From NCBI RefSeq assembly GCF_019774615.1, contig NZ_CP081497.1, positions 2,170,001-2,234,000 on the forward strand: 64,000 nt of DNA, in the 5' to 3' direction. The notes under the pieces are model-generated. The model was not told where the DNA came from. It saw nothing but the letters and a program-made list of their open reading frames with translations, and did not search any database. Positions 1 through 64,000 of this stretch are shown here, in pieces (the first letter of the stretch is position 1; each line of letters begins with the position of its first letter). Source of the stretch: Streptomyces sp. BHT-5-2. GTDB lineage: Bacteria > Actinomycetota > Actinomycetes > Streptomycetales > Streptomycetaceae. The position numbers were made by a program, and so were the translations under genes.

Positions 1-1160
1 GCGAAGAGCGGATAGAAGGCACCGCCGCCGAAACCGGAGAGAAAGGCGAAGAACAGGAACAGCCACTGGCTGCGCAGGTCCCCGGCCCAGAGCACCCCGA
101 ACTGCGCCAGCCCCAGCACCACGATCACGAAGACCAGGGTGTTCTTCCGGCCCCACAGGTCCGACAGCCAGCCGACCACGGCCCGTCCGACGCCGTTGAC
201 GACCGACATCACCCCCATCGACGATGCCGCCACCAGCGGGCCGAACCCCACGTCCTTGGCGAAGTCCACCTGGAACGAGATCCCGAAGATCGAGACGCCG
301 GCGGTCAGTACCACGCTCACCCACATCAGCGGGAGCATGCCGCTGCGGACCGCCTCACCGGGCGTGAACTGCCGTACGGCCGGCGGATTCCGCGCCAGCA
401 ACACAGCGCTTTTCCCGCTCTTCCCGCCGGAGTGCGGTCGCCCGCCGGTATGCGGCGGATCGACCTCCGCGGGCCACCAGTTCTTCGGTGGATCCTTGAA
501 GAACCAGGCGCAGGCCGTCACCACGATCAGTACGTACACCCCGATGCCGTCCAGGATCTCCTTGAAATCACTGCTGTCGAAGGCGTAGTTGAAGACGAAG
601 ATGAACGGCAGTGCGCCGTAGGCGAATCCGCCGTTGACGAACCCGGTCTTCGCGCCACGCCGTTCCGGGAACCATTTGCCCACCATGTTGATGCAGGTGG
701 CATAGACGAGTCCGGAGCCGATCCCGCCGACGAACCCAAAGCCGAAGATCGCCGCCAGGACATGGTGGAAGTGCCCCAGGGCGACGAAACCCAGCAGGGT
801 CAGCACCGCCCCGACGAACATCGCCCGCCGCGCGGTCAGCAGGCCGCGTTCCCGTAACCAGCCTGCCGGAAAGGCGATTCCGGCCTGGCAGAACACCCAG
901 ACGCTGAGAATCCAGAAGGTGTCGCCCTGCGTCCAGCCGTGGGCGTGCGACAGCGTGCCCTCGGCCGATCCATAGGCGTATTCGGAGACGCTGATGGCCA
1001 TCATCGCGACCCACGGCAGATACACCATCAGTTTTCGCGAGCGGTCACCGAGCAGTTCCCGGTCGCTTTCGCCGACCCGGTACACCCGCCCCTCTCCGTC
1101 GACGATTTCCTGAAATGTCGTTGCCGTCGTTTCCGCGCCGTCCCGCCCGCTGCGGTCCAT
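1..1160 (-). CDS. OFA-family MFS transporter (oxalate:formate antiporter-like), C-terminus cut by window edge
   Basis: Major facilitator protein, 386 residues visible; the frame is still open at base 1, so the C-terminus is missing. The start at 1160 follows AAGGTGAG at good spacing. About 40 polar residues are followed by membrane helices. A proline-rich cytoplasmic loop with KDPPKNWWP is typical of the OFA (oxalate/formate antiporter) subfamily, as is the motif NMVGKWFPERRGAKTG between helices 4 and 5. The equivalent motif in the second half is VVGWLSDLWGRKNT. It is last in the operon after the CoA-transferase, TPP enzyme and acyl-CoA synthetase. The likely role is oxalate uptake or oxalate/formate exchange across the membrane. 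Substrate is inferred from neighbours; other monocarboxylates are possible. Confidence 0.85.
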   Translation of the reverse strand, partial: MDRSGRDGAETTATTFQEIVDGEGRVYRVGESDRELLGDRSRKLMVYLPWVAMMAISVSEYAYGSAEGTLSHAHGWTQGDTFWILSVWVFCQAGIAFPAGWLRERGLLTARRAMFVGAVLTLLGFVALGHFHHVLAAIFGFGFVGGIGSGLVYATCINMVGKWFPERRGAKTGFVNGGFAYGALPFIFVFNYAFDSSDFKEILDGIGVYVLIVVTACAWFFKDPPKNWWPAEVDPPHTGGRPHSGGKSGKSAVLLARNPPAVRQFTPGEAVRSGMLPLMWVSVVLTAGVSIFGISFQVDFAKDVGFGPLVAASSMGVMSVVNGVGRAVVGWLSDLWGRKNTLVFVIVVLGLAQFGVLWAGDLRSQWLFLFFAFLSGFGGGAFYPLF

Positions 1161-1339
1161 ACCCTCACCTTGAAATCCTCGGAATGGAAAGAACTCGACC
1201 GGCAGAACTCGGTCGGCAGAAACCAGTCGGCAGAGTCCGGTCGGCGCGGCGCGCCCGCCGCCCACCCCCGTCGTGCACCCGGAGAACTGCCTGCCCGGAG
1301 AACGGCCTCCCCAGAGAGCTTCCTGCCGGTAGGGCGGGT

Positions 1340-3502
1340 TCAGGAGCCGAGCAGCAGCCCCGCGGCCCGCGCCCAGCGGTACTTCGCGCCGAGCACCGCC
1401 ACCGGCCGCTCGGTCGTGTACGGGTACGCGACCACCCCGCGCTCGAAGAGCCGCGCGGCCGCCTCCTCGACCTCGGTGTCGCCGGCCAGCGACGCCACCA
1501 CCGGCTTCTCGATCCCCTGCGCCCGGAACTCCTCGACCACCCGCCCGGTCAGCTCCGCGAAGACCGCCGGCGGGGTGACGAGGGTGTGCCAGTAGCCCAG
1601 CACCAGCGCATGGATCCGCGGGTCCGACAGGCCCAGCCGGAGCGCCGCCTCGTAGGTGGCGGGCGGCTCGCCGCCGGTGATGTCGATCGGATTGCCCGCG
1701 GAGCCGAACGGCGGGATCAGGCGGCGGAACGCGGCGTCGAGATCGGCCGGGATGTCCATCAGGCGCAGCCCGTTGTCGACCAGCGCGTCCGACAGCAGCA
1801 CCCCGGAGCCGCCCGCACCGGTGATGACCACGACGTTGTCGCCCCGGGGGACCGGCAGTACCGGCAGCGCCCGGGCGTACTCCAGCAGGTCGGCGAGGCC
1901 CGGCGCCCGGATCACCCCCGCCTGCCGCAGGATGTCGTCGTAGACCGCGTCATCGCCCGCCAGCGCACCGGTGTGCGAGCCGGCGGCCCGCGCCCCCGCA
2001 CCGGTCCGGCCGGCCTTCAGCACCACCACGGGCTTCCTCTGCACCGTCTCCCGGGCCGCCGCCACGAACGCCCGGCCGTCCTTGAGGTCCTCCAGGTGCA
2101 TCGCGATGCAGTCGGTGTGCGGATCCTCGCCGAAGTACGTGAGCAGGTCGTCCTCGTCCACGTCCGCCTTGTTGCCGAGCCCGACGATCGCCGAGACGCC
2201 CGTCCGGGTCGTCCGGGCGAAGCCCAGGATCGCCATCCCGATACCGCCGGACTGCGAGGTCAGCGCCACCCCGCCCTTGACGTCGTACGGGGTGCAGAAC
2301 GTGGCGCACAGGTCCTGCCAGGTGGAGTAGTAGCCGTAGATGTTCGGCCCTAGCAGCCGGATGCCCCACTGCGCGCCGATCGCCACGATCCGCTCCTGCA
2401 GGGCGTGTTCACCGGTCTCGGCGAAGCCGGACGGGATCAGCACGGCGTTCGGGACGCCCTTGCGGCCGGCCTCCTCCAGCGCGGCCGGCACCAGCGGCGC
2501 GGGGATGGCGAACACCGCCACGTCCACCTCGCCCGGCACCTCCAGCACCGACCGGTACGCCTTGCGGCCCAGGATGTCGTCCGCGGTGGGGTGCACCGGA
2601 TGGATCTCACCGGGGAACCCGCCGTCGAGCAGGTTGCGCAGCACCGAGTGGCCGATCTTGCCCGGTGTGCCGGACGCCCCGATGACCGCCACCGAACGGG
2701 GCCGCATCAGCCGCCGCATCGCCGCCAGGATCTCCTCCCGGCTGTGTCGCGGACGCTCCGTCGGCGGCCCCGCGCTCAACAGCATCCGCACGTCCGCGGC
2801 GACCGCCCCGTCCGCCGACGCGATCACCGGATTGAGGTCCACCTCCGCCAACTCCGGGAAATCCGCGGCGAGTTGTGAGGTCCGAACGATGAGATCGACC
2901 AGTGCCGCGCGGTCCACCGGCGGCCCGCCGCGCACCCCGCGCAGCACCTCCGCAGCCCGGATGCCGTCGAGCATCGACGCGGCGTCCTCCGCCGAGGCCG
3001 GCGCGAGCCGGAAGGTGACGTCCTTGAGCACCTCGACCAGGACTCCGCCCAGCCCGAACGCCACGACCTTCCCGAACGTGGGATCGGTGACCGCCCCGAC
3101 GATCACCTCCTGCCCCTCCGGCACCATCTGCTGCACCTGCACCCCGGCGATCCGGGCCTGGGGCGCATACGCCCGCGCGTTCGCCACGATCGCGGTGAAC
3201 GCCTCGCGCACCTCGGCCGCCGAGTCGAGACCGGTCCGCACTCCGCCCGCCTCGGTCTTGTGCGGAATGTCCGGCGAGACGATCTTGAGCACCACCGGGA
3301 AGCCGATCCGGTCGGCGAGCGCCACGGCGTCCTCGGCTTGCTCCGCAACCCCCTCGGCCGGCACCGGAATCCCGTACGCCTCCGCGATCACCCGCCCCTC
3401 GGGAGCGGTGAGCACCTCCCGTCCCTGCCTACGGGCCTCCGCCAACACGCGGCGGATCACGAGTTTCTGACTTTCAGTCACCCTGACTGTCTCGCCGGCC
3501 AT
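1340..3502 (-). CDS. ADP-forming acyl-CoA synthetase (fused beta-alpha, acetate-CoA ligase family)
   Basis: 720 residues. The start at 3502 shares one base with the frc stop (TGATG), suggesting translational coupling; the frame is open further upstream but only inside frc. Residues about 10-230 form the ATP-grasp (beta) domain, with the region around PVVLKIVSPDIPHKTEAGGV. From about residue 260 comes the CoA-binding Rossmann domain (SVAVIGASGTPGKIGHSVLR), then the ligase domain with AAGSHTGALAGDD, whose histidine is the expected phosphohistidine. Such enzymes reversibly convert acyl-CoA plus ADP and phosphate to acid plus ATP. In this operon it could conserve energy from formyl-CoA or activate oxalate; that is inference. 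The order ATP-grasp first, CoA-binding second is the reverse of many archaeal fusions. Confidence 0.85.
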   Translation of the reverse strand: MAGETVRVTESQKLVIRRVLAEARRQGREVLTAPEGRVIAEAYGIPVPAEGVAEQAEDAVALADRIGFPVVLKIVSPDIPHKTEAGGVRTGLDSAAEVREAFTAIVANARAYAPQARIAGVQVQQMVPEGQEVIVGAVTDPTFGKVVAFGLGGVLVEVLKDVTFRLAPASAEDAASMLDGIRAAEVLRGVRGGPPVDRAALVDLIVRTSQLAADFPELAEVDLNPVIASADGAVAADVRMLLSAGPPTERPRHSREEILAAMRRLMRPRSVAVIGASGTPGKIGHSVLRNLLDGGFPGEIHPVHPTADDILGRKAYRSVLEVPGEVDVAVFAIPAPLVPAALEEAGRKGVPNAVLIPSGFAETGEHALQERIVAIGAQWGIRLLGPNIYGYYSTWQDLCATFCTPYDVKGGVALTSQSGGIGMAILGFARTTRTGVSAIVGLGNKADVDEDDLLTYFGEDPHTDCIAMHLEDLKDGRAFVAAARETVQRKPVVVLKAGRTGAGARAAGSHTGALAGDDAVYDDILRQAGVIRAPGLADLLEYARALPVLPVPRGDNVVVITGAGGSGVLLSDALVDNGLRLMDIPADLDAAFRRLIPPFGSAGNPIDITGGEPPATYEAALRLGLSDPRIHALVLGYWHTLVTPPAVFAELTGRVVEEFRAQGIEKPVVASLAGDTEVEEAAARLFERGVVAYPYTTERPVAVLGAKYRWARAAGLLLGS

Positions 3503-4731
3503 CAGATCACCCCCTCCGCCTGCAACACCCGCAGCTCTTCCTCGTCCAGTCCCATCTCCGCGCCGTACACCTCGGCGTTGTGCTCGCCCAGCAGCGGTGA
3601 GCGGCGGACCTCGACGGGGGAGTCGGAGAGCTTCAGCGGTGAGCCGACCGTGGTGAAGGTGCCGCGTTGCGGATGCTCGACCTCGACGACCATCCCGTCG
3701 GCGGCCAGCGACGGGTCCTCGATGATCTCCTTGGTCGACAGGATCGGCCCGCACGGGATGTCGTGCGCGGTCAGCCGCGCCAGCACCTCCCACTTGGGCA
3801 GCGTGCTGCTCCACTCCTCGATGAACCGGAACATCTTCGACAGCTTGGGCAGCCGGGCCTCAGGCGTCGCCCAGTCCGGGTCCACGGCCAGTTCCGGCCG
3901 CCCGATCAGCTCGGTGAGCGGCCGCCAGCCGACCGGCTGCACGATCACATAGACGTAGTCGTTGGGCCCGCCGGGCGCACACCGCACCGCCCACCCCGGC
4001 TGCCCGCCGCCGCTGGCGTTGCCGCTGCGCGGCACCTCGTCGCCGAAGTCCTCGTTCGGATACTCGGCCAACGGGCCGTGTGCCAGGCGCTGTTGGTCCC
4101 GCAGCTTGACCCGGCAGAGGTTGAGCACCGCGTGCTGCATGGCGACGTTGACCCGCTGGCCGCGGCCGGTCCGGGTGCGCTGGAAGAGCGCGGCGAGGAT
4201 GCCCGCGACGCAGTGCACACCGGTGCCCGAGTCGCCGATCTGCGCACCGGTCGCCAGCGGCGGCCCGTCCTCGAACCCGGTGGTGGCCATCGCGCCGCCC
4301 ATCGCCTGCGCCACCACCTCGTACGCCTTGAAAGCGGTGTACGGGCCCTCCCCGAAGCCCTTGATACTGGCGTAGACGATCCGCGGGTTGATCTCCTGGA
4401 TCCGCTCCCAGGTGAACCCCATCCGATCGACCGCACCCGGCCCGAAGTTCTCCACCAACACATCGCTACGGGCGATGAGCCGCGCCAACAACTCCTCCCC
4501 CCGCGGCGTCTTCGTGTTGAGAGTGACACTGCGCTTGTTGCAGTTGAGCATCGTGAAGTAGAGCGAGTCGGCGTCCGGGACGTCCCGTAGCTGACGGCGT
4601 GTGATGTCGCCCGTCACCGCCTCCACCTTGACCACATCGGCACCCAGCCAGGCAAGCAACTGCGTTGCGGAGGGCCCGGACTGAACATGCGTCATATCCA
4701 GCACGCGAATACCTTCAAGCGCCTTCGACAC
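3502..4731 (-). CDS. frc: Formyl-CoA:oxalate CoA-transferase (class III)
   Basis: 409 residues, close to the usual 415-430 of this family. The N-terminus [20 protein letters not shown] and the block [20 protein letters not shown] match the Frc pattern closely. The catalytic aspartate that forms the aspartyl-CoA anhydride is in [10 protein letters not shown] (Asp167). The mobile glycine loop is visible as [11 protein letters not shown]. It transfers CoA from formyl-CoA to oxalate, giving oxalyl-CoA for the decarboxylase step. It lies 19 bp downstream of the TPP enzyme and overlaps the next gene by one base, so the four genes are probably one transcript. Frc assignment is strong from motif agreement; kinetics and true CoA donor are not visible. 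Confidence 0.9.
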
Positions 4732-4750
4732 GACGGATTCCTCCCGCTCC

Positions 4751-6574
4751 CTACTTGTACATGGTCTGGTTCATCGTTCCGGGGGCGTAGGCGTCCGGAT
4801 CGATCCACACATTGATCAGCGAGGGCTTCCCGGACTCCCGCGCCCGCCGCAGCGCGGGCCCGATGTCCGCCGGATCCCGCACCTCCTCGCCGTAGCCGCC
4901 CAGGATCTGCGCGAACTTGTCGTAGGGCACGTCCCCGAGGGTGTTGCCGACCCGTTCCCGCTCCGCGCCGTACTTGGCCCGTTGGCCGTAACGGATCTGG
5001 TTCATGGAGGAGTTGTTGCCGACGATGCCGACGAACGGCAGGTCGTAGCGGACCAGCGTCTCGAAGTCCCATCCCGTCAGGCTGAACGCACCGTCCCCGA
5101 AGAGCGCGACCACCTCCTTGTCCGGCCGGGCCTGCTTGGCGGCGAGCACGAAGGGGATCCCGACGCCGAGCGTGCCGAGCGGCCCGGGATCCATCCAGTG
5201 GCCGGGCGACCGGGGCTGCACCACCTGACCGGAGAAGGTGACGACGTCCCCACCGTCCCCCACAAAGATCGAGTCTTCCGTCAGAAAGTCATTGATCTCG
5301 CTCACCAGCCGATACGGATGGATCGGCGAGGCATCCGACCGCAACTGCGGCAACCGCTTGTCCAACGCGGCCTGCTCCACCGCCCGCAGCTCGTCCAGCC
5401 ACTCCTTGCGCCGGGCCGCGCCGCCGTCGATCCGCCCGGACGCGGCCTCCGCGACCGCCTTGAGCACCAGGCCGGCATCCCCCACGATCCCCAGATCGAC
5501 ATCCCGGTTCCGGCCCACCGTCCGGTAGTCCAGATCGATCTGGACCACCGTCGCCTCGGCCGACAACCGCTTGCCGTACCCCATCCGGAAGTCGAACGGT
5601 GTCCCCACGATCACGATGACGTCGGCGTTGGCGAACGCATACCGCCGTGACAGCTGGAAGTGGTGCGGATCGCCGGGCGGCAGTGTCCCGCGCCCGGCCC
5701 CGTTCATGTACGCCGGGATGTTCAGCGCGCGCACCAGTTCCACCGCGGCCGCCGTCCCGCGCGTCGTCCAGACCTGGCTGCCCAGCAGGACCGCCGGCCT
5801 CTCGGCCCGGACCAGTAGATCGGCCAGCCGCTGCACGTCCTCGGGATCGCCGGCGGAACGGGTCGAGGCCCGGTAGTGCCCGGCCCGCGGGACCCGCGCC
5901 GTGTCGGCCGGCACCCTGGTGTCCAGCACATCGCGCGGAATCTCCAGGAACGACGGCCCCGGCGCACCGTGGAAGCACTCCCGGAACGCCATCGAGACCA
6001 TGTCCGCGACCCGCGCGGTGTCCGGCACGGTGGCCGCGAACTTGGTGATCGGCGTCATCAACTCGACGTGCGGCAGGTCCTGCAACGACCCCATCTTGTG
6101 CTGGCTGCGCGCCCCCTGGCCCCCGATCAACAACATCGGCGACTCGGCCCGCAAGGCATTGGCGACACCGGTGACCGCATCAGTCGTCCCGGGCCCGGCG
6201 GTCACCACCGCACACCCCGGCCGCCCCGTCAGCCGCGCATACCCATCCGCGGCATGCGCAGCCACCTGCTCATGCCGCACATCCACCACAGCGATCCCCT
6301 CATCCACACACCCGTCATAGATATCGACGATGTGCCCCCCACACAGCGTGTAGACCACCTCGACCCCTTCGCCCTTGAGCGCCTGAGCAACCAGGTGCCC
6401 ACCGGAGACGAGGCGGGTAGCACCCTCGGCCCTCTGGACCTCCCGGACGCCGCGGGCAGCTTGAGCGTCCTGCGCGTCACGGCGGTCTCCGCCTCCTCGG
6501 CCGCCTCCGCCTCCCCGGCCGTCCTGAATTCCGCCGGCGTTCTCGATCTCCCGCCTATCTCCGGGCATGTGCAT
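4751..6574 (-). CDS. Thiamine-diphosphate-dependent enzyme (oxalyl-CoA decarboxylase / acetolactate synthase superfamily)
   Basis: 607 residues from ATG 6574, chosen because GAAGGGAAG sits just upstream; ATG 6568 is an alternative. The first ~50 residues are an unusual Gly/Arg-rich extension ([11 protein letters not shown]). The pyrimidine-binding domain then begins at [15 protein letters not shown], with the activating glutamate in [17 protein letters not shown]. The TPP/Mg motif is [20 protein letters not shown] followed by VGNNSS. Context (frc, OFA transporter) points to oxalyl-CoA decarboxylation to formyl-CoA and CO2. However, the Tyr-Glu pair I remember at the substrate site of Oxalobacter Oxc is not recognisable ([13 protein letters not shown] occupies the region), so another 2-oxo- or 2-hydroxyacyl-CoA reaction cannot be excluded. 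Confidence 0.75.
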
Positions 6575-6690
6575 CGCTTCCCTTCGGGGTGCTGTCGCTG
6601 TGCCGCGAGCGGAGGCCCCGGGGCGCCGACTGGCCGCTGTCCCCGAGGAGCCAGGTGACCTGAGCAGCCAGCCGAACCACGACCTCCCCT

Positions 6691-6710
6691 GAAGACTGTA
6701 TACAGTCTTC
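6691..6710. promoter_or_regulatory. Perfect 20-bp palindrome upstream of the oxalate operon
   Basis: GAAGACTGTA followed directly by its reverse complement TACAGTCTTC, 117 bp upstream of the TPP-enzyme start. A further half-site-like ACTGTAT occurs at 6722-6728. The TGTATACA core is of the kind bound by GntR/FadR-type dimers, so this is probably the operator of the operon. No candidate regulator gene lies next to it in the window. Confidence 0.65.
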
Positions 6711-7036
6711 AGTCGACGAATACTGTATGAACCGTTATCCCTCACTGCCCGCCCGTTGTCCAGGGGAAGCGCGGGCAGCCAACGCCGATCACGCCATCCG
6801 GGCGCCTGTGTCCGCCCTCACCCCTGGTGAGAGCTGCAACGGTCGGGGAGGGGGTAGGCGAGGGCGGGTGAATCTCCGGCTCACCGCTCCCTCCGCGCCG
6901 ACCGGTCCCCGACTTACCCCGTAATGCCCCATAAGCGGCACCTGCGCCTGGCGTGGATACGCAGGTGAAAGGCGCTCCGAAACCTTGGTATTGTTGTCCA
7001 TGTCGCCGCGGGGAACGCCCCGCGAAGATCACCTGA
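6711..7036. other. Gene-free stretch between the oxalate operon and tRNA-Leu
   Basis: No convincing reading frame. It holds an 8-bp inverted repeat (CACCTGCG at 6939-6946, CGCAGGTG at 6960-6967), and the bases just before the tRNA must carry the tRNA promoter, although no clear -35/-10 pair stands out. A short GCGGGG/CCCCGC hairpin occurs near 7010. Confidence 0.4.
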
Positions 7037-7121
7037 GTCCGGGTGGCGGAATGGCAGACGCGCTAGCTTGAGGTGCTAGTGCCCTTTATCGGGCGTGGGG
7101 GTTCAAGTCCCCCCTCGGACA
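7037..7121 (+). tRNA. tRNA-Leu (anticodon GAG)
   Basis: 85 nt including the discriminator A at 7121. The acceptor stem GTCCGGG pairs with CTCGGAC (one G-T pair). The anticodon stem CTAGC/GCTAG encloses loop TTGAGGT, giving anticodon GAG. A long variable arm (TGCCCTTTATCGGGCG) marks a class II tRNA, and the T arm GGGGGTTCAAGTCCCCC is canonical. CCA is not encoded. The 3' half overlaps the end of the serine recombinase gene on the other strand, so it is the likely chromosomal attachment site of the element to the right. Confidence 0.95.
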
Positions 7122-8768
7122 CTCTTGGTATGTACATGTTTGAGAGGGTTGTGACTCTACGGTCGCAACCCTCTTCTGCATGTCGAGGGCCAGTTTAAGC
7201 CCGAAGCCCTCGTATAGAGGGCGTTTGCGTTCGGGGGCGGCGGCGAGGAGTCGGTCGGTCATCGCGCCGAGCACGGAGACCATGTGGTGGATGTGCTCTG
7301 TGGTGAGGATCTCGGGGTGGGCCGTCGTCGTGGCGAGGAGATCTTGATGGGCTGAGGCTTTCTCGGTCTGGGCTTGGTTGATCCACGTGGTGACGAGTAG
7401 GGGGTCGGCTCCGGCGTCGAGTGCGGCCCGGTACTGGGTGATGCGCCGGTCGCATTCGGTGATCGTGCGTCGCGCTGCCGCGGCGGCTGTGGTGTCGGGG
7501 GACTGTGTGGCCTGTTGTTGCAGTGCGCGCAGCGTGGTGGTCAGTCGTCCGGGGGCGAAGGTCGTGGCGATCCACTTGTCGAGTGCGGGGAGGATGAGTT
7601 CCTCGCGTACGTAGACGGTCAGGGGGTGGTCCAGGGCGGTGGTTTTGGCGTATTCGGCGGTGTAGCGGCAGCGGTAGTGCGGTTTTCCGTTGTTGAAGGT
7701 GCCTTGCATCTTGCGGTGGCACAGGGCGCAGTGGATCAGACCGCGTAGGGCGTAGGCACGGTCGGTGGGGCGGGGCTTTCGCTCCAGGTGGGTCTGTGTG
7801 CGGCGGGCTTGGCGCTTGGTTTGAGCGCGGGTGAAGGTGGCTTGGGAGATCAGTGGTTCATGGACCGGTTGTGCGGACCAGATCCATTGCTCGGGGGCGT
7901 TCCAGGTGAGTTTGGTGCGGTGGCCGAGGGTGACGTCGTCGATGTCGAGGAGGACTTCGTCCTTGCGTTGTTTGTTCCAGACTTCGTGGCCGGTGTAGCG
8001 GGGGTTGGCGAGGATGGCCCGGACGGCGCCCTTGGACCAGGCGTGACCGGGGCGGTGCGGGTTGCGGACGCGGTCGTGGGCGGAGGGGCAGGGAATGCCG
8101 TCACACGTCAGGCTCTCGGCGATGGCGTAGAAGCCCTTGCCGCGGAGGTATTCGGTGAAGATGCGCACCACGACCCACGCGGTGTCGGGGTCGGGTTCGA
8201 GGCGGTGGAGGCGTTTGCCGTCGGCGGCCTTGGCCGGATTGGGGTGTGGACCCGCGTCGCCGATGCGATAGCCGTAGGGGGGTCGGCCGCCGAGGTAGCG
8301 GCCTTCGATCTGGGCTTGGGAGGCCATGGCGGTGCGCACGCGGATCTTGATGCGGTTGCGTTCGCCCTTGCTCATGCCGCCGAAGACGGACATGACCAGG
8401 TCGTGTGCCTCGTTGTTCGGGTCGATGGGCCCGCCGACTTCGGGGACCCACAGGGGGACGCCGAAGTGGACGAAGAGGGGGAAGGTGTTGCCGAACTGGT
8501 TGCCGTAGAAGGTGCGCTGGGGCTCGCCGATGACCACGGCGTCGAAGCCCCGGTTCGGGTCGCGCAGGGCGTTGAGGAGGGCGGCGGCTTGGGGGCGGCG
8601 TTTCCAGGGCAGGGCGCGGGAGTGTCCGGCATCGAAGTACTCGGTGACGATCTCGCCGCCGGCGGGTTCGATGAGAGCGCGGGCGCGGGTGAGCTGCCAG
8701 TTGCGGGAGGTCTCGGGGTCTTGGAGGTCCTCGGTGGAGCAGCGTCCGGCGAAAGCGAAGTGGACCAT
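7086..8768 (-). CDS. Large serine recombinase / integrase
   Basis: 560 residues. The N-terminal resolvase domain has the catalytic serine in AFAGRCSTEDLQ (Ser11). It is followed by the recombinase domain (GKGFYAIAESLTCDGIPCPS, WSKGAVRAILANPRYTG) and a zinc ribbon CALCHRKMQ...HYRC. A coiled-coil-like region lies at about residues 410-500. Large serine recombinases integrate or excise phages and conjugative elements. The reading frame ends inside the tRNA-Leu gene, its last residues (ECPRGDLNPHAR) being antisense to the tRNA 3' half, so the C-terminus was probably created by integration at this site. The usual arginine-rich SRxxR motif is unusual here (GEPQRTFYGNQF). No strong ribosome site precedes the start, which is therefore tentative. 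Confidence 0.85.
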   Translation of the reverse strand: MVHFAFAGRCSTEDLQDPETSRNWQLTRARALIEPAGGEIVTEYFDAGHSRALPWKRRPQAAALLNALRDPNRGFDAVVIGEPQRTFYGNQFGNTFPLFVHFGVPLWVPEVGGPIDPNNEAHDLVMSVFGGMSKGERNRIKIRVRTAMASQAQIEGRYLGGRPPYGYRIGDAGPHPNPAKAADGKRLHRLEPDPDTAWVVVRIFTEYLRGKGFYAIAESLTCDGIPCPSAHDRVRNPHRPGHAWSKGAVRAILANPRYTGHEVWNKQRKDEVLLDIDDVTLGHRTKLTWNAPEQWIWSAQPVHEPLISQATFTRAQTKRQARRTQTHLERKPRPTDRAYALRGLIHCALCHRKMQGTFNNGKPHYRCRYTAEYAKTTALDHPLTVYVREELILPALDKWIATTFAPGRLTTTLRALQQQATQSPDTTAAAAARRTITECDRRITQYRAALDAGADPLLVTTWINQAQTEKASAHQDLLATTTAHPEILTTEHIHHMVSVLGAMTDRLLAAAPERKRPLYEGFGLKLALDMQKRVATVESQPSQTCTYQECPRGDLNPHAR

Positions 8769-8877
8769 AGGGCGTTGGCTCTCTGGGCTTGGTGTGCGGC
8801 GGGCACGGCGGATGACGGCGGTTAGTGGTACCTCCTGCTCTGCGAAGAGGGCCAGTCGTCCGCCGCGCCCACGCTTC

Positions 8878-9081
8878 TTACGGGTTGGTGTGGACCGGTG
8901 GTGTGTCCATCAGCCGGTGGTACTCGTCACGGACGAAGCGCAGCAGGGCTGCTGCCGCCGTCTCGGTGAGGTGCGGGGGCTCTTCGGGCAGGCGTACCGT
9001 CAGCTCGGGAGCCGCGGCCGCAGGAGGTGTCCGCCGCGTGGTCTCGGCGGGCATCGCGTTGTGTGACGGGTTCGCCGTCAT
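8878..9081 (-). CDS. Small hypothetical protein (67 aa), coupled to the methyltransferase
   Basis: 67 residues, unrecognised. The start overlaps the methyltransferase stop by ATGA, with AGGGTGAG just before it, so translational coupling is likely. The N-terminal half is proline/alanine-rich. The C-terminal half (LTETAAAALLRFVRDEYHRLMD) should form one or two helices. Small proteins of this kind often sit between the integrase and neighbouring genes of Streptomyces integrative elements. An excisionase or integrase accessory role is possible but not shown by any motif. Confidence 0.5.
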   Translation of the reverse strand: MTANPSHNAMPAETTRRTPPAAAAPELTVRLPEEPPHLTETAAAALLRFVRDEYHRLMDTPPVHTNP

Positions 9082-10076
9082 CGCTCACCCTGCCGCCATA
9101 GGACAGTCGACGACACGGATCCGCCTCTAGGACCCTCGGTGGCACCGGGCTGGCTTCTCGGGGCGCACGTGCGGGAGCGGAAGCCGGCTGCAGAGGCCGG
9201 CGTGCGGCTCTTGGAACACAGCATCCCGTCGCCTCTTCGGGAGCGGGTGAACAGCAAAACGTCCTCGTGCTGCACCACTGAGAGCGGGATGCCTTGTCGG
9301 CGCGCGTCGCGGACATTCTTCATCTGGAAGAACGACGGGCGGGAGACCAGGTGACCGTGGCGGATACCGGCGAGGAGGGCAACGCACCGTTCGGACGGGG
9401 TGAGGCCGGCGGCCTTGCCGGCGGCAAGGACAGCGGAAGGCAAGTCGATGAGTTCGCCGCGTTCACGCCAGGGCCGGGTGGTCACCACGACCCTCCCACC
9501 CGGGCGGAGCATGGTGCGGCACTGGGCGAGGATCTCGGTGAACGCCTCCAAGAGGTGGGCGGTGGAGACATGAGCGAGATTGGCCCGGTCGTGGCCGTAG
9601 CGGAAGTCCTTCTTGACCACCCCCGGTTCGCCGGTCTCCCGAGAGGAGCGCACCTGCCCGTGGACGCTGGGACCGTAGGGAGGTGAGGTGACCACGAGAT
9701 CCACCTCGCCGCGAGCATCGGCGGGAGCGAGGTCGGCGAGGTGGCGGGCGTCGCCGCAGCGGACGATGCCGGTGCCCGTGCCGCTTTCTTGTGCGGCGGT
9801 GCGGGTGTTGAGGGAGGCGAGGGTGGCCCACTTGGGTTCGTATTCGATGCCGAGGGCGTTGCGGCCGAGGTGGAGGGCTTCGACGAGGGTGGTGCCGATG
9901 CCGCACATCGGGTCCAGGACCAGATCACCGGGTTGCGTGTAGGTGCGGATGGCGTGGGCGGCGATGCCGGGGTGCATCTTGGCCGGGTGCGCCGCCGAGC
10001 CGGCAACGTAGCGGCCTTTGCGCTGGGCGGGGGCCGAGGTGGGGGCGGTGTTCCACACCGAGAAGGGGTACGTCAT
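9078..10076 (-). CDS. Site-specific DNA methyltransferase (N4-cytosine/N6-adenine type)
   Basis: 332 residues. Motif I (AdoMet binding) is LDPMCGIGTTLVEA near residue 55. Motif IV (catalytic) is DLVVTSPPYG near residue 130. Later strands include LRPGGRVVVTTRPW. TSPPY is typical of amino-methylating DNA methyltransferases, and motif I precedes motif IV. No restriction endonuclease is adjacent, so it is an orphan, perhaps for self-protection of the mobile element or regulation. It overlaps both the upstream partner gene and the downstream 67-residue gene by 4 bp. About 45 C-terminal residues are Arg/Ser-rich and probably disordered. Confidence 0.8.
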   Translation of the reverse strand: MTYPFSVWNTAPTSAPAQRKGRYVAGSAAHPAKMHPGIAAHAIRTYTQPGDLVLDPMCGIGTTLVEALHLGRNALGIEYEPKWATLASLNTRTAAQESGTGTGIVRCGDARHLADLAPADARGEVDLVVTSPPYGPSVHGQVRSSRETGEPGVVKKDFRYGHDRANLAHVSTAHLLEAFTEILAQCRTMLRPGGRVVVTTRPWRERGELIDLPSAVLAAGKAAGLTPSERCVALLAGIRHGHLVSRPSFFQMKNVRDARRQGIPLSVVQHEDVLLFTRSRRGDGMLCSKSRTPASAAGFRSRTCAPRSQPGATEGPRGGSVSSTVLWRQGER

Positions 10077-10753
10077 GAGCGGGCTCCTTCAGCTCCGGTG
10101 TGGTGGATGGCGCTGAGGGCGATCAGGTCGCTATGGGCCACCCCGGGGCTGGCGTCGGTGGGTGGGGTGGGGATGAGGCGGTCGTCGGCGGGGTGGGCGT
10201 GCGCGACGATGACGTGCTGGAGGTAGCGGAAGCCGGCGGTGCGGGCGCAGGCGATGAGGGAGCCGAGCGGGTCGGTGAGGATGCCCTCGTCCCGGCGCTG
10301 ACGGGTGGCCAGCAACAGCAGTCCGTCGGCGGGCAGGAGCCGGTGCGCGCGGTAGAAGAACCCGGGCCAGCCGTCCTCCATTGCGCCGGGCATCTCGCTC
10401 GCGCCGCCGCATGTCGGGGCGTTGGTGGGGGTCGGGAGGGCGTCGGGGTGGAGTTCGGCCAGCAGTAGCGAGAGTCTGCTGGGGGCGCCGTCGGTGTAGG
10501 TGAGGACGGGGGTGCGGGTGTCCATGCCCGGCTCGGTGTCTCGTACGGAGATCTTCAGCAGGGGCGCGGGCCGTTGATCGGCCCGGGTGGTGAACACGGT
10601 CCGGGCCCGCTCGATGGCCCAGTCGGGAAGGACGGTGCCGGGGGTAGGTGCGGCGTGCGGCTGGTCGGGGGCGGGGAGCCAGATGGTGGTCGGCAAGGGG
10701 CGGGTGGCGCGAGGCCGGGGGGTGTGCGGGGTGCGGGGCGAAGTGGTGCGCAT
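10073..10753 (-). CDS. Methyltransferase-like protein lacking the catalytic motif, partner of the DNA methyltransferase
   Basis: 226 residues from ATG 10753; a longer reading to 10891 has no better ribosome site. Residues from about 100 on follow the same strand-helix pattern as the C-terminal half of the neighbouring methyltransferase. FFYRAHRLLPADGLLLLATRQ corresponds to its LRPGGRVVVTTRPW region, and DPLGSLIACARTAGFRYLQHVIV to its LIDLPSAVLAAGKAAG region. Where TSPPY would be expected there is LLLAELHPD, so catalytic activity is unlikely. The ATGA overlap with the methyltransferase suggests co-production, perhaps as a specificity or structural subunit. That role is inference. Confidence 0.55.
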   Translation of the reverse strand: MRTTSPRTPHTPRPRATRPLPTTIWLPAPDQPHAAPTPGTVLPDWAIERARTVFTTRADQRPAPLLKISVRDTEPGMDTRTPVLTYTDGAPSRLSLLLAELHPDALPTPTNAPTCGGASEMPGAMEDGWPGFFYRAHRLLPADGLLLLATRQRRDEGILTDPLGSLIACARTAGFRYLQHVIVAHAHPADDRLIPTPPTDASPGVAHSDLIALSAIHHTGAEGARS

Positions 10754-10938
10754 CGGTGAGTGGCGCCCGGGAAGTGGGATCGAATCCGTCTGGTGCTGAC
10801 GTGAAGTAAAGAGAAACGACGGGCCGGAATTGTCATCCACGGCAGGAATGTTCGATTCGCGGCTGCGGCAGCAGTCTGCCCGTGCCGTCATGGACCCGAG
10901 CGATCATCTGGTGGCATTTGCCCAGTTCAGATGCGCAA

Positions 10939-10980
10939 CGAGCCAGTGCCGAGCCACCGGCGAGCCAGTGCCGAGCCACC
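10939..10980. repeat. Two adjacent 20-bp direct repeats in a gene-poor region
   Basis: CGAGCCAGTGCCGAGCCACC occurs at 10939-10958 and again at 10961-10980. Related copies of GAGCCAGTG recur at 11637-11645 and 11648-11656, the last continuing as CCGGGCCAC. Both clusters are followed within about 80 bp by an AT-richer block ending TTGTGTTCGAT (near 11030) or TTTTGTTCGAT (near 11710). Regulator or iteron-like binding sites are the likely explanation. Confidence 0.6.
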
Positions 10981-11903
10981 CCTCCGGGCCACCCGACAGC
11001 CGGGGTGGGACAGCACGAAGGATTTTCTTGTGTTCGATATCAAATGGCGCAACGGCGATTATCCCGCTTCCTCTTCAGGTGTAGCTGGTGTCCATGCGCC
11101 AGCCGGCGTCGTCCGGGGCGTCTGGGTGCGGGAAGCGGATGGGGAAGGTGCGTCCCGATCGACGTGTGGTGCCCACAGGCTCGGGCTGACGAGTTGGTCG
11201 AAGGCGCCGTGCAGGCGCGTGGTGGTGGCTGCCCGCGGGAACGGCTCGGCCGCGTAGCCTCCGAGCCTGAGGACTGAGGGCTCAGCTCAGGTGGTCGGGG
11301 CGTCCGGGGCGAGCCCGGTCTCGCGCCACAGGAACGCCCGGCACTGCTCCGCCAGCGAACGCGGCGACGCTTCGGGAAGACGGACGAAGCCGTCCATGAC
11401 CTGATCTGCTGTCAGCCCATCCCGCATGCGGCCGATTCCCGTCGTGCCCGCAAAAGACCAGCCACCGAGTCTCCTACGGAGTCCCGGCCGCGGCCGGCGA
11501 CGGCGATCCGCAGCCGTCAGTGCATCAGGCCAATGTGCCGTGGTGGGAGTACTGGCTTCCACTCGGAGTGGCCCCAAGCCTCAGCTGTGGTTCATCCCTG
11601 GCGCGTTCATACGTATTCCGAAGCACGTGGTCCAGCGAGCCAGTGGTGAGCCAGTGCCGGGCCACAACGCGGGGGCGCAGGGGGGCAACCGGTCCGGCAG
11701 GGAAATATCTTTTGTTCGATTCCAGGCCGTGAAGGTGCAGGCGCGATGCTGGTCATCGGGGCGGGCCAGCGGCGGGGTATCGCACAGCCCGGGCCAGTGG
11801 CTCGGCTGTGGCGCGGGGGTGGTGCGCGGGTGGACCGTTGGTGGCACGGGGCGGTGACAGGGGTGGCGGCAGATGTTGTCCGCCACTCCCACAAGGAGCT
11901 CAG
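10981..11903. other. Gene-poor region upstream of the transfer operon
   Basis: Apart from a weak 46-codon frame at 11287-11427 and the repeat copies at 11637-11656, no convincing gene is visible in this ~0.9 kb. Base composition drops in short blocks around 11030-11065 and 11700-11720. It is a candidate control or origin region for the element; no origin motif was recognised. Confidence 0.4.
11287..11427 (-). CDS. Possible small protein or gene remnant (46 aa)
   Basis: A 46-residue frame from ATG 11427 (MRDGLTADQVMDGF...) with weak GGGA upstream. The composition looks protein-like and helical, but nothing is recognised. It could be the surviving C-terminal end of a decayed gene, because the frame stays open for another 50 codons of low-complexity arginine-rich sequence upstream. 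Confidence 0.25.
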   Translation of the reverse strand: MRDGLTADQVMDGFVRLPEASPRSLAEQCRAFLWRETGLAPDAPTT

Positions 11904-12716
11904 ATGCACCCCCTCTCCCGTCCCTCCTGTCGCCACTCCACTTGCCCGCGTCCCGGCGGCCTTTCGCCGCTGCAGGCGCTGGAGGAGTCCTTCCTTGCCC
12001 TCGCCGCGGCGGCCGAGCCGCTGATGCTGCCGGCGTACCTGGTGTGCGAGGAGCCGGAGCAGTCCGTGCTGCCCGTCGATCAGGTCCGCACTCGTCTTGC
12101 CCACCCCGGTACCTCGACGGTGCTGCATGAGCGGGCCTGGCGTGAAGTGGTCCGCCGCGCCCGGCGGCTCGGTGCGCCCTGGGACACGGTGGCTCTGGGC
12201 ATGACCGTGCCGGTGCTGCACCGGATGTTGGCCCGCCTGGGGCGCTGTGATCACCTGGAGCGTGCGGAGCTGGAGCAGGAGGCGCTCGCTGCGGTGACCG
12301 CCGCCCTGTATGCCGTGGACGTTGATGGCACTGGTGTGGGGTGGGAGTTGTTCGCCGCGGCTGACCGGGCGGTGCATCGCCTGGAGTACGCCGCACGCCG
12401 CCGCACCCAGCGCGAAACCGGGCCGCAGGAGGCGAGCGCGAGCCGCCTTGGCCATGCCGCATCGCCGGACTTGAGGGCACTGGAAGCCGGAAGAGGCGAG
12501 GCGGAGGACGAGTACTCGGTGCTTGCCCTCGCGGTCAGGGCGCGTGTGGTGAACATCGCCGAGGCGCAGCTGATTGCCCGTACCCGTCTGGAGGGTGAGC
12601 CGATGCAACGCCTCGCAGAGGAGCGCGGGGTGAGTTGCCGTCAGCTCTACCGTCACCGTGCTGCGGCCGAGCAGCATCTGGCCGCGTATCTGCGCCACCA
12701 GTTGCGCGAGGGGTGA
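11904..12716 (+). CDS. Sigma-factor-like / HTH regulator preceding the transfer operon
   Basis: 270 residues from ATG 11904, chosen for the strong AAGGAG seven bases upstream; the frame is open further 5' without a ribosome site. The C-terminal ~60 residues resemble sigma region 4. They run AEAQLIARTRLEGEPMQRLAEERGVSCRQLYRHRAAAEQHLAAYL, with a helix-turn-helix at LAEERGVSCRQLYRHR. The middle (about 60-180) is helical and Leu/Ala-rich; I recognise no region 2 signature. It lies 350 bp before the pilin-like gene on the same strand and is a plausible activator of transfer genes. DNA binding is supported by the motif; the target is inference. Confidence 0.6.
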   Translation: MHPLSRPSCRHSTCPRPGGLSPLQALEESFLALAAAAEPLMLPAYLVCEEPEQSVLPVDQVRTRLAHPGTSTVLHERAWREVVRRARRLGAPWDTVALGMTVPVLHRMLARLGRCDHLERAELEQEALAAVTAALYAVDVDGTGVGWELFAAADRAVHRLEYAARRRTQRETGPQEASASRLGHAASPDLRALEAGRGEAEDEYSVLALAVRARVVNIAEAQLIARTRLEGEPMQRLAEERGVSCRQLYRHRAAAEQHLAAYLRHQLREG

Positions 12717-13064
12717 CTGTCGGCTGTTCGGAGACTTTTCCGGCGGCGGATGTCAATTTCGCTGCCCTGAGTCTCTTTTACAAGTGAGCAAGTCACCGCC
12801 GGATCCGCGCCATGGATGTGGCGGTGGCACTCAGCCAGGCACCGTCACGGTTGTGCTGACGGTCCTGTTGCCGCTGGTGGGGTGAGCACGTCCGTCTCGT
12901 GCTGACACCCGAGCCCCCTTCCCGCCGCTCCTTGAAGGAGGACGGCCCCGGGCAGAGGGATTCGTGTTCGCCCCACCGCGCGGCGTCGTACACGGCGGTG
13001 TGACGTGCGCCGCTGGCCTGTTGTGAGTTTTCCCGTTTCCCCGCTGCCGTTGGAGGCGTCCGTG
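12717..13064. other. Intergenic region before the T4SS operon (probable promoter)
   Basis: 348 bp without a convincing gene. It contains a short AT-rich block (CTCTTTTACAAG, near 12775) and a hairpin-prone stretch (ACCGCCGGATCCGCGCC...GGCGGTGGC). Because the following genes overlap, the main promoter of the transfer operon should lie here. A GAAGGAGG at 12936 is not followed by a usable start. Confidence 0.4.
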
Positions 13065-13445
13065 ATGTTCGCAACGATCCGCCGGCCGCGCCGACGGCTG
13101 ATGTGCCGGGTGGGCCGGTGGTCGGCCCGGTTCGGTTTCATCACCGTGCTTGTGTCGCTGGTGCTGCTGGCGGATGTGTCGCAGGGGTGGGCGGTCGCGA
13201 CCATCCCGACGGTGATCTCGAATCTACGGAACTGGATCATCGGCATCCTCGCCGGCCTCGCCACGCTGTTTCTGACCTTCGGTGGACTGCGTTATCTGAT
13301 GGCCGGCGGCGATCCGGGGGAAGTCGAGGCCGCGAAGAGGGCGTTGAAGGCCGCCGCGATCGGCTACGGACTGGCGGTCCTGGCCCCGGCCCTGGTCACG
13401 GTGCTCCAAAGCATCGTCGGCGTGGGCGGCGGAGGCGGGCAGTGA
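13065..13445 (+). CDS. T4SS pilin-like / VirB2-TrbC-like membrane protein
   Basis: 126 residues. ATG 13065 is preceded by TGGAGG; GTG 13062 is an alternative. A basic N-terminus precedes a hydrophobic segment (FITVLVSLVLLADVSQGWA) that may be a signal sequence. Two hydrophobic helices follow (WIIGILAGLATLFLTFGGLRYLM and AAIGYGLAVLAPALVTVLQSIVG) with the loop MAGGDPGEVEAAKRALK between. This two-helix pattern with a GGDP-E-AKR loop is that of T4SS pilin/VirB2-like proteins of Gram-positive elements. It overlaps the next gene by GTGA. Likely a core subunit of the secretion channel or a pilus-like structure. Confidence 0.65.
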   Translation: MFATIRRPRRRLMCRVGRWSARFGFITVLVSLVLLADVSQGWAVATIPTVISNLRNWIIGILAGLATLFLTFGGLRYLMAGGDPGEVEAAKRALKAAAIGYGLAVLAPALVTVLQSIVGVGGGGGQ

Positions 13446-15406
13446 TCCCCGCCAGACACTTCCTGCGCGCCGTGCTCATGCTCGCCGGCGTGGCCGTCCT
13501 CGTCCTGGGGCCGCTCTCTGCCCTGCCTGCCTCCGCGCAGGCGGTACACGCAGTGGCGCAGGCGCCGGAAGCCCCGGAGCCGCCGCGGCCTGAACCTCAG
13601 CCCGCGCCAGGCCCCACCCCCTCCCAACCCGAGCCACCTGCATCACCGCGGCCCGCTCCTGCCCCCGGGCCGACGCCCGCTCCAGGCCGCCCCTCGCCAC
13701 AACCGTCCCCGTCACCGTCTGCGGAGCCGGCTCCTGGGCCTACGCCTCCGGCGTGTGAGGCGATGGGCAAGGAGTGCGTCAAGGACACCTCCTCGGGCTG
13801 GGATGCCCTCACTGACATCCCCGGCATGATCACGGGCGCGATCACCTCGTTCCTGGGCACGCTGATCGAGCAGATCATGAAGCCGCTGCGCGAGTTCCTC
13901 GCCGACACCCTGCTGGCAACCCCTGATGTCACAAAGCACGCCGACATCAAGCGGCTGTGGAAGGCCATGCTGGGGATCACTGCCGGAATCTACGTCCTGT
14001 TCGTGACGGCGGGTGGCATCACGGTCATGGGCTACGAGACCATCCAGTCCCGCTACGCCCTCAAACAGATCCTGCCCCGCCTGCTGGTGGGAATGGCCGC
14101 GGCAGCCACCTCCCTGACGGTGATGGGCAAGGCCATCGGCCTGGCCAACGCCCTCGCCCACGCGATCATGGCCACCGACCTCGCGGACGCAGGGCAGGGC
14201 ATGGTCGAACGCGTCCTGCCCTTCGCCCTCTTCGGCGCGGCCGGGCTGAAGCTCTACCTGATCCTGCTGGCCATCGCAATGATCGCGCTGGTCCTGGCGG
14301 TGATGATCGGCTTTATGGTGCGGGTCGCGGTGATGGCGCTACTCGCTGTCTGCGCACCCCTGGCCCTGGCATGCCACGCCCACCCTGTAACCGATCCCGT
14401 CGCCCGGCTGTGGTGGCGGGCCCTGGCCGGCTGCCTGATCATCCAAATCGCCCAGTCGGTCACGTTCGTCCTGGCCCTCAAGCTGTTCTTCGCCCCCGGA
14501 GCCTCGACGCTGGGCATCCCGAAGTCCGACCAGCTGGGCACGTTGCTGGCCGGATTGGGGTTGTTCTGGGTGCTGTTCAAGATTCCCGGCTGGGCACTGC
14601 AGGTTGTTCTGCGGGGCACGCCGGTTCACCAACCGCACGCTCCTGCTGCTGTGCGTGTGCTGAAGCATCTGGCGCTGTACCGGCTCATGGGCCATTACCT
14701 GCCCGCAACTCGTCTGTTGCGCCGCCACAACGGCGGCGCAGGCGGCAGCGGGGGAGGTGGGTTTGGGCAAGGGCGTGGTGGGCCGGGAGGCAGGCCCGGC
14801 GGGCCGGGTGGCGGCGGAGGGGGCGGCAGTCGGCCGCCGGCTCCTGGACCTGGACACGGCGGAGGCTCTCGGAGTCGTGCCAGTCGGCCAGCTGACCTGC
14901 CCAGCCCTTCTGCCAGCCAGGGCGCAGCCGGTTCTCCTGCGGCAGGAGGAGCACATCGGACGGCGCCCTCCGGCACCGGGAGCACGACGCCCACGGTCAC
15001 TACGACTCCCGGCCCAGCGCCCAGACGTTTCCCCCTCGGCCAGGCTCCCCGGCGCCCTGGTCCGCGTGCCGCTCCCTTCACCCGCGCCTCCAACGCCCCT
15101 CGAACCGTGCTCCACCCCGCCGCGGCCCGCCGACGCCAGCAGCTCACCGTGCCCGTACCCGCCGAGCACACCCCGCCCCGGCCATCCCGACCCACCCAGA
15201 CACCACTGCCGATCCGCACCGAACACAACCCCACGCCCCCACAGCCCCGGCCGAACCGGACATCCCCACCCCCACGCCCCGGCTCCACCACGACGCCACC
15301 CCCGCCCACCAGGCAACCGACCCACCCCAACCCCACCGAACCCATGCGCCTACGGCCTTCGCGCCCCATGCAACTGCGACTCCCTCTCGAACCACCCAGG
15401 AGGTAA
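13442..15406 (+). CDS. VirB6/TrbL-like polytopic T4SS membrane protein
   Basis: 654 residues from GTG 13442, overlapping the pilin-like gene by 4 bp. It has a signal peptide (LMLAGVAVLVLGPLSALPASAQ), a long Pro-rich linker (about 30-105) and then a membrane domain. That domain (about 115-420) has five or six helices, including GITAGIYVLFVTAGGITVMGY and LILLAIAMIALVLAVMIGFMV. The last ~220 residues are Gly-, then Pro/Arg/Thr-rich and probably disordered. This layout fits TrbL/VirB6 channel proteins. The stop overlaps the ribosome site of the next gene (AGGAGGTAA). The very basic tail is longer than usual and might contact DNA or coupling ATPase; that is a guess. Confidence 0.7.
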   Translation: MIPARHFLRAVLMLAGVAVLVLGPLSALPASAQAVHAVAQAPEAPEPPRPEPQPAPGPTPSQPEPPASPRPAPAPGPTPAPGRPSPQPSPSPSAEPAPGPTPPACEAMGKECVKDTSSGWDALTDIPGMITGAITSFLGTLIEQIMKPLREFLADTLLATPDVTKHADIKRLWKAMLGITAGIYVLFVTAGGITVMGYETIQSRYALKQILPRLLVGMAAAATSLTVMGKAIGLANALAHAIMATDLADAGQGMVERVLPFALFGAAGLKLYLILLAIAMIALVLAVMIGFMVRVAVMALLAVCAPLALACHAHPVTDPVARLWWRALAGCLIIQIAQSVTFVLALKLFFAPGASTLGIPKSDQLGTLLAGLGLFWVLFKIPGWALQVVLRGTPVHQPHAPAAVRVLKHLALYRLMGHYLPATRLLRRHNGGAGGSGGGGFGQGRGGPGGRPGGPGGGGGGGSRPPAPGPGHGGGSRSRASRPADLPSPSASQGAAGSPAAGGAHRTAPSGTGSTTPTVTTTPGPAPRRFPLGQAPRRPGPRAAPFTRASNAPRTVLHPAAARRRQQLTVPVPAEHTPPRPSRPTQTPLPIRTEHNPTPPQPRPNRTSPPPRPGSTTTPPPPTRQPTHPNPTEPMRLRPSRPMQLRLPLEPPRR

Positions 15407-15409
15407 TCC

Positions 15410-16369
15410 ATGGCAGGACCCGACGACCCCACGGACGCCCCATACACCCCATGTGCCACGCGAATCCCTGCCGACATTTCCCGCCCCGACCGAATCCTGG
15501 GCCCGTTCACCGCCCGACAGACCGCAACCCTCGCCGTCGCGGCGGTGGTCGTGTACGGCGGCTGGTGGGCCACCCGCCCCTTCATGGCACCGCTCGCCTA
15601 CGCGGCCCTGGTGGTCCCGATTGCAGGGGCGTCGGCCGCGCTCGCCCTCGGCCGGCGGGAGGGCATCGGCCTCGATCGTTTCCTGCTCGCCGCGCTCACC
15701 CATGCCCGTACGCCCAAGCGCCGTGTGCACGCCCCCGAAGGCGTTCCGCCACTGCCGGACATCGTCCCCGCCCGCTGGGCGAAAAGCGCAGGGCCGTCTG
15801 TCGCCGCGATGCGCATGCCCTACGACGGCATCGCCGCAGGCGGCGTGCTCGATCTGGGCAGCGGCGGGAAGGCGGCTGTGGCGGAGTGTTCGACGGTCAA
15901 CTTTGAGTTGCGATCGGCCGCCGAACAACAGGGCTTGAGTGCGGCGTTCGCCCGTTGGCTCAATTCCCTGACCGGCTCGACCCAGCTGCTGGTGCGCTGC
16001 CATCGCATCGACCTCGCATCACTCGTCGACAACCTGCAGCATCATGCCGCCGCGCTGCCCCATCCCGCCCTGGAGCGAGCTGCCCGCGACCATGCCGATT
16101 TTCTCTCCGAGTTGGCGTTGAGCCGCGACCTTCTGGGCCGGCAGACCCTGCTGATCGCCCGCGAGGAAACCCCAGCGGGCGAGAGCCGGCGGCGCAGTGG
16201 GAGGGAGGGGCGGGCGCTGCAGCGTCTGGAGGAGGCGGCCCGGGCCCTTGCGCCGGCCGAGATCAACGTCACGGCCATGGACAGTCAGCGCAGCGCCGAG
16301 CTGTTGAGCGCAGCCTGCAACCCCAACACCCCCACCCGGACCGACGACCGACTGGAAGGTGACGTGTGA
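15410..16369 (+). CDS. PrgI-family / SCO6880-like T4SS membrane protein
   Basis: 319 residues with strong AGGAGGT upstream. The N-terminus TRIPADISRPDRILGPFTARQ leads into two membrane helices (TATLAVAAVVVYGGWWA; PLAYAALVVPIAGASAALAL). This is the PrgI-type signature of actinobacterial T4SS clusters, usually placed directly before the VirB4 ATPase, as here. The cytoplasmic remainder (about 110-319) resembles the N-terminal part of VirB4-type proteins and may dock the ATPase. The stop shares one base with the VirB4-like start (TGATG). Confidence 0.7.
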   Translation: MAGPDDPTDAPYTPCATRIPADISRPDRILGPFTARQTATLAVAAVVVYGGWWATRPFMAPLAYAALVVPIAGASAALALGRREGIGLDRFLLAALTHARTPKRRVHAPEGVPPLPDIVPARWAKSAGPSVAAMRMPYDGIAAGGVLDLGSGGKAAVAECSTVNFELRSAAEQQGLSAAFARWLNSLTGSTQLLVRCHRIDLASLVDNLQHHAAALPHPALERAARDHADFLSELALSRDLLGRQTLLIAREETPAGESRRRSGREGRALQRLEEAARALAPAEINVTAMDSQRSAELLSAACNPNTPTRTDDRLEGDV

Positions 16370-18231
16370 TGCCTCGACTTCTCCATGGCCGCCCCCATCG
16401 GCACACGCCATCGCAGGGAGCGAGTGTCAAAGAGTTGCTCGACGTGTCCGGCCCCGAATCCCTCGAGGTTCATGCCCGCACCCTCGCCGTCGGCGCCCAT
16501 GTAGTCACCACGATGGTCGTCACCGGTTACCCGGCCGAGGTCACCCCCGGCTGGCTCGCCCCGCTGTTGAACTTCCCCGGCCACCTCGACATCGCCCTGC
16601 ACATCGAACCTGTCCCCAACCCGGTAGCCGCCGCTGGCCTGAAGAAACAACGCGCCCGCCTCGAATCCGGCCGTCGCACCGGCTTCACCAAGGGACACCT
16701 CGACGACCCCGAGGTGGAGGCCGCCGCCGCAGACGCCGCGGAACTGGCCTACCGCATCGCCCGCGGCGAAGGAAAACTCTTCCACGTCGCCCTCTACCTC
16801 ACCGTCCACGCCCCCGACGAGGACACCCTCGCCGACCAAGCCGCTGCCGTCCGCGCCACCGCCGAGTCCCTACTCATGACGGTGGCCCCGACCACCTACC
16901 GGGCCCTGCCCGGCTGGCTGGCCACCCTCCCGCTCGGCCTCGACACCCTCAAGATCCGCCGCACCTTCGACACCGCCGCCCTCGCCACATGCTTCCCCTT
17001 CACCAGTCCCGACCTCCCCACACCCACCACCACGGACGGCCAGGCAGCAGGTGTCCTGTACGGCCTGAACGTGGTCTCCGGCGCTCCGGTGCTGTGGGAC
17101 CGCTTCGCGCAGGACAACTACAACTCCATCTGCCTGGCCCGCTCCGGAGCCGGCAAGTCCTACCTGACCAAACTGGAGCTGCTGCGGCTGCTGTTCACCG
17201 GTGTCACTGCCTCAGTGATCGACCCGGAGGACGAGTACGTCCGCCTCGCCGAAACCGTCGGCGGACACGTGGTCGGACTCGGTTCCAACGGCGTGTGCCT
17301 CAACCCTTTCGACCTTCCGACCTCCGCTTCTGAGGGCGAAGACGTCTTGACGCGGCGCGTGTTGTTCCTGCACACCTTCCTTGCTGTCCTCCTCGGCACG
17401 GACCTGACCGCGGCCGAGAAAGCGGTGATGGACCGGGCGATCCTCGGCACATACACCCGCGTGGGGATCACCGCGGACCCCCGTACCTGGCGGCGCACCC
17501 CGCCCACGCTCGCCGACCTGGTCGTCGTTCTGAAAGAGGACGGCAGCGAGGTTGCCACGGACCTCGGCGACCGGCTGGCCCCCTATACCACCGGATCGCA
17601 CGCCCGCCTGTTCAACGGCCCCAGCACCGCCGCCACCACCGGGCACCTGGTCGTCTTCGCACTCCGCCATCTGCCGGACGAGGTCAAGGCCCCCGCGATG
17701 CTGCTCGCGCTCGACGCCATCTGGCGGCAGGTCACCTCCCGCCCGGGCGCCGGCCGCCACCTGGTCGTGGTGGACGAGGCATGGCTGCTGATGCGCGACG
17801 GAGCCGGCGCCCGCTTCCTGTTCCACATGGCCAAAGCCGCCCGCAAGTACTGGACCGGACTGGCAGTGGTCACCCAGGACGCCGACGACGTCCTCGCCTC
17901 ACCGCTTGGGCGCGCCATCGTCTCCAACGCCGCCACCCAAATCCTGCTCCGCCAAGCCCCACAGGCCATCGACACCATCAGCGAAAACTTCCACCTCTGC
18001 CACGGCGAACGAGAGTTCCTCCTCTCCGCCTCGCGAGGAGAGGCGCTGCTGCTGACCGGGGACCGTCGCCACAAAGTCGCCCTCGCAAGCATCGCCGCAC
18101 CTGGCGAACACGAGGTGATCACGACAGATCCGAGTGAGCTCACCCTCCAGCAACGTGACGAAGTCACCGAGGTCGATGACCCCGACGAGTGCGAGCTCCC
18201 CGGGACTGGCCACAGGGAGGGGACGCCGTGA
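16369..18231 (+). CDS. VirB4-like T4SS ATPase
   Basis: 620 residues from ATG 16369; GTG 16366 directly before it is also possible, and GGAAGG lies at suitable spacing. The N-terminal half (about 20-240) is the VirB4 N-domain. Walker A is ARSGAGKSYLTK near residue 263, and Walker B is HLVVVDEAWLLM near 470. A downstream segment (LAVVTQDADDVLASPLGRAIVSNAATQILLRQ) is characteristic of the TraC/VirB4 AAA domain. It powers assembly or substrate transfer at the inner membrane. It overlaps the next gene by GTGA. Assignment is strong; length is typical of Gram-positive versions. Confidence 0.85.
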   Translation: MPRLLHGRPHRHTPSQGASVKELLDVSGPESLEVHARTLAVGAHVVTTMVVTGYPAEVTPGWLAPLLNFPGHLDIALHIEPVPNPVAAAGLKKQRARLESGRRTGFTKGHLDDPEVEAAAADAAELAYRIARGEGKLFHVALYLTVHAPDEDTLADQAAAVRATAESLLMTVAPTTYRALPGWLATLPLGLDTLKIRRTFDTAALATCFPFTSPDLPTPTTTDGQAAGVLYGLNVVSGAPVLWDRFAQDNYNSICLARSGAGKSYLTKLELLRLLFTGVTASVIDPEDEYVRLAETVGGHVVGLGSNGVCLNPFDLPTSASEGEDVLTRRVLFLHTFLAVLLGTDLTAAEKAVMDRAILGTYTRVGITADPRTWRRTPPTLADLVVVLKEDGSEVATDLGDRLAPYTTGSHARLFNGPSTAATTGHLVVFALRHLPDEVKAPAMLLALDAIWRQVTSRPGAGRHLVVVDEAWLLMRDGAGARFLFHMAKAARKYWTGLAVVTQDADDVLASPLGRAIVSNAATQILLRQAPQAIDTISENFHLCHGEREFLLSASRGEALLLTGDRRHKVALASIAAPGEHEVITTDPSELTLQQRDEVTEVDDPDECELPGTGHREGTP

Positions 18232-20633
18232 CTGCGTACGACTTCTTTCTCGCCGTGAACCGTCCGGACGGTCCGCTGGTGGACTTCCTCACCAACCCGA
18301 GCAGCTTCTGGACACACCTCGGCCACGGAGCCGCCAACTCGCTCGAAAGATATGCGCCTCTTCTCCTCCCGTGCGCTGTCGTCGTAGTGACCGGTGGCTA
18401 CGTGGTGCGCCGCCGACTGCACCGGTGGCGCCAACACCACCTTGCCCACAATGCCCGCTGCGTGGAAATCCTCGCCCCGCCCCACGTCACCCCCAAGGGC
18501 GGCGAGGTCCTATGGGCCCAGCTCTCCGGCCTCCTACGCCCATGGTGGCGCCGCCTGTCCACCGGCCAGCCCCACCTGGCCTTCGAATACACCTGGTCCC
18601 ACACCGGAATGCACATCAGCCTGTGGGTCTCCGGCACAGTTCCGTTGGGGCTGGTACGCCGTGCAGTGGAGGCCGCCTGGCCCGGCGCCCACACCCGCCT
18701 CACCGAACCCTCGCCTCTGCTTCCGCACGGTCACACCGTCAGTGCGGGACGCCTGCGGACGGGTCGTCCTGATGTCCTGCCGCTACGCACCGACCACCCC
18801 ACCGACCCTCTGCGCGCACTGCTGCAGGCCGCCACCGGTATGGCCGAGGCGGAGTCCGCCTGCGTACAAATCCTGGCCCGGCCGGCCACCGGCAGCGCGC
18901 TGCGCCGCGCCCGACGCCAGGCACGCCACCTCAAAGCCGGCCACACCGCCGCCCGCCTACCCGCCCTGACTGCGCTCCTCTTGCACCGTGCCCAGCCGTC
19001 CGCCACCGGCAAGCTGGACCCCGAACACGGCACCGCGGTAAGGCAGTCCGCCGCGAAACTCTCCGGCTCCCAGTGGCAATGCGCCCTCACCTATGCCGCC
19101 ACCTGCTCCACCGAGCAAGAGCGCGCCGATGATGTCTCAAGGGGCCGAGCCCACGCGCTGGCCTCCGCCTTCGGACTGTTCGCCGACCGCAACTACCTCG
19201 CCCGCACCCGCCTCCGTCGCCCCGAACCACACCTGAGCTCAAGGCACTTCCCCTTCCGCACCGCCCTGCTGTCCGTCCCGGAACTCGCCACCCTGGCACA
19301 CCTCCCCTCCGACCCCGACGCGCCCGGCCTACGACGGGCCGGCGCCCGTTCCGTCCTCCCGCCACCGCAGGTCCCCGAACCCACACCAGGAGCTGGGGTC
19401 AAGCCCTTGGGCCGCGCCGACACCGGCGCATGCCGCAGCGTCGGTCTCGCGGTCGCCGACGTCCGCCATCACCTGCACGTCATGGGCGCGACCGGCTCAG
19501 GCAAGTCCACCCTGATCGCCAATCTCGTCCTTGACGACGTCCGCCACCACCGCGGCGTCATCGTCATCGACCCCAAAGGCGACCTGGTCACCGACCTGCT
19601 CGACCGCCTCCCGGACACCTGTGCCGACCGCCTGGTCCTCGTCGACCCCGACGACGCGCACAGACCGCCGTGCCTGAACGTTCTGGACGGCACGGACATC
19701 GATGTCGTCGTGGACAACATCACCGGCATCTTCCGCCGGATCTTCACCGCCTTCTGGGGACCGCGCACCGACGACGTGATGCGCGCCGCCTGCCTGACCC
19801 TCCTCAAACACCGCAACCACACCCACCAACTGGTCACCCTCGCCGACATCCCCCGCCTGCTCGGCGAATCCGCCTACCGACTGCGCATCGTCCCCACCCT
19901 CAAAGACCCGGTCCTGCGTGGCTTCTGGGCCTGGTACGAGTCGATGTCCGAACCCTCCCGAGCCGCCGTGGTCGCACCGGTCATGAACAAGCTCCGTGCC
20001 TTCCTCCTGCGCGACTTCGCCCGCCGCGCCATCGCCGCCGGCCCCTCCACCTTCGACCTCACCCAGGTCCTCGACGGGGGCATCCTGCTGGCCCGCCTCC
20101 CCAAAGGAGCCCTCGGCGAAGAGACCGCCCGGCTACTGGGCTCCTTCATCGTTGCCGGTGCCTGGCAGGCCGCGGCCGCCCGCGCCCGCACGCCCGAACG
20201 CCAGCGGATCGACGCCACCTTGAGCATCGATGAGGCACAGAATTTCCTCACCCTCCCGTATCCGCTGGAGGACATGCTCGCCGAGGCCCGCGGCTACCGC
20301 CTGTCGATGCTCCTGGCCCACCAGCACCTCGCCCAGCTCCCACGCGACCTGCGCGAAGGCATCTCCGCCAACGCCCGCAACAAAGTCTTCTTCAACACCT
20401 CACCCGGAGACGCAAACACCCTGGAACGCCATACCCTCCCCGCACTGGCCGCTCACGATCTGGCCCATCTCGGCCCCTACCAGGCTGCCGCCCACCTCCT
20501 TGTCGGCGGTGCGGAAACCGGCGCCTTCACCCTCACCACCCGCCCGCTGCCACCCCCGATTCCTGGCCGTGCCGTGGACCTCCGCGCGGCAGCCGCCGGC
20601 CGCAATGGACCCCGCCCGGCCACCCGTCCCTGA
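18228..20633 (+). CDS. VirD4/TraD-like type IV coupling ATPase
   Basis: 801 residues from GTG 18228, preceded by AGGGAGG. One N-terminal membrane helix (YAPLLLPCAVVVVTGGYVV) is followed by a ~340-residue cytoplasmic domain. Walker A is HVMGATGSGKSTLIAN near residue 425, with GVIVIDPKGDLVTDLL just after it and Walker B as ATLSIDEAQNFLTLP near 670. ARGYRLSMLLAHQHLAQL and NKVFFNTSPGDA follow, as in the TraM-recognition half of TraD/VirD4 proteins. It would couple the processed DNA to the T4SS channel. This differs from the single FtsK-like TraB of classical Streptomyces plasmids and implies a multi-protein, probably single-strand, transfer system. Confidence 0.85.
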   Translation: MTAYDFFLAVNRPDGPLVDFLTNPSSFWTHLGHGAANSLERYAPLLLPCAVVVVTGGYVVRRRLHRWRQHHLAHNARCVEILAPPHVTPKGGEVLWAQLSGLLRPWWRRLSTGQPHLAFEYTWSHTGMHISLWVSGTVPLGLVRRAVEAAWPGAHTRLTEPSPLLPHGHTVSAGRLRTGRPDVLPLRTDHPTDPLRALLQAATGMAEAESACVQILARPATGSALRRARRQARHLKAGHTAARLPALTALLLHRAQPSATGKLDPEHGTAVRQSAAKLSGSQWQCALTYAATCSTEQERADDVSRGRAHALASAFGLFADRNYLARTRLRRPEPHLSSRHFPFRTALLSVPELATLAHLPSDPDAPGLRRAGARSVLPPPQVPEPTPGAGVKPLGRADTGACRSVGLAVADVRHHLHVMGATGSGKSTLIANLVLDDVRHHRGVIVIDPKGDLVTDLLDRLPDTCADRLVLVDPDDAHRPPCLNVLDGTDIDVVVDNITGIFRRIFTAFWGPRTDDVMRAACLTLLKHRNHTHQLVTLADIPRLLGESAYRLRIVPTLKDPVLRGFWAWYESMSEPSRAAVVAPVMNKLRAFLLRDFARRAIAAGPSTFDLTQVLDGGILLARLPKGALGEETARLLGSFIVAGAWQAAAARARTPERQRIDATLSIDEAQNFLTLPYPLEDMLAEARGYRLSMLLAHQHLAQLPRDLREGISANARNKVFFNTSPGDANTLERHTLPALAAHDLAHLGPYQAAAHLLVGGAETGAFTLTTRPLPPPIPGRAVDLRAAAAGRNGPRPATRP

Positions 20634-20670
20634 CCCGCCCCCCTTGAAGTGAACCTGGTTGGTGATTGCC

Positions 20671-21663
20671 ATGCCCTCCCTGCCTCGTCCTGCCTCCGGC
20701 CCCGGCTCCCGCTACACCGCCCGCGCCGCAACCACCCGACACCGCCCCACCCAGCACACCGACGTCGCCACGCTCGCCCACCGCCTCACCACCCGCGACC
20801 TCTGGCTGACACGTATGCTCCACGAGCACCGCGTCTTCACCACACCCCAGATCGCCCGCCTCGCTCACACCTCACTGCGTTCCGCCCAACGGCGCCTGCG
20901 TACCCTTCACCAGCACGCTGTCCTGGACTCCTTCCGCCCGCTGACACAGACCGGCTCGGCACCCGAGCACTACACCCTCGGCCCCCTCGGAGCCGCCCTG
21001 CTCGCCGCCCACGCCGGCCTGGACACCGCAGCCCTCGGATGGCGCCCCACCCACACCGGCCGCATCGCCTACTCCCCATCCCTGGGCCACGACCTCGGCG
21101 TCAACGACCTCCTCACCCACCTCACAGCCCGCACCCACACCACCCCTGACACCGGGCTTCGCCTGTGGCTGTCCGAACGCTCCGCGGCCCGCCGCTGGGG
21201 CGACCTGATCCGCCCCGACGCCTACGCCCACTACCGCGACGGCGACCACCTGCTGCCGTTCTTCCTCGAATACGACACCGGCAGCCAATCCCTCGCCCGT
21301 GTCGAAGCCAAACTCCCCGGCTACGCCGCCTTCACCACGACAACCAGCACCCGCCCCGCCCTCCTCATCCACACCCGCACCCAATCCCGCGACCAAGCCC
21401 TCCGCCACCGCCTGGCCGACACCGCCCGCGAACTGGGCCTGAACGTGGCAATGTCCTCCGCGGACTTCACCACAACCAGCCCCTGGGGGCCGTGGTGGGC
21501 ACCCCTCGGGCCCGGCACCCGCCGCACCACCCTCACCGATCTCGCCGCCCAGTGGCCCGACCTCAGCCCCGCCTCTGGCCTGGAACCCACCGATGCCGAC
21601 ACCACCCTCACCCTCCCCGTTCCCCCACTCCCACCCGCCGTCCGACCCGAGGCTCAGACGTGA
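20671..21663 (+). CDS. Replication-relaxation-like protein (winged-helix N-terminus)
   Basis: 330 residues from ATG 20671; GTG 20662 is equally possible because no ribosome site decides. The N-terminal ~100 residues form a winged helix (FTTPQIARLAHTSLRSAQRRLRTLHQHAVLDSF). The C-terminal region has the pattern IRPDAYAHYRDGDHLLPFFLEYDTGSQSLARVEAKLPGYA, typical of the replication-relaxation (PF13814-like) family. That family is common beside TraD-like coupling proteins. The acidic EYDTG...E-K arrangement recalls a nuclease-like core. It is the best candidate here for DNA processing or oriT recognition, but no relaxase tyrosine/HUH motif is visible. It overlaps the next gene by GTGA. Confidence 0.6.
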   Translation: MPSLPRPASGPGSRYTARAATTRHRPTQHTDVATLAHRLTTRDLWLTRMLHEHRVFTTPQIARLAHTSLRSAQRRLRTLHQHAVLDSFRPLTQTGSAPEHYTLGPLGAALLAAHAGLDTAALGWRPTHTGRIAYSPSLGHDLGVNDLLTHLTARTHTTPDTGLRLWLSERSAARRWGDLIRPDAYAHYRDGDHLLPFFLEYDTGSQSLARVEAKLPGYAAFTTTTSTRPALLIHTRTQSRDQALRHRLADTARELGLNVAMSSADFTTTSPWGPWWAPLGPGTRRTTLTDLAAQWPDLSPASGLEPTDADTTLTLPVPPLPPAVRPEAQT

Positions 21664-22595
21664 GCTCCCTCCTGGGAAAGGCGGTCGCCGGCATCGGCTG
21701 CGCCGTGCTGTGCCTGCCTCTGCTCGCCGCCGTCACTCTCGCCGCGGCCTTCGGCGGCATGACCTCAGACAGCAGCACGGCGGCCACTGCGAGCAGGCAG
21801 GCGATCAACGACATCCCGCCCCGCATACTCGCCCTCTACCAACGCGCGGCCCTCGCCTGCCCCGGCCTGTCCTGGACAGTCTTGGCCGCCATCGGCAAGA
21901 CCGAGACCGACCATGCCCGCCACCCCACCATGGTCTCTACCGCAGCTGCCGTCGGGCCGATGCAGTTCTTGCCGTCCACCTTCCAGGCATACGCGCACCC
22001 CGTACCCCCTGGAGGCAAGCGGCCACCGACGCCCTGGGACCCGGTCGACGCGGTGTACGCCGCGGCCCGCCTGCTGTGCGCCAACGGCGCCCGAGGCGGC
22101 AGAAACCTCCAGGCAGCCCTCTACGCGTACAACCACTCCCACACCTACGTGAGCCAAGTCCTCACCACCGCCCGCAGGTACACAGCCATCGCACCACTCC
22201 CAACAAGTGCTGTGGCCAAGGCGGTTGCCTTCGCCCGCGCCCAGCTCGGCGTCCCCTATGTATGGGGCGGCGACGGGCCCTCCGACGGCGGCTTCGACTG
22301 CTCCGGCCTCACCCAAGCCGCCTACCATGCCGCAGGCATCCGCCTCCCTCGCGTCGCACAATCCCAATACGACACCGGCCCCCAACTCCCCAAGGGCACC
22401 CAACTGGCCCCCGGTGACTTGCTGTTCTTCGGACCCAGCCCACACCGCATCACCCACGTGGCGCTCTACGTCGGCGCCGGACGGGCGATCGACGCACCGC
22501 ACCCCGGAGCCGTCGTCCGTCAGGGGCCCGCGCGCACCAGCGCCTCGTCCTTCCAGGGTGCGACAAGGCCCACGCCCCACGGAGGCAACGGGTGA
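21660..22595 (+). CDS. Secreted peptidoglycan hydrolase: lytic transglycosylase plus NlpC/P60 domain
   Basis: 311 residues from GTG 21660. A signal/anchor helix (AVLCLPLLAAVTLAAAFGG) leads to an SLT-like lytic transglycosylase domain (about 45-165) with WTVLAAIGKTETDH and GPMQFLPSTFQAY; the Glu is the expected acid. The NlpC/P60 domain (about 185-300) has the catalytic Cys in GGFDCSGLTQAAY and His in HRITHVALYVG. It cuts glycan strands and peptide cross-links, opening the wall for the transfer channel, a VirB1/VirB-like role. The GTGA overlaps on both sides place it inside the T4SS operon. Confidence 0.85.
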   Translation: MSSLLGKAVAGIGCAVLCLPLLAAVTLAAAFGGMTSDSSTAATASRQAINDIPPRILALYQRAALACPGLSWTVLAAIGKTETDHARHPTMVSTAAAVGPMQFLPSTFQAYAHPVPPGGKRPPTPWDPVDAVYAAARLLCANGARGGRNLQAALYAYNHSHTYVSQVLTTARRYTAIAPLPTSAVAKAVAFARAQLGVPYVWGGDGPSDGGFDCSGLTQAAYHAAGIRLPRVAQSQYDTGPQLPKGTQLAPGDLLFFGPSPHRITHVALYVGAGRAIDAPHPGAVVRQGPARTSASSFQGATRPTPHGGNG

Positions 22596-23521
22596 AGCAG
22601 GTCGAAGCCCGCGAAGCCGTCAGCCTCCTGCGCACCATGACACGGGTCCTGTGCGTCGTCGGCGTCCTGGCGCTGGTCTTCACCACGGTCAACGTCACCC
22701 GATTCGCCACCAGCCGCGACGTCCCCCTCCCCATCGCCGTCCTCCTCGACCCCATAATCGGCACCGCCCTCGCCGGCGTCCTCTACGTCGACGCACGCCT
22801 CGCCGCCTGGGGCATCACCCCACCCGCCTGGTCCACCACCTTGCGCTGGAGCGCAGGCTCCACCGCCGCCCTCATAAACACCTGGCAAAGCCTGTGGCCC
22901 GACGGACAGATCGGCTGGCCCCACCACGCCGACCCCGCAGCAGTCCTCCTCCACCTCACCCCCGCCCTCCTCCTCATCGCCCTGACCGAGACCATCGCCG
23001 CCTACCGCCGCACGATCACCGCCCTCCTCGACCAGACCACCCCCACCGACCAGACCAGGCCGACCGAACCGACCGACCTGCCCGGCCCGACCGCCCCAGC
23101 ACATCCCCGCACAGCCCCTGCCCCCCGATCGGCCACCGAGCGCACCGACCGCGAACCGACCACCGACGCCGCGCTGCCCATCGACTCCCCACCACAGACC
23201 ACATCCGCCCCCACCCCGCCCTGTGTCCAAACCGCCCACCCCGGCATCACCAACCCAGCCCCCACCAGGCCAAATGCGGCCAACGACGCAGCCCACAGCC
23301 CACGTCCCGACCCCGACCGCCCACCATCCGGGATCCGGGCGGCAGACGCCGACCTATGGCCGCACGCCCTCGCCCTGGACAAGACCACCCGGGCTATCAC
23401 CGGCCAGCCCGCAAGCATCTGGCGACTCCGAAACGAGCTACACCTCGGCTCCAACCGCGCCCGCCGCATCCACCACCAACTCCACAACCACAACACCGAC
23501 CGACCACCCCCGATCGAATGA
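22592..23521 (+). CDS. DUF2637 membrane protein (SpdB-like) with C-terminal winged-helix-like segment
   Basis: 309 residues from GTG 22592. The first ~150 residues contain four hydrophobic segments matching the Streptomyces DUF2637 pattern: FTTVNVTRFATSRDVPLPIAVLLDP, then WSAGSTAALINTWQSLW, then VLLHLTPALLLIALTETIAAYRR. DUF2637 proteins resemble Spd proteins linked to intramycelial plasmid spread. A long Pro/Thr/Asp linker (about 155-255) follows. The last ~50 residues (AITGQPASIWRLRNELHLGSNRARRIHHQL) look like a small winged-helix, DNA-binding end. It is coupled to the hydrolase gene by GTGA. Confidence 0.65.
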   Translation: MKQVEAREAVSLLRTMTRVLCVVGVLALVFTTVNVTRFATSRDVPLPIAVLLDPIIGTALAGVLYVDARLAAWGITPPAWSTTLRWSAGSTAALINTWQSLWPDGQIGWPHHADPAAVLLHLTPALLLIALTETIAAYRRTITALLDQTTPTDQTRPTEPTDLPGPTAPAHPRTAPAPRSATERTDREPTTDAALPIDSPPQTTSAPTPPCVQTAHPGITNPAPTRPNAANDAAHSPRPDPDRPPSGIRAADADLWPHALALDKTTRAITGQPASIWRLRNELHLGSNRARRIHHQLHNHNTDRPPPIE

Positions 23522-23793
23522 ACTCCGCTCCGCCCCCTCCGACCGACCACACCGACCAGACACCGACCGCCCGACCGACCGCTCCCCAAACCCACCGCCC
23601 CCGCACCGGCCCACCGCGCAAGCCCCGTACCGCCCGGGAGCCATGCCCCCACACACGCAACCGGGAACAACCCCGCGTAATGCCTCGCTTGACTTCCCGC
23701 CCGGGGCGAGCGTCCATGGTCGTGGCCGACAAGAGCCCAGTGGGTTCCCCAAGCGTGAACTCGCCCTCGTCACAGCCACGTTCGCCCGGATGA
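23518..23793 (+). CDS. Doubtful small Pro/Arg-rich ORF overlapping the DUF2637 gene
   Basis: 91 residues, starting with an ATGA overlap on the previous stop. The composition is mostly Pro, Thr and Arg, as expected of an out-of-frame translation of high-GC DNA, and no motif is seen. It is kept only because of the overlap, which is the usual start architecture in this operon. The region to 23899 otherwise holds no gene. Confidence 0.25.
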   Translation: MNSAPPPPTDHTDQTPTARPTAPQTHRPRTGPPRKPRTAREPCPHTRNREQPRVMPRLTSRPGRASMVVADKSPVGSPSVNSPSSQPRSPG

Positions 23794-23899
23794 ACGCGCC
23801 GCGCACGCGCCGGCGAACACCGCGGCCCGCCAACGCAGCGCCGCACCCCGGCCGGGGACCTCAACCACCCACACTGCACTCGGAATCGAGGACCCCAAC

Positions 23900-24844
23900 A
23901 TGTCCGACACCAACCCCGACACCACACCCACCCCAGACAACGCCTCCGCCCCGGAACCGCCCACGGGCCTGACCGGCGCAGCCGCCGCTGTCTACACCGA
24001 ACTGATCGGCCGGACCGAACCCGTCACCGTCGCCGAACTTGCCCACGCCGCAGGCATCGGCCACTCCACCGCCGGACGCGCCGTAACCACCCTGGAGAAG
24101 CGCGGCCTCGCCGCCCGCACCCCCGGCGGCCACGATGGCCCCCGCCGCATGCCCGACCTCTGGCACCCCGTACCTCCGACGCCCACCTCCGAGACCACCA
24201 ACACGCCAGAACACGACCCACAGCACACCGACACGCAGCCGGAAAGCACTCCCACCGATTCCGCGGAACGCGTCGACGACGACGTAGAAGGCGATGAGGA
24301 AACGTCCGAGGACAGGATGTCCAGCACCGCCGCAGCCCCTGCCCCCGACATCCCCAACCCCACCATCACGGACGACACCGACCTGCCCACGGACACCCCG
24401 CCCGACGCCCCCGATACGTCGGCCGCCGACAACACCGACCCCAGCGCCGAGCCGGAAGCCGACACCCCTCACGTAGAGGCGTCCCAGGGCACCGAGCAGC
24501 CCGACGGCAACAACAGCCAGGAAGACGGCCCACAGAGCGGGGATGACAACGCCCCCGTGTCGAGCGAAGCCGCCGAGGCGCATAGGGCACCGGCGCAACC
24601 GGCACCGACCAAGGACGGGCGGCTCGCACCAGGAGCGCTCCGGCAGATGGTCATCGACCACCTCCACGCACACCCCGACGAGGCTTTCACCGCCACCCGC
24701 ATCAGCCGCGTCATCGAGAAGTCCTCAGGCGCCATCGCCAATGCCCTGACCAAGTTGGTCGGACTCGGCATCGCAGAACAGGCCACCGACCAGCCGCGAA
24801 CCTTCCGGCTCGCCCGCCACGCCCAGGCGGACACCACTTCCTAA
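23900..24844 (+). CDS. Protein with two winged-helix domains joined by an acidic linker
   Basis: 314 residues. The N-terminal winged helix (about 17-95; VTVAELAHAAGIGHSTAGRAVTTLEKRGLAARTPGG) is MarR/TrmB-like. A ~130-residue Asp/Glu/Pro/Thr linker follows. The C-terminal winged helix (about 240-310; GALRQMVIDHLHAHPDEAFTATRISRVIEKSSGAIANALTKLVGLGIAEQ) closely resembles the N-terminal domain of the MoxR-type ATPase at 32283-33488. It is the last gene of the plus-strand operon, before a strong hairpin terminator. Likely a DNA-binding protein of the element; target unknown. Confidence 0.65.
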   Translation: MSDTNPDTTPTPDNASAPEPPTGLTGAAAAVYTELIGRTEPVTVAELAHAAGIGHSTAGRAVTTLEKRGLAARTPGGHDGPRRMPDLWHPVPPTPTSETTNTPEHDPQHTDTQPESTPTDSAERVDDDVEGDEETSEDRMSSTAAAPAPDIPNPTITDDTDLPTDTPPDAPDTSAADNTDPSAEPEADTPHVEASQGTEQPDGNNSQEDGPQSGDDNAPVSSEAAEAHRAPAQPAPTKDGRLAPGALRQMVIDHLHAHPDEAFTATRISRVIEKSSGAIANALTKLVGLGIAEQATDQPRTFRLARHAQADTTS

Positions 24845-24864
24845 CCGCCCGTCGAAACCGGCCA

Positions 24865-24905
24865 GGGCGCGCCCCGCACACCATGCGGGGCGCGCCCCGT
24901 CTTTC
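24865..24905 (+). terminator. Rho-independent-type terminator of the transfer operon
   Basis: Perfect 14-bp arms GGGCGCGCCCCGCA (24865-24878) and TGCGGGGCGCGCCC (24884-24897) with a 5-nt loop, followed by CGTCTTTC. It lies 20 bp after the stop at 24844. Confidence 0.8.
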
Positions 24906-24973
24906 GTCGTCGTTGCACGTGGCGATTCGAGTCCGGTAAGCGCCGCATGGTGCGCAGGCCGGCTTGATGCTTC

Positions 24974-25000
24974 CGCCGTCGCGCAACAGGCGCGACGGCG
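24974..25000. terminator. Perfect 11-bp hairpin downstream of the serine hydrolase gene
   Basis: CGCCGTCGCGC and its complement GCGCGACGGCG with loop AACAG, no T-run. It could terminate the minus-strand transcript ending at 25121. The stretch 24906-25120 otherwise holds nothing I recognise. Confidence 0.45.
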
Positions 25001-25120
25001 CGCTGGCGGCTACGTCGTTGAACGAGCCCGGCTCCGTAGGCCCCCGCATCGTTGCGGTTCCCCTCCATGAGCGAACCGGCTCGGCGCATGCTCACGCCTC
25101 CGGCGAAAGCCGTAGTGGGT

Positions 25121-26095
25121 TTACCGGTCGTTCTCAGGCACGAGTGAGCCGTCGGAGGTGCCGAGCAGGGGCTGGCTGCGGAAGGTTTGGCTTGTGCTTA
25201 CGGGGGTCTCGTTGATGTCCGCGTGGATCTTGCGGGCGAGGTTTTCGATCACCGTCACGCCGGCGGGCATGCTGGCGTGGTCTGAGGTCAGGACCACGAG
25301 CCCGTAGTCATGGTCGGGTCCGGTGAATGCGCCGACGCTGTGGACGCGCCAGCCGCCACCGGTGCGCTGAAGCCAGCCGTTCTTGACGTGGACCCTGGCG
25401 CCGCTCGGTGCGCCGGCCGGTACGCCCCAGCGCTGACTGGGGATCACCCGGTTCAACAAGTCCAGCGCGTAGGCCCGGGAGCGGTCGTTGAGGACGGGGT
25501 TCGTGGCGGTGAACAGGGCCGTCAGCGTGAGCTGGTCGGCGGCGTTGATCTGGGTCAGTCCCCAGTAGCCTTCCGGGTCGGGGACGGTGTGCTTCATGCC
25601 TGCAAGGCGCAGGAATACCTTGATGCGGGTGAGGCCGAGCCGCTTCCACAAGGTGGTGGTGGCGTCGTTGTCCGACGCAGTGATCATTTTTGTGGCGAGG
25701 GTGCGCTCGGCCCCGGTCAGGTCACGGTGTTCGTCCTGGGCCTGGCGCAGCAGTGCGCCCAGCACGATGACTTTGACGACGCTGGCTGAGTCGTGTTGCC
25801 GCTCGGCGTCGTAGGTGCAGCTGGTCTTGGTGGTGCGGTCGTACAAGGCGATCGAGGTGTGCCCCTTTGCGCCCGGGGAGTTCACCACGGTTTTGATGTC
25901 CTTGGTGAGCCGGTCGGCGAGACCGGCCTTGGTGGAGGTGCATACGACCTGAGGGGTTGTCCGGCCGTTTCCTGACGCCGTGGCTGCGCTGGCCGGGACG
26001 GCGGCCACGAGGATCGAAGAGAACGCCGCGGTGAGAGCTGTCACGGCTGACGCGCGCCGCAGCCCGCCGACAGGGGGACATATTCGGTGAGGCAA
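25121..26095 (-). CDS. Secreted class A beta-lactamase-like serine hydrolase
   Basis: 324 residues if TTG 26095 is the start (AAAGGA lies 9 bases upstream); a frame to 26140 is open without a ribosome site. The signal peptide is ASAVTALTAAFSSILVAAVPASAA. The active-site motifs are SVVK (in HDSASVVKV, about residue 105), SDN (about 141; MITASDNDATT) and KNG in place of KTG (HVKNGWLQRT). No glutamate of the omega-loop ExxxN type is obvious, so it may be a DD-peptidase-like or other hydrolase rather than a true beta-lactamase. It acts outside the cell. It is separated from the next upstream gene by a strong terminator. Confidence 0.7.
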   Translation of the reverse strand: MPHRICPPVGGLRRASAVTALTAAFSSILVAAVPASAATASGNGRTTPQVVCTSTKAGLADRLTKDIKTVVNSPGAKGHTSIALYDRTTKTSCTYDAERQHDSASVVKVIVLGALLRQAQDEHRDLTGAERTLATKMITASDNDATTTLWKRLGLTRIKVFLRLAGMKHTVPDPEGYWGLTQINAADQLTLTALFTATNPVLNDRSRAYALDLLNRVIPSQRWGVPAGAPSGARVHVKNGWLQRTGGGWRVHSVGAFTGPDHDYGLVVLTSDHASMPAGVTVIENLARKIHADINETPVSTSQTFRSQPLLGTSDGSLVPENDR

Positions 26096-26121
26096 GAGGG
26101 ACGTTCCTTTCGATTCATGGT

Positions 26122-26164
26122 CGCGAGGGGCCCTGCCCACGGCCAGTGGGCAGGGCCCCTCGCG
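26122..26164 (-). terminator. Very strong hairpin terminator
   Basis: Perfect 18-bp arms (26122-26139 and 26147-26164; GCGAGGGGCCCTGCCCA and its complement) with a 7-nt loop. It lies between the small secreted protein gene (stop 26313) and the hydrolase start (26095), so it should end the former's transcript and insulate the latter. Confidence 0.8.
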
Positions 26165-26312
26165 GGTAATGCAAGCTCATCGAGTATGCATGCGCCCTGC
26201 GATGCGCTGGAAAATGCTTCGTCTCCGCGTGCGGATGTCCCGGGATCTATCGCCCGGGACATCCGCCGCGCTGTAAGCCGTTCCTACCGTTCAGGGCTCT
26301 GGGTAAGAGGTG

Positions 26313-26765
26313 TCAGCAACTGGCAACCGGGGTCTGGAACGTACCCTGGCCGTTTACCTTCAGCAGTCCAATGGTGGGAGCACACCGGAAGCCGGAATCG
26401 TAGGACGTCCACGAGCTGGACTTGGTGGTTCCGGCAGACTGCGTGAACGTGCCGCCGTAGTGGTAGGTGCCTCGGTGGCTGTAGCCCAGCTGGGCTGTGA
26501 TCTTGCCTCCACTGACCTTCTTGTAGCTCGTCGTGATCGTTACATTGGCGCCGAGTACCTTGCTGTGAAAGACGGCACCGCTGCTCAGAGAGGTGCAGGT
26601 GTTTCCGTTGATCTTGCCGTCGCCGGGGCAGCCTGCGGCATACAGGGTCGGCGCGTTGGCAGACGGGGCGCTGGCTGCGTGAGCGCTTGTGGTGGTGCCC
26701 AGTGCCGTCAAGGCGAGCGCAGCAACAGCTATGGAGCGAGTGGCCTTGGTTACCGAATTACGCAT
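26313..26765 (-). CDS. Small secreted four-Cys protein, paralog 1
   Basis: 150 residues from ATG 26765 with AGGAGG eight bases upstream. The signal peptide ends near TSAHAASA. The mature part contains AAGCPGDGKI, NTCTSLSSGAVFHSKV, a Tyr/Gly/Ser/Thr-rich middle (SYKKVSGGKITAQLGYSHRG), FRCAPTIGLL and a final SC. A paralog with the same four cysteines is encoded at 28374-28814. The spacing suggests two disulfides and a beta-rich fold. Function unknown; a bacteriocin-like or envelope-binding role is possible. It sits immediately downstream of the VanZ-PepSY gene. Confidence 0.7.
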   Translation of the reverse strand: MRNSVTKATRSIAVAALALTALGTTTSAHAASAPSANAPTLYAAGCPGDGKINGNTCTSLSSGAVFHSKVLGANVTITTSYKKVSGGKITAQLGYSHRGTYHYGGTFTQSAGTTKSSSWTSYDSGFRCAPTIGLLKVNGQGTFQTPVASC

Positions 26766-26872
26766 GGTGAACCTCCTGTGGGCCAAGCGTTCTTTTCAGA
26801 CGCGAGGACCTTTGTGTATCTGCGAGTCTTCTTCGCTTCGTGCCTGTCGCGAAGTCCCGTACACCGGGATAT

Positions 26873-28279
26873 CTAGTTGATGGTCGTTTCCACTGCGCCG
26901 TCCTCTACTGAGTCCGGCGGGTCGATCTTTTGCTTCCTGCTCGCCCGGGGATCGACCTTCCCGGAGTTGGCATCGACATAGACCGGTTCCAGGATGACGT
27001 TCTTGTCGTCGGCCTCGAAGGCGGTCATCCACTGTGATCGCCACTTGCCACCGCGCTGGACGGCAAGCAATTCGCTTTCGATGGCTCGCACATGGTCAGC
27101 TCCCTTGGGAAGCCCCAACGAGTCGAGGGCGGCACGCTGAGCGGATGCCTTGTCGACTTTCACCGGGGGAAGGTCCCTGGGGTCGTCCGCGCTGCGGACC
27201 AGGAGTTGGGAGACGCGTCCGGCGGTGTTGATCTGGACATCCAGACGCATCGGCATCAGCACGCCGTTGCTGTCCCGGCGGCGCCAGCTGACGATCCATC
27301 CGAGTTCCGCCCTTTCACCGACGGGGTAGACCTGCGGCTTGGCATCCCGGAGCTCGTTCGGGTAGTGCTCTTCGGCGTATCGGCGGGCGATGGGAAGGGC
27401 GTCCTTCTCGCCGGCCGGGGCGTGGGTGACACCGGGAACGGGGAAGCTGGCCGAGGTGGTCTGACTGGAACTTTCCAGGCTGACGTTGAGTTGAGACGCG
27501 TCGGGCCATGACAGCTCGGCGGAACCGCTGTCCAGGGCGACGAGCAGAGTGTCCGGAGCGTCGTCAACTCCCGGCCGGAGTTGGACATTGTTGATGGTGT
27601 AGCGGTCACCGAACGCCTGCCGGATGGCTTTCTGAGCTGCCTGCTGCTCCTTGCCCCCAGTGAGTTGGAGGCTGGTGGCGTCGACTGCCGTCGGGGTGAT
27701 CCAAAGAGCCCAGGCGATGGCAGCGCCCCCAAGGAGCACCGCGGACGTGAGCGCGGTAGCACGAGCATGACGACGCAGGGGGGCCACCGGGCGGCGTCTG
27801 AACCGTAGCAAAGCCCAGGCGAGCAAAGCGCCGGCAATTCCGCCCAGCGAGTTCATTTCCAGGTCGCTGCTGTCACATCCACGGTGGACCCACGGGAGAA
27901 GGGTCTGCAGCAGTTCAGTGGCCAAGGACAGCAGGATGCTTCCGGCCAGAATCGGGAGCAGTGACCGCAGTGCCATCAGCCCGAAGAAGCCGATGGGCAG
28001 GAAGAGGAGCAGGTTGAGCAGACCTTGCTCGGTGGCGAACGGCTCAGCGACATTGCGGTTGATGACGCAGGTGTGTGTGCCGTCCGCTGTCGCGGCCCCG
28101 CTGGGCAGGAAGAGGGTGAGGGCCAGCTCGGCCGTCACCGAGGCGCCGAGCGCCGCGTGGGCCCAAGGCCGTCTGCCGACGTGGTGAGTGAGCCAGAAGC
28201 AGGCCGCGGCCACCACGAGGATGGCCAAGGGCGCTGCGATGAGGAAGCCCACTTGGTCTTTGAAGATGGCGGAGAACAC
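26873..28279 (-). CDS. VanZ-family membrane protein with extracytoplasmic PepSY-like region
   Basis: 468 residues from GTG 28279 (weak AGGA upstream). The N-terminal ~200 residues hold five or six membrane helices and the VanZ signature: NLLLFLPIGFFGLM, then SLATELLQTLLPW, then RGCDSSDLEMNSLGGIAGALLAW. The C-terminal ~260 residues are soluble, probably outside, with two segments resembling PepSY-type repeats (LPIARRYAEEHYPNELRDAKPQVYPVG; KASAQRAALDSLGLPKGADHVRAIESELL). VanZ proteins give low-level glycopeptide resistance by an unresolved mechanism. It is flanked on both sides by the paralogous secreted proteins, suggesting a functional cassette. Confidence 0.75.
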   Translation of the reverse strand: MFSAIFKDQVGFLIAAPLAILVVAAACFWLTHHVGRRPWAHAALGASVTAELALTLFLPSGAATADGTHTCVINRNVAEPFATEQGLLNLLLFLPIGFFGLMALRSLLPILAGSILLSLATELLQTLLPWVHRGCDSSDLEMNSLGGIAGALLAWALLRFRRRPVAPLRRHARATALTSAVLLGGAAIAWALWITPTAVDATSLQLTGGKEQQAAQKAIRQAFGDRYTINNVQLRPGVDDAPDTLLVALDSGSAELSWPDASQLNVSLESSSQTTSASFPVPGVTHAPAGEKDALPIARRYAEEHYPNELRDAKPQVYPVGERAELGWIVSWRRRDSNGVLMPMRLDVQINTAGRVSQLLVRSADDPRDLPPVKVDKASAQRAALDSLGLPKGADHVRAIESELLAVQRGGKWRSQWMTAFEADDKNVILEPVYVDANSGKVDPRASRKQKIDPPDSVEDGAVETTIN

Positions 28280-28373
28280 GGAGCGGTGTCCTAATCCGGG
28301 AGAGCAGGGAAAAGGTCCGTTCCCGGCGTCCGGGGACCGGCCGGGAGCGGATCAGGAAGCGGTCGGCCGGCGA

Positions 28374-28814
28374 TCAGCTGGTGCAGGTGGCCAGCGGCGT
28401 CTGGTAGGTCTGCTGGCCCGACACCTGCAACATCCCGACGGTGCTGGAGCAGTAGGTGACACCACTCCACGTGTAGCTCTTGGTCGTACCGCCGCCCTGG
28501 CTGAACCAGCCGCTCCAGTGGTTGGTCCCCGCCCGGTTGAAGCCGAGACGCGCCTTAATACCCGAGCCGCCGGTCTTCTTGTACGAGGTAGACGCCTTGT
28601 CGTTGGTGAACTTCTGGTGGAAGAGGGCACCACTGCTCAGCGACGTACAGGTGTGGTTGCGGGCAATGCGCCCATCCCCCGGGCATCCGGCGGCGTAGGC
28701 AACCGCCTTGCCCGTGCTGGAGGGGCTTTCCGCGTGGGCGAGGGGCGACGTTCCCATCGCCACCAGCGTCACTCCCGTCATCGCGGTCGCGCGTATGAGC
28801 TTCTTCATGTTCAT
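28374..28814 (-). CDS. Small secreted four-Cys protein, paralog 2
   Basis: 146 residues from ATG 28814 (MNMKK), with GGAGA ten bases upstream; ATG 28808 is also possible. The signal peptide ends near PLAHAESP. Shared blocks with paralog 1 are YAAGCPGDGRI, TCTSLSSGALFHQKF, TSYKKTGGSGIKARLGFNRAG, GTTKS, a single Cys before STVGMLQVSGQQTYQTP, and a final ATC. The conserved QTP near the end occurs in both. It is the first gene of the apparent minus-strand cassette with VanZ and paralog 1. Confidence 0.7.
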   Translation of the reverse strand: MNMKKLIRATAMTGVTLVAMGTSPLAHAESPSSTGKAVAYAAGCPGDGRIARNHTCTSLSSGALFHQKFTNDKASTSYKKTGGSGIKARLGFNRAGTNHWSGWFSQGGGTTKSYTWSGVTYCSSTVGMLQVSGQQTYQTPLATCTS

Positions 28815-29434
28815 CACAGATGCGTCTCCAGACGCCACAGCCAGGCTGTGGATGGCCAGTTCGATGGAGGAAGTACGCGTTGCGTCGCAGCGATAGGCAT
28901 ACGTGCAGGCGTGGCCTGTCCCCCTGCGGGCGCCACCCCGAACGGGTCGAGTGTCCGTTCGGTGCGGCGGGCATGAAATTACGAGGGGGTTTGCGCGATG
29001 TACAGCCAAGTTGGCGCATTTAAGTCAACTTGAGGTCGTTTTGAACGGGTCCGTGACGACAGGGGATTGATGTCCATAGGCGAGGCCGGGGGCGCCTTGA
29101 CGGCCACGCCTGCTGACCCTTGGGCGCCCGTGAGCGGCTGGATCTTTTCGGTCAATGAATCGCAAAGAATGCTTGGCGGATCCTTGACCTACACTCCGCG
29201 CGCTCCTCTCAGCGAGCACGCCGGCGCCTACCGAACGGAACATCGGCCAAGTCGCCAAGCGCCGCGCCAAGTGCGGGTGCCCCCGCGACACGCACGTCCC
29301 CACCCCACTGCCGATGCCCTCCATAGCCTGGTGGTGGCACAACCCCGGCGCCTCCGCACTCACCCCCACCGGCCCTGGGTACCTCAACCGCCTGTATCTT
29401 CCGCTCCGCCGCCCCGAGCTCCCGCTTTCACGGT
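28815..29434. other. Intergenic region upstream of the secreted-protein cassette
   Basis: About 620 bp without a convincing gene. The part from 28975 to 29050 is markedly AT-richer (ATTTAAGTCAACTTGAGG) and is the probable promoter region for the minus-strand cassette. TAAGTCAACTTG contains the small palindrome CAAGTTGACTTA/AAGTCAACTT. The rest looks like featureless high-GC spacer. Confidence 0.4.
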
Positions 29435-29468
29435 GGGGTGCCGTCCGTGCCGTAGCGGACGACACCCC
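29435..29468 (-). terminator. Hairpin terminator of the DUF317 gene
   Basis: Arms GGGGTGCCGTCCG (29435-29447) and CGGACGACACCCC (29456-29468), one mismatch, 8-nt loop, starting 7 bp after the stop codon of the minus-strand gene. Confidence 0.6.
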
Positions 29469-29474
29469 GTCAGG

Positions 29475-30197
29475 TTATGAACGGATGGTGGTGGCGACGC
29501 CGGTCTCCTGGTCTGGGCGCTGTGTGCGGGGCACAGGGGTGGGGTCGGTGATTGCGGTGCACAGGGCGCGGATCAGATGGGTGGGCGTACGCGGGTGGGC
29601 CGTGGCGTGCCAGAGGGTGATGTGGTCGTTCGGCCGGCTGGCGGCGAATAGCCAGTTCGCCACGCCGTGACCGTGCTCGTCGGAGGTCCCGGTGACGATG
29701 ACTGCCCGTTCGTCGGGTGCGTACCAGGCGCATTCGTACCGGGCGAGGTCACGGATCCACCCGGCGGCCGACAGCGGTACGGTCGCCTCGTCCGGCCAGC
29801 CGACGGGCCGTAGGTAGTGCGGGTCGCGTTCCCTGCCTGCTGTGCCGTCGGAGTCGGTCAGGGCTGCGGCGAGAGCGGCGGGCAGTTCCGGCGGGGTCTT
29901 GGGGGCGAAGCGCACCGACCACGCGGCTACTTCGCCGGGGCCGGGGCGGGCGGTGAACTCCCAGCTCGATGCCCGCCGTCCTTTCCTGGGTGCAGGCAGA
30001 AGGCCGGAGGGAGTGTGGAGAGCTTCCAGCAGTCCGCCGGTCTCTCGGCGACTGAACACAAGGCAGTCTCCGATGGATTCGCAACGCCATTGGGCACTCT
30101 GTAGCTGTTGGATGAGGGCGCTGGTGGCAGTGGCGTCCGGGCCTGCCAGGTATCGGGGGGCGATCAGGACAGGGCTTGGGTCGGTGTGAGAGTTCAC
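29475..30197 (-). CDS. DUF317-type protein
   Basis: 240 residues from GTG 30197 with GAAGGG upstream. The pattern matches the Streptomyces-restricted DUF317 family: VLIAPRYLAGPD, then WEFTARPGPGEVAAWSVRFAPKTPPELPAALAAAL. A second copy-like half follows (WIRDLARYECAWYAPDERAVIVTG, then NDHITLWHATAHPRTPTHLIRALC). Two DUF317-like halves of about 100 residues each are therefore present. The family is frequent on plasmids and integrative elements near transfer genes; its biochemical role is unknown. It is separated from the VWA gene by a terminator and so has its own promoter. Confidence 0.65.
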   Translation of the reverse strand: MNSHTDPSPVLIAPRYLAGPDATATSALIQQLQSAQWRCESIGDCLVFSRRETGGLLEALHTPSGLLPAPRKGRRASSWEFTARPGPGEVAAWSVRFAPKTPPELPAALAAALTDSDGTAGRERDPHYLRPVGWPDEATVPLSAAGWIRDLARYECAWYAPDERAVIVTGTSDEHGHGVANWLFAASRPNDHITLWHATAHPRTPTHLIRALCTAITDPTPVPRTQRPDQETGVATTIRS

Positions 30198-30304
30198 CGT
30201 GGGAATCCCTTCGTGGCGGGTGGGTGGTGCGGGGCGGTACCGGGTCCAACGAGTTGGCGCTGCCCGGCGCTGGGCCGTTTGGCCCGGATCGGTGTTCCGT
30301 AGTG

Positions 30305-30336
30305 CGTGCCGCCCCGGGCGATGCCGGGGCGGCACG
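30305..30336 (-). terminator. Perfect 13-bp hairpin after the VWA gene
   Basis: CGTGCCGCCCCGG (30305-30317) and CCGGGGCGGCACG (30324-30336), 6-nt loop, 10 bp downstream of the VWA gene stop. Confidence 0.7.
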
Positions 30337-30345
30337 GTGGCCGGG

Positions 30346-32166
30346 TCATGTGCGGGTGGTGGCCAGGGCGGCGGTGGCAGCCTTGGCGATGGCGGTGATG
30401 GCCTGGGCCGGGTCGGTCAGTTCCACCACGGTGGTGCCGGGGAGGGGCCGGGGGTCGGGGGCGAAGGCGAGCCAGAGCACCGCGCAACCGGTCTTGCGCA
30501 GGGCGGTGATCCGGTTGGCTGCGCGGGCGGCTTCGGTGGGGTTGTAGTAGCCGTCGGAGGCGACGACCAGCAGGCGGCCTGCCCCGGGCCGGTCAAGGCC
30601 GAGTCCAGCGGTCAGAGCGTCGGTGGCCTCGGCCAGGCAGTGCCCCCTCCCCTTCACACCGAACTGTGTGACGGTCCTGGGGGCGCGTCCGGGCGCGGTG
30701 ATGGCGGTGACCGAACGGTCGTAGGCGACGGTGGCACTGCGGGAGTCGGGGTCGGTCAGCGCGGTGGCTTTGGCGAGGATCCAGGCGGCGGAGGCGATCG
30801 GGGCGGTGGCGCGATGCATGGAGCCGGAGACGTCGACGGCGATCCCCACCCGCAGCGGTGGGGTGGGCGTGGGGCGGTGGACGGTGCGGGTCCAGGGTGT
30901 TGCGGTGGGGGTGGCACCTGCGGCGCGTTGGGCGTCCCGGGCGAGGGCTTGGCGCATGTTGAGGCGTCCGGGCGGGGCGACGGAGGCGGTCACGGTGGCA
31001 GTGCGTTCCCGGTAGGCGGCAGCCCGCAGCACCCTGGCCAGTCGCCCGGCGGCCGCTTTCTCCCCTGCTTCCGGTGCCCGGGTTCCGGTTACCGGCGAAC
31101 GGTCGCGGCCGTTGCGGGAGTCGCCGGGAGTGAAGGGGCGTCCGTTGGAGTTGAAGACCTTCTCGGCAGTCTGCGCCGCCTGCCGCGCCCGGGCGGCCTG
31201 GTCGGTCTGGGCCTGTGCGCGGGCCGCGCGGGCAGCGGTGACCTTGGCTTCGGCTGCAGCCTGGGCCGCCTCGTTCGCCTGGACCTGGCTGACCACCTTG
31301 CCGACGGCTTCGGCCAGCTCACCCACGCGGCCACCTGTCGGGGCGGGGGGTGGCGGCGTGCCCGTGGGGTCGGCGCTGAGGGCCTGGCACCAGGCGCGGG
31401 CATGGTCCAGCATCGCCGCCCCGTCCCGGTCACCGGTGGCGTGCGCTGCGGTCCAGATGTCACTGAGGGTGTGGAGGAGGTCGGGGCCGAGGATGCCGGT
31501 GATGGTGTGTTCCAGGGTGTGGGTTTCGTCTGGGTCGAGGATTCCGGCGTCGCGGCGGGCGAGGAGCAGGCCGGCCGCGAGGGCGGCCTGCCAGCGGTCG
31601 GTGGGGGTGGTGCTGGTGAAGTCGGTCAGGATCAGGGTGCGGACGGCGGCGCGGAGGTAGCGGCGGTCGCCGGGGCGGCGGTGCAGGTGCGCCAGTTCGG
31701 CGCGGGACTCCTCCAGGATTTGCCCGGCCTCATCGAGGGCGGTGCCGCGCAGTTCCGGTGGGGTGTGCCAGTGGCTGTGGGCGGCGTGTGCGGCCTCGTG
31801 GACGAAGGCTCCCCAGGCGGTGGGGTAGCGGTCTTCGTCGCCGGGCCGGGCGGGGCGGATGGTGGCCGGGTGCAGGGGTGCGAAGAGGGCGGTGTCGATC
31901 TCCAGTTGGGCGGTGGTGGGGTAGAAGGCGACGGGGGCACCGGAGCGGGTGCCGTGTTCGCAGGTGACGAGGATGTCCTCGCGTCCGGTGAGTTCGGGTA
32001 GGCGGGTGCTGAGGGCGGCGGCGATCCGCAGCCAGTGGGCACGCTGCGCGGTGGGGCGGGGTTCGGTGAAGTTGCCGCCGTCGTCCTCCCAGCGGGCGGT
32101 GGCCCATTCGGCTTCGGACAGGGCGGGCGGGGCCGGTGGGAGATGGTTGTGCAACTGGGCAGCCAT
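30346..32166 (-). CDS. VWA-domain protein with N-terminal HExxH metallopeptidase-like motif
   Basis: 606 residues from ATG 32166 with AAGGGAA upstream; the frame continues upstream into the ATPase gene but only as shadow. The N-terminal half has FVHEAAHAAHSHWH (about residue 120), an HExxH zinc motif, within a DUF2201-like putative metallopeptidase arrangement. A long Ala/Gln/Arg coiled-coil-prone stretch lies at about 285-345. The C-terminal ~190 residues are a von Willebrand A domain with MIDAS motif VGIAVDVSGSMHRAT and later VVASDGYYN. It is encoded with the MoxR-type ATPase just upstream. Such pairs remodel or activate proteins (RavA-ViaA, NorQ-NorD types). Target unknown. Confidence 0.75.
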   Translation of the reverse strand: MAAQLHNHLPPAPPALSEAEWATARWEDDGGNFTEPRPTAQRAHWLRIAAALSTRLPELTGREDILVTCEHGTRSGAPVAFYPTTAQLEIDTALFAPLHPATIRPARPGDEDRYPTAWGAFVHEAAHAAHSHWHTPPELRGTALDEAGQILEESRAELAHLHRRPGDRRYLRAAVRTLILTDFTSTTPTDRWQAALAAGLLLARRDAGILDPDETHTLEHTITGILGPDLLHTLSDIWTAAHATGDRDGAAMLDHARAWCQALSADPTGTPPPPAPTGGRVGELAEAVGKVVSQVQANEAAQAAAEAKVTAARAARAQAQTDQAARARQAAQTAEKVFNSNGRPFTPGDSRNGRDRSPVTGTRAPEAGEKAAAGRLARVLRAAAYRERTATVTASVAPPGRLNMRQALARDAQRAAGATPTATPWTRTVHRPTPTPPLRVGIAVDVSGSMHRATAPIASAAWILAKATALTDPDSRSATVAYDRSVTAITAPGRAPRTVTQFGVKGRGHCLAEATDALTAGLGLDRPGAGRLLVVASDGYYNPTEAARAANRITALRKTGCAVLWLAFAPDPRPLPGTTVVELTDPAQAITAIAKAATAALATTRT

Positions 32167-32282
32167 GGCTGGTCGTTCCCTTCGGAAGTTCCGGACAGTG
32201 GGTATGCGGGGGTGGTGTCGGGGATGGCCGGAGAGGGGCGGGCCTGCGGGGCCCGGCGCGGGGCCGGGCCCGGCGGCGGTGG

Positions 32283-33488
32283 TTAGAGCTGGCGGCCCAG
32301 TGCGAGGGCGGTGACCGGGCGGCCGAGGGCTTTGGTGACGATCTCGGCGACCACATCGCGGTCTTCCAGGGGCGCGATACCGACCAGGTTGGCGAAGGCG
32401 GCCTCGGTGCCCAGGACATCGGCGATCTTCTGGAACGCGATCAACTCGCGCAGTTGCGGGGCCCAGCCGACCTCGCCCGCCTGCTGCCCGGTAGCCAGGT
32501 GGCGGGCCACGCGCACCGCCGTGCGGTTGATCTTCAAGGAGGCGGCCAGGTCGTAGTCCGACCCGACCTGGATCTGCACGCTGAACCGGGAGGCCAGGGC
32601 CTCGGTCAGCACCGCCCCGTGGACGCCCGGGTTGTGACCGGCGATCACGTAGAAGCCGTCGGCGGCGGTGATCGTCTCGCCTTTGTGCGCCTTGACCTGG
32701 ATCTGTCGGCGTCCGTCCATCGCCGGATACAGGGCGGCCAGCACCTTCGGGGAGATCAGGGTCGCGTCGTCCAGGAGGAGGGCGCACCCTTCCTGCATCG
32801 CGGTGACCAGCGGCCCGTAGATGAACTCGTAGCTGCCGCTTGAGTCCTGGGTGTATTCGCCGACAAGGTCACCGACCGTGGTGTCACCGTCCCCGGCCAC
32901 CGTGATCAGGTCGGGAAAGGCCGCCTCGATCAGCGAGGTCTTCCCCGTCCCCGGCGGCCCGTACAACAACACCGCAACCCCCGCCTCCCGCAGCTTCCGC
33001 AATGCCTCGACATCCGGCAGTTGCGCCAGGGCCCTGGGGTGATACTGCTGCCCGTTCGGGCGGGTGATCGGCTGCGGCTTCCCGCCCGACGGGGCGGCCT
33101 TGGGGGGCTGGGTAGTTGGCCGTGGTCCGGGTACGGGCGAACTGGGGATGGGCGGGTTTGTGGGGGTGGCTTGGGCGGCAGAGGCCGTCTTGGGCGTTGC
33201 GCGGTACATACGGGGCTTGGAGCCCACTCGTTCCGCCTCGCCGCGGCTTACGAGGGTGTCGCAGGCGTTGCCGACGGCGCCTCCCGAATGTCCCAGAATC
33301 TTCGCCAGTTCGGTGACGCTGAACAGCGAACCGGAGTGATCGGCAAGGATCTTGGCGACCCTGGCCCTCAACTCACCGGGTCGCGCTTTCGACGGCGCGG
33401 CCAAGGTGGCAGGGGCGGTGGATGCGGGGTGCGACTGTGTCTGAGGTGGGGACGGGGGCTCGGCTTGGGGCTGGGGCGGCGTGGTCAT
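32283..33488 (-). CDS. MoxR-type AAA+ ATPase with N-terminal winged helix
   Basis: 401 residues, GGAG seven bases upstream. After ~30 Pro/Gln-rich residues comes a winged helix (ELRARVAKILADHSGSLFSVTELAKILGHSGGAVGNACDTLVSRGEAER), homologous to the last domain of the protein at 23900-24844. A Pro/Thr linker precedes the AAA+ domain (about 165-400). Walker A is LLYGPPGTGKTSLIEAAF, Walker B is CALLLDDATLISPKVLAALYP, and sensor 1 is FYVIAGHNPGVHG. ALASRF matches the arginine-finger area. Pairs with the VWA protein 117 bp downstream. The DNA-binding-like N-terminus on a MoxR ATPase is unusual. Confidence 0.8.
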   Translation of the reverse strand: MTTPPQPQAEPPSPPQTQSHPASTAPATLAAPSKARPGELRARVAKILADHSGSLFSVTELAKILGHSGGAVGNACDTLVSRGEAERVGSKPRMYRATPKTASAAQATPTNPPIPSSPVPGPRPTTQPPKAAPSGGKPQPITRPNGQQYHPRALAQLPDVEALRKLREAGVAVLLYGPPGTGKTSLIEAAFPDLITVAGDGDTTVGDLVGEYTQDSSGSYEFIYGPLVTAMQEGCALLLDDATLISPKVLAALYPAMDGRRQIQVKAHKGETITAADGFYVIAGHNPGVHGAVLTEALASRFSVQIQVGSDYDLAASLKINRTAVRVARHLATGQQAGEVGWAPQLRELIAFQKIADVLGTEAAFANLVGIAPLEDRDVVAEIVTKALGRPVTALALGRQL

Positions 33489-33535
33489 GCGTGACTCCGT
33501 TCTCGTGGTCGTCGGAAGGCGGCAGGCCAGAGCGG

Positions 33536-33676
33536 CTACTTGTCGGCGGGCGGCGCCTGACGCGGCACGCTGGGACGCCGAGGGGGCTGCGGCGGGCGGG
33601 TCTGGGGCTCGACCGGGCGCCGGGGCCGGGGGATACGGGGGATCACAGGGGCGTTGTCGTCAAAGGCATGGCACAT
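33536..33676 (-). CDS. Small Pro/Arg-rich protein (46 aa)
   Basis: 46 residues from ATG 33676 (MCHAFDDNAPVIPRIPRPRRP...), with GGAG seven bases upstream. It ends 47 bp before the MoxR-type ATPase start and is probably co-transcribed. No domain. Composition is low-complexity, but the good ribosome site and position support a real gene. Function unknown. Confidence 0.5.
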   Translation of the reverse strand: MCHAFDDNAPVIPRIPRPRRPVEPQTRPPQPPRRPSVPRQAPPADK

Positions 33677-33998
33677 AGCTTTCTCCGTCTTTTCAGGCGT
33701 CGGTGAGGGTGGGGGCGTCGGCGGCGGCCAGGCGGTGGTGCGCTGGAATTGTTTTTGGCCGCACTTCACCCGTGCGCGGATATCCTCCGCGTGAGAATTA
33801 GCGGGATTCCCTGCCCCCGCTTCCCGGGAACAATTCAAATATAGCTCGACCCGCATTCCGGCTGAAGCCGAATTCGACTTGATAATGCTGGACTTCTCGC
33901 GAATTCACGACGGGAATTCAGGGGAATTTGAAAATGTGCGACGCAAGGCGTCGTGGTTCGTGGAATGGACGACCGTTTCCCAGGTGGCTGCGTGTGGC
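33677..33998. promoter_or_regulatory. AT-rich spacer upstream of the MoxR/VWA operon
   Basis: No gene seen. The segment 33820-33950 is clearly richer in A/T than its surroundings (TCAAATATAGCTC, CGACTTGATAATGCTGG, GAATTTGAAAATG) and contains repeated GAATTC/GGGAATTC. It probably holds the promoter of the minus-strand operon beginning at 33676. A specific -35/-10 pair was not assigned. Confidence 0.4.
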
Positions 33999-34406
33999 GG
34001 TCCCCGGCGCGGTCCCCGGCGCGGTCCCCGGCGCGGTCCCCGGCGCGGTCCCCGGCGCGGTCCCCGGCGCGGTCCCCGGCGCGGTCCCCGGCGCGGTCCC
34101 CGGCGCGGTCCCCGGCGCGGTCCCCGGCGCGGTCCCCGGCGCGGTCCCCGGCGCGGTCCCCGGCGCGGTCCCCGGCGCGGTCCCCGGCGCGGTCCCCGGC
34201 GCGGTCCCCGGCGCGGTCCCCGGCGCGGTCCCCGGCGCGGTCCCCGGCGCGGTCCCCGGCGCGGTCCCCGGCGCGGTCCCCGGCGCGGTCCCCGGCGCGG
34301 TCCCCGGCGCGGTCCCCGGCGCGGTCCCCGGCGCGGTCCCCGGCGCGGTCCCCGGCGCGGTCCCCGGCGCGGTCCCCGGCGCGGTCCCCGGCGCGGTCCC
34401 CGGCGC
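33999..34406. repeat. 34 perfect tandem copies of a 12-bp repeat
   Basis: GGTCCCCGGCGC is repeated 34 times without a mismatch over 408 bp. Because the unit is a multiple of three and lacks stops, every frame is open, giving GPRR, VPGA or SPAR repeats on the plus strand and APGT, RRGP or AGDR on the minus strand. An elastin-like VPGA frame starts at ATG 33934 after AGGGG and runs to 34548, but flanking sequence does not look coding. It sits in the spacer between the convergently ending Tad operon and the start of the ATPase operon. Perfect identity suggests recent expansion. Confidence 0.95.
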
Positions 34407-34671
34407 GGCGGCACCCTCGGCTACGCCTGGGCGCCGCCGCGCCTCAAGGTCGTGCTCAGCTGTGTGGGTCACCGGCCGTTGCAACAGACGGAAGCCTCGG
34501 GTGGGGCAAGAGGAGGCGACGCAGGAAGCCGAGTGCCGGCATGCGTGAGAGGTTCACGGGCCGGGGCTGATGACAAGTAGATCGGGTGCAGAACTGCACA
34601 GAAATACAGTCGCCCTCGCCCGCGGGTGGCTCGCAGGCCACCTGACCTGCGGCTATGGGGCGATCAGGGGC

Positions 34672-34736
34672 GTCGTATCCAAGCGCGTACAGGGATACGA
34701 CGGGGGGAACGACCCCCGGAGCGACGGGGGAAACGA
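34672..34736. repeat. Inverted repeat followed by two short direct repeats
   Basis: GTCGTATCC (34672-34680) and GGATACGAC (34693-34701) form perfect 9-bp arms with a 12-nt loop. They are followed by two near-copies of CGACGGGGGAACGAC (34698-34713 and 34722-34736). This lies just past the end of the Tad-cluster regulator gene. It could be a terminator with adjacent regulator sites, or a DNA-processing site. The spacer 34407-34791 is otherwise empty. Confidence 0.45.
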
Positions 34737-34791
34737 CAACGCGCCTTTCGTGCCTCGGTCGTGTGGCTCGTAGGGTCGGTGACCTGCGGTT

Positions 34792-37572
34792 TCAGCCCAT
34801 CTGACGTGAGTGGGCCCTCGGTGTGACCAGGGTCCTGGTTGCTGGGTCGGGCTCGAGACCGAGGTCGGCGAGGTGGCGTTCGAGGCGCGTGTAGGTGTGC
34901 CGGGCGGCGTCGCGGCGGCCGGCGGCCTGGTAGAGGCGGATGGCGTGTTGTGCCAGCCGCTCGTGGTCCGGGTGGAGTGCTCCGAGATGTTCCAGGAGTG
35001 TCAGGACGGCGTCCTGTCGCTGCGGGCTGGCATCTGGGTGTTCTGCTTGGTGGGCGAGGCGGAGGACGGCGTCGGTGGCCTGGGTGGTGAGGTGTTCACG
35101 AATCGCATCCGCCCACAGATGGTCGGCACCTTGGGCGAAGGGGCCACGGTAGTGGCCCATTGCCTCCTGCACGGAATTCAACGCGTCGTGGGTGGAATCT
35201 CCGTTATTCGAGAAGGCTCCCTTGAGGATTCTCGTGAAATCCGCGAGGTCGGTTTCTACGAGTTCCGGGTGGAGCTTGTGGAGGTCCCCCTGGTGCAGGA
35301 TGAATTCCTGCGCGGTGATGCCGGTTGCGGTGCGCAGGGCACGGCGCACGGCGCGGCGAAGGTTTTTCAGTGCGTTCTGTTCTGTGCCGGGTTCCAGGTG
35401 GAGTTTGTCAGCGATATCGGAGGCCACAAGCCCAGTGGGGTGGGCGGCGAGGAGGGCGAGGAATTCGTGGACTTCAGGTCGCAGGTTGGTGCCGACGGGA
35501 TCCTCGTAGCCGAGGGCATAGAGCGTGACGGGGCCAAGGACATGGAGGCGGACGGGCTTGACCTGCCGGGGGTGAGATGTGGGGGCGGGGCGAGGGTCGG
35601 CAGGGGCTGCTGGCTCGGTGGGGTCCGGTTCAGGCTCTGGTTCCTCGGTGGAAGCCGGTTGCGACTGGCCCTCTCGAGACGCTGGCTGTTGGTTGGGGAG
35701 GACGCGCAGGTGGGGGCGCTGGCCGTGGGCGCCGAGGAGGACTTCTGTCATCTCGCGGCCGGCGTCCGGCGTGAGGTGGAACAGCTCCAGGCCACTGGGG
35801 TGTTGGGAGCGCGGGCCGGATCCAGTGGCGGCGCCGTCGGCGGCGATATGCCAGTGCTCGGCACCGGGAAGCAGGGTGCCCAGCGTGAGTACGGTCAGGA
35901 CACCGGGGCAGCTGCGGGCGGCCACCGCCTGGACCTGCCCGAGGTGGGCAGCGCCTGGGGCCACCATGAGGATCAGGGAACCGGGCTCGGTCTCGTCTGA
36001 ACGGTCTGGCGCCATGGGGCCGGGTACCGGCGTATCGCGGTCATGGTGAATACGGGCGTGCGCGACGAGGTGCTGTTCGGCGAGGTGGACCGCATCTGCG
36101 GTGTCGGGGGTCTGGGTCAGAGCGGTGAACTGCGGCGGCAGTCCGGGCAGCAAGCACTCGCAGAGGTCTTCCGTGGCCACGGCCCTGATGCGTGCAGGGC
36201 CTGGGCGTTGGCGTTCGGCGGCGGTGAGGATGCCGGTGAGCAGGGCGCGGGCGGCGCCTTCGGCACCGGGTCCGTTCCAGGTGTGGCCACCGGCGGTGGC
36301 CAGCACGTCGACGGGTACCTCTGCGCTGCCGCTTACCCCGATGGTCACTGAGTCCGCGGTTTGTGGTGGTTGTGGTGGGGTGCGGCGGACGATCAGGTCG
36401 TCGGGTCCGTGCTGCCGGCGAGGCTGCGTGGCTGCGTGCGCGGCCTGCGCCGCCTTGTCGACCAGCGGACTCAGGGCGGGTACCTCCGCCTCGGGGTCGC
36501 GCCGTCGTCGCTGGTGGATGTACCAGTAGCGGCGCGCGGCCAGGAGTCCGGCCGCCGCGGTGATACCGATCAGGCTGGCCTCGCCGACCTCGATAGCGGC
36601 CGGGCCAGACGCCGCTTCCTCCGTCTGGCCGGTGATGTTGTCGTTCTGTCGCGACGTGGGGAGGCGATGCTGACTCTCGGCTCGCTTGTCGGGCGCAGGA
36701 TTCCGGTTGAGCGACGGCTGCATTGGCGAAGCTGTCGGCGTGGACGATGCCTGTGGTGTGTCGTCCAGCACTGGACGTTCAGGTGCCGGGATGGTTGCTG
36801 GCGAGGCGGGGTGGTGAGGGCTGAGGGGGATGGCCAACCGCCAGCCGACCCTGAGTAGGTCGGGGTCATCGAGCCGGTCGCCGTCGTGTTGGACACGGTC
36901 CTTGTTGAGTGCGTAGATCCGCGGCCACTTGAGCCCGTCGCCCAGATGTGCGTTGGCGATGTCCCAGAGGGTGTCGCCTTCCACCACCGTGTACTCGATG
37001 TGCCGCACTGCCTCAGCGTCGGCAGCAGGCCCCGGGGCAGCCGATCGGGTCTTCGATGCAGTGGGTGACTGGTATGTGGTCGTGGGGGTGAGAGGAGCCG
37101 TCGCGGCGACGAGAGCTCGGGGCTCGTTGGCCGGGGAGGGCTGCCGGGCGCTGGCCGTTGCAGGGCGCCAGAGGCTGAGCAGGGCGACGACGAGGGTGCC
37201 GATGCACAGTGCGGCCAGTGAACCCTTCAGGGACAAAGCGGCCACATGATCGTGGTGGGCGCGGCGGTCGTGCAGAAGCTGAGGGAGGTGCGCTGCGTAC
37301 CAGCAGATCTCCCGGACGACGGTGAACGCGAAGGCAGCCCAACAAACCCAGCCCACCACTGCCAGCAGGTTGATCACCAGGGGGTCGCTGAGCGGCTGGA
37401 CAAGCCGTTCGCCCAAGTCCCGCCAGGAGTGGATACTGTCCGGCCAGGGGATTCCCGCGGCATGCCACAGCACGTAAGGCATTCCGGCCAGCAGGGCAAG
37501 CGTGACGGCGAGAGTGCCCAGGGCCGTAACGGCCGCGGTCAGGCGCTCGCGCAGTGCGGCGTGGTGGGTCAT
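34792..37572 (-). CDS. Membrane-anchored LysM protein with C-terminal BTAD transcriptional-activator domain
   Basis: 926 residues. Three N-terminal membrane helices (ALGTLAVTLALLAGMPYVLW; VINLLAVVGWVCWAAFAFTVV; LAALCIGTLVVALLSLW) precede a LysM domain (about 190-250; YTVVEGDTLWDIANAHLGDGLKWPRIYALN). A fourth helix lies near 325 (ASLIGITAAAGLLAARRYW). The C-terminal ~280 residues are a SARP/AfsR-like module with a winged helix (VRLHVLGPVTLYALG...LRPEVHEFLALLAAHP) and the BTAD TPR domain (TRLERHLADLGLEPDPATR). Such proteins accompany Tad loci in Streptomyces. It probably links envelope state to pilus expression. Last gene of the Tad operon. Confidence 0.8.
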   Translation of the reverse strand: MTHHAALRERLTAAVTALGTLAVTLALLAGMPYVLWHAAGIPWPDSIHSWRDLGERLVQPLSDPLVINLLAVVGWVCWAAFAFTVVREICWYAAHLPQLLHDRRAHHDHVAALSLKGSLAALCIGTLVVALLSLWRPATASARQPSPANEPRALVAATAPLTPTTTYQSPTASKTRSAAPGPAADAEAVRHIEYTVVEGDTLWDIANAHLGDGLKWPRIYALNKDRVQHDGDRLDDPDLLRVGWRLAIPLSPHHPASPATIPAPERPVLDDTPQASSTPTASPMQPSLNRNPAPDKRAESQHRLPTSRQNDNITGQTEEAASGPAAIEVGEASLIGITAAAGLLAARRYWYIHQRRRRDPEAEVPALSPLVDKAAQAAHAATQPRRQHGPDDLIVRRTPPQPPQTADSVTIGVSGSAEVPVDVLATAGGHTWNGPGAEGAARALLTGILTAAERQRPGPARIRAVATEDLCECLLPGLPPQFTALTQTPDTADAVHLAEQHLVAHARIHHDRDTPVPGPMAPDRSDETEPGSLILMVAPGAAHLGQVQAVAARSCPGVLTVLTLGTLLPGAEHWHIAADGAATGSGPRSQHPSGLELFHLTPDAGREMTEVLLGAHGQRPHLRVLPNQQPASREGQSQPASTEEPEPEPDPTEPAAPADPRPAPTSHPRQVKPVRLHVLGPVTLYALGYEDPVGTNLRPEVHEFLALLAAHPTGLVASDIADKLHLEPGTEQNALKNLRRAVRRALRTATGITAQEFILHQGDLHKLHPELVETDLADFTRILKGAFSNNGDSTHDALNSVQEAMGHYRGPFAQGADHLWADAIREHLTTQATDAVLRLAHQAEHPDASPQRQDAVLTLLEHLGALHPDHERLAQHAIRLYQAAGRRDAARHTYTRLERHLADLGLEPDPATRTLVTPRAHSRQMG

Positions 37573-37611
37573 GGCCGGTTCGCCCTCCGCAGCGGATGGG
37601 ATGAACAGTCT

Positions 37612-38061
37612 TTACAGGGTCGCGCGTTCGGCGTGCGAGGTCGCGTTCGCGTGCAAGGTGAGGGTCCGTAGACCGACCAACTGCAGGATCTGCGTGCGGT
37701 AGCGGTGAGTGACGTGGACGGTGACGGCGTTCCCCTTCACCGCGGCGCTTCCGGTGTCTCCGACGGAGGAGACATAGCCGCGGGCCGCCTGGGCGGCTTC
37801 GGCACGGACGAGCCGGACATCCTGGTGATCGCGCAGTCGGTCGATGTCGAGCTGCTGAGCGCCGGTCCGGGCTGCCTCCTGCGCGACATCCAGTGCCTGG
37901 GCTTTGCCGGCCAGGGCAAGGCCCCCGTCGACGACGATCCCGGCGAACAGCCAGAGCGCGGCGGCGATGCCGACGACGAAGGCCGTGGCCTGCCCCCGGT
38001 CGTCTGCCAAAACGAACCTGCCGCGGAGGCCAGCGCGATGTGCACGGAGTTGTGGGTTCAC
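37612..38061 (-). CDS. TadG-like pilus-assembly protein (N-terminal TM pseudopilin-type)
   Basis: 149 residues from GTG 38061, overlapping the TadE gene stop by GTGA. The N-terminus DDRGQATAFVVGIAAALWLFAGIVVDGGLALAGK is the TadE/TadG transmembrane pattern, with the GQAT preceding the hydrophobic helix. The remainder is a short extracytoplasmic domain. It is one of three consecutive pseudopilin-like genes and likely a minor component or assembly factor of the Flp/Tad pilus at the membrane. Confidence 0.7.
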   Translation of the reverse strand: MNPQLRAHRAGLRGRFVLADDRGQATAFVVGIAAALWLFAGIVVDGGLALAGKAQALDVAQEAARTGAQQLDIDRLRDHQDVRLVRAEAAQAARGYVSSVGDTGSAAVKGNAVTVHVTHRYRTQILQLVGLRTLTLHANATSHAERATL

Positions 38062-38495
38062 CGGGCTCTGCCCCTGAAGGAATCGACGACGGAAGAGGCG
38101 GTGCTGGTCAGGCGCATGTGTCCGAGCATCCCGGTTTGGGTGAGATCTCCCAGGGGGGCGGTGCAGGTGACCTTCGCCGAGATGTTGGTTCCGGGGGCAA
38201 GGCCACCGGTGGTGAGATGAACGCTCGGGCTGGTGCAGGTGGCACCGGTTTCTTTGAGCGCCGTGGCCGCGGCGCGAAGGGCCTGGGCGTGGGCGGCGTG
38301 CTCGGTGCGGGCCAGGGAGGCGGCGCGGGCGGCTTGGTGGGCGGCGTCCGACACGACGAGGCGTGCGTCGGCGAGCCGCCCCAGTGCCACCACGACGAGC
38401 AGCATCAGCACCAGCAGCGGGGTGAGCAGCACCAGCTCCACCGCCGCCGAACCACGGTCGTCCCCAGCACGCACACCACCCGCCTTGAACATCAT
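38058..38495 (-). CDS. TadE-like pseudopilin
   Basis: 145 residues. DDRGSAAVELVLLTPLLVLMLLVVVALGRLADARL is the TadE signature, with the conserved Glu at position +5 of the hydrophobic segment. Two Cys in the mature part (GATCTSPS, VTCTAPLG) could form a disulfide. The start overlaps the preceding gene stop (TGATG), and ATG 38492 is a second possible start. Confidence 0.75.
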   Translation of the reverse strand: MMFKAGGVRAGDDRGSAAVELVLLTPLLVLMLLVVVALGRLADARLVVSDAAHQAARAASLARTEHAAHAQALRAAATALKETGATCTSPSVHLTTGGLAPGTNISAKVTCTAPLGDLTQTGMLGHMRLTSTASSVVDSFRGRAR

Positions 38496-38899
38496 CAGTG
38501 GCCTCCGTCAGGGGCGGTGAGGCGCTCGGTTGGGCCGGAGGCGGCGCCGGAGGCATGCAGGTGCAAGCCGGGTACCACGGCCATCACCGTGCCGCGGACT
38601 CGTACGGTGGTCTGCGCGGTGGTGCGCTCGACTGTCACGGAGGGCGTGGTGAGGGTCCGGCTGCCGAGTGCCGCGAGGCTGCGTGCGGCCTGGGCCCGGC
38701 CGTCAGCAGTGCTGCCGTGCTGGGTCCGGGCGGCGGCCAGAGCGCGCTGGGCGGCGTACTGTGCGATGTGCCTGGCGTGCCAGACCAGCGCGAACTGCAC
38801 GATCAGCATGGCCAGGAGCAGCAGCACCGGGACGACCAGCACCAGCTGCGTCGACGCCGCCCCGCGATCGTCACGCCACCTGCGAAGGAAAGCGATCAC
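38495..38899 (-). CDS. TadE-like pseudopilin
   Basis: 134 residues. DDRGAASTQLVLVVPVLLLLAMLIVQFALVWHARHIAQYAAQRAL gives the same N-terminal pattern as its neighbour but with Gln where Glu is usual at the +5 position (STQL). This may mean it is processed differently or acts as a minor subunit. It lies 3 bp after the Flp-like gene and overlaps the next gene. Confidence 0.7.
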   Translation of the reverse strand: MIAFLRRWRDDRGAASTQLVLVVPVLLLLAMLIVQFALVWHARHIAQYAAQRALAAARTQHGSTADGRAQAARSLAALGSRTLTTPSVTVERTTAQTTVRVRGTVMAVVPGLHLHASGAASGPTERLTAPDGGH

Positions 38900-38902
38900 G
38901 GC

Positions 38903-39097
38903 CTACCCCAAGTCAATCGCCTTGGCTTTGGCGGTGACCTTGGCGACGATGATGCCCACCACACTGAGAGCCAGGATGACGAGCAGGGCGGTGATCAGGA
39001 CGGTCTCGGTGGTGTAGCCAGCGTCGCTGCGGGCATGCCGGCGCACCTCGGCCAGGTGGGCCCGCAGCAGGCGAGCCAGCGTCTTCACGTCGAACAT
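38903..39097 (-). CDS. Flp-like major pilin candidate
   Basis: 64 residues from ATG 39097, with AGAGG upstream. A basic N-terminal stretch (~25 residues) is followed by SDAGYTTETVLITALLVILALSVVGIIVAKV, a single hydrophobic helix preceded by Gly and with Glu at +5. This is the type IVb (Flp) prepilin form, with cleavage expected after Gly. The short length suits a Flp pilin. No prepilin peptidase gene (TadV) is seen in the window. Confidence 0.7.
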   Translation of the reverse strand: MFDVKTLARLLRAHLAEVRRHARSDAGYTTETVLITALLVILALSVVGIIVAKVTAKAKAIDLG

Positions 39098-39135
39098 GAC
39101 TGCATTACCTCTTCGGTTTTGTGCGTTTTCTGGGC

Positions 39136-40035
39136 TCAAGTGGCGGACAGCACGTGGGCGAGGGCGGGGTATCCGATCAGCAACAGGAAGGCGGCGAACA
39201 GTCCGACCACGGGCAGCGACATCTGCTCGGTGGCCGCCTGCGCCGCCCCGTCGGCCTCGGAGATCCTGCGCCGCCGCATCGCCCGCGCCTTCGCCCCCAG
39301 CGAGCCCCGGACCTTGGCCCCCTCGCTGCCCGCAAGGCTCAGCGTCGAGGCGAGCTCCACCAGGTCGCTGACGCCCAGCTGCCGACCGAGTTCGCCCAGG
39401 TGAGTCCACGGGCTGGTGCGGGTGAGCTGCGCGACGTGCAGGGCGTGCCGCAGGGCGCCGGCTGCCCAGCCCTGCGGTGCGGCGACGGCCTGTGTCAGGG
39501 CTTGTTGGACGCCCGCGCCGCCGGCCAGCGCGATCACAGTCAGGTCCAGGACGAGGCTGAGGGTGTGCTGCATCTCGCGGCGCCGCTGCTGCGCCTGCTT
39601 GCGCAGACCGAGGTCGGGAACGAAGAACAGCGCTGCCGCAAGGGCCAGACAGCCAGACAGCGGCACCCACCACCCCGCCGCGACATCCACCCCGAGGCGC
39701 AGGAGCAGCACAACGACCCAAGGCGCGATGAGCCCGGTCATTGCACAGGTGGCCTTGCCCGCCAGATGCGTTTCCTCGTCCGTGCCACAGACTGCGAGGT
39801 CCGCCCGCAAGGACTTCGTGGGGAAGCCGAACGCCCGCACCAACGGCACTGCACGCCGCCCCAACCGGGTTGCCCACTCCATCTCCTGCGCGCCCCGCGC
39901 CGACGAAGGCACAGGCTCCACAGGGGCGTTGAGTGCGGTCAGGACATCGGCGAGCGCGGGCCGGGGAGGACGCAGCCCGTAGACAACAGCGGTCGCCCCG
40001 GCGCCGAGGAGCGCCCCGAGCAGCATGACAATCAC
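39136..40035 (-). CDS. tadC: TadC-like type II/IV secretion F-domain protein
   Basis: 299 residues from GTG 40035, GTGA overlap with tadB. Membrane helices at the N-terminus (MLLGALLGAGATAVVYGL), around 115 and 150, and at the end (LPVVGLFAAFLLLIGYPALAHV) flank the cytoplasmic T2SSF core (LSLVLDLTVIALAGGAGVQQALTQA). This is the platform protein of Tad pili, working with TadB and the ATPase TadA. Confidence 0.8.
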   Translation of the reverse strand: MIVMLLGALLGAGATAVVYGLRPPRPALADVLTALNAPVEPVPSSARGAQEMEWATRLGRRAVPLVRAFGFPTKSLRADLAVCGTDEETHLAGKATCAMTGLIAPWVVVLLLRLGVDVAAGWWVPLSGCLALAAALFFVPDLGLRKQAQQRRREMQHTLSLVLDLTVIALAGGAGVQQALTQAVAAPQGWAAGALRHALHVAQLTRTSPWTHLGELGRQLGVSDLVELASTLSLAGSEGAKVRGSLGAKARAMRRRRISEADGAAQAATEQMSLPVVGLFAAFLLLIGYPALAHVLSAT

Positions 40036-40943
40036 GGTCGACCTCCCGGTGCCGGACCCGTCCCGGCGACGGCTGGGGTGATCAGGCGGACGGGGTCGTC
40101 GATGCGGCCGATCGCAGACAGGTAGGTGAAGCTGGCCGCGAACAGTCCGCCCACCGCTGCCAGGACCAGCTGCCCAGTGAACGTGTTGAAGGGATCCAGG
40201 TACGGGCGGTTGAAGACCACCATGCCCACCGCCATCCCCAACGTGACGATGACGGTGACCCGCACCCCGGTCCGTACGCTCGCGCGACCGGCGTCGATGC
40301 GCTGCCGCATGGCCACCTGCTCACGTACCGACTCCGCCAGCTCACCCAGCAGCGGCGCCAACTGCCCGGCCTGCTGTTCGGCTGCCATCACCAGCGCCGA
40401 CACGACCACATCCGCCAGCGCATCATCCACGTCCGCGGCGAACGCCCTCAGGGCGACGGGAAGGGACTGCCCCGACCGGACGGCGACAGCCAGCCGCTGC
40501 ATCTCCGGCTCAAGGGCGGCCGGCGCGATGTCGGCGGTCGCCAATACTGCTTGCTCCAGGCCGGCCGCGGCGGAGAGGGTGTCGCGCAGCATCTCCGTCC
40601 ATGCGGCCAGCGCCTCCATCCGCTCCGTACGCAGGGCCGCCGCCCGGTCCGGGCCCAGCAGCCCAGGCAACGTCAGCCCGGCGACCGCGGTCAGTACCGC
40701 CGCCACCGGCCAGCCCGTCAAGGCGCCCACGACCACTGCGACCGTCACCGCGATCGCGAAGCGCCGCGAGGTCCAGTCCGCAGGCAGCCGCCCAAGCAGT
40801 CGTCGTCCGAGCCCCACCTGCTCCTCGCGCACGGTGCGTCGTACGGCGCCGTAGCCGATCGCCACCAGCCCCAAACCGCACACCGTTCCACAAGCAACCG
40901 CCACCGCCGTCACCGTGCCGGGACCCCAGTTGACGGTGGTCAT
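40032..40943 (-). CDS. tadB: TadB-like type II/IV secretion F-domain protein
   Basis: 303 residues from ATG 40943, ATGA overlap with the ATPase gene. N-terminal helix VTAVAVACGTVCGLGLVAIGYGAV, a pair of helices near 70-100, F-domain MLRDTLSAAAGLEQAVLATADIAP and QQAGQLAPLLGELAESVREQVAMRQRID, then C-terminal helices. Inner-membrane platform partner of TadC. Confidence 0.8.
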   Translation of the reverse strand: MTTVNWGPGTVTAVAVACGTVCGLGLVAIGYGAVRRTVREEQVGLGRRLLGRLPADWTSRRFAIAVTVAVVVGALTGWPVAAVLTAVAGLTLPGLLGPDRAAALRTERMEALAAWTEMLRDTLSAAAGLEQAVLATADIAPAALEPEMQRLAVAVRSGQSLPVALRAFAADVDDALADVVVSALVMAAEQQAGQLAPLLGELAESVREQVAMRQRIDAGRASVRTGVRVTVIVTLGMAVGMVVFNRPYLDPFNTFTGQLVLAAVGGLFAASFTYLSAIGRIDDPVRLITPAVAGTGPAPGGRP

Positions 40944-42292
40944 CTGGCCGCTCCCCACCATGGTGCCTCGGTGACCTGGGGCTCCAGCCCGGCCGCGACC
41001 AGATCGTTGAGAGTCTCCGTCCGCAACGGAGTCGCGGGAACCGCTCTGCCGTCCGAGCCGGGACGGTAGACCTCGTTCGAGACGATCTGCGCCCCCTCAG
41101 CATCGACGACCTCCCGCACCGAATCGATCACCCGCCGCCCTGCCGCATCCCAGCCCAGATGCACAACGAAGTGCACCGCGGAGGCCACCATCAGGTTCGT
41201 CGCCTCCAACGACAACCGCTCCGGCGCCTGAGCTGCGTAGGAGGCAAGTTTGGTGAACACCCCGCGCGAAGTGGAGGCGTGGATGGTGGACAGGGAGCCG
41301 TCGTTGCCTTGCGACATGGCGTTGCACATCGGGATGACCTCAGCACCGCGAATCTCCCCGACGATGACCCGGTCCGGTGACATCCGCAGCCCCCAACGCA
41401 CCAGCTCCGCCTGGTCGATACCACCCTGCCCCTCGATATTCGGCTCCCGCGCCTGCATCGCCACCACATTCGGATGCGCCACCGGATCGGCATCCAGACC
41501 GAGCTCGAAAGTGTCCTCGATCGTCACCAACCGCTCCATCGGCGGAATCTCGTGCGCGAAGGCCCGCAGCACGGTGGTCTTGCCGACATTGGTCCCGCCG
41601 CCGATCACGATGTTCTTCCGCGCCCGCACCAGGGCAGTCAGGAACGCCGCCAGTTGCTGGTCACAGACTCCCAGCCGGACCAGCTCGGCCATCGAGGCGG
41701 CCGGGAAGCGGTGGCGGCGGATCGTCAGCGACACCCGACCGGTCACCGCCATCACCGCGAAAAGCCTCGACCCATCGGGGAGTTGAAGGTTCAGCCGGGG
41801 CATCCCTCGGTCGAAGCGACGTTCCTCGTCGCCTGTACTGGCCGCGAGGGTGCGCACGAGTTCCACCAGCTCAGCGTCAGAGGCCGCCACGGCACTCTCG
41901 CGGCGCCACTGCCCGGCCGCGTCCTTGACCCAGACGACGTCGCAGCCGTTGATGCAGATGTTCTCCAGCGTGGTGTCCGCCAGCAGCCGCTCCAGGCGCC
42001 CCGTTCCGAACAGCGCATCCGTGACCGCCTGGGTGACCCGTTCCTCGACGACCGCATCGACGACCCTGCTGCCGTAGGAGAGGGCCAGGCGGCGCTGCGC
42101 TCCCAATTCCTCGGCAAGTAGGCGATCCACGGTGGTCCGACGCGCCGCCTCGCTCTCCGCCGGCAGCCCCGCAGCCTCCCTCTCACCGGCATACTCCGCC
42201 AGACGCGCCGCCACCCGCTGCCGTACCAGCAACACCAGGTCCTGCTCGCCTTGTGCCGGGACCACGCCCGGCGGCATCAATGTCTCGCCCAC
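40940..42292 (-). CDS. tadA: TadA/CpaF-type pilus assembly ATPase
   Basis: 450 residues from GTG 42292. N-terminal helical domain, then the CpaF pattern LLADTTLENICINGCDVVWV. Walker A is VIGGGTNVGKTTVLRAF (about residue 240), Asp box ERLVTIEDTFELGL, Walker B RMSPDRVIVGEIRGAEV, His box GSLSTIHASTSRGVFTKL. It supplies energy for pilus extension. It overlaps cpaE-like upstream by 16 bp. Confidence 0.9.
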   Translation of the reverse strand: MGETLMPPGVVPAQGEQDLVLLVRQRVAARLAEYAGEREAAGLPAESEAARRTTVDRLLAEELGAQRRLALSYGSRVVDAVVEERVTQAVTDALFGTGRLERLLADTTLENICINGCDVVWVKDAAGQWRRESAVAASDAELVELVRTLAASTGDEERRFDRGMPRLNLQLPDGSRLFAVMAVTGRVSLTIRRHRFPAASMAELVRLGVCDQQLAAFLTALVRARKNIVIGGGTNVGKTTVLRAFAHEIPPMERLVTIEDTFELGLDADPVAHPNVVAMQAREPNIEGQGGIDQAELVRWGLRMSPDRVIVGEIRGAEVIPMCNAMSQGNDGSLSTIHASTSRGVFTKLASYAAQAPERLSLEATNLMVASAVHFVVHLGWDAAGRRVIDSVREVVDAEGAQIVSNEVYRPGSDGRAVPATPLRTETLNDLVAAGLEPQVTEAPWWGAAR

Positions 42293-43101
42293 GAGGGCAC
42301 CCCCTCATCACCCGTGACCGGGACCAGACGCCGCTGCATCTCGGCATCCACCACCGTGGCCTTCTGCTCCTGGCAGTCGGGAAGCTGCCGGGCCAGCTTG
42401 CAGGTTGCGGCCATGAGCGGCGTCACTCGGAAGCCGGTCGTCCGCAGGCGTCCCGCGCGCCGCCGGTTCATCACGGCTACGGTCTTGGTATCCCACGGCA
42501 GGAAGACCACCTGCTCGATGGCGAGCGACTGCGCGATCTCATCTGATGGATACGGACACGGGCCCACGATGGCCAGCGTCAACCGCTCGCCATACGCTTC
42601 CGCCTTCAGCCCGTACGCGGATACATGCGTCAGTGGCTCCGCGCCACCCCGCGCCACCAGGACCACCTGATCAGCGGCCTCTAGTAGTGGCTCGACATCG
42701 TGACCGATCCGCCCGACGTCCAGCAACACCGTGCCCCGGTCGCCCTCCCCACCCAGCAGCACCCGCCGCCCGCCTTCACCGGCCAGCAACCGCACCGCCT
42801 CCGTGCACGGGCCGCGCCCCGGCACCGCAGCCACCACCCGCACACCGAAGGGAAGTTCACTCACCGCACCCAGCAAGGACCCCGGATACGGCTTCCCCAC
42901 CGCGGCCGCCACGTCCAACAACGAAGGCGTCGGCGGTAGCCCGAAGCGCATCATCAGGTCCCCACCGGACCCGTCCGCCTCCACCATCACCGGCCGAACC
43001 CCACCATCCGCCTCAGACGGCCACGCGACAGCCAACGCCAACGCCACCGTCGTCACCCCCGGCGCACCCGAGACCGACCCGACCACCACCAAACGCCTCA
43101 C
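42277..43101 (-). CDS. CpaE/TadZ-like MinD-family protein with degenerate P-loop
   Basis: 274 residues. The fold pattern is SIMIBI/ParA-like: RRLVVVGSVSGAPGVTTVALALAVAW, PVMVEADGSGGDLMMRFGL, GTVLLDVGRIGHDVEPLLEAADQVVLVARGG. In the P-loop the sequence GAPGVTT replaces GGVGKTT, so the catalytic lysine is absent. It may bind nucleotide without hydrolysis or act as a polar localisation factor for the pilus. Overlaps tadA by 16 bp and the SAF gene by 4 bp. Confidence 0.75.
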   Translation of the reverse strand: MRRLVVVGSVSGAPGVTTVALALAVAWPSEADGGVRPVMVEADGSGGDLMMRFGLPPTPSLLDVAAAVGKPYPGSLLGAVSELPFGVRVVAAVPGRGPCTEAVRLLAGEGGRRVLLGGEGDRGTVLLDVGRIGHDVEPLLEAADQVVLVARGGAEPLTHVSAYGLKAEAYGERLTLAIVGPCPYPSDEIAQSLAIEQVVFLPWDTKTVAVMNRRRAGRLRTTGFRVTPLMAATCKLARQLPDCQEQKATVVDAEMQRRLVPVTGDEGVPSWARH

Positions 43102-43799
43102 GGAGCCTCACGCCCCTCGGCCGGCAGTACCACCACACGCGGATGCTCCAGCTGCGCCGCCCGCTTCGCAGCCCCGGTCTCCACCAGCACCGTCACCACC
43201 CGTGGCCCGCCCGACGACTCCGGCGCCCGCACCCCCGTCACCATCCCCATCACCGCAGCGGACGCCTGGTCCCCGTCGGCCTGCGGTGCACCGCCTCCAG
43301 TTGGTCCAGGCAGCACCGCCACGCGTTCTCCGCGAGAGAGCTCCGGCGGCGCCCCGCCCGGCTCCACCGCCAGCGACACCTGAGAAGAGCCCTTCGGCGG
43401 AAAGACGACGGGCGTCCCCACCTGCCCGGGCGCCAACAACGCACCGGCCACCAACGGCACCTTCACCCTCCGCCCGACAGCCGTGCCCCGATCAGCCACC
43501 GGCACGACGCCCGCCTCCGCAGCAACTTCCACCACCCGCAGGTCAGCCGATTGCAGCACCCGGCCCGCCGGCACATCGCGCGCCAGCATCAGCACCCGGT
43601 CCCTGTGCCCCACCACGTTGGCGACCATCGTGAAGCCGACCGCCGAGACCACCACCGCCCCCAGGCCCGCCCACACCCAGCCCAGTCGACGCCGCCGACC
43701 ACCGGTCACAAGCGGCTTCTGTTCCGGCCCTGACTGGCGCGCCCCCGGCACACCGGCCCCAGCACTCCTGGGGACTGAAGAAGACAAGGAAGTACCCAC
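43098..43799 (-). CDS. CpaB/RcpC-like SAF-domain pilus protein
   Basis: 233 residues. One membrane helix (LGWVWAGLGAVVVSAVGFTMVANVV) then an extracytoplasmic SAF domain (MLARDVPAGRVLQSADLRVVEV ... AVGRRVKVPLVAGALLAPGQVG), typical of CpaB. A C-terminal region VVTVLVETGAAKRAAQLEH follows. First Tad-machinery gene of the apparent operon; it probably helps assemble or anchor the pilus at the wall. Confidence 0.75.
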   Translation of the reverse strand: MGTSLSSSVPRSAGAGVPGARQSGPEQKPLVTGGRRRRLGWVWAGLGAVVVSAVGFTMVANVVGHRDRVLMLARDVPAGRVLQSADLRVVEVAAEAGVVPVADRGTAVGRRVKVPLVAGALLAPGQVGTPVVFPPKGSSQVSLAVEPGGAPPELSRGERVAVLPGPTGGGAPQADGDQASAAVMGMVTGVRAPESSGGPRVVTVLVETGAAKRAAQLEHPRVVVLPAEGREAP

Positions 43800-43875
43800 G
43801 ATTCACCCCGCAGCAAGAACGTCCAACTTCCGACGAACGGCACAGCAGCAGCGCACCGCCCGCCCACTCCAGCCG

Positions 43876-44748
43876 TCAGCCCGTCACGACGGCCTGCACC
43901 TCATCCACCTCCAACCGCCGCTCAGCCGACATCGCCAGGCCCGGCACCGCCCCGGATCGCCCACCTCCTTTCCACTCCACATCCCAGACCACCCGCACCG
44001 ACACCGGAAACGCCTTCCCCGGCTCGGACGTTGAGGCCCGCCGATAGGTGTAACCGCAGTCCGGCGACGACGCCTTGGGCCCGAACCGGGCCGAGTACGG
44101 CGTCCCCGGGCCCAGACAGACCACACTCCCGCCATCGCCCATCGACCACACCGCTCTGCGTGGCCGAGCCGTCGCCGTCACCTCCACCCCCTCCACAGCC
44201 GCCGACGTCGTCACAGGCCCCCACGTGCCGCGCTCCACCCACATCCACGTCGGCACATTGACCACCTGCGCAAAGTCCTCACGCGGGCTGGTATGGATCA
44301 CCGGCTTCGGCAACTTCAACCGCGACACCGCCTGCTGCACCACAACCCGCACCGGCACGTGCTCTTTTGCGTCAGCCTGTGGATCGTCCGACTCTTCGCC
44401 ATCGACACGCGGAAGGAGCCCCTTTCCAGCGTTTACCAGACCCATTTTGGCCAAGCCATGTTCCCAGTTATAGGCGTCGATGCCTGAAGGGCTCTTCGCT
44501 CCGTTATCGTCCGGTTCCGTGTTCTCTCTGGAGGGCTGCGGCGCCGGCCTGTCTTTCCCGGAATCTCCCGGCAGCTTCGTGACGCTCTTCGCTTCCGCAC
44601 TGCACGCCCCTGGAACGCATGTCACTCCGCCGAACAGATCCCTCCCGTCCGCTCGTGCAGGCCAGGTTGAGAGTGAAAGCGCAAGGATTCCCGACCCCAC
44701 AGCCAGACCGTAGGCCCCACTTTTTCGCCTGATGTCCCTGATCAGCAT
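43876..44748 (-). CDS. Secreted protein of the Tad locus, function unknown
   Basis: 290 residues. A signal peptide (GLAVGSGILALSLSTWPARADG) precedes a mature part with paired Cys (VTCVPGACS; PDCGYTYRRAS). The C-terminal ~150 residues form a beta-rich domain (VVNVPTWMWVERGTWGPVTTSAAVEGVEVTATARP ... FPVSVRVVWDVEWKG). I recognise this general type from Streptomyces Tad neighbourhoods but no functional name. It overlaps the upstream lipoprotein gene by 7 bp, so the two are probably made together. Confidence 0.6.
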   Translation of the reverse strand: MLIRDIRRKSGAYGLAVGSGILALSLSTWPARADGRDLFGGVTCVPGACSAEAKSVTKLPGDSGKDRPAPQPSRENTEPDDNGAKSPSGIDAYNWEHGLAKMGLVNAGKGLLPRVDGEESDDPQADAKEHVPVRVVVQQAVSRLKLPKPVIHTSPREDFAQVVNVPTWMWVERGTWGPVTTSAAVEGVEVTATARPRRAVWSMGDGGSVVCLGPGTPYSARFGPKASSPDCGYTYRRASTSEPGKAFPVSVRVVWDVEWKGGGRSGAVPGLAMSAERRLEVDEVQAVVTG

Positions 44749-45284
44749 GTGCCGGCGTCGTCCATGTAGAGATGGGTGACCTTCCAGACGCCCTTGGTCT
44801 GCTGCACAGTCGCGTCGGCTTTGAAATGGCTACCCGGCACGTCATTCTTCAGCTTGCCGTTCAGCTTGTATTCCAGCCAGTGTGTACCGTCGACGCAATC
44901 ACGGATGACGACCTTGCCGTCACGCGCAGAAACGACTGTCGGAGCCAGCTGCGGAGTGCCCTTGGTGACAACGCCCTCCTTCACCGCTTTCCTGATGCCG
45001 TATTTCATCAACTCAAGAGCGCCGGCCGTCGCATGCTCTTCGAGGCGCGGCGACTGCGGGTCGGGGGCCGCCGAGACTGCGGTCAGGTCGCTCCACATCG
45101 CCCGGTAGGCGGCCACCGCATCCCTGTTCGGAGCGCTCGGTGTGCGAGCCGCCCCAGTTGGTGCGGCCCCTTCGGACGGCTTCGCATCGTGCGGGCTTCC
45201 AGTGCACCCACCCACCAGGCCCAGCACAGCAGCGACCGTGCAGCCCCAGCGCAGTTGCCACCTCACTCGTCCATGAATCGCCAT
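44742..45284 (-). CDS. Predicted lipoprotein at the head of the Tad operon
   Basis: 180 residues from ATG 45284 (GAAAGGTGGGGG upstream). Signal peptide with lipobox-like LVGGC (Cys near residue 27). The mature part resembles a small cystatin/NTF2-like fold: AYRAMWSDLTAVSAAPD, GALELMKYGIRKAVKEG, TVVSARDGKVVIRDCVDGTHW, GVWKVTHLYMDDAGTC. NTF2-like lipoproteins of this pattern are frequent in actinobacteria. Substrate unknown. Probable first gene of the operon running down to 34792. Confidence 0.65.
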   Translation of the reverse strand: MAIHGRVRWQLRWGCTVAAVLGLVGGCTGSPHDAKPSEGAAPTGAARTPSAPNRDAVAAYRAMWSDLTAVSAAPDPQSPRLEEHATAGALELMKYGIRKAVKEGVVTKGTPQLAPTVVSARDGKVVIRDCVDGTHWLEYKLNGKLKNDVPGSHFKADATVQQTKGVWKVTHLYMDDAGTC

Positions 45285-45454
45285 GTTCCCCCACCTTTCG
45301 TCACTCAGAGCCGACAAATAACCACCCTGCGTGATCAATTGCAAGCTGGAAATGCTTGCGTCGCACTTTCCACTCGGATCGGGAAGGTCCACTCCCTTCT
45401 TGACGGACCCGCGACAGACCCGACACCTCCCTGCGGCGCTCGGAGTCGAAGCGC

Positions 45455-45484
45455 GTGGCTTGCCGCCTCGGGGCGGCAAGCCAC
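45455..45484 (-). terminator. Perfect 13-bp hairpin after the HATPase gene
   Basis: GTGGCTTGCCGCC and GGCGGCAAGCCAC with loop TCGG, 18 bp downstream of the minus-strand HATPase stop at 45503. The spacer 45285-45454 carries the probable promoter of the Tad operon (AT-richer around 45330-45360). Confidence 0.7.
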
Positions 45485-45502
45485 GGAGCCGAGCGTTCGG
45501 CC

Positions 45503-45982
45503 CTAGCAGCCCGGAATCGCCATCCAGGCCACCTTCATCCGCCCTCCCTTGTCGGTGGCGAAACCCCAGGATCCGCAGGTGAGCTGGTGAACCACGTGGA
45601 GTCCCCGCCCTCTCTCGGACATGGCCTTGAGCAGCGCGTCCAGGCCGCCACCGCACCTCGATGGGTCAACCTCGAACGGGCCCGCCGCCGGAAATGCAGG
45701 GACTGCCGGCAACCGGGGATCTCTGTCCGCCACTTCGCAGATCAGGCCCGAAGCGGTGAAACGCAGCCGCATCTCGTACGGGCCCGGCGCATGTTCGAGT
45801 GCATTGGCGGCAAGCTCGGACACCGCCAACACGGCATCCTCCAGTGGCTCGCCTCCATGCCCCAGTTGAACCAATGCGCAGCGCAGCGTGGCTCGGGCCC
45901 GCGGTAGCGCATGGGGGGTGTCGCTCGTCCAGCGCCACAGCAGACAGACCACGTCGTCTTTGCGGGGCGACATCGGAGTCAT
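45503..45982 (-). CDS. RsbW-like ATP-binding (HATPase) regulatory protein
   Basis: 159 residues from ATG 45982 (GAGGGG upstream); longer readings lack support. Single HATPase_c_2 domain: N box AVSELAANALEHAPG, then ICEVADRDPRLP, and G-type box RGRGLHVVHQLTCGSWGF. This is the family of anti-sigma/serine-kinase-like switch proteins, very numerous in Streptomyces. It may control a sigma factor by binding or phosphorylating an antagonist; no partner gene is adjacent. It is coupled to a 52-residue ORF upstream by ATGA. Confidence 0.75.
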   Translation of the reverse strand: MTPMSPRKDDVVCLLWRWTSDTPHALPRARATLRCALVQLGHGGEPLEDAVLAVSELAANALEHAPGPYEMRLRFTASGLICEVADRDPRLPAVPAFPAAGPFEVDPSRCGGGLDALLKAMSERGRGLHVVHQLTCGSWGFATDKGGRMKVAWMAIPGC

Positions 45983-46137
45983 CGTCGCCCCCCTCGCGCG
46001 GCATGCCGCCCTCGGGCGACACGGCGGTGGCGGCCGCGTCCGGGCCGAACGCTCATGCCCGCTTCGGCAAACACCGCAGGGCCGGTGTGGGTGAACAACA
46101 ACGTCAGGGATGCGGCGACGAACAGAATAGGAGTCAT
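45979..46137 (-). CDS. Small hydrophobic protein coupled to the HATPase gene
   Basis: 52 residues from ATG 46137, preceded by GGAGG nine bases upstream, ending in an ATGA overlap with the HATPase start. The first ~25 residues (MTPILFVAASLTLLFTHTGP) form a hydrophobic segment; the rest is Arg/Gly/His-rich. Codon positions and the two translation signals support a real gene, perhaps a small membrane peptide or a leader that couples translation. Confidence 0.55.
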   Translation of the reverse strand: MTPILFVAASLTLLFTHTGPAVFAEAGMSVRPGRGRHRRVARGRHAARGGRR

Positions 46138-46421
46138 GCGGATGACCTCCACGGTGATCGCGGCTGGAACGCGACCACCGAACCTCGCCGCTCATGAAGA
46201 GCGGAAGCCACTGGTCAAGAGGTCTTTTTCTGCCCGTGGAGATCGGTAGCGGCATGACGCGCATCCGCACGAGACGGTAAGGGCGGCCAACGGGAAACGC
46301 TCCAGGCCGTCCCGACAAAGTGACGATATCGCTCCCGTCATACCGCTCTCCAGACCTCACGCCGGCGGAGGAACTTCGAGTGGGTGCGAGACTGAGAGGT
46401 CGATTCTTCCGTTCATTCGGT

Positions 46422-46805
46422 ATGCGAAGAAACGTGATTACCGCAGCCGCTCTAACCACGCTTTCCGTACTGCTCTCTGTACCACCGGCAGGGGCCACAG
46501 GATCAGCAACCCGGCAGGGCAACCGGATCACCGTGTACGGCAATGGATTGCACGTGGACAGTGTGACCACGGCCAGAACACCCCACCGGATCCAAGCCCA
46601 GGCGTTCCTGACGCTCCGGGACAAGAACGGGCAATGGAGCCGGAACCTCCGAGGCTGGACACCGGCAAACACCAACGGCGACACCGATCACACCAGCTGG
46701 AGCATCAACGAGAACTTCCCGAACGGCTCGCGACTGTGCACCGAGTGGAAAGACCTCTCGGGTCGCACTTTGCCCGGCATGGCCTGCATGATCATCCACC
46801 GATAG
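46422..46805 (+). CDS. Small secreted protein
   Basis: 127 residues from ATG 46422; the ribosome site is weak and the frame opens upstream at 46320. Signal peptide VITAAALTTLSVLLSVPPAGATG. The mature part (ITVYGNGLHVDSVTTARTPHRIQAQAFLTLRDKNGQWSRN, SRLCTEWKDLSG, GMACMIIHR) is beta-rich with two Cys likely to form a disulfide. No family recognised. Divergent from the HATPase gene, with 280 bp of spacer between them holding promoters. Confidence 0.6.
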   Translation: MRRNVITAAALTTLSVLLSVPPAGATGSATRQGNRITVYGNGLHVDSVTTARTPHRIQAQAFLTLRDKNGQWSRNLRGWTPANTNGDTDHTSWSINENFPNGSRLCTEWKDLSGRTLPGMACMIIHR

Positions 46806-47381
46806 GCACGGCGCAAACTGGGCTCGGTGCTGCCGGGCCCCTCTTTCCTGCCTGAAGTTGATGCCTCGCTTCCTCAACGGGTAGCGGTTCGTACGGCGAT
46901 CACCGCAGTCACCTCGGTCAACGGCAACCGCTGCCTGAATCCTGAAGGGCGGCATCTGCGTCAGTGCCTGGTGTGCCGGCGCGGAGTAGCGAGCGGCAGT
47001 CACGCTCCTGCCGCGGCTTGGCGTGCAGCCATGCCAAGATGCCCTGGCCATGGAGCGGCTGCTGCTCAGGTACATGGACCAGCGGCGGAAGCTGCGGTTG
47101 ATGGCGGTGGTCCTTGTCGGGATGAACGCCGCATGCTCTGCACCGGCGGGTATATGCGCGACCTGATCAAGCACAGACTCCTCCTTCGCCAAGATCAACT
47201 CCGGTGCCTTGACATCGCCGATAGCGTCGACGGGAACGCGCGTCGACCTACCCGCCGTGGTTACCAGGGCCTGCACCAGTCACGGGCCGCCGCCAGCCGA
47301 CCTCGTCCAACGCCCAGGGCTGCGGACGGTCCCGGCAGGACGAAGTACCGGTCGTGGACGGCCAGCACCAGCAGCTCCTCG
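46806..47381. other. Region with no intact gene, fragments on the minus strand
   Basis: About 575 bp. Two protein-like minus-strand fragments appear in different frames: ADDEELLVLAVHDRYFVLPGP near 47350 and VPVDAIGDVKAPELILAKEE near 47200. They could be pieces of one frameshifted gene following the short ORF at 47382. No start or complete domain can be assigned. Confidence 0.35.
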
Positions 47382-47477
47382 TCATCGGCCAGCACCCGAG
47401 ATGCCGGCGGCAAGGACAAGCACGAGGGCAGCCAGGCAAGTGAGGTAGGAAGCAATACGCCGCTGCCGATCCGTCAC
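47382..47477 (-). CDS. Very small membrane peptide ORF or truncated gene start
   Basis: 31 residues (VTDRQRRIASYLTCLAALVL...) from GTG 47477 with a strong AGGAGG six bases upstream, 10 bp after the preceding frame's stop. Polar start, then one hydrophobic helix. It is either an intact micro-protein or the start of a gene broken by a frameshift, since a plausible continuation (LADDEELLVLAVHDRYFV) lies in another frame. Confidence 0.4.
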   Translation of the reverse strand: MTDRQRRIASYLTCLAALVLVLAAGISGAGR

Positions 47478-47487
47478 AGGCACCTCC

Positions 47488-47799
47488 TCATCCGTTCACG
47501 CACCGACAGGACCGGCCGTTCAGAGGCACCTGAGAAGGTGACGATCCGCCCCCGGTCTCGACGATGCGCCGCAGGGACAGGGGCAGGGGCCGATACCTCG
47601 GTTCCGTTGCCAGCCGCTCCACATGGAAAACCAGACACAGCAAGGCCCCCCATTCGCTGTCCCTTCGCACACGGCGCCCAGCAGCGACGGCAGATGAGGC
47701 CAGCGTGCGCCCAGGGTGAAGCCGACGAAATCGAGCCCACTGGCCAGCAACCGTCCAGCCCTTGTGTTCCGCGTAACTGCGGTAGTCGGCCAGCCGCAT
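47488..47799 (-). pseudogene. Possible N-terminally frameshifted small gene
   Basis: 103 residues from ATG 47799 without a ribosome site. In the same frame upstream lies a Cys-rich stretch (CRWYVSLRCVGRCRRCLHM) that looks like a real protein beginning, but no start codon precedes it before the DUF6415-like stop at 47866. GTGA at that stop opens a different frame. A one-base shift would restore a full gene, so I treat this as a probable frameshift. Function unknown. Confidence 0.35.
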
Positions 47800-47865
47800 G
47801 TGCAGGCAGCGACGACAGCGACCGACACACCGGAGAGAGACATACCACCGGCAGTTGCCCGACGC

Positions 47866-48306
47866 TCACCAACCCACCCTCGCCGTGTGGTGGGCCAGCA
47901 GCCACTGGCAGTCTCGGGCAAGCAGGTGCACCTGAACGTGGGCGGACAGGGCGCCGTCACCGAGTCCCTGTTTCATCTGTCGCTCGATGCCGTGGAAACG
48001 GCCAGCGCAATCGGCTGCTTCAACGCAGACGGGCCGGCCTCCGTGAGCTGTCTCACGGGCCTCGGTGAGGAGCAGTGCGATGTGTCCGGTGAGTGTCTCC
48101 GCAGCTTCTGCCAGTTCCCCGGAGGAGGGCCTGCCGGCACCAAGGTGCAGGGCGTGGCGAATGGTCGCCGCGATGGTCTCCGCATCGATCGGGTCGCGCA
48201 TGGGGGCCGACAGTGCGATTGGCGTTGTACGGATCGCATCTCGGTGGGCATTTCCCCGCTGAGGTACGGAAGGGCCTGCGTAGACGGGACGTACGCGGCT
48301 GGGCAT
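47866..48306 (-). CDS. DUF6415-like protein
   Basis: 146 residues; a shorter start at the internal Met 36 (MRDPIDAETIAATIRHAL) is equally likely. The block ATIRHALHLGAGRPSSGELAEAAETLTGHIALLLTEA and the C-terminal GIERQMKQGLGDGALSAHVQVHLLARDCQWLLAHH match a Streptomyces family usually annotated DUF6415, often in small regulatory operons. Helical; function unknown. Upstream gene of a minus-strand group with the two small ORFs that follow. Confidence 0.55.
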   Translation of the reverse strand: MPSRVRPVYAGPSVPQRGNAHRDAIRTTPIALSAPMRDPIDAETIAATIRHALHLGAGRPSSGELAEAAETLTGHIALLLTEARETAHGGRPVCVEAADCAGRFHGIERQMKQGLGDGALSAHVQVHLLARDCQWLLAHHTARVGW

Positions 48307-48500
48307 GACTGGGCTCCTGAGGTCGCATCAGTCTGGTCAACGTGCCCTTAAGGATTGCCAGGTTGTATCGCCATGACGAGGACTTCCAGAGGACTTTTCT
48401 TGCTAGAAAAAGGGGCTTTTATGGCATCGTTTGAGTGAGCACTAGCGATGATGAGGACTCCTGGGGGAAACTGCCAGAAGACCTACACAGGAGGTGCGGC

Positions 48501-49730
48501 GTGCCACGGACCGCAGGAAACGTGCGACTCAAGTCCGCTCGTCTGGCGGCGGGTTACAGCACTCAGCAAGCCTTCGCCGCGGCTCTCGGCGTGGACGTCC
48601 GCCAGGTTCGTCGGTGGGAATCCGACAAGCCGCCTTGGCCGCACGCCGACATGCAACAGCGCCTCGCAGAACTCACCGGACAGGACATGGAAGCCCTTGG
48701 CTTCACCGCGCCACCTGGACGTGATCACGCAGCGATCCCACGACGTTCGGCGGCACCCCGCCCCGTGTCCGGTCGCCTGCCCGCCGTGCCTTCTCGTACC
48801 CAGGCATCCAAGCAGCCCGCGTCCCTGGCCACTGACTATGAAGACGTCACGCGCTCCCATCGGCGCATGTACTGGTCCGTGGCGCCGGCGACACTCCACC
48901 CCGCGGTTCTGGCACATGCAGACCTCGGGTGTGCGCTACTTCCCGAGACAGCCGGCCGAACCCGCCGCGCTGTGGCCTCGGCGTTGGCCGAAACCTGGCT
49001 CCTCGCCGGACGCATCGAGTTCTTCGACCTCCGCGAACCAGAGGCCGCCAGTTCCACTCTGCTCCGGGCCCTGCAGGCGGCCGGCGAAGCCGACGACGCC
49101 CTGATGGGCGCAGCCATCCTCGCCCACACGGCCTTCATTCCCGGCTGGTCCGGTGATCGGGAAGCCGCGGCCGAGCGCATGGTGGCCGCCCGGACGTACG
49201 CGCGCCGCCACCCTGCTCCCGCCGCCTTCCTTGCGTGGTTGGACGCCGTCGAAGCGGAATGTGAAACCCGGTGCGGCCACCTACGCACAGCGCTGAACCT
49301 GATCAAGCATGCCGAGGACACCCTGGCCGAAGACCAAGACCACTCCCTGCCCTCGTGGATGGACTGGTTCAACGCCGCGCGCCTTGCCGCGTTCAAGGGA
49401 AACACCCAGCTCAAAGCAGGCCACCTTCCGCAGGCCCGTTCGACGCTGCTCGACGTCCTCGACCAGATGCCTCCAGAGGAAGACAAGCAGCGCACCGTCG
49501 TCTACGCCGACCTGGCCGCCGTCGAAGCTGCCTCGGGTCAGCCGGAGGAAGCCTGCCGCTACGCCTGCTCCGCCCTCGACCAACTGGAGATCACCTGGTA
49601 CGCCACGGGCATGGAACGCGTCCGGGAAGTGCGCAAGAGCCTCATCCCGCACCAACGCGAGCAGTGTGTACGCGAACTGGACGAGCGACTGTACGGCTGG
49701 TCGACGACGGTCAGCGCGCTGACGCGTTGA
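48501..49730 (+). CDS. XRE-type HTH regulator with TPR-like C-terminus
   Basis: 409 residues from GTG 48501, chosen for AGGAGG directly upstream; the frame is open to 48435 without one. HTH near residues 10-60 (LKSARLAAGYSTQQAFAAALGVDVRQVRRWES). About 290 C-terminal residues form tandem helical pairs (AETWLLAGRIEFFDLREPEAASSTLLRAL; ADLAAVEAASGQPEEACRYACSALDQL) typical of TPR sensors. Such regulators are common and paralogous in Streptomyces; a ligand or target is not visible. The 3' end overlaps the convergent HAD gene by 20 bp. Confidence 0.75.
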   Translation: MPRTAGNVRLKSARLAAGYSTQQAFAAALGVDVRQVRRWESDKPPWPHADMQQRLAELTGQDMEALGFTAPPGRDHAAIPRRSAAPRPVSGRLPAVPSRTQASKQPASLATDYEDVTRSHRRMYWSVAPATLHPAVLAHADLGCALLPETAGRTRRAVASALAETWLLAGRIEFFDLREPEAASSTLLRALQAAGEADDALMGAAILAHTAFIPGWSGDREAAAERMVAARTYARRHPAPAAFLAWLDAVEAECETRCGHLRTALNLIKHAEDTLAEDQDHSLPSWMDWFNAARLAAFKGNTQLKAGHLPQARSTLLDVLDQMPPEEDKQRTVVYADLAAVEAASGQPEEACRYACSALDQLEITWYATGMERVREVRKSLIPHQREQCVRELDERLYGWSTTVSALTR

Positions 49731-50373
49731 ACTTGCCGATCAGCTCGGGCAACTCCCTGAGCGTTTCGACGCGGAACGTCGGCAGCTCTCGGGCCTCGGG
49801 AGTGTTCCACTGGATGGTGGCCCAAGGGCCCCGGTGCACGAGCGCAGTGTGCATTCCTGCGGCAGCGCCGGGGCGTAGATCGTTGTCCACACGGTCTCCG
49901 ACGTACAGAACCTCCCCAGGCATGAACGGCACCACCTCGGCGACCCGGACGAAGAACTCAGGGTCAGGCTTACTGGCCCCCCAGTCGTCCGACGTGCCGA
50001 TCAAATCGACGTCGTGGGAGAACAGATCACGAAGGATGCGCCCGGCACGCACCGTCTGGTTCCCTGCGATCCCGAGCCACAGCCCCGCCTCCCTGAGCTG
50101 AGCGAGGGCCGGCCGGACATCGGGGTAAAGATCACTCTCGTCGAAGTGCTCAGGCTGCCCCGCAGCCGCACGTGCCTCGCGCTGCGCCGAGAGGTCGAAA
50201 CCAGGATCGAACTCCAGAAAGGTCTCACGGTAGTCCCGGCCCTGCGCGATGACGGCTCCGAACATCGCTGCAAAGGTATGGCGCGGAACACCGAGCCAAT
50301 CAGCCCATGTTCCATACTCCTTGGTCTCGTCGACCAAGCATTCCCCAACATCGAAGACCACAGCGCGAATCAT
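49711..50373 (-). CDS. HAD-superfamily hydrolase
   Basis: 220 residues. Motif I is AVVFDVGECLVDE, motif II GIAGNQ, motif III lysine in ASKPDPEFF, motif IV EVLYVGDRVDNDLRPGAAAGM. In motif I the second acid is Glu (DVGE) instead of the usual DxD, a variation that in other HADs fits phosphatase or non-phosphoryl activity. A four-helix cap follows motif I. Substrate unknown. The gene overlaps the convergent XRE gene by 20 bp. Confidence 0.75.
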   Translation of the reverse strand: MIRAVVFDVGECLVDETKEYGTWADWLGVPRHTFAAMFGAVIAQGRDYRETFLEFDPGFDLSAQREARAAAGQPEHFDESDLYPDVRPALAQLREAGLWLGIAGNQTVRAGRILRDLFSHDVDLIGTSDDWGASKPDPEFFVRVAEVVPFMPGEVLYVGDRVDNDLRPGAAAGMHTALVHRGPWATIQWNTPEARELPTFRVETLRELPELIGKFNASAR

Positions 50374-50746
50374 GCGAGAACCATACTGACCTCGCGCGGT
50401 CGGTCGTCAGCATGGCGAATCACTGACACGTGACGCCGGCAAGGGCGGGTGCCTCAACGCCCCGCAAGATCAGGGCACGCCCCGTCGACCAGGGCTGTCC
50501 ATCCTGCGGCGATGCGACGGCGGGGCCACGTACCGCAGAGCCCTCCTGCGGACTCCATCTGGTGATCGTCACCGAAATCAGAAACGGCATCCCGCACCTG
50601 CGAGCGACGGGGGCCAGGTGGCGGGCCGAGGTCCGGCACTCACTGAAGGGGAGGCGAGCGTTGTACGGCAGTTCGTGACGGCCAGGACGCAGGGCTCGGC
50701 GACGGTAGCGTAACGAACCACACCGCGGACAGGATCTGCCAGCATT
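50374..50746. other. Spacer upstream of the hydrolase effector-like operon
   Basis: No convincing gene. An 82-codon plus-strand frame from GTG 50430 contains CPSCG and a later SCGLH, which could be a zinc ribbon, but it lacks a ribosome site and is mostly basic low complexity. The AT content rises toward 50745. Confidence 0.35.
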
Positions 50747-50762
50747 TGAGTACACATACTCA
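50747..50762. promoter_or_regulatory. Inverted repeat, candidate operator
   Basis: TGAGTA-CACA-TACTCA, perfect 6-bp arms, 77 bp upstream of the start at 50840 in an AT-richer stretch. The position fits an operator or activator site for the three-gene operon. Confidence 0.45.
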
Positions 50763-50839
50763 CGCACGGGCGCCTGCACGGCTGCTACCTTCGCACCCGC
50801 GCGTGACACCAACAAGCACGTGGTTTGGCAGGGGGCGGA

Positions 50840-51301
50840 GTGACCTTCGAGGAAGAGTGGGCCGAGCTCAAGCGTGAGACCTCGGTCCGCATGAACCTGG
50901 CCGGCACAGGCGGAGAGAGCTGGAACTCGGGCAGCCAGGGCACCCTTCGTTCTTCCCGGGAGGTATGGCACAAGGGGGCCCAGGCCGTGGGATCGCTTCA
51001 GACGAACCTGAAGGCCGCGCTAAGGGAGTTGGAGAGTAAGCACGATACGGCCGGGAGTGGTACCAGCGGAGTCGACGGCCTGCGCAGTGCGGCCTCACAT
51101 CTCAGTGCCTATCAGTCATGGCAACGGCGGCTGGATCTCGTAAGCCGGGAGTGCGAAGAGCTGAGGGACAAGTTGCAGAAGTCCGGTGACGCCTTCTACA
51201 AGAGTGACGCTGAGATCGGCGAAGCCTTCCGCGAGCAGAAGACCGTGCCGACGAAGAGCGCCAGTGCCGTTCGCTCTCACGAGGACCGGAGGGCACCCTG
51301 A
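50840..51301 (+). CDS. Helical WXG/LXG-chaperone-like protein
   Basis: 153 residues from GTG 50840 (AGGGGGCGGA upstream). Entirely helical with heptad-like stretches: VWHKGAQAVGSLQTNLKAALRELESKH, and WQRRLDLVSRECEELRDKLQKSGDAFYKSDAEIGEAF. Resembles the small helical partners encoded before type VII substrates. It shares a base with the next start (TGATG), indicating tight coupling. Likely binds the N-terminal helical domain of the hydrolase; this is inference from operon form. Confidence 0.55.
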   Translation: MTFEEEWAELKRETSVRMNLAGTGGESWNSGSQGTLRSSREVWHKGAQAVGSLQTNLKAALRELESKHDTAGSGTSGVDGLRSAASHLSAYQSWQRRLDLVSRECEELRDKLQKSGDAFYKSDAEIGEAFREQKTVPTKSASAVRSHEDRRAP

Positions 51302-53094
51302 TGGTGAACTTCTCACAGCTGCGGACCCTCAAGCCATCAGAGTTCGAGGAAGCCGCTGACGGCTGGCACAAGGTAAGCAGCGCCGCGGGCGAGGCCAAAG
51401 ACCGGGTCGACAACGAGATCGTTGCGACGTTGCAGCACCACCTGGACGGCGCGGGGCAGAAGTCGGCACTGGTGCGCCTGAGACGACTCAGCCGCAACTT
51501 CCAGTACACCCAGGCGGAAAGTGGTCTGATCCGTACCGCGCTGAACGGACTGGCCTCAGAGCTACGTGCCGCACAGAAGAAGTTGAACGACGCGGTGGCG
51601 GATGCCGAAGCGGAGAAGTTCACGGTCAAACCCGACGGCGCGGTCCATTGGGTTTCTCAGCGAGAAAGGGTTCCGTTCAATCCTGAGCACACCTCCTGGG
51701 CGGGTGGTCCCGGGAGCACCATCACCTCCGATCCCCAACAGGCCAAGGCTCAGGCATATGCGGACCGTATTGGTGCGGCCATCCAGGACGCCAACGAGGC
51801 GGACGCCCACTACTCTCAGACTCTGGATCGCCTCAAGGCGCACAACAACCTCGACGTCACGACTTCAGACTGGGCCGACGCCCAGCAGGACATGAGGTCT
51901 CTCCAGAAATCCGCGGGCAAGTACCTGCGGCGCGATGGCATACCCACGGGCAAGACATCTACCGAGAACGTCAAGTGGTGGAGGAGCCTTTCTTCCGAGG
52001 AGCAGGCCGACTACGTCGCCCTGTTCCCCGCTGCGATTGGCGCGTTGGACGGTCTGCCTTCAACTGTCCGCGATGATGCGAACCGCATCGTTCTGGACGA
52101 GACGCAAGCACGTGTACAACTGGAACTCGATCAGCTTGGCCCAGAACCTGCGGAGTATGACCCGGGTGACGGGCATTCCGGCCCGTACGTCAGCAAGGGC
52201 TGGGAGGAGTGGCACAGGAAGCATGACCGCCTGACCGCCCAACTCAAAGGAATGAACGCGATCCAAGAACGCCTTGACCAGACCGGCACGGATGGCCTTC
52301 CTCCTGCCTATCTCCTCGGCTTCAACGCTGAAGGGAAAGGGCGAGCTATCGTCGCCACGGGAAACCCCGACACCGCCAAAAACACCGCGGTCTATGTTCC
52401 GGGTACCGGCTCCAAACTGGAGGGAGCTAAAGGCGACATCGGCCGCATGACCGACCTTTGGTATGACAGTCAGCAGTTCCCAGGTGGCGGAGAGGATTTG
52501 TCCACGGTTACCTGGATTGGCTACGACGCACCGCAGAGCGCCTTTCCTGGCGACAAGGGCGACGTATGGCCTGAAGCAGCATCAGTGGATTGGGCGAATG
52601 ACGCAGCACCCCACCTCGATCGCTTCATGGACGGGGTACAGGTGGCCCAAGGAGGATCGAACGAGAGTCACACCACACTCATAGGCCATAGCTACGGTTC
52701 GACAGTCATCGGGGACGCTTCACTCAGGGGTCGGATCGCCGCCGACGACATCCTGGTGGCGGGAAGCCCCGGCATGCTGGTTCCTGAAGCAGGCGACCTG
52801 GGAATCGGCGCAGACCATGTTTGGTCGGAAGCCGCGTCACCCGACAAGGACCAGGTTCCCCAAGGCGGCAAGGCTGTGGGCCTGGGGGGTTGGAAGTGGG
52901 GAGCGCAGTACTGGCACGGAATTCCCTACTCTTACGGGCCTCAGGAAGTCGTTCCGTCAGACGAGGCATTTGGAGCTCACCGGATGTCCACTGACTCGGA
53001 AGATCACAGCGGATACTGGAATCGCGCCTCGACAAGTCTATATAACCAGGCAGCTGTCGTCACCGGAAACTATGACAAGGTCAAATATGACTAG
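51301..53094 (+). CDS. DUF1023-type alpha/beta hydrolase with helical N-terminal domain (type VII substrate candidate)
   Basis: 597 residues. Residues 1-210 are helical with a WXG-like start (FEEAADGWHKVSSAAGEAKD). Residues about 330-590 form an alpha/beta hydrolase: TAVYVPGTGSKLEG, WIGYDAP, nucleophile Ser464 in LIGHSYGSTVIG, ILVAGSPGM, and His569 in SEDHSGYW. Matches the actinobacterial DUF1023 family. No signal peptide, consistent with export by a type VII system, whose genes lie 2.3 kb away. Followed by a lipoprotein gene overlapping by 8 bp. A lipase/esterase activity is suggested by fold only. Confidence 0.75.
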   Translation: MVNFSQLRTLKPSEFEEAADGWHKVSSAAGEAKDRVDNEIVATLQHHLDGAGQKSALVRLRRLSRNFQYTQAESGLIRTALNGLASELRAAQKKLNDAVADAEAEKFTVKPDGAVHWVSQRERVPFNPEHTSWAGGPGSTITSDPQQAKAQAYADRIGAAIQDANEADAHYSQTLDRLKAHNNLDVTTSDWADAQQDMRSLQKSAGKYLRRDGIPTGKTSTENVKWWRSLSSEEQADYVALFPAAIGALDGLPSTVRDDANRIVLDETQARVQLELDQLGPEPAEYDPGDGHSGPYVSKGWEEWHRKHDRLTAQLKGMNAIQERLDQTGTDGLPPAYLLGFNAEGKGRAIVATGNPDTAKNTAVYVPGTGSKLEGAKGDIGRMTDLWYDSQQFPGGGEDLSTVTWIGYDAPQSAFPGDKGDVWPEAASVDWANDAAPHLDRFMDGVQVAQGGSNESHTTLIGHSYGSTVIGDASLRGRIAADDILVAGSPGMLVPEAGDLGIGADHVWSEAASPDKDQVPQGGKAVGLGGWKWGAQYWHGIPYSYGPQEVVPSDEAFGAHRMSTDSEDHSGYWNRASTSLYNQAAVVTGNYDKVKYD

Positions 53095-53656
53095 TCGGCG
53101 CCCCGCGAGGGCCCAACACCGTTCGCGCCCCTTTCCGCGGGTTGCCGCGACCGTTGCTGCGCTCCTAATTACCACGATGACTGGATGCTCTGACGTGCAT
53201 AAAGATCAGGATGACGCGCCTGTACGAGAGATCTCCAGCGCAAAGGAAGACGGAAAGAGGCTATCGAGTCAAATCTTCCAGATGATGCAGCTCGCAAACG
53301 CAAAAACTACGGAGCCGGGCCCTCATGCCGGGTTGTGCGAGGGGAAGGACCCCGATCACTACTACATGATCCGCCATCCGTGGGCCGCCTATGGTGTGAC
53401 TTTCCAGGAGTTGCAGCAGGCCATGGAGCGGCTCAAGAAAGATATGCCAGAGAAAGGCTGGAAGGTCGTCAAGTACGGCCCCGACACCAGCCCAGCCAAG
53501 ACCTTGGAGCTCATTGCAGACTCCACCCAAAAGGATTTCTCTGTAGCGATTCATCTTCTCGATGAAAGGAAGAAGCAAAGGGAATCCAGGATCGCTGTCA
53601 GCCTGGCATCCAGGTGCTATAAGACTCCAAAAGGGAAGACGGTTTCTGCATCCTGA
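53087..53656 (+). CDS. Predicted lipoprotein, immunity candidate
   Basis: 189 residues from ATG 53087, overlapping the hydrolase stop by 8 bp. Basic N-terminus, hydrophobic segment VAATVAALLITTMTGC with lipobox-like MTGC. Mature part: SSQIFQMMQLANAKTTEPG, GVTFQELQQAMERLKKDMPEKGWKVVKYGPD, and KDFSVAIHLLDERKKQRESRIAVSLASRCY. Two further Cys (LCEGKD, SRCYK). Surface location and overlap with a secreted hydrolase suggest it protects the producer. The sequence itself does not show this. Confidence 0.65.
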   Translation: MTSRRPARAQHRSRPFPRVAATVAALLITTMTGCSDVHKDQDDAPVREISSAKEDGKRLSSQIFQMMQLANAKTTEPGPHAGLCEGKDPDHYYMIRHPWAAYGVTFQELQQAMERLKKDMPEKGWKVVKYGPDTSPAKTLELIADSTQKDFSVAIHLLDERKKQRESRIAVSLASRCYKTPKGKTVSAS

Positions 53657-53755
53657 GTCAAACTTCGCCTGCGCCTACTGTGATTCCAGTTTCGGCAGCG
53701 ACCGCGCGTCCATAGCTATCAGTTGTACGGCGACGTCGGTGGTCATCCCGCGATA

Positions 53756-54484
53756 ATGGCCGACGTAGAAGAGGTCGAGGTCGTTGTCCATCACGAGCGC
53801 GCTTCCCTGCGCGTCGGCACTGTGTTCCTGAAAGGCCGATGCTGGTCAGACTCGCACCGGCGTCGTGGTCGAGGCGATGGCTATGGCGCTGATCCCGACT
53901 CCGGAGCTCCTGTGGCGGAAACCGCCCGTGCTCGCACTCGCCGCCGTCTCCGGGGCGGCACTCGGCCGCCTAGGCAAGCCGTCGATCGCGCCGTTGGCGG
54001 CGTGGTGCCGCCTCACGGATGCTGCACGACGCGCCACTGCCGCCATGGCTCGGTTTGAGTCTCGACGAGATCGCATCGCACCTCGACGGCGAGGCGAATG
54101 CGAGTGGCTCGTCACTAACGGCGTCCTTGCCACGCCCGTGGACACGCAGAACCGACGGGTTGTCGAGGCTGCGCTCAGACCATGGACACCGGTGTTCACG
54201 CACGGGGACCTGCAGGTCACCCACGTGTTCGTCGACGGTGACGAGATCACCAGCGTGGTCGACTGGTCCGAGGCGGACCCGGGTGATGCCCTGTTCGGCC
54301 TCGCCACCAAACACTCGGACACGAGGAGCACCTTGACGACTACATCGCCGGCTACGGCACCGACGTCGACCTAGACGCGATCCGCGCCTGGTGGTCGTTG
54401 CGAAGCCTGCGGGCGGTCCGCTGGCTGGTCGAGCACGGCTTCGACCCGTCGCACGAGGTCGCCCTGCTGAGATCCCGGCTGTGA
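53756..54484 (+). pseudogene. Aminoglycoside-phosphotransferase-family pseudogene, at least four frameshifts
   Basis: Reading across frames rebuilds one APH-type kinase. MADVEEVEVVVHHERASLRVG comes first (53756 on), then AGQTRTGVVVEAMAMALIPTPELLW, then LHDAPLPPWLGLSLDEIASHLDGE (near 54020). ECEWLVTNGVL with the catalytic loop FTHGDLQVTHVFVDGDEITSVVDWSEADPGD follows, and finally LGHEEHLDDYIAGYGTDVDLD to WLVEHGFDPSH, ending at TGA 54484. Each join needs a one- or two-base shift, so it cannot be translated whole. Confidence 0.8.
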
Positions 54485-54726
54485 GGCTGACGAGCCTGAC
54501 GGCGATGAGTGCCGTTCTGCCACATCAAGCGGGCCGTCTCCTGCAGCGCATCGTCCTCCGGACCGACGAGGTCATGGTCCTCGAAGATCCCGGGCAGTCG
54601 GTCGGCGACATCGGAAGCTGGCGCACGGCTCGTCGAGTCGAAGTTGCACCTCAGCTGACGAGCAGCAACTGCCTCAAATAGACCCAGGATGAAAAAGGCT
54701 CACTGCAGGCCTGCACGTTGTTTCAC

Positions 54727-54960
54727 GCGATCGCCCGCTCGAGTCGCACCTGGTCCCCGAGCAGGTTCGTGAAGACATCCGGCAGGCCGGGTCGTCCGCG
54801 CCATCCTGAACTGAGAAACATCCCGACGAAGTCGTCGTCGTGCTGGACGACGACCACGTGGTCATCCTGTTCGATCATCCACGACGACGCACCGTTCGGC
54901 CTCGCGGTCACGGAGAGGAGCCTGGCCGAGGAGATCGTCCAGGTGGGCACCGCATCCCCC
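54727..54960 (+). pseudogene. Decayed gene fragment of unknown family
   Basis: Protein-like segments in two frames: RPLESHLVPEQVREDIRQAG, stop, DEVVVVLDDDHVVILFDH, then after a shift DDAPFGLAVTERSLAEEIVQV. Together they look like one small broken protein. No family recognised. The spacer 54485-54726 shows nothing. Confidence 0.4.
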
Positions 54961-55085
54961 TGCTCATGGGACAACGCCGACGCTCTCACCCGAGGCGCCC
55001 GCCGTGCCACCACCGGTACATCGTTGACTGACGAATGCGCCCCCGAGGTGCCAGTGGCTTGCGAAAGATTTGTCCTGCTGAGATT

Positions 55086-55256
55086 TCAGCACTGTGCAAG
55101 CATGCAGCGGTAGCACCAGTCCTGGTCGTATAGGGCATCGATGGTCACCCAGGCGATGGGCAGCGGCGAGGTCATCGCCCGGGCGACCAGGATCCAGGCC
55201 AACTCGGTCTTGATGGCGAAACCGCGGTCGCTGGGAACCCTGTTGTCACACCGTTC
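55086..55256 (-). pseudogene. IS701-like transposase remnant
   Basis: One minus-strand frame reads VPSDRGFAIKTELAWILVAR then SPLPIAWVTIDALYDQDW before a stop at 55086. The order (VP..GFA.K..LA....RA......WVT.DE.YG) is that of DDE transposases of the IS701/ISL-type used in actinobacteria, with the Asp-Glu pair altered to ID-AL. Only ~55 codons survive; no inverted repeats were found. No gene is seen from 55257 to 55433. Confidence 0.5.
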
Positions 55257-55433
55257 CCAGTCGGATGTCCAGGGCTTCGGCAGTCAGGTTCCGCATCGTA
55301 GGCCAGTCATCCCGTTCACTGTGGCCAGCCTCAGCAAAGCTGTCTTCGATCAGCGTTGTGGGGTGGACTACCCATGAACAGGCATCCACCCCACAATCAA
55401 GCCGAGGCTCGCGATCGGGCGCTGCCACGGCGA

Positions 55434-55730
55434 CTACTGGAAGAAGCCCGCCGCCTTGCGGTCCGTCGCCCGGTAGTCGGCACTGCCCGTGCGGATCTTG
55501 GCGGACACCTCGTGCAGCGTGCTCTGGATGTGGCTCGCACGGGCGTTCCACTGCCGTTCTGCGGCCTGGAACGCCTGGTGCGCCTCGCCCTCCCAGGACT
55601 CGGAGACGCGCTTGACCGCACCCCAGATTTTGTCCAGCTCGGCCTGCAGTTCCTTTGCGGCCCGCTCGATGTCGGCGGCTGTCTGCTCAAGAGCACCATA
55701 CGTAACCCGAAGGTTCTGGTCGCCGGCCAT
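55434..55730 (-). CDS. WXG100 protein (EsxA/EsxB-like)
   Basis: 98 residues from ATG 55730 with GGGGAG upstream. Helix-turn-helix hairpin with WEG at SESWEGEAHQAFQAAERQW, and a C-terminal YRATD matching the YxxxD/E type VII export signal (SADYRATDRKAAGFFQ). Typical size. Last gene of the type VII group on this strand; partner is probably the WXG protein 84 bp upstream. Confidence 0.85.
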   Translation of the reverse strand: MAGDQNLRVTYGALEQTAADIERAAKELQAELDKIWGAVKRVSESWEGEAHQAFQAAERQWNARASHIQSTLHEVSAKIRTGSADYRATDRKAAGFFQ

Positions 55731-55813
55731 GCTCTCCCCCACTTCTCGGAGTTGCTACTCGGTGGTCGTGATGTGCCTGCCGGGGAGTCGACGCCCCAGC
55801 CCTACGGCAGCGT

Positions 55814-56176
55814 CTAGTAGTTGCTGATGCCGCTGGCAGCGCCAGGGTCCAGGCGCCCGCCGGCCGCGCCACCGTTGACGTCAATGCCCCGGAAGCTGGA
55901 CAGCACCTCGGAGTCATTGGCGTCGCTGGTGACGCTGGTGCGGGCCACGGCGTCGTTGATGCCGTCGAGCATCCGGCGCAGCGCGGCGTGATCCTCATTG
56001 AGTGCGTTCTGCGCCTGCCGGAAGGCGCTCGCGCCCTGTCCCGTCCACGCGGTCTCGACTGCCGCAATAGCGTTCACCAGCGTCCGCAGCTGCGCCGACA
56101 TCGACTGGCTGCCACTCTGGATCTCGTTCTTGAGCTTCTCGATCTCCGCATACGTAAGTGCGGTGTTCCCTGCCAT
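55814..56176 (-). CDS. WXG100 protein with extended C-terminus
   Basis: 120 residues. WTG turn in VETAWTGQGASAFRQAQNAL between two long helices, then ~30 extra residues rich in Gly/Asp/Ser (GIDVNGGAAGGRLDPGAASG) beyond the usual 100. No YxxxD/E at the end, so it probably is exported as the partner of the 98-residue WXG protein that carries the signal. The 147-bp spacer to 56323 holds no gene; it is AT-richer (near 56225-56250), fitting a promoter for the pair. Confidence 0.8.
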   Translation of the reverse strand: MAGNTALTYAEIEKLKNEIQSGSQSMSAQLRTLVNAIAAVETAWTGQGASAFRQAQNALNEDHAALRRMLDGINDAVARTSVTSDANDSEVLSSFRGIDVNGGAAGGRLDPGAASGISNY

Positions 56177-56323
56177 GATCCGCCTTCCCCCATGAGTAAG
56201 TTGTGAAGCCGAGTAAGTTCTTCTCTTCTCAGCTTCGATTTATGGCACATTGCAATCGATGCAACCCACGCTACCGGTCACTGTATCCGTGGGCGATCAG
56301 GATTCCGTCTCCCCTCCTCGAGT

Positions 56324-57523
56324 TCATCGCGACGCTCTACGACGCCGAGCGATCACGAGTCCGCCGATGGCTATCACCCCAGCGGCTGTGGCGATTCCGG
56401 CAATGACCGGCCATGTCACAAAGTCGCCGTCCTTCGCCTGACTCGATGGTTTCTGCGGCGTCCCGGTGGTGTCCTTTGCCGTCCCTGGGTGCGGCGCCTC
56501 TGATGGCTCAGCAGTGCTGTGTGCCGCAACCAGCGGATTGGCGTCGGCAAGGCCGGGGTCGCCCTCCTTGTCCAGCAAGACCTTGCGCGGGCGGACGATC
56601 CCGTAGCCGAGGTACTCACTCGGGACCTTGCCATCCTTCGGCTTGCCAGCGGTCTCCATCATGACGCGCAGGACCTGATTGTTAGTCCAATCCCGGTGGG
56701 CCGACCAGATCAAAGCCGCTGAGGCAGAGACGATGGCTGTAGCGTCGCTGGTCCCGTCCTCAATGCAGCGCCGGAGTTCCTTCGTGCACCGAGTGGGAAT
56801 ACGGACACCCGGCGCCGCAAGTGCTACCTGAGGCCCATGGGTTGAGAATTCTGCTACTTTCAGATCCTTGTCCACGGCCCCGACTCCGACAACCCCAGGG
56901 AGGCTTGCGGGGTAGGTAGGGGCGTTGCCCCGGTCTCCATCATTTCCCGTGCTGGAAAAGACTAGACTCCCCTTCTTGTTCGCATAGTCAACTGCCGGCT
57001 GCAGGACGGCTTTGTTTCCCTCGCTGACTGATCCACCCTGGGAGATATTGATGACCTTCGCACCCTGATCCGCGGCATAACGGATGGATTCGGCCATATT
57101 GACAGCCCAATTCCCATCGATGCTCTTAACGGGAAGGATCTTCGACCCTGGTGCCAGCCCCCAAGGACCGTCCCCGCTCCGCCTGCCAGCGATGATCATC
57201 GCCATGCTCGTGCCATGGCCTTCGTCATCATGGTTGACGCCGCCTCCTTGGCCGGTGAAGTCCTTTCCTGGCAGCAGCTGACCGCGCAGCTCGGGTACGG
57301 AGCTGTCAACGCCGCTGTCGATCACAGCGACGGTGACGCCTTCTCCGGTGCTCAGCTGCCACATGCGCTCGGCTTGCATCGCATCCAGATGCCACTGGCG
57401 CGACCTCATGTCCTCCGCAAGAGCTGCCGGTGCGAGCAAGCCCGGACACAGGACCGAGAGGCAGACGAGCACCGTAAGCCGAAGCTGAATCCTCCGCCCC
57501 ACGCGAGTTGCCGCATGAGTCAC
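56324..57523 (-). CDS. Mycosin-like S8 serine protease, membrane-anchored (copy 1)
   Basis: 399 residues from GTG 57523 (AGGAGGA upstream). Signal peptide LTVLVCLSVLCPGLLAPAALAE. Catalytic triad motifs: VTVAVIDSGVD (Asp), DDEGHGTSMAMIIAG (His) and IEDGTSDATAIVSASAA (Ser, GTSDATA instead of GTSFAAP). C-terminal Pro/Thr linker then a membrane helix VTWPVIAGIATAAGVIAIGGLVIARRR. This is the MycP layout: an extracytoplasmic subtilase needed for ESX secretion. A second mycosin is encoded at 59949-61265. Confidence 0.85.
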   Translation of the reverse strand: MTHAATRVGRRIQLRLTVLVCLSVLCPGLLAPAALAEDMRSRQWHLDAMQAERMWQLSTGEGVTVAVIDSGVDSSVPELRGQLLPGKDFTGQGGGVNHDDEGHGTSMAMIIAGRRSGDGPWGLAPGSKILPVKSIDGNWAVNMAESIRYAADQGAKVINISQGGSVSEGNKAVLQPAVDYANKKGSLVFSSTGNDGDRGNAPTYPASLPGVVGVGAVDKDLKVAEFSTHGPQVALAAPGVRIPTRCTKELRRCIEDGTSDATAIVSASAALIWSAHRDWTNNQVLRVMMETAGKPKDGKVPSEYLGYGIVRPRKVLLDKEGDPGLADANPLVAAHSTAEPSEAPHPGTAKDTTGTPQKPSSQAKDGDFVTWPVIAGIATAAGVIAIGGLVIARRRRASR

Positions 57524-57563
57524 AGTGCTGTCTCCTCCTGTCCGTTGGACAACCACGCCAGCG

Positions 57564-59246
57564 TCATTCGATCACCGGTGGCACAATCGAACCGTCCTGC
57601 GCCGTCCAGGCCTCGCCGTCTTCATAGAGATAGTCCGGCCGCTGAGCGGAGCCGCGCCGCCGCCTCTGGAGGTACGACGGCGTCCCCGGCACAATGCCAC
57701 CTGAGGCATTGCCCCGTGCCAGTCCAGATCCGCCGGGCGTGAAGTCAGCTGCCCTGTCACGCGGCGCCTGTGCTCGGCCGGCCGCTCCTCCCAGATCGGA
57801 CGCCGAGCCCCGCCCTGTGGCGGTCGGCGTTTCGGGAGCAGGCCCTTCAACAGCGCCTCCGCCGCTGCTCCTCCCCATCGGGGAACCCTGCGCCCCGGAA
57901 CTCTGTTCGCCGCCTACCACCGGTCCGCCGGGCGAGGCTCCCACTGTGCCGCCAGGCTCGTATGCAAAGCGACGCCCAGGAACACTCTGGGGCATGCCCC
58001 TACTCGTGCTGCTTCCGGGATAGCTACGTCCCATCGCACTACGGTCCTCGCTCATAGCCAGACCACGGGGCGCACTGGCAGCCTCTCCATGGGGAGGGGC
58101 TGGGCGCTGTCCAGCACTTGCGGTGCCTTCGCTGATCGCCCTGTTCCCAGGGGTGGGAGGATTCCCTCCCGCGTTCACCGGCCTGGACGGGAGCACTCCG
58201 CGTTCCTCGCCTATGGCTCTCCCGTCCGGCAGCCCTGGGCGTCCAGTAGCGGTGCCAGCACGCTGAGACGTTGCGTCGACGATGCCGCCTCCCGCGGCGC
58301 TGCGGGACAGCTTCTTGGCCGTGCCAGGGCGAGCGGCATTCGACTGCGGGTCCGGTGTCGCCCTTCCATGATCCGCAGGGGGCTTCGCTGTCCCAGGGGT
58401 CGTTCGCGGGCCAGGCATGACAGGACCAGGGGGGTTTCCAGAGCTACCGGAGTGGACCGGAACGGTGCTTCCGTGCGACGTCGTTGCATCGGGTAGAACC
58501 GGGGTCGTGGAGTTAACCGACGTGCCCACCTGCTTGTCCTGCTGCACGCCGCCAACAGGCGTGCGGGACTCCGCTACGCGCGGTTCACCACCGCTACTCC
58601 CGGTTGAGGACTCGGTCCCTGCGCCGCCTGCGCCATTCGCGGACTCCCTGCCAGTCGGCTGGTCCAAGATTTCGAAGCGTCGGTCATGCCGTGCGCTTCC
58701 AGGCGGATCCGGCACAAACCCCGACGCCGGCTTGAAGTTGGGCGGCTCCTGGCTCTCGATCGTCTGCTGGGCCGTGCGGTAGTAGGAGGCCAGCCGGTTC
58801 ATGGCCGTCACCGCCGCTTCGCGGTCCGGGTCCGTCATCAGGGGAGCTCCGGTTGCGCCGCGCGCCGTAGGCGTTGCTGCGCTGCCTATCTGAACGGCGT
58901 TGTTCTGTTTCGGCTGGGGCATCGATTTCGCCTCCCACAACGCCGTTCCGGCGTCCGAGAGGGCGTTGCCGGTGGTGGAGGCGAAGTGGGCAAGTTTGTG
59001 GCTCTGCTTGACGGTGTCGTGGCTCCATTCGCGGAAGGCGTCGGCGCCTTCGCCCTCCCACTGCACACGTTCGACGTGCGCCTTGAGCTCGGTGGCGATC
59101 CGCTCGATCTCCTTGCCTGCCTGGGTCAGGCTGGCGCCGGTGAACGAGATCTCCGTGTGGTCCGCGCCGGCCACCATGTCGTACAGGGTCTGGTGTGTTG
59201 CGTTCTCGAAGTTGCTGCTGCCGGACGAGCTGGAGTTCCCCGCCAT
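57564..59246 (-). CDS. WXG-domain protein with long disordered Pro/Gly tail (PPE/EspB-like)
   Basis: 560 residues. Residues ~30-110 are a WXG100-like helical hairpin (LKAHVERVQWEGEGADAFREW). A second helical segment (MTDPDREAAVTAMNRLASYYRTAQQTIES) follows near 140-170. Residues ~175-525 are Gly/Pro/Ser/Arg-rich and disordered. The end DYLYEDGEAWTAQDGSIVPPVIE is ordered-looking and acidic. Likely a type VII substrate or cell-envelope factor; family members sit beside mycosins in Streptomyces ESX loci. Confidence 0.65.
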   Translation of the reverse strand: MAGNSSSSGSSNFENATHQTLYDMVAGADHTEISFTGASLTQAGKEIERIATELKAHVERVQWEGEGADAFREWSHDTVKQSHKLAHFASTTGNALSDAGTALWEAKSMPQPKQNNAVQIGSAATPTARGATGAPLMTDPDREAAVTAMNRLASYYRTAQQTIESQEPPNFKPASGFVPDPPGSARHDRRFEILDQPTGRESANGAGGAGTESSTGSSGGEPRVAESRTPVGGVQQDKQVGTSVNSTTPVLPDATTSHGSTVPVHSGSSGNPPGPVMPGPRTTPGTAKPPADHGRATPDPQSNAARPGTAKKLSRSAAGGGIVDATSQRAGTATGRPGLPDGRAIGEERGVLPSRPVNAGGNPPTPGNRAISEGTASAGQRPAPPHGEAASAPRGLAMSEDRSAMGRSYPGSSTSRGMPQSVPGRRFAYEPGGTVGASPGGPVVGGEQSSGAQGSPMGRSSGGGAVEGPAPETPTATGRGSASDLGGAAGRAQAPRDRAADFTPGGSGLARGNASGGIVPGTPSYLQRRRRGSAQRPDYLYEDGEAWTAQDGSIVPPVIE

Positions 59247-59267
59247 CGTCTTCTCTTCCCCCTCGCG

Positions 59268-59759
59268 TCAGATGCCGTCGGCGCCCGCGGATTGGCCCTC
59301 GCCCCTGCCGGCTGCGGTGGAACCGGCGGGGTCGGTGGGCCGCTGCTCGGGCCGCGGGGCCTGGTACAGCTCCTGGGTGCGGCGCTGGATGGCCGCCAGG
59401 CGGTGCTTCACGTCGGCGTCGATGGCCTCGTAGCCGCTCTCGGCGACCTGGGAGCCGATGCTCAGCGCCTCGATCTGGTCGCCGAACGCCTTGGAGAACG
59501 ACTCCAGTTGGGCCAGCACCTTCTCGTACGCCGTGGCCAGGCCGTGGGCCTCGGCGAAGCCCTGGCCGAAGGAGGCAGGAGCGATCTTGCGGTCGCCGAG
59601 CGTCCCCGGGTTCGCGTTCGAGGCTTTCAAACGCGCCAGCAGGTCGTCCACCCGCTGCTTGAACTTCCCCAGCGTCTCGGCTTCAACGGCCAGATCGGCG
59701 CTCGTGCCTTGTGGTGCTACCCCGTTCACGTGCATGCCAGTAGTCTCGTCGGCCCGCAT
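59268..59759 (-). CDS. Helical WXG-like accessory protein of the type VII locus
   Basis: 163 residues from ATG 59759 (AGGGGGAAA upstream); a start at 59834 has no such signal. Two long helical segments: LAVEAETLGKFKQRVDDLLARLKASN, and FAEAHGLATAYEKVLAQLESFSKAFGDQIEAL, with the turn holding SFGQGF rather than WXG. C-terminal Pro/Gly tail. Ends 21 bp before the WXG-tail gene. Probably a substrate or chaperone of the same system. Confidence 0.6.
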   Translation of the reverse strand: MRADETTGMHVNGVAPQGTSADLAVEAETLGKFKQRVDDLLARLKASNANPGTLGDRKIAPASFGQGFAEAHGLATAYEKVLAQLESFSKAFGDQIEALSIGSQVAESGYEAIDADVKHRLAAIQRRTQELYQAPRPEQRPTDPAGSTAAGRGEGQSAGADGI

Positions 59760-59948
59760 GGCGTCTTTCCCCCTGGATACTGCTACGCGTAAGTCACCAA
59801 CGTCAGGACCCACTCTATCCATCACCTCTGACAACGGCCGTGCGTCTTGCGTCCATGCGTGCCGGGAACGCTCTATCTCCTATGTCCAGAAGCGTAGTCG
59901 TTCGCACCGCCTGGCTCACGGGCCTCGGCCCCACAAAAGTGAGTACAG

Positions 59949-61265
59949 CTACTTATTGACGCGGCGTGCCTTCGGGCGTGCGCCCCGCTTGCGCGCGTCT
60001 CGCCAGACGACGGCCGCGCCCGTGATGACCGCGACGGCGACGCCGCCCGCTCCCAGGCCGTATGTCGCGTAGCGCTCCGTCCGCTCCTGTGGGCTCTCGC
60101 CGTCGGGCCAGGCGGTGGGGTCGGGTGGTGTGGCCTTGGTCAGGCCGTTGGTCGCGGTGGGGTGGTCGATGGGGTGGGTGTCGTCGGTGAGGGCGCGTAC
60201 CGGGTCTACGACGCCCCAGCCGACGAAGGGGTCTTGGCCGTTGACGGTGCGTTCTGCGGTCTGCTCGATCTGGGCGACGATCTGGTACTCCTTCCAGTCT
60301 GGGTGCTTGGCTTTGAGGAGGGCGGCGACGCCGGCGACGTAGGGGGCGGAGAAGCTGGTGCCGTTGTCGACGCACTGGCCGCCCTTGGGGACGGTGGAGA
60401 CCATGTCCACGCCGGGGGCGGCAACTCCGATGAAGGCGCCGCTTTGGGAGAAGGGGGCGCGTTCGTTGTTGCGGTCGGAGGAGGCGACGGCCAGCACCCC
60501 GTCGTACGCGGCCGGGTAGGTGTCCTTGAGCTGGCCGTCGAGGCCGTCGTTACCTGCCGAGGCTACGACGACGATGTTCTTGTGCCGGGCTTCCTGGACA
60601 GCGGCCGCGAGGTCGGAGTTGGGGGAGAGGGGCTTGGTGGTGTCCTGGGAGATGTTGATGACGTCGGCGTCGGCGGCGATGGCCTTGCGGATGGCCTGGG
60701 CCAGCGTGGCGGCGTTGCCGCTGCCCTTCTCGTCGTTCTGGCGGAGCGGGATGATGGTGGCTTCGGGGGCGAGGCCGATGAAGCCGGTGCCCGCGTGCGG
60801 GCGGGCGGCGATGATGCCGGCGACCTTGGTGCCGTGGCCCACCGGGTCGTAGGTGCCGTCCGTCGGCGCCTTCGGATCTCCCGCTGTGCCGTTCCCGGCG
60901 TCCTTGGTGTTGTGCAGGAAGTCCCAGCCGCTCTTGGTGTCGACGGCCTGGGTCAGCTGTGGGTTGGTGTTGTCGACGCCGGTGTCGATGACGGCGACGC
61001 GTACCGGGCGGCCGTGCGCGTCCCGGCCCTTGGTGTCCTGCCACAGCCGGTCGAAGACGATGCGTTGCAGCGCCCAGGGGCGTTCCTTGATCTGTTGCTT
61101 CATGGGGAAGGTGCAGACGCCGTTCCCCTGAGGGACCGGCATCACATCCTCCCCGTCCGCGGCGTGGGCGACCTCGGCTGGAGACACGAGTGCAATGCTC
61201 CCGATCAGTGCCATGAGCAGGGTGGTGCCTGCGGCCCATGCGGCTGGTGTGCTTCTCCTCCTCAC
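59949..61265 (-). CDS. mycP: Mycosin (MycP-like S8 protease), membrane-anchored (copy 2)
   Basis: 438 residues. Signal peptide TTLLMALIGSIALVSPAEVAHAAD. Triad motifs: VRVAVIDTGVD (Asp), DPVGHGTKVAGIIAA (His), DNGTSFSAPYVAGVAALL (Ser). Asn region ASAGNDG also present. C-terminal anchor YGLGAGGVAVAVITGAAVVWRDARKR. Two Cys (GVCTFPMK; GGQCVDNGTS) likely form a disulfide, as in mycosins. Placed directly after eccB, it is the more conventional MycP of the locus. Confidence 0.85.
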   Translation of the reverse strand: MRRRSTPAAWAAGTTLLMALIGSIALVSPAEVAHAADGEDVMPVPQGNGVCTFPMKQQIKERPWALQRIVFDRLWQDTKGRDAHGRPVRVAVIDTGVDNTNPQLTQAVDTKSGWDFLHNTKDAGNGTAGDPKAPTDGTYDPVGHGTKVAGIIAARPHAGTGFIGLAPEATIIPLRQNDEKGSGNAATLAQAIRKAIAADADVINISQDTTKPLSPNSDLAAAVQEARHKNIVVVASAGNDGLDGQLKDTYPAAYDGVLAVASSDRNNERAPFSQSGAFIGVAAPGVDMVSTVPKGGQCVDNGTSFSAPYVAGVAALLKAKHPDWKEYQIVAQIEQTAERTVNGQDPFVGWGVVDPVRALTDDTHPIDHPTATNGLTKATPPDPTAWPDGESPQERTERYATYGLGAGGVAVAVITGAAVVWRDARKRGARPKARRVNK

Positions 61266-61282
61266 TGCGTCTCCCCGTTCCT

Positions 61283-62851
61283 TTAGGAGCCCTGGGGCTG
61301 ACGGGCGGCGTTCGCATCCAGCCGGGGCCCCATCGGGAGGAACTGCGACCAGTTCGCCGGCACCAGCACCGGCTTGATGTCCTTGTAACCGAGGAGGATC
61401 TGCGCCCGATTGGTCTCCTGCGAACCTTGGCCGGATTGCTGCTCCTTGGCCGGAGCCGTTCCTGCGGTGCCGATACCTGATGGCTTGGCGCTGCTGTCGT
61501 TATTCGACTGGACGCCGTAGCGCAGACCCGTGTCCGTGACGAGGAAATGCGCCCCGGAGACGGCGTCTCCCGGCTGGATCTGCTTGTAGAACAAGCCCGT
61601 TCCGGGGGTGACGTACGCGCTGGTGCCGCCGTTGGCGATCTGTTGGGGGAAATCCGTTCCGGCCCACGTGCTCAGCTCCGTACCACCGGTCTTCGACACC
61701 GCGCGCAGCACACTGCAGACCGTGCCCCGGTCACCCTGAGCCGTGGCCGTGTTGACCTGCTCGGTCATCTCCTGCGGCCACTGCTTCTCGGCGAACAGCT
61801 GCTGCGCCTGCGGAGTAAAGGACTGCGCGTCCACCTCCGTAGGCCGGTTGAGTTGCTGCAGCGGGGCCGTCTGGCGGGAGAACAGGAGAAGTCTGGCCAC
61901 GAAGTCGGAGACGGGGACGACCTTGCCCGGGAGGACGACGTAGTGCTGGGTGCCGTCGCCGGTGGTCGCGCGCAGCACCATGCCGACGCGGTTTTCGCGT
62001 GCGCTGAGCCCCTTGACGTTCGCGGGCTGGGCGACGGTGCCGGCGGGCAGGGTGGGGAAGGCGATCGGTGTGCCGTCGTGGAAGGTGGCGAGCCAGTCCT
62101 TGGTGACCTGCTGGGGCTGCCGGCTGCCCACCAGGGCACGCAGTAGCAGTTCGGTGTCACTGCCGCCGTCGATGAGGTACTTGGTGCCCTTCGGATCGAT
62201 CAGATAGCGGGGCCCACCGGATTCTCCGGATTCGCCGGAGCCCTTGGACTCTTGGACGTAGAGGGCCTGGCCTCCGTGGAGCCGGCCTGGTCCCTCCACC
62301 TTGTCCGCGTCGCGGTCGGCGAAGAGGAAGGTGGCCTTCTGTACGGACCTGCCGTTGTTGCCGGGTTGTTCGCAGACCGCCCATCGCTTGCTCTTCGCCG
62401 CGTCGGCGGCCTCCGGGAGGCGGTCGGGGGCGTAGGGGATGCCCAGGGTCGGGCCGTGCTGGAGTTTTCCGTTGTCCAGCTCGCTCTCGTCGACCTTGAG
62501 GACGTCGGACCGGTCGGGTTTGACGAGCAGTCGGGCGGAGGCCATGTTCAGGACGGGATGCAGCTGCCTCTTGCCGCCCGTCTCCATGACCACGTACAAG
62601 GTGGCGGATTTGCTGCCCAGGATGACGTGCGCGCCCGGGGTGTCCCAGCCCTTGGGGGCCTTGGGGCGGAACATGCCCCAGGCGCCGAATCCGGCCAGGA
62701 CCAGGGCGGCGACGACCAGGCCGGGCAGCACCGCGCGCAGCGGGTTCGGGGCGCCCTCGTCGGTACGGTCAGGGGAGGGCTGCAGGAACGCGGCCACCAG
62801 CCGTTTCTTGGCGAAGGTGTAGCCGTTGAGCTCGTCCCGCCGTGATGCCAT
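61283..62851 (-). CDS. eccB: Type VII secretion core protein EccB
   Basis: 522 residues. Starts MASRRDELNGYTFAKKRLVAAFLQPSPD, the EccB N-terminal pattern, then one membrane helix (AVLPGLVVAALVLAGFGAWGMF). The large extracytoplasmic part has the family markers GPRYLIDPKGTKYLIDG, VNTATAQGDRGTVCSVL and DTGLRYGVQSN, with two Cys (AVCEQPG, TVCSVL). EccB is a structural subunit of the ESX membrane complex. Ends 17 bp before mycP and follows eccD. Confidence 0.9.
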   Translation of the reverse strand: MASRRDELNGYTFAKKRLVAAFLQPSPDRTDEGAPNPLRAVLPGLVVAALVLAGFGAWGMFRPKAPKGWDTPGAHVILGSKSATLYVVMETGGKRQLHPVLNMASARLLVKPDRSDVLKVDESELDNGKLQHGPTLGIPYAPDRLPEAADAAKSKRWAVCEQPGNNGRSVQKATFLFADRDADKVEGPGRLHGGQALYVQESKGSGESGESGGPRYLIDPKGTKYLIDGGSDTELLLRALVGSRQPQQVTKDWLATFHDGTPIAFPTLPAGTVAQPANVKGLSARENRVGMVLRATTGDGTQHYVVLPGKVVPVSDFVARLLLFSRQTAPLQQLNRPTEVDAQSFTPQAQQLFAEKQWPQEMTEQVNTATAQGDRGTVCSVLRAVSKTGGTELSTWAGTDFPQQIANGGTSAYVTPGTGLFYKQIQPGDAVSGAHFLVTDTGLRYGVQSNNDSSAKPSGIGTAGTAPAKEQQSGQGSQETNRAQILLGYKDIKPVLVPANWSQFLPMGPRLDANAARQPQGS

Positions 62852-62967
62852 GACGCTGCGCTTCCCCCTGCTCCCTCTACGGCCGTTTCTGAAGTCGTCC
62901 GGTAGCCGTCCGGTCCTGCTTGTTCCCGGGCCCCGAAGCCCTCTATTTCCTCAACCGCTGGTCTTCT

Positions 62968-64000
62968 TCAACCGCTCGTCATACTCCGCGCCAGGCTGTA
63001 CAGGTCCAGGACCGCCAGACACAGCGGCATCAGGGACAGCAGCAGGAATCCATCGGCGAGATCGAGCACCCGGCCCCAGAACGGCGTCAGCCCCTTCTTC
63101 GGCACCGTCAGCGCAACCGTCGTCACCAGCGCCACCGCGCCGATCACCACCAGCGCCAGCCACAGCGTACGCAGATCCAGTGGAGTGCGGTCGCCTGCAA
63201 GGAAGTCGTTCAGCATCCCGGTGGGCGGGTTGAAGGCGACGCCCAGCGTGAGGAGGGAGAGTGCGGCCAGGCCGGCGACGACCGCGCAGGCGACCTGGAC
63301 GGTGTAGCGGAAGAGCCGGGCACGCAGCAGCGTCGCCAGGCCGGTGGCGAGGGCGAGGAGCTGCGCCCATGCGGAGTGGGTGAAGCCGAGGACGCCCGAA
63401 GCGCCGATGAGGACGGTGCAACAGCCGCCGAGGAGCCCCAGCAGCAGCTCATGCCCGCGGCGGGCCTGGGCGGCGATGCGCTCCTGGTCGACGGGTTCCA
63501 GGCCGACGGGCTCCTCAGCACCCCTTAGTTCCGCCCCCGCCCCGGCCTCCCGCTCTTCGCTCAGGCTGCGCGGAGTGGCGTATCCGATGGGCAGCCGGGC
63601 CAGGCGCGTGGCCAGCCCTGGCAGAAAGGCCATGACACCGATGACGACGGGTGCGCAGACGGCTGCGGCCTGGGCGGCCGTCGCCTCGCTGACGATGGCG
63701 AGGAAGGCGGCCAGGGTGGCGACGGCCGCGGCGAACGTGGCAGCGATGAACGGCGCATCACCGGATGGCGACAGCGCAACCAGGGCAACGGAGACGACCA
63801 GCATGGCGACACAGCCCAGCAGGAACTGCAGCCGCCCGGACCCGTGACCGGCATCCGGACCGACGATCCCCGAACCCGCGCACAGCACCACTGGGAGCGC
63901 GCCCAGCCCCAGTGCGACGGCGGACGGCTGGTCCCCGTAGACCCGGGCCCGGACCCCCGCGAACGCGGCCAACAGCACACCGGCCGTGCCGGCGATCACA
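62968..64000 (-). CDS. eccD: Type VII secretion core protein EccD, N-terminus cut by window edge
   Basis: At least 343 residues, the frame still open at base 64000. Nine or more membrane helices, with the cytoplasmic loop PIGYATPRSLSEEREAGAG between helices typical of EccD, and C-terminal VLDLADGFLLLSLMPLCLAVLDLYSLARSMTSG. The ubiquitin-like N-terminal domain is outside the window. EccD forms the ESX channel vestibule. EccC is not in the window and is expected further right. Confidence 0.85.
   Translation of the reverse strand, partial: VIAGTAGVLLAAFAGVRARVYGDQPSAVALGLGALPVVLCAGSGIVGPDAGHGSGRLQFLLGCVAMLVVSVALVALSPSGDAPFIAATFAAAVATLAAFLAIVSEATAAQAAAVCAPVVIGVMAFLPGLATRLARLPIGYATPRSLSEEREAGAGAELRGAEEPVGLEPVDQERIAAQARRGHELLLGLLGGCCTVLIGASGVLGFTHSAWAQLLALATGLATLLRARLFRYTVQVACAVVAGLAALSLLTLGVAFNPPTGMLNDFLAGDRTPLDLRTLWLALVVIGAVALVTTVALTVPKKGLTPFWGRVLDLADGFLLLSLMPLCLAVLDLYSLARSMTSG

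What the first reader, a model, noticed from the sequence alone, without database searches (positions are those of the whole stretch)
50840..53656. Candidate type VII lipase effector with helper and lipoprotein immunity
A small helical protein, a hydrolase with a helical WXG-like N-terminus and Ser464/His569, and a lipoprotein overlap in one operon 1.8 kb from a type VII locus. The layout parallels Firmicutes LXG effector operons and the known case of a type VII lipase toxin neutralised by lipoprotein immunity proteins in Staphylococcus. I know of no such assignment for DUF1023 proteins.
Basis: partly seen in the sequence, partly recalled or inferred. Interest (0 to 1): 0.7.

Follow-up and report, generated by a model that had tools for sequence, protein, structure and literature searches.

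The report
Swappable bacterial secreted hydrolase with antidote
In a Streptomyces genome, three overlapping genes next to a type VII secretion machine most likely make a lipase-like weapon, a small escort that helps export it, and a membrane-anchored antidote; in related genomes the weapon-plus-antidote half is swapped as a unit, as in known bacterial toxin systems.

Summary
The three-gene operon is real: a 153-aa WXG/EspC-like helper, a 597-aa PF06259 (DUF1023) hydrolase (Ser464/Asp517/His569), and a 189-aa lipoprotein, 1.8 kb from an ESX locus. It is conserved across Streptomyces: 108 of 109 unique homologues of at least 500 aa have the lipoprotein downstream.

Four tests favour a polymorphic T7SS effector with lipoprotein immunity. 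(1) In 99 operons the lipoprotein co-varies with the catalytic half (partial r 0.85; N-half 0.18) and the helper with the N-half (0.87; 0.10), with an exchange zone near residues 221-320. (2) Displaced catalytic fragments keep their own lipoprotein; lipoproteins survive alone, hydrolases do not. (3) A plasmid protein 75% identical over 342 aa to an own-genome paralogue carries Tox-REase-2 instead, with a soluble protein downstream. (4) The N-module is absent from all 12 EccB-less Streptomyces genomes and present in 86 of 109 others.

The kind is not new: M. abscessus prophages carry WXG protein, PF06259 "polymorphic toxin" and "LppA lipoprotein". It is a new variant, widespread in Streptomyces. 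The catalytic domain folds like lipases and cutinases; substrate, secretion, toxicity and binding are untested.

The parts
50840..51301 (+). Small helical helper / T7SS targeting partner (153 aa, GTG start), WXG100/EspC (PF10824)-like
   Evidence: Trp94 invariant in 24 aligned homologues and in 99; 5 of 24 homologues match PF10824 (best 5e-6) and 4 match WXG100 (best 8e-4); F-xxx-D near the C-terminus; co-varies with the hydrolase N-half
51301..53094 (+). Effector: 597-aa protein = N-terminal WXG/LXG-type helical targeting region (about 1-220), exchange zone (about 221-320), PF06259 alpha/beta hydrolase domain (about 331-597)
   Evidence: best folds: B. subtilis lipase A Z 14.3, cutinases about 13
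51301..51960 (+). N-terminal targeting region, residues 1-220: helix 12-47, L-D-G turn 48-50, helix 51-104, further helices
   Evidence: also fused to other C-termini elsewhere
51961..52260 (+). Exchange (recombination) zone, residues 221-320, with the conserved segment WWRSLSSEE...GALDGLPSTVRDDANR (226-262)
   Evidence: correlation with the helper falls and with the lipoprotein rises across this stretch
52690..52692 (+). Catalytic Ser464 in GHSYG
   Evidence: Ser in 99 of 99
52849..52851 (+). Probable catalytic Asp517
   Evidence: Asp in 93 of 99 at this column, an Asp within 511-521 in all 99
53005..53007 (+). Catalytic His569
   Evidence: His in 99 of 99
53087..53656 (+). Lipoprotein (189 aa, lipobox ...TMTGC34), predicted immunity protein; AlphaFold2 alpha/beta fold closest to LppA, DUF4853 and DcrB
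   Evidence: co-varies with the catalytic half
55434..55730 (-). WXG100 protein of the ESX locus
   Evidence: SWEG...YRATD; homologous WXG100 genes beside related operons
55814..56176 (-). WXG100 protein of the ESX locus
   Evidence: PF06013 4e-12
56324..57556 (-). Mycosin-like subtilase, second of two
   Evidence: PF00082 5e-46
57564..59246 (-). Putative T7SS substrate with helical N-terminus and long low-complexity tail
   Evidence: weak PF21725 0.002
59949..61265 (-). Mycosin MycP-like subtilase
   Evidence: PF00082 3e-50
61283..62851 (-). EccB
   Evidence: PF05108 4e-77
62968..63999 (-). EccD (C-terminal part; continues past the window; EccC at G000:C2 about 2234733-2238716)

Best explanation
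The operon encodes one member of a polymorphic type VII (ESX/T7SSa) effector-immunity family of Streptomyces. Inferred mechanism: the small WXG/EspC-like protein pairs with the WXG/LXG-type N-terminal region of the hydrolase and the pair is exported by the adjacent ESX system (or another ESX of the cell); the PF06259 alpha/beta-hydrolase domain attacks an ester or acyl bond, probably a membrane lipid, of neighbouring bacteria on the outer face of the membrane; the lipoprotein, anchored on the outer face of the producer's membrane, binds the catalytic domain and protects producer and kin. Shown here: gene layout, conserved catalytic residues, lipase-like predicted fold, modular exchange with the lipoprotein travelling with the catalytic half, orphan fragment-immunity pairs, a nuclease swap on the same targeting region, ESX linkage and co-occurrence. 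Inferred: secretion, helper pairing, lipid substrate, toxicity, binding.
For: Conserved operon: 108 of 109 unique homologues of at least 500 aa have the lipoprotein (114 of 120 before de-duplication). Co-segregation in 99 operons: lipoprotein~catalytic half r 0.88, partial 0.85, versus N-half partial 0.18; helper~N-half r 0.90, partial 0.87, versus catalytic half 0.10; bootstrap intervals of the differences exclude zero, permutation p 0.001; correlations are flat inside each half and step at about residues 221-320. Displaced catalytic fragments each followed by a lipoprotein (L080, L095, L103; L203, L205, L206, L209, L210); lipoproteins with no hydrolase detected (L202, L204, L208; L201 keeps only the first 11 hydrolase residues joined to the lipoprotein). 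C-terminal swap: S. decoyicus plasmid protein, 75% identical over 342 aa to own paralogue L039, then Tox-REase-2 (PF15646 2e-9), soluble protein downstream. N-module on Amidase_6/CHAP, DUF6571 and unassigned C-termini, several followed by unrelated lipoproteins. ESX link: 0 of 12 EccB-less versus 86 of 109 EccB-positive genomes have the N-module, Fisher p 7e-8; 14 of 80 named loci have EccB/C/D within 10 kb; the window genome's three operons lie about 8-13 kb from EccB genes. No Sec-like N-terminus on hydrolase or helper, but one on the lipoprotein. Lipase/cutinase fold. M. abscessus prophage counterpart.
Against: No secretion, toxicity, enzyme or binding data exist. Co-segregation by halves could partly reflect physical linkage, although the step shape argues against simple decay. 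Species are not independent, so the Fisher and permutation values overstate certainty. The [Y/F]xxx[D/E] export motif is strict in only 29 of 99 helpers (D/E conserved in 95). Most loci (66 of 80) have no ESX core gene within 10 kb. PF06259 also occurs in shorter proteins without helper or lipoprotein (L037, L069, L070, one in L110), so the domain is not always an effector. A lipase-like fold does not fix the substrate.
Confidence: 0.8

Rival explanations
1. The hydrolase is a type VII-exported enzyme that remodels the producer's own envelope or scavenges lipids or polyesters; the lipoprotein is a surface anchor, foldase or activator rather than an antidote.
For: The catalytic domain resembles cutinases and secreted lipases; lipases are known to need dedicated foldases (own knowledge); the lipoprotein fold resembles general LppA/DcrB/LpqN-type lipoproteins.
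Against: A foldase or anchor should not outlive its enzyme, yet lipoproteins occur without a hydrolase (L201, L202, L204, L208) and as tandem divergent copies in more than ten loci; the lipoprotein is more divergent than the enzyme (mean distance 0.71 versus 0.50); the same N-module carries a nuclease toxin with a different partner.
Confidence: 0.13
2. It is a T7SS effector-immunity system, but the enzyme acts on a non-lipid target (peptidoglycan-linked ester, polyketide or peptide ester, surface protein) or on a eukaryotic neighbour, not on bacterial membranes. (This is a variant of the best explanation, so the two confidences overlap.)
For: The alpha/beta-hydrolase fold covers esterases, thioesterases and peptidases; best Z values of about 13-14 are shared by lipases, cutinases, feruloyl esterases and a thioesterase; other members carry Amidase_6/CHAP domains that suggest cell-wall targets.
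Against: The best matches are minimal lipases (B. subtilis LipA, Z 14.3), though within about 1 Z of many others; a membrane-anchored antidote suits a target at the membrane surface (inference).
Confidence: 0.35
3. Ordinary operon of a housekeeping esterase; proximity to ESX and the WXG-like look are coincidental.
For: PF06259 also occurs in shorter stand-alone proteins and most relatives are not next to ESX core genes.
Against: Absent from all EccB-less genomes, WXG/PPE/EspC profile matches in family members, patchy multicopy distribution, and modular exchange.
Confidence: 0.03

Closest known systems
Polymorphic toxin-immunity cassettes of Mycobacterium abscessus prophages (PMC8092301; records MW584173, MW584157)
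   Same: Same order: small WXG protein, WXG-bearing 'polymorphic toxin' with a PF06259 C-terminus (2.9e-25), lipoprotein annotated 'LppA'. The paper proposes T7SS export, WXG partner, and lipoproteins as some of the immunity proteins. The lipoproteins look related (hhalign E 2.5e-5, probability 75%) and the Streptomyces lipoprotein's best fold match is LppA.
   Different: About 30% identity over the exchange zone and hydrolase only (query 222-592); prophage-borne rather than chromosomal beside ESX; the paper's text does not mention a hydrolase domain in these toxins.
TslA / TlaA1-TlaA2 / TilA of Staphylococcus aureus (PMC10730906)
   Same: Type VII-secreted lipase toxin, small helical partners, lipoprotein immunity (and abstract).
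   Different: TslA has the reverse domain order (lipase first, helical part last) and belongs to the Bacillota T7SSb; sequence homology to TslA was not tested.
LXG polymorphic toxins of Bacillota (T7SSb)
   Same: Helical N-terminal targeting region, small helper encoded upstream, variable C-terminal domain, immunity gene downstream, strings of extra immunity genes (PMC9484751, PMC9600955; abstracts).
   Different: Actinomycete ESX (T7SSa) host; helper is EspC-like; no significant match to a Pfam LXG model was seen in the scans.
AaEAS of Amycolatopsis azurea (PMC12691689)
   Same: Actinomycete T7SS-associated toxin with LXG-type N-terminus, targeting factor upstream, putative immunity downstream; C-terminal domain shown to be toxic.
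   Different: Alarmone synthetase domain; acts in the cytoplasm.
DUF1023 / Abhydrolase_8 (PF06259)
   Same: Catalytic domain matches the family model.
   Different: The family was defined as an alpha/beta hydrolase without a biological role (Zheng et al. 2005, cited in PMC11878206).

Membership tests
T7SS polymorphic toxin-immunity system | Conserved N-terminal T7SS targeting region (WXG/LXG type) combined with different C-terminal toxin domains | tested here: met
   Same N-module with PF06259, Tox-REase-2, Amidase_6/CHAP, DUF6571
T7SS polymorphic toxin-immunity system | Small helical partner encoded immediately upstream | tested here: met
   103 of 116 unique hydrolase-matching ORFs; EspC/WXG100 matches
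T7SS polymorphic toxin-immunity system | Immunity gene downstream that is exchanged together with the C-terminal domain | tested here: met
   Partial correlation 0.85 versus 0.18; partner replaced in the nuclease variant
T7SS polymorphic toxin-immunity system | Orphan C-terminal fragment/immunity pairs and orphan immunity genes | tested here: met
T7SS polymorphic toxin-immunity system | Occurs only where a T7SS is present | tested here: met
   0 of 12 EccB-less genomes versus 86 of 109
T7SS polymorphic toxin-immunity system | Secretion by T7SS, toxicity, and neutralisation by the immunity protein | not testable with these tools
   Needs bench work
PF06259 Abhydrolase_8 (DUF1023) | Match above the curated cut-off | tested here: met
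   95.1 bits versus cut-off 20.5
PF06259 Abhydrolase_8 (DUF1023) | Ser-Asp-His triad of an alpha/beta hydrolase | tested here: met
   Ser464 and His569 in 99 of 99, Asp517 in 93 of 99; predicted fold; triad geometry not measured
TslA-type reverse lipase toxins | Catalytic domain N-terminal, helical targeting domain C-terminal | tested here: not met
   Here the helical part is 1-220 and the hydrolase 331-597
WXG100 (PF06013) / EspC (PF10824) for the helper | Significant match of the helper itself to the curated model | tested here: inconclusive
   Window protein: WXG100 E 0.047, below cut-off; relatives reach PF10824 5e-6 and WXG100 8e-4
T7SSa export signal | [Y/F]xxx[D/E] after the second helix of the helper | tested here: inconclusive
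   Present in the window protein (F-YKS-D); strict in 29 of 99, with D/E conserved in 95 of 99
LppA-like lipoproteins | Fold and sequence similarity to LppA | tested here: inconclusive
   Best fold match 2v7s Z 9.6, rmsd 4.8, 143 residues, tied with DUF4853 and DcrB; no Pfam match of the window protein

The most novel reading that the evidence does not exclude
Streptomyces ESX systems are largely an interbacterial weapon with a genus-wide, swappable repertoire: one WXG/EspC-type targeting pair carries lipase-like, nuclease, amidase and other warheads, and the antidote matches the target compartment (lipoprotein for surface-acting hydrolases, soluble protein for a nuclease). This would give a role to Streptomyces type VII secretion.
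Probability: 0.55. Interest if true: 0.75.

Novelty: new variant of a known kind. Interest (0 to 1): 0.6.

Why it matters
To my knowledge no type VII effector of Streptomyces has a demonstrated role, and the function of the ESX systems in this genus is open. A domain family known only as DUF1023 gains a specific, testable role, and the combination of helper, warhead and surface antidote can be tested directly in non-pathogenic laboratory Streptomyces. The modular exchange map also shows where the warhead starts, and gives a way to find many further effectors by the shared N-module.

Tried and rejected
Pfam and NCBIfam gave no family for the lipoprotein, and a PDB sequence search gave nothing significant. 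Foldseek on the lipoprotein gave no match below E 0.001, so fold statements rest on VIA-align Z of 9-10 only. Direct profile comparison of the helper family with the M. abscessus WXG protein was not significant. Considered and rejected: Sec-exported esterase (no N-terminal hydrophobic stretch in any of 99 hydrolases); TslA family membership (domain order); chance clustering (operon conserved genus-wide). Complex prediction of the three proteins was not available. The crude gene caller missed the lipoprotein gene, so homology was used instead.
Full report
WHAT IS THERE. The three genes exist as described: helper 50840-51301, hydrolase 51301-53094, lipoprotein 53087-53656, overlapping or abutting on the + strand. 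The hydrolase matches PF06259 (5e-27). ESX genes begin 1.78 kb downstream on the other strand: two WXG100 genes, two mycosin-like subtilases, EccB, EccD, and EccC just outside the window. Operon G+C is 61%, against 67% for the ESX genes and 68% for the window, which suits recent acquisition or exchange. The genome is a 9.1-Mb Streptomyces-like genome with six PF06259 genes.

CONSERVATION. Searching by the hydrolase alone gave 80 named Streptomyces loci and further loci from unnamed relatives. After removing identical copies, 116 hydrolase-matching ORFs remain; 110 have a homologous lipoprotein downstream and 103 a homologous small protein upstream; of the 109 that are at least 500 aa long, 108 have the lipoprotein. 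The exceptions belong to a distant branch or are fragments. Distribution is patchy: 26 of 61 relatives at E below 1e-30, several with multiple copies; copies also sit on linear Streptomyces plasmids.

PARTS. AlphaFold2 models the hydrolase well (mean pLDDT 93): a long helical hairpin with L-D-G at the turn (residues 48-50; W-x-G in distant members), more helices, then an alpha/beta hydrolase whose closest folds are B. subtilis lipase A (Z 14.3, 168 residues, rmsd 2.8) and cutinases (about 13). Ser464 and His569 are invariant in 99 proteins and residue 517 is Asp in 93. The lipoprotein model (above 95 pLDDT over most of residues 51-180) is an alpha/beta domain closest to LppA (Z 9.6), DUF4853 (9.4) and DcrB (9.1), then T6SS adaptor SciW/EagT6 and, weakly, the T6SS immunity protein TplEi. 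These are tied and show fold only. The helper family reaches the EspC model PF10824 at 5e-6. Simple hydropathy finds no signal-like stretch in any hydrolase and in 1% of helpers, against 93% of the lipoproteins.

TEST 1, WHO TRAVELS WITH WHOM. In 99 operons, pairwise distances of the lipoprotein follow the catalytic half (r 0.88; partial 0.85 given the N-half) and hardly the N-half (partial 0.18). Helper distances follow the N-half (r 0.90; partial 0.87) and not the catalytic half (0.10) (permutation p 0.001). Along the protein, correlation with the helper stays near 0.8 to residue 220 and then falls to about 0.45; correlation with the lipoprotein stays near 0.4-0.5 and rises to 0.7-0.8 from about residue 320. 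The two ends of each half correlate well (0.86 and 0.81), neighbouring pieces across the zone only 0.50. So helper plus N-region and warhead plus lipoprotein are two exchange units. Pairs such as L096/L041 (N 92%, C 55%, lipoprotein 38% identical) illustrate it.

TEST 2, LEFTOVERS. L080, L095 and L103 carry a displaced C-terminal piece of a second hydrolase followed by its own lipoprotein behind an intact operon; L203, L205, L206, L209 and L210 show the same kind of piece. More than ten loci have extra tandem lipoproteins. L202, L204 and L208 have a lipoprotein with no hydrolase detected, and in L201 the helper is followed by the first 11 residues of the hydrolase joined to the lipoprotein. 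The reverse, an intact clade hydrolase without a lipoprotein, was not seen apart from the distant L070. This asymmetry is what a toxin with an antidote predicts.

TEST 3, OTHER WARHEADS. The own-genome paralogue L039 is 75% identical over 342 aa to a protein of a S. decoyicus plasmid, in which the sequence then switches to Tox-REase-2 (PF15646, 2e-9) and the downstream gene becomes a 125-aa protein without an N-terminal signal. The N-module occurs with Amidase_6/CHAP (L191, L193), DUF6571 (L195) and unassigned C-termini, most preceded by a homologous helper and several followed by unrelated lipoproteins.

TEST 4, THE SECRETION SYSTEM. Of 121 Streptomyces genomes, 109 have EccB; the N-module occurs in 86 of these and in none of the 12 others (Fisher p 7e-8; relatedness ignored). 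ESX core genes lie within 10 kb in 14 of 80 named loci; with one to two ESX loci in about 8 Mb, well under 2% would be expected (estimate). All three such operons of the window genome lie about 8-13 kb from an EccB gene. Its second ESX locus has an EccB 94% identical to the window's, yet the hydrolase beside it is only 43% identical.

PRIOR KNOWLEDGE. M. abscessus prophages carry small WXG protein, 'polymorphic toxin' and 'LppA lipoprotein' in this order, and that toxin is PF06259 by my scan. The paper predicts T7SS export, a WXG partner and, for some, lipoprotein immunity, but its text names no hydrolase domain in these toxins. S. aureus TslA is a proven T7SS lipase toxin with lipoprotein immunity but with reversed domain order. 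AaEAS of Amycolatopsis is an actinomycete T7SS-associated toxin. I found no paper that assigns DUF1023 to T7SS effectors in the held library. Hence 'new variant of a known kind'.

WHAT REMAINS OPEN. Secretion, toxicity, substrate and binding are inferred. Effector-immunity is strongly supported (0.8); a membrane lipid as target is only the most likely option (about 0.5). PF06259 proteins without helper and lipoprotein exist, so the domain alone should not be read as a toxin.

Noticed in passing
G000:C1 about 322-333 kb (L040) versus window 50.8-64 kb: The genome holds a second ESX locus with EccB 94% and EccD 93% identical to the window's, but with a different hydrolase operon (hydrolase 43% identical, 336-aa lipoprotein) beside it: a within-genome example of effector exchange next to a conserved machine.
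   Followed up: partly
L181, L182, L183, L184, L185, L186, L187, L188, L189, L190, L195-L200: A large set of Streptomyces proteins share the N-module and an upstream helper but have unassigned C-termini, many followed by a lipoprotein or membrane protein: candidate new effector families.
   Followed up: partly
L050 and L040 versus window and L071: At the same site beside the ESX WXG100 pair the operon appears to lie in either orientation relative to the ESX genes; the flank looks like an exchange hot spot.
   Followed up: no
L053, L054, L055, L040, L050 (lipoproteins of about 306-336 aa): Some operons have a double-length lipoprotein that looks like two tandem domains, perhaps immunity to two alleles.
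   Followed up: no
window 53865-54374: Remnant of an aminoglycoside-phosphotransferase-like (APH) gene between the operon and the ESX genes.
   Followed up: no
window 7086-24844: Large serine recombinase and PrgI, VirB4-like, TraD-like and NlpC/P60-SLT genes: part of a conjugative (type IV secretion) element.
   Followed up: no
window 37612-43799: Tad/Flp pilus-like cluster: CpaF/TadA ATPase 40940-42292, SAF/CpaB 43098-43799.
   Followed up: no
window 56324-57556 and 59949-61265: The ESX locus has two mycosin-like subtilases, with a helical low-complexity putative substrate (57564-59246) between them; the same trio recurs near other operons.
   Followed up: no
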